In this document: piece by piece, positions 1-22,928 of the stretch
Layout: every line of letters begins with the position of its first letter
How positions within the stretch are numbered: the stretch's first letter is position 1
Origin: a virus
Reading direction: 5' to 3' (one strand)
Length of the DNA stretch: 22,928 nucleotides
Virus record (IMG/VR): IMGVR_UViG_3300023276_000774
Coordinates: 1-22,928 of that record
Position numbers and translations under genes: made by a program
Notes under the pieces: model-generated
What the model saw: the letters and a program-made list of their open reading frames with translations, nothing else
What the model was told of the DNA's origin: nothing
The model's database searches: none

Positions 1-6
1 ATTATC

Positions 7-765
7 ATGAAAAAACCACACGAAAAATTTTTATCTAAATCTTATAGATTAACAAGACAAGACGCTCCATTATCTTATATGTTAGCGTCAAGACATTCAT
101 CACGATTTCCATTATTACATTTTGACGAAGAAAAAGGGACAAACAGACCATTACGTTATGCACGTAATCAAAAGTCCCCTTTTGAAGATGAGCAAGATGG
201 CAATGCAATATTAGAGCCTGTAGTATTTGAAGATGGGTTTTTAACTGTTGAAAAACAAAATCAAGTTTTACAACAATTTTTACATTATCATCCACAAAAC
301 GGCATGGTATTTGAAGAAATAAATAATGCACGAGATGCTCAAGAAGAGTTAGAGTTAGCAGAAATGCAACTTAACGCTCAAATTATGGCTAAAGAATTAT
401 CTATAGATAAACTTGTAACTGTATGTAGAGTTTTCTTAGGAGGTAGTGTAGATAAAATGTCAACAGCAGAATTAAAAAGAGATGTTTTAATGTTTTCTAA
501 AGAGTCTCCAGAAGATTTTATGAATATATTAAATGACCCTATGTTAGAACTTCAAGACACTGTAATTCAAATGTTTAGTTCAAATGTATTGCAATTTAAA
601 AACAATCAAAAAGACGTACATTTTAATTATAAGAAAAATAAAAAACGTATGTTAACGGTGCCTTTTGGAGAAGATCCTTATTATATTGTAGCATCTTATT
701 TTCAAAGTGATGAAGGAATAGAGTCTTATAAAATGTTAAAAAAGAGCTTAAATCAAGAGGATTAA
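7..765 (+). CDS. Conserved phage protein of unknown function, head-gene region
   Basis: This is a 252-aa soluble protein without signal peptide or membrane segment. The first half carries a charged, conserved-looking stretch including the short motifs LLHFDEEKG and NQKSPFEDEQDGN, followed by an acidic helical section (EELELAEMQLNAQ) and a C-terminal segment with KKRMLTVPFGEDP and QSDEGIE. I recall near-identical patterns in uncharacterised proteins of Bacteroidetes and marine phages, encoded close to the capsid and portal genes, but no function is established. The reading frame stays open to the window edge upstream of the ATG, so the true start could lie outside. The A-rich context at the ATG has no Shine-Dalgarno. 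A gap with a promoter-like box separates it from the next gene, so it is probably the last gene of an upstream unit. Confidence 0.85.
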   Translation: MKKPHEKFLSKSYRLTRQDAPLSYMLASRHSSRFPLLHFDEEKGTNRPLRYARNQKSPFEDEQDGNAILEPVVFEDGFLTVEKQNQVLQQFLHYHPQNGMVFEEINNARDAQEELELAEMQLNAQIMAKELSIDKLVTVCRVFLGGSVDKMSTAELKRDVLMFSKESPEDFMNILNDPMLELQDTVIQMFSSNVLQFKNNQKDVHFNYKKNKKRMLTVPFGEDPYYIVASYFQSDEGIESYKMLKKSLNQED

Positions 766-771
766 TTTCTC

Positions 772-779
772 TATATTTG
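772..779 (+). promoter_or_regulatory. Candidate Bacteroidetes -7 promoter box (TATATTTG)
   Basis: TATATTTG matches the Bacteroidetes -7 consensus TAnnTTTG and lies in the gap between the stop at 765 and the ATG at 816. Transcription from it would begin near 784-787, giving a leader of about 30 nt. No convincing -33 TTG is visible upstream. The assignment rests on the box, its placement in a gap and the terminator that closes the unit at 2507. Confidence 0.55.
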
Positions 780-815
780 TACTTTATTAACTAACCCCTT
801 AATCTTATTTTTATT

Positions 816-1178
816 ATGGAAAAATTTCTTTTAATTAATTCTAACGCAGCAACAATTGCGGGAGGAGACCTTTTAATGCCATGTACAAACGTAATGGCTG
901 TAGAACAAGCAACAAATGCAACAGTAACAATTAACTTTGCTAATCAAGCGGCAGGATATACAACTTTAACAGTAACTCACTCAGCTTTACCAGCTTACTC
1001 AGCTGCAAACCCTGAGCAATGTAGAGCAATGAGAAACTTATTTGTTGACTCTATTGCAAGAGCATTATCAACAGGATGGACAACTCCAACAGCACAATTT
1101 TTTGTACCTGGATTTGCGGAATTACCAGCCCTTGCTGCAAATACAAACGTTGTAATAACTGGTATTGCTTGGTCATAA
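816..1178 (+). CDS. Small virion-associated protein, paralogue of the next gene
   Basis: This 120-aa protein has low charge and is rich in Ala, Thr and Asn, with beta-type segments (VTINF, TTLTVTHS) and one helix (NLFVDSIARAL). It has no signal peptide or membrane span. N-terminal and C-terminal parts match the ends of the following gene: MEKFLLINSNA against MSAKYLEIPVNA, TLTVTHS against TITITHS, and VDSIARAL against SSAIETAL. I recall small proteins of this pattern (a KFLxIPV start, a TITHA core, a SGIA-type end) in marine Bacteroidetes phages beside structural genes. A decoration or other abundant virion role is inferred from composition, position and the promoter-terminator cassette. It is not shown by any catalytic motif. 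Confidence 0.8.
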   Translation: MEKFLLINSNAATIAGGDLLMPCTNVMAVEQATNATVTINFANQAAGYTTLTVTHSALPAYSAANPEQCRAMRNLFVDSIARALSTGWTTPTAQFFVPGFAELPALAANTNVVITGIAWS

Positions 1179-1202
1179 TATTAACTTAAAAAAAATAATA
1201 AT

Positions 1203-2453
1203 ATGTCAGCAAAATATTTAGAAATACCAGTAAACGCTCAAGCAGTCTCTGGTACAATGACAAATGTAATTCCTTCAAGGAATGCTAATGCAATGGTTAG
1301 TGGAACCAACTCATCGTTAGGAAATGCAGCAACAGCTACTAATGCTGCAGGTGGAGTGGGCTACCCTACACCTCCAGGTGGAGGTGTGGCTACAGTTACA
1401 GGAGGCGCACAACCAGGTAGTGGTACAGGAATGCTTGTAACATTTACCCAAACAGGTGGAGTAGTAGACGTTAACACTATAGCAGTAGTTGTTGTAGGAT
1501 CAGGTTATTCTATAGGAGACACAGGTACTATTACAACTGGTGATGGTCTTGCAACTTATACTATTGCAACTATAAGTAATTCAACAGCACCAACAAAAAT
1601 AAATGATGCTTCTGCTTTGTTTTTAACAGGAACAAATCCTGTTCAAAATAACGACATTGTTTATAATGCATCTTTAAATGTAACTTCTGTTCAGTCAATT
1701 CAAAGTGATACAGAATTAACATTGGCAGCAGCAAATTTTCCTGTAGGTGGTGAGTCTTACTTTATTAGAAAACTTGGTGTGTTAAATAGTACAGGAGCAA
1801 ATTTTTCAAGTCGTAAAATACAAGCAGGAGATATTGTTGCTAATACAACAAGAGGTAGTGGAACTACTGTATTGGCTCCAGTTACAGGAGTAAATGCGGA
1901 AACTGCTGTATTGATATCTACTGATCTTTTTACAGCTCCTGGTGGTTATGATGATACTTTTGAAATAAGACCTTTAGCAACTCAAATATATGATTCTACA
2001 CAATCTTTTTTAACAACTGTTACTACAGATGATGTGGTGGATAATACTACAGATGGTGTTACGGGAACTATATTATCTATTGTAGATGACTTTAGAATTA
2101 CTACTTCATCAACAGTAATGTTTGGAGATACTGATGCTTATACTATTTTTGACCAATCTTCATCTTCTAATAAAATGTATAATATAGATTCAATTATATC
2201 TACAGATAGAGGAGGTGATAACTTTACTACACTTGTTAATCTGAATTCTATAAATACGGCAGCTGACACAATTACTATTACTCATTCTGATCAAGGAACG
2301 GGTAGACTTGTTTCATCAGCTATTGAAACTGCTTTAGTTAGAGGTGCAGTGGGAATTAATCTTCCTGAACCTCCTGGCCCAGCGGTAACAAGAGTGCTAA
2401 TGCCAATCTTTGGCGGTAGTCAAGTTGTAGTTGAATCAGTAGTTGTAGGCTAA
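1203..2453 (+). CDS. Modular virion protein built on the preceding small fold
   Basis: This 416-aa protein is rich in Gly, Thr, Val and Asn and almost free of Cys and Trp, as expected of a beta-rich virion surface protein. Residues 1-35 and about 325-416 resemble the start and end of the preceding 120-aa protein. Between them lies an insertion. It contains a Gly-rich module with the core VVGSGYSIGD (about 60-125), then three beta-type units at about 131-190, 200-258 and 262-318. Each unit follows a pattern of D-(I/V)-V, a strand, a Leu/Val-rich strand, and (F)xxGxxYxI or an equivalent. The gene is followed at once by a strong terminator, so with its neighbour it forms a separately controlled unit. 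Head decoration, fibre or spike are plausible roles. It does not look like an HK97-type major capsid protein, but I cannot exclude that without structure prediction. Confidence 0.8.
   Translation: MSAKYLEIPVNAQAVSGTMTNVIPSRNANAMVSGTNSSLGNAATATNAAGGVGYPTPPGGGVATVTGGAQPGSGTGMLVTFTQTGGVVDVNTIAVVVVGSGYSIGDTGTITTGDGLATYTIATISNSTAPTKINDASALFLTGTNPVQNNDIVYNASLNVTSVQSIQSDTELTLAAANFPVGGESYFIRKLGVLNSTGANFSSRKIQAGDIVANTTRGSGTTVLAPVTGVNAETAVLISTDLFTAPGGYDDTFEIRPLATQIYDSTQSFLTTVTTDDVVDNTTDGVTGTILSIVDDFRITTSSTVMFGDTDAYTIFDQSSSSNKMYNIDSIISTDRGGDNFTTLVNLNSINTAADTITITHSDQGTGRLVSSAIETALVRGAVGINLPEPPGPAVTRVLMPIFGGSQVVVESVVVG
1380..1577 (+). other. GSGY-type Gly-rich module within the 416-aa virion protein
   Basis: Residues about 60-125 contain GSGTGMLVTFT, then VVVVGSGYSIGDTGTI and GLATYTIATI. 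I know this GSG-x-G ... GSGY-xx-GD ... pattern from repeated modules of marine phage fibre and surface proteins. It is one copy, placed just inside the insertion point. The boundaries are approximate. Confidence 0.5.
1593..2156 (+). repeat. Three diverged tandem beta-type modules (protein level)
   Basis: Three units lie at about 1593-1772, 1800-1976 and 1986-2156. Unit 1 has NNDIVYN, TSVQSIQSDTELTL and GGESYFIRK. Unit 2 has AGDIVANTT, PVTGVNAETAVLI and DDTFEIRP. Unit 3 has TDDVVDNTT, ILSIVDDFRITT and DTDAYTIFD. Similarity is visible in protein only, so these are old or fast-diverging repeats rather than recent DNA duplications. Related units appear in the genes at 2541, 4438 and 9880. Confidence 0.55.
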
Positions 2454-2473
2454 CCAAATTACACAATATTAAG

Positions 2474-2507
2474 AAGAGGCTACAAAAAAAGTAGCCTCTT
2501 TTTTTTT
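2474..2507 (+). terminator. Strong intrinsic terminator
   Basis: AAGAGGCTAC (2474-2483) pairs perfectly with GTAGCCTCTT (2491-2500), giving a 10-bp stem with a 7-A loop. An uninterrupted run of T extends to 2507. It lies 20 nt after the stop of the 416-aa virion gene and ends that transcription unit. It is the clearest terminator in the window. Confidence 0.93.
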
Positions 2508-2509
2508 GC

Positions 2510-2517
2510 TATATTTG
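2510..2517 (+). promoter_or_regulatory. Candidate -7 promoter box (TATATTTG) after the terminator
   Basis: An exact TATATTTG begins 3 nt after the terminator T-run and 31 nt before the ATG at 2541. The predicted leader is short (about 15-20 nt), A/T-only and without Shine-Dalgarno. The same 8-mer occurs at 772. A -33 TTG at normal spacing is not evident. Being directly downstream of a terminator makes a restart promoter for the tail genes likely. Confidence 0.6.
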
Positions 2518-2540
2518 TAAAAGATTAAAAAGTATTTTTT

Positions 2541-3512
2541 ATGGCTATGATAAATGAAGTTAGGAATACAGTATTAGCAATTATTAATAAAAATAATTAC
2601 GGATATTTGTCTCCTCAAGATTTTAATTTATATGCAACTCAAGCGCAGTTGGATATATATGAGGATTATTTTTATCAGTATAATCAATGGATTAATAAAG
2701 AAAATAAAAGGCAATCAGGAACAGGATATGCTGATATTGTAAAAGGCTTAGTAGAGGTAATAGATTCATTTTCAAAAGAAGTTTTTTTAACTCAAGCAAA
2801 TTCTAATACATTTAATTTACCTGCTGATTATTATTTAATAAATAAAATATTTTATTATCCATCTTTATTAGCAAACGGAACTACTGCTTTAGGTAATTTA
2901 CCTAATACGTTAGATTCTACAGGCACACCATTTACACCATTGGGTGGGTTTAATATTGCTCAATTTCCACCTACCAGTAGTTTGGTAATAAACACTACTG
3001 CAGGGGCTTTAGCTGAAGCTTATGTAACAGCTGTTCCTACTACAAATCAACTTACTTTGTCTGATTCAATATTTTTAGTTGCATTAGGTGGAGAAACTTA
3101 TTCTATATATGATAATACTAACATAACGGAAGTTGAAAGAGTTAGTCAAAATAAAATATTTTATTTAACAAGTTCAACATTAACAGCACCAACAAAACAA
3201 TTTCCTTCATATGTTTTAGGAGGAAACACAATTACAGTTTATCCTTCAACTATAATGAATAATGGAGAAATAAAAGCTCAATATGTTAGATATCCTTTAG
3301 CACCTGCATGGACGTATAATACTTTACTTGTAGGAGGAGCGCCTTTATTTAATCCAAGTTTAAGCGGATTTCAAGATTTTGAATTACCTGAATCAGACAA
3401 ACCAGGCTTAATAGCAAAAATATGTCAATATGTAGGAATAGAAATAAGAGAAGATATGGTGTATAAATTTGGACAAACAGAAGAAGTTCAGGATAATCAA
3501 ATACAAGTATAA
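2541..3512 (+). CDS. Head-tail connector / ring-like protein with inserted beta-type module
   Basis: This 323-aa protein starts with a helical domain (MINEVRNTVLAIINKNNYG, then LSPQDFNLYATQAQLDIYEDYF). It continues with FNLPADYYLINKIFYYP (about 91-107) and, after an interruption, ITEVERVSQNKIFYL and NTITVYPST. I associate this layout with connector or ring proteins of crAss-like and marine phages. Residues about 124-191 look like an inserted module: VTAVPTTNQLTLSDSIF and GGETYSIYDN, the same pattern as in the 416-aa virion protein. The next gene starts 3 nt after the stop and has a comparable helical-then-strand layout, so the pair may form successive rings under the tail, as tail tubular A-type proteins do. 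The role is inferred from position and pattern. Confidence 0.75.
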   Translation: MAMINEVRNTVLAIINKNNYGYLSPQDFNLYATQAQLDIYEDYFYQYNQWINKENKRQSGTGYADIVKGLVEVIDSFSKEVFLTQANSNTFNLPADYYLINKIFYYPSLLANGTTALGNLPNTLDSTGTPFTPLGGFNIAQFPPTSSLVINTTAGALAEAYVTAVPTTNQLTLSDSIFLVALGGETYSIYDNTNITEVERVSQNKIFYLTSSTLTAPTKQFPSYVLGGNTITVYPSTIMNNGEIKAQYVRYPLAPAWTYNTLLVGGAPLFNPSLSGFQDFELPESDKPGLIAKICQYVGIEIREDMVYKFGQTEEVQDNQIQV

Positions 3513-3515
3513 GAA

Positions 3516-4436
3516 ATGGGATATATTAGTGATTATAAATATTATGAAAATAATGGTGTTAACCCAACAGAAAAAAATTGGGGTTCATATCAATATGTTG
3601 GCTTAGATGATATTGTTTCCAATTTTATGTTAATGTATCAAGGAAATAATGAAATAATAAATAACGTAGAAAGATATCAAGTTTTATTTCATGCAAAAAG
3701 AGGTATTCAAGAGTTAAATTATGATGCTATGAAACAAATTAAGATTCTACAAATGACTGTAGACTCTCAAATACGATTTGTTTTACCACCTGATTATGTT
3801 AATTATGTAAGAATATCACAATATAAACAAGGAACTTTATTTCCTTTATCAGAAAACATTCAAACAATGTATGCTCAGAGTTATTTGCAAGATGCAACTG
3901 CTGAAGTTTTATTTGATGCTAATGGAACTGCTTTAAGACCAGCCAATTCACTTTTAGACCTTGATCGTATAAAAGGTGGTGGACAAACAATGTATTTAGG
4001 ACCTGGGCCTTATAATGGGCAATTAGGATATTGTTGTGATGGAGATTGGTATTTTTCTTTTGCTATTGGAGGGAGATTTGGTTTAAATACTGAAACAGCA
4101 AATATCAATCCAACGTTTACTATAGACAGACAATCAGGAGCTATATATTTTAGCTCAGGAATGTCAGGATCTTCTGTAGTTATGGAGTATATTTCAGATG
4201 GCATGAATAGTGGTGATGATACATCTATTAGTGTAAATAAATTATTTGAAGAATATTTATATGCATATATTAGATACTCATTACTAAACAACAAATTAGG
4301 TGTTCAAGAATATGTTGTTAATAGAAGTAGAAAAGATAAATCTTCATTATTACGTAATGCAAAAATTAGGTTAAGTAATATTCAACCAGGAAGACTTTTA
4401 ATGAATATGAGAGGTAAAGACAAATGGTTGAAATAA
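3516..4436 (+). CDS. Head-tail connector / tail tubular A-like ring protein
   Basis: This 306-aa protein has a helical N-terminal domain with LDDIVSNFMLMYQGNNEIINNV and YQVLFHAKRGIQELNYDAM (about 54-72), then a strand region with IRFVLPPDYVNYVRIS (86-101). Later motifs are GGRFGLNTETANINPTF, IDRQSGAIYFSSGMSG and MEYISDG, and the C-terminus is basic (RGKDKWLK). These motifs are strongly reminiscent of a conserved connector family in crAss-like and T4-like marine phages. That family joins the portal vertex to the tail. The gene lies 3 nt after its predecessor and 1 nt before the giant tail gene (stop TAA, one A, ATG), so translation is probably coupled. The start is the only ATG consistent with this packing. 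Confidence 0.8.
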   Translation: MGYISDYKYYENNGVNPTEKNWGSYQYVGLDDIVSNFMLMYQGNNEIINNVERYQVLFHAKRGIQELNYDAMKQIKILQMTVDSQIRFVLPPDYVNYVRISQYKQGTLFPLSENIQTMYAQSYLQDATAEVLFDANGTALRPANSLLDLDRIKGGGQTMYLGPGPYNGQLGYCCDGDWYFSFAIGGRFGLNTETANINPTFTIDRQSGAIYFSSGMSGSSVVMEYISDGMNSGDDTSISVNKLFEEYLYAYIRYSLLNNKLGVQEYVVNRSRKDKSSLLRNAKIRLSNIQPGRLLMNMRGKDKWLK

Positions 4437-4437
4437 T

Positions 4438-7400
4438 ATGGATATTAATACTAATTTTATAGCAGGGCGAATGAATAAGAGCGTTGATGAACGCTTAATT
4501 CCTCCAGGAGAATACAAAAATGCATTAAACGTTAGATTAGGTTCTACAGAAGCTACTGATATTGGAGCTGTAGAAAATTCTAAAGGAAACGAAAAATTAA
4601 CTACTTTACAGTATGGAGGAAATCCTTTGTCCGTTAACGCTACTTGTATAGGCGCATATGCAGACGCTATAAGAGAAACTATGTACTGGTTTGTTCATGA
4701 TAAAAATCCAAATGGAACTACAGTAAATTTAATTGTATCTTATAATAGTATTACAGCAATAACAACTTATCATGTTATAAGTGTTGTTGTTTTAAATTTT
4801 AATCCTTCTTATTTAATTACAGGAGTTCAATTAGTGGAAGAGCTGTTGTTTTTTACTGACAATTACAATCCTCCAAGGGTAATAAATATAAATAGGAAAT
4901 ACGGATTACCATCAGGAGGTGTAGATACTTTTACAGAAGATGATATAAGTCTTATTGTTAGACCACCAGGATTTTCTTCTTTTTTTAATCCTATTTCAGG
5001 TAATAGAGAATTTGATTTAGCAGTTCCTACAGTAACTCTTAATGAAACTACTAATAATGAAGAGAATTTTTTAAATGATCGTTTTGTATCTTTTGCTTAT
5101 AGGTATCGTTATTTAGATAAACAATATAGTGCAACATCATTATTTACACAAGCTGCATTTCAGCCTAAAGCTTTTAATATAGAACCTGAGTCTATGATTA
5201 ACGATGGGATGATAAATAGATATAATTCTGCAACAATAGAATATAGTACAGGGCCTAAAAATGTTTTAGAAATACAATTATTATATAAGGAATCCACTTC
5301 AAATGTTATATATATAATAGAAAGTTTTGTTAAAAGTGAATTAGGTTGGAATGATAACGAGAAAAAAGAATTTCAATTTTCTGCAAGTAAAGTGTACGGA
5401 ACTTTAGGTTCTGATGAATTACTTAGACAATATGACAATGTTCCCCAATTATCTCAAGCTTTAACTATTCAAGGAAATAGAATAATGTTGGGTAATTATA
5501 CTGAAGGATATAATATATCAACAATTAACGGTCAACTAATACCTATTAATTACTCTGCTTTATTAACTTCAGACCCTTTAACTGGAGTTTATTTAAACTC
5601 TCCATTTTCATTAGCTTTAACTAATGATAATCCCGTTACAATTACTTATTCACTTACTCCTGTAAGTCTTCTTCCTTATGTATTATATGATGTGGGTCCA
5701 CTTGATTATTCAAGAATAGTTTTTGATTTATCTACTGTACCACTTCCTATTGAACAAGGTACAGTATTTGATTTTCCTATGCAATTTTATGCAGTAGAAA
5801 CTTCAGGAACAACAGGGGCTGCTCTTAGCTTAGGAATTTTAAATGATGGTGCCGTAATAGGAACTGCTATTGATCCTATAAAATTAACTTTTTCATATAC
5901 CGCTAACCAAGAATTTTTATCTGCTGCTGATATGATAGATTCTGATAACTTTAGAAATGCTGTAGGTGTAAATGTAAACCCAAGTACAGCCATTGCTGAT
6001 GCGCCTACAGGAGGAACTTTTATGGATGTTTTTAATCGTACTATGATTGATATAGCAGATACACGAACTATAGGCGGAGAACAATATACATTTGCATTTG
6101 AAGGTTTTTCCAGTCCAACAAATCCAGCGATACTTTCTTACATTCCTACTGCTAAAAGGTTTAATCAAATTAATGGAGTGCTTGATTGTTTTTCAATAGC
6201 ATTTCCTGCTGTACGGTTTGATGGTACGGTATCAGGAACTGAAATATTTAATTATTTTAGATTTGTTTTAGAAGATGTTGTTACTACTATTCCTACACCT
6301 TATCCTCCTTTACGTCCTATAATCAGCCCAATTTTTCAAGAAAATTTAAGATCTTTACATAGCAACAGAGATTATGAGGTAGGGTTAGTCTATATGGATG
6401 ATTATGGAAGAGCATCTACAGCTTTAGTTAGTTCTCAAAACACTGTTTTTATTCCTTCAAGTTCATCTGTAAATACAAATAGAATTAACGTAACTTTAAG
6501 AAACAAGCCTCCATTTTGGGCTAAAAAATATAAATTTGTTTTAAAACAATCCAGGGCAACATATAATGTTATTTATGTAAGAAGATTTTATGAAGACCCA
6601 AGTGACACTTCAATAGTTTGGATGGCTTTAGAAGGAGAAGATAAAACTTTAGTAAAAGAAGGAACTCAATTTAACGTAAAAAGAGATGATTCAGGAGCTT
6701 TAAATACATCTGTAATTGCTACAGTTTTAGCTGTAGAAAATAAAGAACGAGGAGAATTTATTACTGACATTAGTTTACCAGGTTTATATATGTCTATAAA
6801 ACCAAATAATTTTAATGTTACAGCAAACATAACAGATGCTATAAATTTTGGTCAAAATCCAGGTATTAATATTAGAGCTGAAGGGTCATATCCATTTTGT
6901 AATTACCCTGTACCTCAAATTTTTAACGATACATCTCAACAATATGAATTAGCACCTATACCTCAAGGGGCTATTATAAAAATTAGTTTTAGAGTTTGGA
7001 GAACTGAATGGGATCCTTTTATAGGAGGTAGCGACCCAAGTTTTGACTGGAGATGGTCTCAGACATTTGTAAGTCCTTTAGCCTATGATAATTTTTTAGA
7101 ATGGTGGGTAGGTGAAAACATAGAGGCTTATGCAGGCGGAACATCTAATGATGGTCAAGCACAAATGATATTACCACCTGAAGTTGAAAATGACACACCA
7201 ACTTCTACAACGCCATTTGGATTTATTGACGGAGGTAGTTCTTTAAGTCCGTCTTCTTATAGTGGTACTTTTGGACTTTTAAGTGCAGGAGATAGACCAA
7301 CAACCAGAGGAGGTTTAAAATATTTGTTTCTTCAAAGAACAGCTGGCTCATTAATAGTCCCTGAAGAAAAAGAATGGTTTTTACAACTAAACGCTTATTT

Positions 7401-9696
7401 ACCATCAGGAGGTTCATCAATTGACAAAAGACCTGCTCATGTAGATATGAATATAGAGTTTTATGGACAAGATAATCTTTTAATATTTGAAACTTTACCT
7501 CCTGATGCTGATCCTAATTTATTTTATGATTCTTCAGAAATGTATAATATTGATACAGATTTAAATGGAGATTTAGCTCATGAAGGAAATATACAAAATC
7601 AGACTATTGCTACTGCAACTCCTGCAATAATTCAATTACCATTTTTTAATTGTTTTTCATTTAGCAATGGAGCAGAAAGTTATCAAATTGAAGATAGTGC
7701 AGTTGGTAAAGCTTTAACATTAGGACAACGAACAACAGCTATATCTAATATTGAATATGCAAAACAACTAAGACAGTCAAGTATAACATATAGTGGTATT
7801 TATTATCCTTCTTCGGGGTTAAATAACAGTAATGAATTTAATTTAGGTTTAGCAAATTTTTCAGATTTAGAAACAAACTTTGGTCCTGTAATGAAATTAC
7901 ATTCCAGAGAAACAGATATATTAGTATTACAAGAAGATAGAATATCTTATGTTTTAACAGGTAAAAATATTATTAGCGATTCAGTAGGAGGGGGAGCAAT
8001 AGTTTCGGTGCCAGAAGTTTTAGGAAAACAAATAGCTCGAATAGAAGAGTATGGTATAAGTTTTAATCCTGAAAGTTTTACATCTTGGGGTAAGAATATT
8101 TATTTTAGTGATACAAAAAGAGGAGCTATAATACAATTAACAGGAGGAGCTGTTAATAATGAATCATTAACAGTTATTTCTGACACAGGAATGAGGTCTT
8201 ATTTTAGAGATAAATTTATTACTCAATTAAATACACAAAAATTAGGAGGGTATGATCCTTACATGGATGAATATGTTTTTTCTTCTAACACTAAATTAAT
8301 ACCAGTTAAAACTCCTGTTTCTCCTTGCGGAAGAGTTATTACTCCTCAATCGCAATCAGCAACTTATAATGTTAGCATTGAAGTAGGAGCAGTAGTGGGA
8401 ACTGTTAATATTGGTTATAATATTTCTAATCCAAATACAGCAACATTAGATATTACAGCAACATTTAATGGTGTAGATACAATAGGAACAGCATTATCTG
8501 GAGCAGGAGGCTTAAAAGTTGCTAAAACAACTATGTTTCCTACAACAATAGATATTACTGTTATACCTTCTGAAAAATGTACTTACAGTATAGATCCTAA
8601 GTGTATAACAGCAAAATCTGACACTTTTGTAACTCAATATGTTTTAGCAGCAGCTCCAAGAAGTAGAAACCCTCAATTTCATTTTGGATTTAATTGGACA
8701 GATGGAATATATATAAGTCCTGTAAGTAATAACTTAGCAAGAAACGTAACCCCATCACAACGTGACTGTCCTCCTTCTTTTGGAACAATAAGTATTGTAT
8801 CAGACAGTGGTATTGCTTCTTCAGGTGTAATACCATATGGGGGAACAACAATTAATATGTTTGTAGACTCATTAGACTATCCAAATCAAGATAATGTTAA
8901 GTTTGATGCAAGTCGTGGACATAAAATGTATGCTTTTACTCAAAGAACAATCATAGCAGGGTGTAATCAAAATTTAATTTCTGATTTATCAACTAAAACT
9001 CCTTTAACTGTTGTTAATAATATAGACAATAAATTTGAAGCACAGTACACTAATTTACCAATATCACTAACAACATATTCAAATACCAATTCACCAATAG
9101 CTCCTGCAAATTATATAGCTGACAATTCAGTAGATTTTACTACATTAACATTTTATGTTAATGATATTGTTACAGCTGCATCAGGATCTGTTGGTAAAAT
9201 TCTTACTATTGCCCCTAATTTAATACAGACAGGAAACAGTCTCACTGGTGTTCCTGAAATAATAGTTGCTCCAGGAGAAGGCTATACTATAACACGAGTT
9301 AATGTACCTCAAGTAATATTAGTATATGATATGAGAGATAAAACAGGAGCTGCAGGGTGTAGAGATAGTGATACCAATCTTGTTTGTACTTGTGTTGGGC
9401 TATGCACTCCTAATGTTATGACTGCTGACCCTCAAGCATCTCCACTTGCTGCTTGTTTAAATGGTTCAGGACAGTTTCCTTATAATGGAAGTTTAGTAGG
9501 AAGAAGTCATGATGGTGCTGGACCTATTCCTGTGGTTGGGAATATGATTTATAATGCTAACTTTACAACTTGCGACCCTACTGATGTACCTGCTGATGGA
9601 TGGTATTCTGTTTCAGATCAATGGAGTAATAATTCTAATATAGTAATACAAATAAGTAACGGTATATGTATTGCTTCACAAACACAAACTTGTTAA
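4438..9696 (+). CDS. Giant tail stabilisation / nozzle-like virion protein
   Basis: This 1752-aa protein begins DINTNFIAGRMNKSVDERL, then PPGEYKNALNVRLGSTE and AVENSKGNEKL. This opening is typical, to my knowledge, of the large tail stabilisation (P22 gp10/nozzle-type) proteins of crAss-like and marine Bacteroidetes phages. Further family-like motifs are LLFFTDNYNPPRVININ (near 150), VGLVYMDDYGRAST (near 650) and, at about 1145-1260, KLHSRETDILVLQEDRISY, GGGAIVSVPEVLGKQ and a WGKNIYFSDTKRGAI propeller-like blade. Length and composition suit a beta-propeller/beta-sandwich tail tip. The last 450 residues differ: they are Cys-rich, with clusters at 1641, 1650, 1652 and 1656 and then 1673, 1712, 1744 and 1752. 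They include a beta-type module at about 1555-1622 and a C-terminal module ending in Cys. This tail part may be the variable, host- or surface-facing portion. Confidence 0.8.
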   Translation: MDINTNFIAGRMNKSVDERLIPPGEYKNALNVRLGSTEATDIGAVENSKGNEKLTTLQYGGNPLSVNATCIGAYADAIRETMYWFVHDKNPNGTTVNLIVSYNSITAITTYHVISVVVLNFNPSYLITGVQLVEELLFFTDNYNPPRVININRKYGLPSGGVDTFTEDDISLIVRPPGFSSFFNPISGNREFDLAVPTVTLNETTNNEENFLNDRFVSFAYRYRYLDKQYSATSLFTQAAFQPKAFNIEPESMINDGMINRYNSATIEYSTGPKNVLEIQLLYKESTSNVIYIIESFVKSELGWNDNEKKEFQFSASKVYGTLGSDELLRQYDNVPQLSQALTIQGNRIMLGNYTEGYNISTINGQLIPINYSALLTSDPLTGVYLNSPFSLALTNDNPVTITYSLTPVSLLPYVLYDVGPLDYSRIVFDLSTVPLPIEQGTVFDFPMQFYAVETSGTTGAALSLGILNDGAVIGTAIDPIKLTFSYTANQEFLSAADMIDSDNFRNAVGVNVNPSTAIADAPTGGTFMDVFNRTMIDIADTRTIGGEQYTFAFEGFSSPTNPAILSYIPTAKRFNQINGVLDCFSIAFPAVRFDGTVSGTEIFNYFRFVLEDVVTTIPTPYPPLRPIISPIFQENLRSLHSNRDYEVGLVYMDDYGRASTALVSSQNTVFIPSSSSVNTNRINVTLRNKPPFWAKKYKFVLKQSRATYNVIYVRRFYEDPSDTSIVWMALEGEDKTLVKEGTQFNVKRDDSGALNTSVIATVLAVENKERGEFITDISLPGLYMSIKPNNFNVTANITDAINFGQNPGINIRAEGSYPFCNYPVPQIFNDTSQQYELAPIPQGAIIKISFRVWRTEWDPFIGGSDPSFDWRWSQTFVSPLAYDNFLEWWVGENIEAYAGGTSNDGQAQMILPPEVENDTPTSTTPFGFIDGGSSLSPSSYSGTFGLLSAGDRPTTRGGLKYLFLQRTAGSLIVPEEKEWFLQLNAYLPSGGSSIDKRPAHVDMNIEFYGQDNLLIFETLPPDADPNLFYDSSEMYNIDTDLNGDLAHEGNIQNQTIATATPAIIQLPFFNCFSFSNGAESYQIEDSAVGKALTLGQRTTAISNIEYAKQLRQSSITYSGIYYPSSGLNNSNEFNLGLANFSDLETNFGPVMKLHSRETDILVLQEDRISYVLTGKNIISDSVGGGAIVSVPEVLGKQIARIEEYGISFNPESFTSWGKNIYFSDTKRGAIIQLTGGAVNNESLTVISDTGMRSYFRDKFITQLNTQKLGGYDPYMDEYVFSSNTKLIPVKTPVSPCGRVITPQSQSATYNVSIEVGAVVGTVNIGYNISNPNTATLDITATFNGVDTIGTALSGAGGLKVAKTTMFPTTIDITVIPSEKCTYSIDPKCITAKSDTFVTQYVLAAAPRSRNPQFHFGFNWTDGIYISPVSNNLARNVTPSQRDCPPSFGTISIVSDSGIASSGVIPYGGTTINMFVDSLDYPNQDNVKFDASRGHKMYAFTQRTIIAGCNQNLISDLSTKTPLTVVNNIDNKFEAQYTNLPISLTTYSNTNSPIAPANYIADNSVDFTTLTFYVNDIVTAASGSVGKILTIAPNLIQTGNSLTGVPEIIVAPGEGYTITRVNVPQVILVYDMRDKTGAAGCRDSDTNLVCTCVGLCTPNVMTADPQASPLAACLNGSGQFPYNGSLVGRSHDGAGPIPVVGNMIYNANFTTCDPTDVPADGWYSVSDQWSNNSNIVIQISNGICIASQTQTC
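9100..9303 (+). other. Beta-type module in the C-terminal part of the giant tail protein
   Basis: Residues about 1555-1622 read IADNSVDFTT, then YVNDIVTAASGSVGKILTI, then GEGYTITRV. The arrangement (Asp-Asn/Ser start, xxDIV, a variable turn, a hydrophobic strand, Gly-x-x-Tyr-x-Ile end) matches the modules in the genes at 1203 and 2541. Boundaries are approximate. Confidence 0.45.
9446..9693 (+). other. C-terminal Cys-ended module of the giant tail protein
   Basis: Residues about 1670-1752 contain AACLNGSGQFPYNG, then VGNMIYNANFTT, VPADGWYSVSD and ISNGICIASQTQTC at the very end. I recall this pattern (lYxdaxLTxxAxdGfYs...G.I....C) from C-terminal modules of Bacteroidetes phage and cell-surface proteins. 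The next small gene is a free-standing unit of the same type. Confidence 0.5.
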
Positions 9697-9697
9697 A

Positions 9698-9871
9698 ATG
9701 CCAACGACACTAAATATATTTTTTGATGGAACTTTTTTTTGTAGCGCAACCGCAATTTTTTTAGATGCAGACTTAACTGTTTTTGCTGAATCTGATTTTT
9801 ATGCGTTTGGGGGGTTTAAAAGATATTGGAATAAAACAACAGGAGTGTTAGGAGATTGCGAAACTTGTTAA
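9698..9871 (+). CDS. 57-aa satellite protein resembling the preceding C-terminal module
   Basis: The ATG at 9698 lies 1 nt after the TAA of the giant tail gene. A TTG at 9671 in the same frame would extend it into that gene, but the coupled stop-start packing seen at other junctions here favours 9698. The product contains ATAIFLDADLTVFAESDFYAF and ends in GDCETC. It matches the end of the upstream protein in spacing: MIYNANFTT, PADGWYSV, a Gly, then a terminal Cys. It therefore looks like a detached module, made by duplication or by separation of a former C-terminal domain. A small tail-tip accessory or chaperone-like partner is possible; no activity can be read from the sequence. A sequencing frameshift is unlikely because the two units overlap in content rather than continuing each other. 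Confidence 0.65.
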   Translation: MPTTLNIFFDGTFFCSATAIFLDADLTVFAESDFYAFGGFKRYWNKTTGVLGDCETC

Positions 9872-9879
9872 AATAAATT

Positions 9880-10641
9880 ATGGCAAACGAAGAAACTTTA
9901 TCTTATAGCGAAGGGTCCAAAGGATGGCCTTCATTTTACTCTTATATTCCTGAATACATGATGGGAATGAATAGTTATTTTTACAGCTTTGATGGCGGTA
10001 ATCTTTATAGGCACAACACTAATCCACTAAGAAATAATTATTACGAACAACAATATAGTTCATCTATTACAGGAGTTTTTAATTTTAGACCTCAACAAAT
10101 AAAAGTATTTAAAACAATGTCTCTTGAAAGTAATGCGGCTTGGGAGTGTAAAGAACTTATTACAGATTTAAATACAGGATCTATGTTAGACACTTACTTT
10201 GAACAAAAAGAAGGGGAGTGGTTTAGCTATATAAGAAATACATCAAAAACTTTAGACTTTAAATTAAGGTCTGCTAATGGATTGGCTAATTTATTAAGTT
10301 CAGCTGCTGCAGTACCTGCAAGTACTATAACTTTAACTTTTTCTGAAGATGTAGGAAGTATTATTAATTATGGCGATCAAGTATATTTGCAATCGGGAGC
10401 ATCTAATACATTAATTGGAACGCTAACATCTAAAAAAGCTAAAAGTATAGAAGTTTTATATACAGGGATTTTCCCAGTGTTAAATCCTGGAGACTTTATA
10501 TTTTATTATAAAAACCCTATAGCAGAGTCAAATGGAGCAAGAGGATATTTTTTACAATTTACATTAGAGCTTCCTTTAACAACAATAACACCAGTTGAGT
10601 TGTTTTCTGTAGGCAGTAGCATCATGCAAAGTTATCCATAG
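9880..10641 (+). CDS. Conserved tail/virion structural protein
   Basis: This 253-aa protein has a strikingly aromatic N-terminal half: GWPSFYSYIPEYMMGMNSYF, then SFDGGNLYRHNTN and the segments KVFKTMSLESNAAWECK and EGEWFSYIRN. I recognise these as a conserved structural protein of marine and Bacteroidetes phages, found beside the tail genes, without an assigned biochemical role. Residues about 147-212 again contain a beta-type module (YGDQVYLQSG, TLTSKKAKSIEVLYTGIFP, PGDFIFYYK), inserted before a C-terminal stretch GARGYFLQFTLELP. It starts 8 nt after the small gene in an A-rich leader. Confidence 0.75.
   Translation: MANEETLSYSEGSKGWPSFYSYIPEYMMGMNSYFYSFDGGNLYRHNTNPLRNNYYEQQYSSSITGVFNFRPQQIKVFKTMSLESNAAWECKELITDLNTGSMLDTYFEQKEGEWFSYIRNTSKTLDFKLRSANGLANLLSSAAAVPASTITLTFSEDVGSIINYGDQVYLQSGASNTLIGTLTSKKAKSIEVLYTGIFPVLNPGDFIFYYKNPIAESNGARGYFLQFTLELPLTTITPVELFSVGSSIMQSYP
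10318..10515 (+). other. Beta-type module in the conserved tail protein
   Basis: Residues about 147-212 follow the same plan as the modules in the 416-aa virion protein and the 323-aa connector: xGDxVY, a strand with a T/S-rich turn, an alternating hydrophobic strand, FP...GDFIFYY. The residue spacing between GDQVY and GDFIFYY is close to that between NDIVY and GESYFI. Confidence 0.45.
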
Positions 10642-10648
10642 AATTTAT

Positions 10649-10656
10649 TATCTTTG
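10649..10656 (+). promoter_or_regulatory. Candidate -7 box (TATCTTTG) directly before the acetyltransferase ATG
   Basis: TATCTTTG fits TAnnTTTG and lies in the 20-nt gap before the ATG at 10662. With the usual distance from the box to the transcription start, the transcript would begin within a few bases of that ATG, giving a leaderless or nearly leaderless message. No -33 TTG at normal spacing is visible. It may be a chance match. Confidence 0.35.
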
Positions 10657-10661
10657 TGATA

Positions 10662-11063
10662 ATGAGTTTTAATATAAAACCACTATCCGATGATGATTAT
10701 GACAATGTGTTATGTGATTGGTGGAATGATTGGAGATGGACACCTCCTGCGAAGGATTTTTTACCTGAAACGGGGTATATGGTTTATTATAATGACGAAC
10801 CTATATGTGCAGCATATATGTATATAACAAATTCTGATGTAGTTCTTTTAGAGTGGGTTATATCTAATTTTAAATTTAAAAATAAAATAATTAGAAAAGA
10901 AGCTTTATATATGTTAATAGAAACAATAACATCGTTATCTTCTAATTTAGGAAAAAAATATATATATTCACTTTTAAAAAATAAACCTTTAATTGAGTTA
11001 TATAAAGAGTTAGGATACATAGAAGGAGAATCAAACGCAACAGAAATGATTAAAAAAATATAA
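10662..11063 (+). CDS. GNAT-like acetyltransferase of phage type
   Basis: This 133-aa protein has the GNAT layout. An N-terminal helix (DDDYDNVLCDWWNDW) leads to GYMVYYNDEPICAAYMYIT as the first beta-hairpin. EWVISNF is the strand before the acetyl-CoA loop, followed by the long helix ALYMLIETITSLSSNL. The C-terminal YKELGYIEGE is the usual xxxLGF/Y end of the family. The acetyl-CoA-binding Q/RxxGxG/A signature is not present in canonical form (NKIIRKEA occupies the place), which is common in divergent phage members. The substrate is unknown. I chose the ATG at 10662; a GTG two codons upstream (10656) overlaps the promoter-like box. It sits between tail and ejection-type genes and ends one base before the next ATG. 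Confidence 0.65.
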   Translation: MSFNIKPLSDDDYDNVLCDWWNDWRWTPPAKDFLPETGYMVYYNDEPICAAYMYITNSDVVLLEWVISNFKFKNKIIRKEALYMLIETITSLSSNLGKKYIYSLLKNKPLIELYKELGYIEGESNATEMIKKI

Positions 11064-11064
11064 T

Positions 11065-12129
11065 ATGGGAGCAATAACAACAATAGCTATTGGTTTAGGA
11101 AGCGCAGGTTTAAGCTTTGCACAAGCTTCTAAAGCTGCAGAAGACAATAGAAAAGCAAACAGACAGGCCGCTAAAGAAATGGCGAAATTAAAAGACAGAG
11201 CAGGAGTTAAGTTTACTGATAAGCTTAGTTTAAATACAGATTTATATGAACAGCAGTTTGAGCAAAACTTACAAGTAAATGCAGATTTAGTAAATGCTGC
11301 AAGAGAAGCGGGACCAAGAGAGGTTGCTGCATTAGCAGGAAGAATAGGTGCGTCTCAAACGGCAGCCAATGAAGCTGTTCGTCTTTCACAAACAGATAGG
11401 TTACAAGAAATTGAAGCGTTGCAGATGGGTGAACAGAGTGAGATAAATCAACAGCTTTTAGCTATTGAAACGGCTCAGTTACAAGATAAGGCAGCAAGAG
11501 ATGCACAAACAAGACAGGTTGTGGCGGGGGCTACTATGAGTGGTATTAATTCTTTAACAAACATGGCTACTACACTGGCAAAAGATATTCCTGAAAACCC
11601 TATGAGTAAAGATACAAAAGCTTTAAAATCTACATTAGATAAAAACAATATATCTTATGCAGATTATACAGCAAATCCTGATCAGTATAAAAATTTATTT
11701 TTTAATGCAGACGGTGGTCCTATTGAAGATGGTTTAATGAGTTTAGGCACGCTTCCTGCAGGATTAGAAATGCCTAAACCTTCTGTAAATAAAGATGGAA
11801 GTGATCCTGTAATTCAAAACACATTGGACTTGCAAAAAAAGCAGTTAAATCAGTTAATAGATATGGATGCAGGGCCTATCACTCTTGGTGGTTTAAGTGA
11901 TAAAGAATTGATGGATGAGTCTATAGTAGAAATGAATTATAACACAGGTCCAAATCCAAATAATATTATAGGTCAACAAAGAAATTCTGCAATTCAAGCA
12001 GCGGGGGGTTCTTTAGCTCCACCTCCTACTACTCAAGACCCTAATATGGGTATACCAGGTTATGTACCACTTCCTCAAGTATCTTATGATGATATATTAC
12101 TTAAGTACGGAATTAAATCACAATTTTAA
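11065..12129 (+). CDS. Internal virion / ejection protein, T7 gp14-like position
   Basis: This 354-aa protein begins with a hydrophobic Gly/Ala/Ser stretch (TTIAIGLGSAGLSFAQA) followed by a highly charged coiled-coil-like region (KAAEDNRKANRQ, AKEMAKLKDR, then Gln/Glu/Ala-rich helices to about 155). A second mildly hydrophobic stretch (VVAGATMSGINSLTNMATT) follows, and then a Pro/Gly/Asn-rich, probably disordered C-terminal half. This composition is typical of the smaller podoviral internal virion proteins that enter the cell envelope during DNA ejection. It is first of three adjacent genes of rising length, as gp14, gp15 and gp16 are in T7. The assignment is by order, size and composition; I see no diagnostic motif. 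The start overlaps the context taatATG, one base after the preceding stop. Confidence 0.6.
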   Translation: MGAITTIAIGLGSAGLSFAQASKAAEDNRKANRQAAKEMAKLKDRAGVKFTDKLSLNTDLYEQQFEQNLQVNADLVNAAREAGPREVAALAGRIGASQTAANEAVRLSQTDRLQEIEALQMGEQSEINQQLLAIETAQLQDKAARDAQTRQVVAGATMSGINSLTNMATTLAKDIPENPMSKDTKALKSTLDKNNISYADYTANPDQYKNLFFNADGGPIEDGLMSLGTLPAGLEMPKPSVNKDGSDPVIQNTLDLQKKQLNQLIDMDAGPITLGGLSDKELMDESIVEMNYNTGPNPNNIIGQQRNSAIQAAGGSLAPPPTTQDPNMGIPGYVPLPQVSYDDILLKYGIKSQF

Positions 12130-12131
12130 TT

Positions 12132-13871
12132 ATGGCAAGACAAAATATAAATTTTAACACGTTTGTTCCTGAAGATTTAACTAAATCAACTATTGATTGG
12201 GGAACAGTTGCCTCTGGTTTAACAACTCAATTAAGTGCAATAAAAAAAGAAAAAGAACTTAAATTAAGTGAAGAAGAAGATAAGACGTATGAAGCTAATA
12301 GAACATTGCGTGATCACGAACAGTATGATAACAACACGCTTAATAGTTTAGTTATTGATGCTTCAGGTGGAGCTCAAGAGTTTTTATCTATACAAAATAA
12401 ATTATATACAGACGGATTAATTAATCAAACAGATTTAACTAAAGCAAGAGATCGTATTTCAAATAATTTTGCAGATTTTAGTAAAGCTGCTAAAAATTAT
12501 GATAAGTCTTATAAAGAATATCAAGAACGTATAAAAGCTGATCCTTCAACAAATTTTGCAGGCTCTTCATTAATTGAACAAAATTTTGCTAAGTCAGCAT
12601 TAGCTTTTGGAAACTTAAAAGGTTTAGTGCAATATGTAAACCCTACATCGGGAGATATTTCTTTAGTTAGACCTAATGAAGATGGTAGTATACCAAAAGA
12701 CCCTTCTAAACATATGCCTTTTACAGGGATGAATAAAAGATTAGGTTTTAGATTAGATAAATTTAATGTACAAGATAGAACAAGTGCTATAGTAGATGGT
12801 TTAGGTATTACTATGAAAGAGGCAGGTCAAATTGGTGATGCTACTAAATTCTGGGAAGGACAGTCAGCTAAGGTATCTAAATATATAGATGGATTTATGG
12901 TTAAAGATTTAGATGTTGCAAGTGTATTGGTAGACTCTATGGGTCAAGATTATTACACTACAACAGATTTAAATGATACTAATGAAAATGCTATACATAT
13001 AGACTATTCTGAAGACAATCAACCTACTATTATAAAAGGAGACAGATGGACAAAACAAGAATTAGCTGCTAAAGAATATTTAGAAGAAGTAATGAAAGAT
13101 CAGATGGACAGTAAAATAAAAGCTGTTAGAACAAGAGATGGGTCTTCTAAAGTAGATGATCGTAGAAATGAAGAGTTATGGAGAAAAACAGAAAGACCGT
13201 TACCTGATTTTGCACAACCAAGAGTGATAGGCCCTAATCAATTAAATACTACAGGACTTGATTATATAGAAGATGAATTAGAAAAAGATGTTGGTAGGGG
13301 ATCTTCGGATTTAGGTAGTTCTGATACAGATGCAGAAATACAATCTACTTATTATGACGCTACAAAGTCATATGTTCCAGCGCCAGTGCAACAGTTTTTT
13401 AACAATAGTGGTCAAGGTTTAAGTATAAATTATATAGATGGTAAATCAATTAAAGAAGTAGTAGACCCATCAACTGGTGAAAAAACATATGAAGTTTATT
13501 ACACTGTAGTAGGTGGTTCACAAAGAGGAGGAAGAGGAAAAGCCTATCGTATTCCTGATGCAGATTTAAATAATGGAGCAACAAAAAATTCATTTAAAAC
13601 ATGGCAAGAAGCTGAAAGACAATATGAAGGTGCAGGAAGGAACGGTAAGAGAGAAGATGAATTTATGGTTGTGGAGCTTGGAGGAGAACGTTTAGTAATA
13701 CCTAAGATAAGAGGAAGGTCAAATGCAAATATTTGGGAACTTGTGCAATCAGATGTTATAAATCCAGCTATAAATAAATATAATAATGATAAGTATAATG
13801 AAATTTATGGTGAAGATATGCCAGGGTACACAGCACCTAATAGCGGAACAGGATCAAATTACAATACATAA
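12132..13871 (+). CDS. Putative internal virion protein, T7 gp15-like position
   Basis: This 579-aa, mostly polar and charged protein has no signal peptide and no membrane segment. The first 180 residues are predominantly helical (AIKKEKELKLSEEEDKTYE, then AAKNYDKSYKEYQERIK). The middle has mixed strands (VKDLDVASVLVDSMGQDYY). The last 200 residues contain KTYEVYYTVVGGSQRGGRGK, FMVVELGGERLVIPK and a flexible Asn/Gly/Tyr-rich end. I do not recognise a catalytic motif. The role is inferred only from its position between the gp14-like gene and the giant gp16-like gene, with 2-nt and 5-nt spacers indicating a single coupled unit. Confidence 0.6.
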   Translation: MARQNINFNTFVPEDLTKSTIDWGTVASGLTTQLSAIKKEKELKLSEEEDKTYEANRTLRDHEQYDNNTLNSLVIDASGGAQEFLSIQNKLYTDGLINQTDLTKARDRISNNFADFSKAAKNYDKSYKEYQERIKADPSTNFAGSSLIEQNFAKSALAFGNLKGLVQYVNPTSGDISLVRPNEDGSIPKDPSKHMPFTGMNKRLGFRLDKFNVQDRTSAIVDGLGITMKEAGQIGDATKFWEGQSAKVSKYIDGFMVKDLDVASVLVDSMGQDYYTTTDLNDTNENAIHIDYSEDNQPTIIKGDRWTKQELAAKEYLEEVMKDQMDSKIKAVRTRDGSSKVDDRRNEELWRKTERPLPDFAQPRVIGPNQLNTTGLDYIEDELEKDVGRGSSDLGSSDTDAEIQSTYYDATKSYVPAPVQQFFNNSGQGLSINYIDGKSIKEVVDPSTGEKTYEVYYTVVGGSQRGGRGKAYRIPDADLNNGATKNSFKTWQEAERQYEGAGRNGKREDEFMVVELGGERLVIPKIRGRSNANIWELVQSDVINPAINKYNNDKYNEIYGEDMPGYTAPNSGTGSNYNT

Positions 13872-13876
13872 GCATA

Positions 13877-16800
13877 ATGAACGAACAAGCTATACAAGAC
13901 GGATATAAATATTTTAAAGAAACTGGATATAAAGGTTCTTTAGAAGATTACGTGCAATTAATGGCGACAAATCCTAATGCTGTAAAAGATACTTATAAAT
14001 ATTTTAAAGAAACAGGGTATAATGGCTCGGAACAAGATTTTAGTGTTTTATTTGGTATTGATAAAGGTGTAAAAAAAAAAGATCAGCCTCAACCCGTTCC
14101 AGTGGATTCAGATGGTTCTGGGGACATGGAAATTACGGAGGAAGTTTTACAAGAAGAGGAGGGAGTTCAGCCTATTTCTTCGGCTTATTTAAACGAACAA
14201 AATCTTGATTTTAATCAAGCAGAAGTAAAACCTTATAGTCCTATAGGGTCTGACTCTCAGATGGAAAATTTATCGGTAGGAGAAAAAAGCACAGCTTTAG
14301 AGCGTACTTTTGGTAAAAATGAATTTACAGATTTCTTTGGAGATATGTGGCGTGCAGGAGTTCAAGGGCAAGCGCAAGGAGGTACAGTAGATGAAGCTTT
14401 AGAACTTATGGGTAAATCCAGGACGGGAATGGATATTACTTCAGATGATATTCAAGATTTTTTAGCAGCTCAAAGCAGAATGCAAAATGCAGGGGTGTCT
14501 GATGAGATGAAAGATTTTAATCGCATTTACGCAGAAAATGGTGGTGGTGCATGGGGATGGGTAAAAGGAGTTATTGCTAACCCAAGTACCATAGGACAAT
14601 TATTTGTTTCTTCAGTTAGCGCTATGTTAAACCCTACTGTTTTAGCAGGTGCGGCAGTAGGAGGTTTAGGAGGTTCTGCAGTTCCTGTTCTTGGAACAGC
14701 TTTAGGAGCTTTTGCAGGTGCAGGTGTGACATTAGAAACAGGATTGACTTTTGCAGAACTTTTACAAAAAGAAGTTTTAGATAGAGGGTTGAAATTTGAT
14801 GAGGCAGGTGTAAGAGATGTTTTAGAGAGTGATGATGCAATGAGTAGTATAAGAAATAGGGCGGCAGCAAGAGGAGCTGTTATTGGAGCTATTGATGGTA
14901 TTGCTTCTAAAGTAGGTATTAAAGTAGGGGCAAGAACTTTAGGTAAGAAAGCAGCATATGGCGTAAAAAAAAGTCTAAAAGCAGGAGTTAAAGTAGGGGC
15001 CATTGAGGCTGTAGGAGGGTCTCTTGGAGAAATAGGAGGTAGACTTGCAGCAGGTCAAGAAATGGATGCAGCAGAAATATTATTTGAAGGTGCGGCAGGT
15101 ACAGCTACACTTCCAGGTACACTTGCAATATCAGCATACAAATCTCCAAAATATTATATTAATAAAAGTAAGTTTGATGAGTCTCAAAAAGATTTAACAA
15201 GAGTAGACCCTGATGTTATGCAAGATATGGTATACAATTCTTCTGATAAAGATTTTGCAGCAACAGAAATTACTATAACCAACAATCCTGAATTAAAAAA
15301 AGTTGCTGAAGAAAGAAGAAATAAAATAAAACAAAAAGCAAACGCTCAAAAAGAAATTTTAGATGCTAAACCTGATATTCCTCAAAAAACTTTAGACAAA
15401 TTAGTTCCTTTACAAGAAGAATTAAATAAATTAGAGGGAAATAAATCACAGGCTGCTAAGGAAAGAAGAAAAAAAATAATTGCAGAAATGCAGGCAATTG
15501 AAGAAACAAAAGTAACTGAAACAACTAAAGAAACTAAAGAAACTAAAGAAACTGTTGAGACTACACCTGAGACAAAAAAAGAAGCAAAATCTTTAGCTGA
15601 AGAAATAGAAGTAGAAACAGAGGTAGAGAATACCTCTGAAAATCAAACAGAAGTAGTAGAAGAGACGGTTAAAGTTGTTAAAGGAGATGAAATTAAAACT
15701 AATCAACCTGTTAATATAAAGTATAATAGAAACAAAGAAAAGTCCCCCGATATGGGTTCTGAATTTGGACAAGATGTTGAAGCAAGCGGAATTTATATTA
15801 CACAAGATAATGGTTTTACTCCTGATGGTTTTGAATCAGGAACTGCAGATATTAAATCGCCATTAGTTATTGAAGTTACAGATGACACACAAATTGAATA
15901 TAAAAGAGAGTTATCAAAAAAATACAAAGGAAAAAAAGGAAAAGCATTATCTAAAGCTTTAATAAAAGATGGTTATGATTCTATTATAACAAAATACGAA
16001 GATGGAACAACGGGTGAAATAATTATATTAGATGATAGCATAATAAATAAAACTGAAATTAAACAAGATGCCAATACAGAGCAAAGCACAACTACGATAC
16101 CTGGCCAAGAACAAACCACAACTACTCCAGAGGTGGATCAAGGAAACGCCAAATCTGAAATCCCTTCCAGAAAAAGTGAGTCCGATACAAAAGTTGAAAA
16201 ACAAAAAACAGACACGCAAAAGAAAGCGAAAGTAAAAGAATTAAAAGCTATAGCTCCTAATGCTTATGTAAATGAATCTGATTCAGGATCACGTAAACGT
16301 TCAGAGAAATTTATAAAACCAACAAAAAGAGCTTTAGCTGCTTTAAAACGATTAGCACCTAAAGTAATGGTTGTTATTCATGAAACGGAAGCAGACTATC
16401 AAAACGCTACAGGTAACAACAAAGTAAGATCAGCTGGATTATTTAACCCTAAGACTAATATTATACATATAAATGCTGATATTGCAAATGCACGTGTATT
16501 ACAACACGAAGTATTTCATGCTATATTAAAAAATAAGTTAGGATCAGAATCTAAAATTGCTGCACTTTCTGACAGAATGATGAAGGCTCTTGCTAAAGCA
16601 GATTTAAGTCCTGAAGCAAAAAAACAAATTGATAAATACCTTAATTTATATAAAAAATATAACAAAGGAGATAAAAAAAGAATGGCTTTTGCTAACGAAG
16701 AATACATGGCAGAGGTATTTAGTTTTTTAGCTAACAATATGGCTACTTTAAAAGCTCCTGAAAAAACTATTGTACAAAAATTTTTAAGTAAGTTAAGTAA

Positions 16801-19800
16801 TTTGTTAGGGTTAACTGCAGAAGATATTATTGCAACTGATAAAGATATGATTGACTTGATAAACGTAATTGCAGGTAAAGTACAGACAGGAGAAACAATT
16901 ACTAAGTCAGATGTAAAACAACTTGATTTATTTGCTGGAGGTAAAAATGTTAAAAATCCTTCAGCTGCTTTAAAGACAATGATTTATGGTGATTTTGAAA
17001 TCACATATACAGAAGATGAAAAGATAGCTGAGTATATAAAAGATGGATTGATTAAAGAACCTAAAACTGTCAAAGAAATATTTGAAGGCATGGGTAATAA
17101 TGTAGAGGTTTCTGTTCATTCTCCTGATGATATGCTTGCAGGTGAAATAAAATATAAAGGAGAACAAATATTTGAAGGATCAGGAGGAATATTTTTTGTA
17201 ACTAAATTTGGAGATGTGTGGGCTTCAACTGAAGCAGCTGCAGAACAAATAGTAAAAGCTTTAAACAAACAAATAGACAAACAAGGTAAAGCTTTTTTGA
17301 TGTTGGCTAAAGGTTCAGATCAAAAATTAATGAGTAGTGCTTCGGGTGTTCAAGGTGCTATGAAAATTTTAGATTTAATGTTAGATAATAATATATTTTC
17401 AGCGTCTGAATTCAGAGCTGCCGTAAGTAGGGCGGTAACAAGAGAACAAGCAAGACTAACAACAAAAGCTAAAAAAGACAAGAAACCTGCTCCAAAGTTT
17501 AAGCCTTTTAAATTAAGAAAAAGTGCAAAAGATATAAAGAAAGATATTGTAAAGTTATTTAGCGATGAAAAATCAGGAACATTTGAAACAAGAGGTAATA
17601 TAGTAAAAGGTATTGCTGATTCTTTAGCAGCAGCTAAGTTAACTTCAGAACAACAATTGAGGGCAGCTGAGTTTTTAGGTGGAGATACTAAAAGAAAAGT
17701 TGGTGTAGGATCAACAGTACAAGCAAAAACAGGGAAAGCTTTACAGCAAGGTCTTTCTGACTTATTAGCTTTAGCAATGGCAGAAAATATCACTAAAGGA
17801 TTAAGCACAGGAGATATATATGGAGTTATAGAAGTTAATCAAAAAGTAAAAACTTTTGATAGTAAACATCCAAGTTATGATAAGACTATAAAAATTGTTG
17901 ATGAAAATGGTAAACCAGTTGAAGGAAAAGAAGGAAAGCCTATATTACATTTACCTCAAGACAGAGAAGCTGGTTCAGAAGTATTAGTACCAAATTTTGG
18001 TAAAGAAAATACTTCTACATATAGCCCAGGTCAAGTTCCTACAATGACAGGTGAAGTTAATATGAGTGAAGTAAAAACTTCTGTATTTGTTTTGTTTGAC
18101 AAATCAGATACTGTTAATGATGTAGTAGCAAAAGCTCGTGGTAGAGATTATAGTGATGCTGCTATATATGAATACTTACGTAACAACAGAAAATTAACTG
18201 TAGATGCTGCACGAGCTGCATTAGAACAAAAAACAGGTGAATTCACTGGTATGCCTTTTGAATTTACTCGTGTAGAAGATAACAAAGGACAAACTTTATT
18301 TAATGAAATTACTTATGAAATAAAGAAATGGATGAGAAAAAATCCTAACGCCACTTCTATTCAAGTAGCCAAAGAATCTTTAAAGATACTAAGAAATAAT
18401 GATATATTTAAAGCACAATATAAAACAGTTAAAGCTCAAGTAGAAATAAGTTATGCAGGTTTTCTTAATAATATAAAAAGTCAAGTAATTAAAAAAAGAA
18501 TTGCAAGATTAAAACGTGATTTATATTTAAGAAAACAAGGAGAAATAGATTTAAGAAAAGTACAATTACAACTTAAGCAATTAATAGATAAATATTTACC
18601 TGCTGAAGCTACTTATTCTAAATCAGAAGTTAAAAACTTACTTACTTTGGTAGCTAATTCTAATGCTGATTCTATTTTATCTGTAGGAGAGAAAGTATTA
18701 AAAACAGTAAATCGCAAAAGAGATCAAGTTAAAAATAATATTATTTTTGACATGAAAAAAATTCTTAATAAAGCTTTAAAAGAAACAGGAAGCAGACCTA
18801 AAGCAACAAGTGTAGAAGCCCAAGGTAAAGAGTTTTTTAAAGATGTTATTGATGTCATCAGAGCTGTAACACTTCCAAATACAATTGGAAAAGGAGAGAC
18901 GGCAAGCAAAAGAACAGTGGCCTTATCTAAATTATCTAATCAAATTAAAGCTAACGAAGAAGCAACCAATATAGCTTTAGAAAAAGAAAAACGTAATGAA
19001 AGATTAACTGTAGCAGAAGTTAGATTAATTAATAGAGTATTAGCTTTTGACACCTATTCTAATATACAAAACTTAGAATTAGAAGCTGTAAAAGATTTAT
19101 ATAATTTATTAAAACAAGAGAAAAAAGCCTCTATTGCTATGTTAAATGCATCACGTTTAGAAAGAGCTGAAATCAACAATGATATTTATAATCAAGCAAC
19201 TTCAGAAATTAGAGAAAACCATCCTGAGTTATTTGATAAAGTAACAGGAGAAGTTCTTGATAGCGAAAAAATAGATCAGATAAGAAATCAAATGTTTTCT
19301 GGTACTCTTAAAAACAAATTAACAAATTGGTGGAATCAATATAAATTTACATCTGGAATAGGTATTGCAAATTTTTTTAGAAATCAAATGTCTCATTTAG
19401 GAACACTAATGAACTTATTAGATAATGTTGCTAAAAAGAATACATTCTTTTATGAAAACGTTTATCAAGCAATGAATAGAATGCACACTAAAGCTTTAAG
19501 TGGCTATTACAATCAACAAGAAATTTTAAATAATATTGCTGCTACTATCCCTGGTATAGAAAACTTTAAAGATTGGAAATCTAAAATACCTTTTGGGATT
19601 AGAGAATTAATGTTAAATGATAAAACTAAAGCCCAATATAATATTGGTCAATTAATAAGAATTTATGCTTTATCTAAAAACGCTGATCAAAGAATTAAAT
19701 TAGAAGCTAATGGATTTGGTCCAAAACAATTACTACAAATAGAAGAGTTTATCGGAACAGATGCAATAGAGTTTGCAGATAAAATTGTAGAGTATTTAAG

Positions 19801-21472
19801 CACAGATTATTTTGAAAGCATTAATGATGTTTATCTGCAAAATAATTATGTTAATTTAAATCCTGTGGAAAATTATTTTCCTACTAAAAGTATTTCTGCT
19901 GCTAATCAACAAGAGCTACAAGGAGGTAATTTTAGCCAAGTATTTAATCAAGAAAACAATTCGGCTACTAAAAATAGGACTGACTTGACAGGTAAAATAG
20001 ATACTAAGGAGACTTTTACTGACACATTAGAAAATCATATTTCACAAATGGAACGGTATAAAGCTTATGCTCCAGGTGTTAAAAATTTAGAAGCTATTTT
20101 TAAAGTTCCTGCTGTTAATACCTTATTAACTGAATTAGGGGTTAAAAAAACTATATATAACTCTATTAATTTAGCTTTAAACCCTCAAGCAGGAATGATA
20201 AATAGAACAGTTATAGATAAAATAATGACTAAATTTACAGGTTTTGCTTTATCTTTTAAGGCAGTTCAGTTGCTTAAACAATCTACATCATTTGTAAATG
20301 CTTTTGAAGAATATGATGGTAATATTGGTGAGTTTATGATAGGAATGGCTAAAGTAATTGCTAACCTTCCTTATTACATAAGATTAGCTAAAACAATATC
20401 ACCTGATTTTACTGATCGTTTGCGTAAAGGTTTAGAAGGAGATATTTATAGGTTAGAATCAGGAAGTAGAATTATGAAGCCTATAGAAAAAAGACTTACA
20501 GGATCTGATGCTGAAGGAAGAATAAATCGTGCAGTTACTTTCTTTAAAAAAGCTGCAGCCTCTCCAACTGTTATAGGAGATGTTATGGGAGTAATGGGAT
20601 ATATGGTAAATTATGAAAGAAATTTATCTAAAGGTATGTCTAAAGCAAAAGCAGCAGAAACTTTTAATAATTATAATGCTACTCAACAATCAAGAAGAGA
20701 CACTGATAAAATTCCACTTCAACAAAGTCAAAGCGCATTTGTTCGTCCATTTACAATGTTTGGAAGTACTTTGTTTTTACAAATAAATAAGGTATTACAA
20801 GCACAATCTAATATCATGAAGTCTATTGCTGAAAAAGGAAAAGTTAGAGATGTAAAAAGCAAAGATATTAGAGCTTTAGCTTTAAATTTTGCAGGAGCAA
20901 ATGTAATGTTTGCTTTAGCTGCAAATATAGCTTTATTAATAAAAGGTGATGATGAAGATAAGGAGGTAGCAATGAACAGAGTAAAAGATGCAATGTACGG
21001 ATTAAACTTATTATATCAAATACCTCTTTTTGGATCAGCTGCAGAAGAAGGAATTAATAAAATAAAAGGTAGAAAAGGTTTTAGTGATGATGTTGTTAAT
21101 CCTTATAAGGCTATAAGTAGAAAAATATTTAAGGCTACAAAAGATAAAAGTCTTTCTAAAGGAATACAACCTCTTGTAGAGATAGGCTTAGGAGCTCAAT
21201 TAGACCCTTTTATTGGCCTGTATAATATTTTTGGAGCAACAGATAAGGATCAAGATAAAGCTGTGTATAGTGTGTTAGGAATTAGTCCTTCATATCAACC
21301 AGCTTTAGGTAAGTCATATTCAAAAGAAGATTTAAAATTTATTAAAGAAACTAATCCTGAATTATACGAGCAACTACAAAGAAATAAAAAAGGCAGTACT
21401 AAATTAAAAAGTAAATCTGTAATGAGAGTAGAAAATCCTGAATTATATTATCAATTATATGGAACATACTAA
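13877..21472 (+). CDS. Giant polyvalent ejected protein with zincin-like and ART-like regions
   Basis: This 2531-aa protein is the largest in the window. In order: two 30-residue repeats (5-28 and 35-58, YKYFKETGYxGS); an acidic linker; a Gly/Ala-rich hydrophobic region (about 223-425), possibly membrane-inserting; a Lys/Glu coiled coil with a KET repeat (about 470-600); a candidate ADP-ribosyltransferase-like region (about 611-727) with SGIYIT (638-642), GYDSII (699-704) and GEIIILDDS (E714); a Thr/Gln/Lys linker; and an HEVFH zinc-protease motif (H877, E878, H881) followed by NEEYMAEVF (E941, E942, E946). A conserved-looking segment with GGIFF lies near 1103, then long helical regions, then a hydrophobic span near 2333-2355. 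Such proteins are known as large polyvalent proteins that phages package and inject. Size and place correspond to T7 gp16. I find no lytic transglycosylase or RNA polymerase motif. Confidence 0.75.
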   Translation: MNEQAIQDGYKYFKETGYKGSLEDYVQLMATNPNAVKDTYKYFKETGYNGSEQDFSVLFGIDKGVKKKDQPQPVPVDSDGSGDMEITEEVLQEEEGVQPISSAYLNEQNLDFNQAEVKPYSPIGSDSQMENLSVGEKSTALERTFGKNEFTDFFGDMWRAGVQGQAQGGTVDEALELMGKSRTGMDITSDDIQDFLAAQSRMQNAGVSDEMKDFNRIYAENGGGAWGWVKGVIANPSTIGQLFVSSVSAMLNPTVLAGAAVGGLGGSAVPVLGTALGAFAGAGVTLETGLTFAELLQKEVLDRGLKFDEAGVRDVLESDDAMSSIRNRAAARGAVIGAIDGIASKVGIKVGARTLGKKAAYGVKKSLKAGVKVGAIEAVGGSLGEIGGRLAAGQEMDAAEILFEGAAGTATLPGTLAISAYKSPKYYINKSKFDESQKDLTRVDPDVMQDMVYNSSDKDFAATEITITNNPELKKVAEERRNKIKQKANAQKEILDAKPDIPQKTLDKLVPLQEELNKLEGNKSQAAKERRKKIIAEMQAIEETKVTETTKETKETKETVETTPETKKEAKSLAEEIEVETEVENTSENQTEVVEETVKVVKGDEIKTNQPVNIKYNRNKEKSPDMGSEFGQDVEASGIYITQDNGFTPDGFESGTADIKSPLVIEVTDDTQIEYKRELSKKYKGKKGKALSKALIKDGYDSIITKYEDGTTGEIIILDDSIINKTEIKQDANTEQSTTTIPGQEQTTTTPEVDQGNAKSEIPSRKSESDTKVEKQKTDTQKKAKVKELKAIAPNAYVNESDSGSRKRSEKFIKPTKRALAALKRLAPKVMVVIHETEADYQNATGNNKVRSAGLFNPKTNIIHINADIANARVLQHEVFHAILKNKLGSESKIAALSDRMMKALAKADLSPEAKKQIDKYLNLYKKYNKGDKKRMAFANEEYMAEVFSFLANNMATLKAPEKTIVQKFLSKLSNLLGLTAEDIIATDKDMIDLINVIAGKVQTGETITKSDVKQLDLFAGGKNVKNPSAALKTMIYGDFEITYTEDEKIAEYIKDGLIKEPKTVKEIFEGMGNNVEVSVHSPDDMLAGEIKYKGEQIFEGSGGIFFVTKFGDVWASTEAAAEQIVKALNKQIDKQGKAFLMLAKGSDQKLMSSASGVQGAMKILDLMLDNNIFSASEFRAAVSRAVTREQARLTTKAKKDKKPAPKFKPFKLRKSAKDIKKDIVKLFSDEKSGTFETRGNIVKGIADSLAAAKLTSEQQLRAAEFLGGDTKRKVGVGSTVQAKTGKALQQGLSDLLALAMAENITKGLSTGDIYGVIEVNQKVKTFDSKHPSYDKTIKIVDENGKPVEGKEGKPILHLPQDREAGSEVLVPNFGKENTSTYSPGQVPTMTGEVNMSEVKTSVFVLFDKSDTVNDVVAKARGRDYSDAAIYEYLRNNRKLTVDAARAALEQKTGEFTGMPFEFTRVEDNKGQTLFNEITYEIKKWMRKNPNATSIQVAKESLKILRNNDIFKAQYKTVKAQVEISYAGFLNNIKSQVIKKRIARLKRDLYLRKQGEIDLRKVQLQLKQLIDKYLPAEATYSKSEVKNLLTLVANSNADSILSVGEKVLKTVNRKRDQVKNNIIFDMKKILNKALKETGSRPKATSVEAQGKEFFKDVIDVIRAVTLPNTIGKGETASKRTVALSKLSNQIKANEEATNIALEKEKRNERLTVAEVRLINRVLAFDTYSNIQNLELEAVKDLYNLLKQEKKASIAMLNASRLERAEINNDIYNQATSEIRENHPELFDKVTGEVLDSEKIDQIRNQMFSGTLKNKLTNWWNQYKFTSGIGIANFFRNQMSHLGTLMNLLDNVAKKNTFFYENVYQAMNRMHTKALSGYYNQQEILNNIAATIPGIENFKDWKSKIPFGIRELMLNDKTKAQYNIGQLIRIYALSKNADQRIKLEANGFGPKQLLQIEEFIGTDAIEFADKIVEYLSTDYFESINDVYLQNNYVNLNPVENYFPTKSISAANQQELQGGNFSQVFNQENNSATKNRTDLTGKIDTKETFTDTLENHISQMERYKAYAPGVKNLEAIFKVPAVNTLLTELGVKKTIYNSINLALNPQAGMINRTVIDKIMTKFTGFALSFKAVQLLKQSTSFVNAFEEYDGNIGEFMIGMAKVIANLPYYIRLAKTISPDFTDRLRKGLEGDIYRLESGSRIMKPIEKRLTGSDAEGRINRAVTFFKKAAASPTVIGDVMGVMGYMVNYERNLSKGMSKAKAAETFNNYNATQQSRRDTDKIPLQQSQSAFVRPFTMFGSTLFLQINKVLQAQSNIMKSIAEKGKVRDVKSKDIRALALNFAGANVMFALAANIALLIKGDDEDKEVAMNRVKDAMYGLNLLYQIPLFGSAAEEGINKIKGRKGFSDDVVNPYKAISRKIFKATKDKSLSKGIQPLVEIGLGAQLDPFIGLYNIFGATDKDQDKAVYSVLGISPSYQPALGKSYSKEDLKFIKETNPELYEQLQRNKKGSTKLKSKSVMRVENPELYYQLYGTY
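13889..14050 (+). repeat. Two direct 30-residue GYxGS repeats at the N-terminus
   Basis: Residues 5-28 (13889-13960) and 35-58 (13979-14050) share YKYFKETGYxGS with exact 90-nt spacing, and both continue with an acidic residue, an aromatic and Leu. The DNA is also partly conserved (TATAAATATTTTAAAGAAAC in both). I recall tandem units of this kind at the N-terminus of giant proteins of other Bacteroidetes phages. A role in docking to the portal or packaging into the head is a guess. Confidence 0.8.
15527..15553 (+). repeat. Triple 9-bp tandem repeat (AAAGAAACT)
   Basis: Three exact copies of AAAGAAACT lie in frame, encoding Lys-Glu-Thr three times, within a charged linker. Copy number could change by slippage without breaking the frame, altering linker length only. 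Confidence 0.9.
15708..16056 (+). other. Candidate ADP-ribosyltransferase-like region of the giant protein
   Basis: Residues about 611-727 hold R618, SGIYIT (638-642), IKSPLVIEV, LIKDGYDSII (to 704) and TGEIIILDDSII (E714). The last two motifs match what I recall of polyvalent-protein ART domains, which end GYDGI...ExVVFxPxxI. R618 and E714 would be the candidate NAD-binding and catalytic residues. An STS-type middle motif is not clear, so this is a tentative call. Confidence 0.4.
16331..16750 (+). other. Zincin-like metalloprotease region of the giant protein
   Basis: Residues about 819-958 contain KVMVVIHETEADY, then NPKTNIIHINADIAN, then QHEVFHAIL with H877, E878 and H881 (16505-16519), and NEEYMAEVFSFL (E941, E942, E946). 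The HExxH motif on a helix after a strand pair, with an acidic helix about 60 residues on to supply a third zinc ligand, is a gluzincin-like plan. E946 or E942 is the best candidate for the third ligand. No catalytic residue appears to be missing. Confidence 0.65.
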
Positions 21473-21716
21473 TTTTGACGAAGACATATGTTTTAACAAT
21501 ACCTATCTTTTAATAACAGGTAAAAAAACTATTGAAGAATTTTTAGATTCAGATGCAGATCTGTGGTTTTTACACAATCCTGAAGACCAACCATTAAGAC
21601 ATAATAATCCTATTTATGAAGAGCTTTTAACTTATTTTATTTACACTGAAGAGTATGAAAAATGTCAAGAAATTGTAAATTTGCAAACAAAACTTAAGCA
21701 AATTATATATAATTAA
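21459..21716 (+). CDS. Small conserved phage protein of unknown function
   Basis: This 85-aa acidic protein starts 14 nt inside the end of the giant ejected-protein gene in another frame (ATG within TATATGGAAC), which implies translational coupling. The N-terminal half is DICFNNTYLLITGKKTIEEF and then a Trp/Asp-rich segment. The C-terminus IYEELLTYFIYTEEYEKCQE, followed by IVNLQTKL, resembles a short UvrB/UvrC-type helical hairpin that I recall from small phage proteins (YFIxxEEYEKCxEIxxL). No function is established. Its stop overlaps the stop of the convergent gene. It is the last gene of the plus-strand block. Confidence 0.75.
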   Translation: MEHTNFDEDICFNNTYLLITGKKTIEEFLDSDADLWFLHNPEDQPLRHNNPIYEELLTYFIYTEEYEKCQEIVNLQTKLKQIIYN

Positions 21717-22108
21717 TTTATTTCTTCTAATGATTTTATTTGATCAGGGTAATCTCTATTCCTATTGTACTGTTCAACAGCCTCTTTCTCAAAATTTTTC
21801 TTGTAATTTTTTCTCTCAGCTTCTAATTTATAGTAAGAAAAAGCTTGCATTCCTACAACATGAGCATCAGTAGGGAAAAAATATTTCCATCCTTTTGATC
21901 TTCCTCTATTAATGTAATAACAAAAAGCTACAGCTAACTTACCTGTGTTTTTTTTAAAATTTACTACAGCAGAATCATCTGATGTAGGTATAATTTCATC
22001 TACATTAAATGTTTCGTTGTTTACGTTTCCACTTCTTGTTTTGTTTGAAAATCTTTCTGCAACTGTTTTGCAGAAAACGTCTAATTCTTTTGCTCGTTCT
22101 TTGTTCAT
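21713..22108 (-). CDS. Conserved phage protein of unknown function (GRSKGWKYFFPTD type)
   Basis: This 131-aa basic protein has a strongly conserved-looking core, FCYYINRGRSKGWKYFFPTD, followed by SHV-like DAHVVGMQAF and YYKLEAERKNYKKNFEKEA. I recall this core in uncharacterised proteins of Bacteroidetes and marine phages, but know of no assigned function. It is the last gene of the minus-strand cluster, 30 nt downstream of the 63-aa gene, and no promoter-like box is visible in that gap. A perfect 9-bp inverted repeat lies within codons 11-19. Its stop codon overlaps that of the opposing gene. Confidence 0.8.
   Translation of the reverse strand: MNKERAKELDVFCKTVAERFSNKTRSGNVNNETFNVDEIIPTSDDSAVVNFKKNTGKLAVAFCYYINRGRSKGWKYFFPTDAHVVGMQAFSYYKLEAERKNYKKNFEKEAVEQYNRNRDYPDQIKSLEEIN
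22054..22076. repeat. Perfect 9-bp inverted repeat, 5-nt loop, inside a gene start
   Basis: TTTCTGCAA (22054-22062) and TTGCAGAAA (22068-22076) are perfect complements around CTGTT. On the minus strand the hairpin begins about 30 nt after the start codon of the 131-aa gene. There is no T-run on either side, so it is not an intrinsic terminator. It might affect translation or be coincidental. Confidence 0.7.
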
Positions 22109-22138
22109 GATGGCCAGATTATTATTATTTGTATTCTA

Positions 22139-22330
22139 TTAGATTTCCTCACTTAATGATTGTATTAAGTCAGCAAGAATTTTGATTAAATCCTGAGCTT
22201 TTTTCTTTGCACTTTCATGCTCCCTATCCATTAAATCTTCATAAAGCTCGTCACTAAAATCATGTATATTATTAGTAATATACTTAATATGATTAATAGA
22301 TGATTGGTCTTCTGGTGCAATTCTTGACAT
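22139..22330 (-). CDS. Small helical phage protein of unknown function
   Basis: This 63-aa protein is predicted to be almost entirely helical and acidic: INHIKYITNNIHDFSDELYE, then DLMDREHESAKKKAQ and LIKILADLIQSL with a heptad-like spacing of Leu/Ile. That suggests a coiled coil or helical hairpin, perhaps an oligomeric adaptor. I recall short phage proteins with the same KYIxNNIHxxxDExYEDLMDR motif, without known function. A TATATTTG box lies 17-24 nt upstream of its start, so it may head a two-gene unit with the 131-aa gene. Confidence 0.75.
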   Translation of the reverse strand: MSRIAPEDQSSINHIKYITNNIHDFSDELYEDLMDREHESAKKKAQDLIKILADLIQSLSEEI

Positions 22331-22346
22331 TTATACTTGGTTTTAT

Positions 22347-22354
22347 CAAATATA
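22347..22354 (-). promoter_or_regulatory. Candidate minus-strand -7 box (TATATTTG)
   Basis: Reading the minus strand, TATATTTG runs from 22354 to 22347 in the 38-nt gap before the start at 22330. It is the same 8-mer as at 772 and 2510. The predicted leader is about 10 nt without Shine-Dalgarno. No -33 TTG is obvious. Confidence 0.5.
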
Positions 22355-22368
22355 AAAAAAAATACATC

Positions 22369-22707
22369 TTATCCTAATTCATTAGGATTTTTTATATAAC
22401 AATTTAATAATCTTAAATCAAGATATTCATCCATAGAGATTAAACAAATGTTTGATAAGATGGAAGGACCTTTATTTAGCCTAATAATTTCTAATGCAAA
22501 AGTTATATTATTTTTATCAATATCAACAATACAACCTCCTAAAATTTGAGAAGTCAATAAATTTATTGGAACTTCTTGTAAATTATTTTGTATAAAAGAA
22601 GCTATTTTAATGGCTTTTACAATTTTAAATTCTTCTTGCAAATTTTCTATAAATTCATCTTCCACACTCCATTTAGTCTCCTCTGTAGATTTCAGTTTTA
22701 ATTCCAT
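22369..22707 (-). CDS. Hypothetical protein, coupled to the nuclease gene
   Basis: This 112-aa protein has no signal peptide or membrane span. The N-terminus is acidic (STEETKWSVEDEFIENLQEE) and the body is rich in Ile, Leu and Asn (IKIASFIQNNLQEVP, GGCIVDIDKNN, FALEIIRLNKGPSILSNICL). I do not recognise the family. Its start overlaps the end of the VRR-NUC gene by 35 nt in another frame, indicating co-translation and suggesting a shared early or replication-related unit. The C-terminal codons (NPNELG) overlap an inverted repeat. Confidence 0.7.
   Translation of the reverse strand: MELKLKSTEETKWSVEDEFIENLQEEFKIVKAIKIASFIQNNLQEVPINLLTSQILGGCIVDIDKNNITFALEIIRLNKGPSILSNICLISMDEYLDLRLLNCYIKNPNELG
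22371..22393 (+). terminator. Weak plus-direction hairpin with T-run, antisense to a gene end
   Basis: ATCCTAAT (22371-22378) and ATTAGGAT (22381-22388) form a perfect inverted repeat (realistically a 7-bp stem with a 4-nt loop), and T continues to 22393 on the plus strand. It could stop plus-strand late transcription that runs through the convergent junction. The stem is AT-rich and the site is coding on the other strand, so this is tentative. Confidence 0.35.
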
Positions 22708-22915
22708 GTTCTTTTAATTGTTTTAGTCTAAACTTCTGTAGCATAGATACTTTACCATCAGGCTTTTTTATTTCAGAAAATAATACATCTGAATTTTTAG
22801 GTATAGCTATTAAATCAGGTATCCCATTTCTATTTGTTACTGTTAATTTAATAACATAATAGCCTTCATCTTCCAATTGGTTTATTCTTTTCAATTGGAT
22901 TTGATTCTCTGTCAT
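22673..22915 (-). CDS. VRR-NUC domain nuclease
   Basis: This 80-aa protein is a minimal VRR-NUC domain of the PD-(D/E)xK nuclease superfamily. The catalytic core is visible: GIPDLI with D34, then FSEIKK with E48 and K50, and the family-typical KxSxxQ with Q60 beginning the last helix, ending in LKEHGIKTEIY. Phage stand-alone VRR-NUC proteins are structure-specific endonucleases in the few cases studied (for instance cleaving Holliday junctions), so a role in replication, recombination or packaging is likely. The start is secure: the only upstream in-frame codons before the edge include a TAG at 22927-22925. It overlaps the next gene by 35 nt and has a promoter-like box 4 nt before its ATG. 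Confidence 0.9.
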   Translation of the reverse strand: MTENQIQLKRINQLEDEGYYVIKLTVTNRNGIPDLIAIPKNSDVLFSEIKKPDGKVSMLQKFRLKQLKEHGIKTEIYRGD

Positions 22916-22919
22916 TTTA

Positions 22920-22927
22920 CAAATCTA
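22920..22927 (-). promoter_or_regulatory. Candidate -7 box (TAGATTTG) immediately before the VRR-NUC ATG
   Basis: On the minus strand TAGATTTG fits TAnnTTTG and is followed by four bases and then the ATG at 22915. A promoter here would give a message starting at or within a few bases of the ATG. Sequence further upstream lies outside the window, so a -33 element cannot be examined. Confidence 0.4.
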
Positions 22928-22928
22928 A

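What the first reader, a model, noticed from the sequence alone, without database searches (positions are those of the whole stretch)
13877..21472. Giant ejected protein combining zinc-protease and ART-like regions
Directly seen: HEVFH (residues 877-881) with a downstream NEEYMAEVF, a Gly/Ala-rich hydrophobic stretch of about 200 residues, duplicated N-terminal repeats and a GYDSII...GEIIILDD region. Known: phage large polyvalent proteins carry several effector domains and are packaged and injected with DNA. Inferred: this protein fills the T7 gp16 slot but appears to deliver a protease and possibly an ADP-ribosyltransferase, a candidate early host-takeover or anti-defence effector. Most of residues 1100-2531 match nothing I can name, leaving room for further domains.
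Basis: partly seen in the sequence, partly recalled or inferred. Interest (0 to 1): 0.72.

Follow-up and report, generated by a model that had tools for sequence, protein, structure and literature searches.

The report
Giant phage injection protein with protease
A bacterial virus related to the gut "crAss" phages encodes a giant 2,531-residue protein, probably packed in the virion and injected into the host, that carries a protease-type domain and an interchangeable payload domain; it resembles known multi-tool injected phage proteins, but the payload swap between near-identical phages is unusually clear.

Summary
In detail: one 2,531-aa ORF (13877-21472) with HEVFH 877-881, NEEYMAEVF 940-948, a Gly/Ala-rich stretch and an N-terminal duplication. 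It is the last gene of a Crassvirales-like tail/ejection operon (rings, muzzle, small virion-type genes, giant).

The zinc-protease reading is well supported. H877, E878, H881 and E942 are invariant across divergent relatives, and the best solved-fold matches are HExxH zincins. The likely third ligand is E942, not E946.

The ADP-ribosyltransferase reading is not supported. Residues 591-728 are a different, unnamed phage domain: R618 varies, E714 is invariant, ART-PolyVal never matches. It sits in an exchangeable slot: a 97%-identical relative carries an unrelated ~250-aa cassette there, and a third relative carries both.

Relatives carry ART-PolyVal, Kinase-PolyVal, LPD23 or DUF3293 domains, so this is a polyvalent ejection protein laid out like phage N4 gp50 (N-domain, payload, zincin, ~1,150-aa helical C-domain).

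Unexpected: 45 of 52 giants begin with a short duplication, alike within a protein but different between proteins, usually ending in KKK, and itself swapped between near-identical phages.

Packaging is inferred from synteny; protease targets are unknown. New variant of a known kind.

The parts
13877..21472 (+). giant protein, 2,531 aa, last gene of the tail/ejection operon
   Evidence: relatives L002 (97% id), L003/L004 (56%), L006 (63%) span the whole length
13880..14080 (+). N-terminal tandem-duplicated tag (aa 2-25 and 32-55) ending in KKK (aa 66-68); role inferred (packaging or docking)
   Evidence: score 88 vs shuffle max 49; same layout in 45 of 52 proteins; DNA copies 83% identical over 46 bp
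14264..15556 (+). conserved Gly/Ala-rich N-module (aa 130-560), phrog_32588-like; delivery/membrane part (role inferred)
   Evidence: phrog_32588 E 3.9e-61; found in most of the 51 non-redundant giants, with or without zincin
15647..16060 (+). exchangeable cassette (aa 591-728): unnamed phage domain with FGQDxEPxGxY ... GYD[GAS]I[IV]T ...
   Evidence: replaced by an unrelated cassette in L002 with 97% identical flanks; family of 9 in unrelated phage proteins
16274..16756 (+). zincin metallopeptidase domain (aa 800-960)
   Evidence: invariant catalytic residues; secondary structure; fold and profile matches
16505..16519 (+). HEVFH, aa 877-881: two zinc ligands and catalytic Glu
   Evidence: invariant in all complete segments; on helix 872-888 of the model
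16694..16720 (+). NEEYMAEVF, aa 940-948; E942 predicted third zinc ligand
   Evidence: E941 and E942 invariant, E946 is Gln in L075; on helix 941-957 of the model (low confidence there)
16757..17902 (+). post-zincin region (aa 961-1342), shared with Flavobacterium elemo phages
   Evidence: 27.5% identity over aa 830-1342 to the elemo 'structural protein'
17903..21469 (+). almost entirely alpha-helical C-terminal region (aa 1343-2531), no known relative of solved structure
   Evidence: mean pLDDT 55; no significant fold or profile match; 31% identity to MW202828 giant
12132..13871 (+). gp15-like middle ejection protein by position (579 aa); its C-terminal third is hypervariable among relatives
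   Evidence: position; homologues upstream of most family giants
11065..12129 (+). gp14-like small ejection/virion protein by position (354 aa)
   Evidence: phrog_13764 virion structural protein E 7e-08; similar to phi13:2 gp124
4438..9696 (+). muzzle-type tail protein (1,752 aa)
   Evidence: phrog_14478 E 3.7e-207; homologues in Cellulophaga and elemo phages
9880..10641 (+). protein with crassvirus muzzle C-terminal domain
   Evidence: PF25729 E 1.5e-14

Best explanation
A giant, probably virion-packaged ejection protein of a Crassvirales-related podophage (probably of Bacteroidota) built on a plug-in plan: duplicated N-terminal tag plus KKK, Gly/Ala-rich delivery module, an exchangeable payload cassette between flexible linkers, a zincin metallopeptidase, and a ~1,190-aa helical C-domain. 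Proposed working: the protein leaves the virion after the two smaller ejection proteins encoded upstream; the N-module and helical C-domain help move or anchor it across the envelope; the payload and the zincin act inside the host, with the zincin most likely cutting the linkers to free the payload (about 45%) rather than cutting host proteins (about 30%) or serving a structural or regulatory role (about 25%). Shown: architecture, conservation of the catalytic residues, the slot exchange. Inferred: packaging, ejection order, the cleavage itself.
For: Zincin: catalytic H, E, H plus E942 invariant. The top 10 PDB fold matches are all HExxH zincins (PPEP-1, lethal factor, IrrE/PprI; best E 0.2). 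A profile hit to IrrE 3dte is aligned on IHIN...HExxH (E 0.04). The model secondary structure fits the zincin core, and BFVD matches the elemo structural protein at E 1e-23. Polyvalent nature: family members carry ART-PolyVal, Kinase-PolyVal and LPD23 and DUF3293. Payload slot: window 15647-16060 is replaced in L002 with 97% identical flanks; L006 carries both cassettes and L039 the second one. The window cassette occurs in unrelated polyvalent proteins, e.g. L095 with InPase, ddrB-ParB and ART-PolyVal. Delivery: gene order matches Cellulophaga phi38:1 and phi13:2, whose last giant gene is annotated structural/virion structural; crAss001 cargo proteins were found in virions by mass spectrometry (PMC10172136). 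N4 gp50 has an HExxH C1 domain followed by a large helical C2 with no known fold relative (PMC12633501).
Against: No cleavage site, substrate or activity is shown. The N4 vRNAP, which has the comparable domain, is packaged uncut according to PMC5512222. The PDB fold matches are individually weak and the AlphaFold model is of modest confidence (mean pLDDT 61; about 50 around E942). No profile similarity of the N- or C-modules to N4 gp50 was found. The giant itself is not detectably similar to the phi38:1 or phi13:2 giants.
Confidence: 0.55

Rival explanations
1. The zincin is a host-directed effector protease: it cuts a host (for example defence or envelope) protein after injection, and the 591-728 cassette is a second, independent effector.
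For: Catalytic residues are invariant while the flanking payloads change; PMC5512222 lists this as one possible role of polyvalent-protein MPTases; the closest folds include substrate-specific proteases.
Against: The same zincin family is kept across phages with very different cassettes, which suits a generic processing role better than one host target; no target is known.
Confidence: 0.3
2. The zincin fold is a structural or regulatory part of the ejection protein (as the N4 gp50 C-terminal domain, which inhibits its RNA polymerase) and its peptidase activity is secondary or absent.
For: N4 gp50 carries an HExxH C1 domain in a C-terminal domain whose reported role is autoinhibition (PMC12633501).
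Against: H, E, H and E942 are invariant in all complete segments across highly divergent proteins, which a purely structural role would not require.
Confidence: 0.2
3. One reading: residues 611-727 are an ADP-ribosyltransferase using R618 and E714.
For: The order of predicted elements and motifs (beta1, GIYIT, PLVIEV, GYDSII, GEIIIL) loosely resembles ART-PolyVal; E714 is invariant in 9 of 9 relatives.
Against: No match to PF18760 at E up to 10; hhalign probability 0.6% (though the ART profile was built from three sequences); R618 is R/H/K/W; L095 carries a genuine ART-PolyVal as a separate domain of the same protein.
Confidence: 0.15

Closest known systems
Phage polyvalent proteins with zincin-like MPTase domains (Iyer et al. 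2017, PMC5512222)
   Same: Giant phage protein combining a zincin with exchangeable effector domains; family members carry ART-PolyVal, Kinase-PolyVal and LPD23; HExxH plus downstream helix Glu.
   Different: The window protein itself matches no Pfam polyvalent domain; its payload domain and helical C-region are unnamed; it sits in a Crassvirales-like operon, and the paper's text does not mention crAss phages.
Coliphage N4 virion RNA polymerase gp50 (with gp51, gp52)
   Same: Gene order small-middle-giant; N-domain, payload, HExxH domain (C1), then about 1,100 helical residues (C2) of unknown fold; local motifs HELVHA / NEFMAW line up with HEVFHA / NEEYMAE.
   Different: No RNA polymerase payload and no DxDGD motif found; profile similarity not significant.
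Crassvirales cargo proteins (crAss001 gp45-gp47)
   Same: Giant gene downstream of the muzzle in a related tail module; large virion cargo.
   Different: No sequence relation to gp47 was tested; the structure paper does not mention a protease.
Flavobacterium elemo phage structural protein (e.g. QMP85520.1, 3,667 aa)
   Same: Shares the zincin and post-zincin region, 27.5% identity over 513 aa, HEIFH and NEEKLSE.
   Different: Different N-terminal region and other domains (DUF3293).
T7 gp16
   Same: Last of three ejection genes; giant, with a largely helical region (from general knowledge).
   Different: No sequence relation shown; comparison by gene order only.

Membership tests
zincin-like metallopeptidase (MPTase of polyvalent proteins) | HExxH on a helix | tested here: met
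   H877-E878-V-F-H881 on helix 872-888; invariant in all complete homologue segments
zincin-like metallopeptidase (MPTase of polyvalent proteins) | Glu ligand on a second C-terminal helix | tested here: met
   E942 invariant, on helix 941-957 of the model, at low local confidence
zincin-like metallopeptidase (MPTase of polyvalent proteins) | N-terminal helix and three-stranded sheet before the motif | tested here: met
   helix 806-826, strands 831-835, 854-857, 862-866
zincin-like metallopeptidase (MPTase of polyvalent proteins) | significant match to a known zincin family or fold | tested here: inconclusive
   IrrE profile E 0.04; PDB fold E 0.2, probability up to 0.63, top 10 all zincins; DUF5700 'putative zinc dependent peptidase' E 1.3e-4 in a family member
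zincin-like metallopeptidase (MPTase of polyvalent proteins) | zinc-dependent proteolysis | not testable with these tools
   needs purified protein
polyvalent protein | several unrelated effector-type domains in one polypeptide, varying among relatives | tested here: met
   zincin plus exchangeable cassette; relatives with ART-PolyVal, Kinase-PolyVal, LPD23, DUF3293
ADP-ribosyltransferase (ART-PolyVal, PF18760) | match to the family profile | tested here: not met
   none at E up to 10 in the window or L002-L006 records; none on the cassette of its relatives
ADP-ribosyltransferase (ART-PolyVal, PF18760) | H (strand 1), Y (strand 2), D (strand 5) active site, per PMC5512222 | tested here: not met
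   the presumed strand-1 position is R/H/K/W; the presumed strand-5 position is an invariant Glu (E714)
virion ejection protein | last gene of an ejection operon next to tail genes | tested here: met
   gene order as in phi38:1, phi13:2 and N4
virion ejection protein | present in purified virions and ejected | not testable with these tools
   relatives annotated structural/virion structural; basis of those annotations not checked
N4 gp50-type giant ejection protein | sequence homology of N- and C-modules | tested here: not met
   hhalign probabilities 1.4% and 0.3% against single N4 sequences

The most novel reading that the evidence does not exclude
The duplicated N-terminal tag, together with the hypervariable C-terminal part of the upstream gp15-like protein, is an exchangeable lock-and-key address that admits a particular giant cargo to a particular ejection channel, so that phages can trade payloads and addresses as cassettes.
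Probability: 0.15. Interest if true: 0.75.

Novelty: new variant of a known kind. Interest (0 to 1): 0.55.

Why it matters
It puts polyvalent-type effector delivery, known from N4-like and temperate phages, into a widespread aquatic Crassvirales-like phage group for which cultured relatives exist (elemo, Cellulophaga phages), and gives a near-natural experiment: two 97%-identical giants differing in the payload cassette. It also delimits an unnamed phage domain and an unexplained, duplicated, fast-changing N-terminal tag that can be tested directly as a packaging signal.

Tried and rejected
ART assignment of 591-728: Pfam, PHROGs, PDB profile, family search in the records, and hhalign all negative. 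Known fold for the helical C-region: none. Virion RNA polymerase payload: a D[FYAI]DGD motif was found in 1 of 156 large ORFs and not in the window protein. Homology of the modules to N4 gp50: not significant. Tag to upstream C-terminus co-variation: partial Mantel 0.024, p 0.28 given backgrounds, so not supported across the family; the joint swap in L027 can be explained by adjacency. A search of bacterial genomes for the cassette found 4 MAG contigs with the second pattern set, none with the first. Assembly chimera as the cause of the cassette difference: unlikely, since both junctions lie in intact ORFs and each cassette recurs in other assemblies.

Full report
1. What is there. The window is a 22.9-kb linear IMG/VR virus record. 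Its operon runs: ring-type (by position) virion proteins at 2541-3512 (phrog_14543) and 3516-4436 (phrog_13977), a muzzle-type protein at 4438-9696 (phrog_14478, E 3.7e-207), a muzzle C-terminal-domain protein at 9880-10641 (PF25729, E 1.5e-14), an acetyltransferase-like protein at 10656-11063 (weak), a small virion-type protein at 11065-12129 (phrog_13764), a 579-aa protein at 12132-13871, then the giant. After the giant and an 85-aa ORF the genes turn to the minus strand.

2. Relatives. The giant has full-length relatives at 97% (L002), 63% (L006) and 56% (L003, L004) identity, and partial ones in many virus contigs and in Flavobacterium elemo phages and MW202828. Profile searches gave 51 non-redundant giants or fragments. 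Modules combine freely: N-module with zincin and C-module (window group, L023, L036, L039), N-module with zincin only (L007), N-module with C-module but no zincin found (L045), N-module alone (L009, L060, L062 and others), zincin without a detected N-module (L014, L021, L033), C-module without the N-module (L015).

3. The zincin. H877, E878, H881, E941 and E942 are invariant in the 24-sequence alignment and in all complete segments aligned, which include elemo; E946 is Gln in L075. By composition 0.004 such motifs are expected. The AlphaFold model (mean pLDDT 61) gives an N-terminal helix, three strands, the HExxH helix and a second helix starting at E941, which is the zincin core as described in PMC5512222. 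Foldseek's top ten solved structures are all HExxH zincins (PPEP-1, lethal factor, IrrE/PprI), none individually significant; a profile hit to IrrE aligns IHIN...HExxH at E 0.04; the BFVD best hit is the elemo structural protein at 1e-23. The third ligand is most likely E942: E942-Y-M-A-E946 fits the E-xxx-E/D spacing of gluzincins (general knowledge) and lines up by eye with N-E-F-M-A in N4 gp50 (sequence).

4. The payload slot. DNA of window and L002 is 96.9-97.3% identical on both sides of 15647-16060, but inside that interval no similarity is found: 414 bp against 779 bp. The window cassette belongs to a domain family seen in nine phage proteins of different architecture, including L095 with InPase, ddrB-ParB and a separate ART-PolyVal, proteins with their own HExxH (L086, L087, L101), Gordonia phage Skog gp167 and four MAG contigs. 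Invariant residues, in window numbering: E635, P662, K676, Y683, G688, L691, D698, G699, Y700, D701, T705, E714. The L002 cassette recurs in L006, L039 and L040 and partly in L046 and L047; L006 carries a divergent form of the window cassette followed by the L002 cassette. Other near-identical pairs (L026/L028, about 98%) also differ by whole internal segments. This is cassette exchange in a probable ejected protein, a theme suggested for polyvalent proteins in PMC5512222.

5. Not an ART on present evidence. PF18760 does not match the cassette or its relatives' cassettes, the profile comparison gives 0.6% (the ART profile is thin), and R618 is not conserved while E714 is. The loose resemblance in order of elements is noted, not counted. 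ARTs do exist in the family: L026, L028 and L032 carry ART-PolyVal after the zincin. L025 carries Kinase-PolyVal and LPD23, L022 and elemo DUF3293.

6. Delivery. Gene order equals that of Cellulophaga phi38:1 and phi13:2: muzzle, small genes, middle gene, giant last, with detectable similarity for three of the small genes and none for the giant. Those giants are annotated structural or virion structural; whether by proteomics was not checked. crAss001 cargo proteins, including a 262.5-kDa one (gp47) numbered after the muzzle (gp44) and two smaller cargo proteins (gp45, gp46), were detected in virions (PMC10172136). N4 offers the nearest working model: gp52, gp51, then gp50, whose N-domain is proposed to follow gp51 out and whose C-terminal part is an HExxH domain plus a large helical domain of unknown fold (PMC12633501). 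No sequence homology of the modules to N4 gp50 was shown, so "works like", not "is".

7. The N-terminal tag. Of 52 proteins examined, 45 begin with a duplication of 15-48 residues that beats all 60 shuffles. Copies resemble each other within a protein (normalised score 0.58) far more than between proteins (0.17), and the tag usually ends at a KKK-type motif. In L027 against L026 and L030, giants about 94% identical elsewhere over the stretch compared begin with a wholly different duplicated tag; the swapped DNA block also holds the C-terminal part of the upstream gp15-like protein. Across 42 loci tag and upstream C-terminus do not co-vary beyond background (p 0.28). A packaging or docking signal is the simplest guess. 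A duplicated tag also begins the 450-488-aa protein two genes upstream in L021 and L025.

8. Verdict. Known kind (polyvalent, N4-like layout), new variant.

Noticed in passing
13880-14080; also N-termini of about 45 relatives (L008, L015, L027, L076 and others): Duplicated N-terminal tag, alike within and unlike between proteins, usually ending in KKK; exchanged between near-identical phages (L027 vs L026).
   Followed up: partly
L027:5897-6686 vs L026:6601-7439: C-terminal part of the gp15-like protein and the giant's N-terminal tag are replaced together, with conserved flanks.
   Followed up: partly
L002:2035-2829, L006:12185-12727: Second payload cassette (about 180-265 aa, motifs VNPNHRDSA and TIVGDSK) with no significant match in PHROGs or in phage records.
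   Followed up: partly
L112:2710-3318 (Gordonia phage Skog gp167): Small 202-aa protein carrying the window's payload domain, next to two genes annotated glycosylase.
   Followed up: no
22673-22915 (-): VRR-NUC / Holliday-junction-resolvase-like protein (PF08774 E 8.1e-09).
   Followed up: no
10656-11063: Acetyltransferase-like protein (phrog_1758, E 0.0015) inside the tail operon; a similar protein is in phi38:1 (gp098), and MW202828 has a gene annotated acetyltransferase at the matching place.
   Followed up: no
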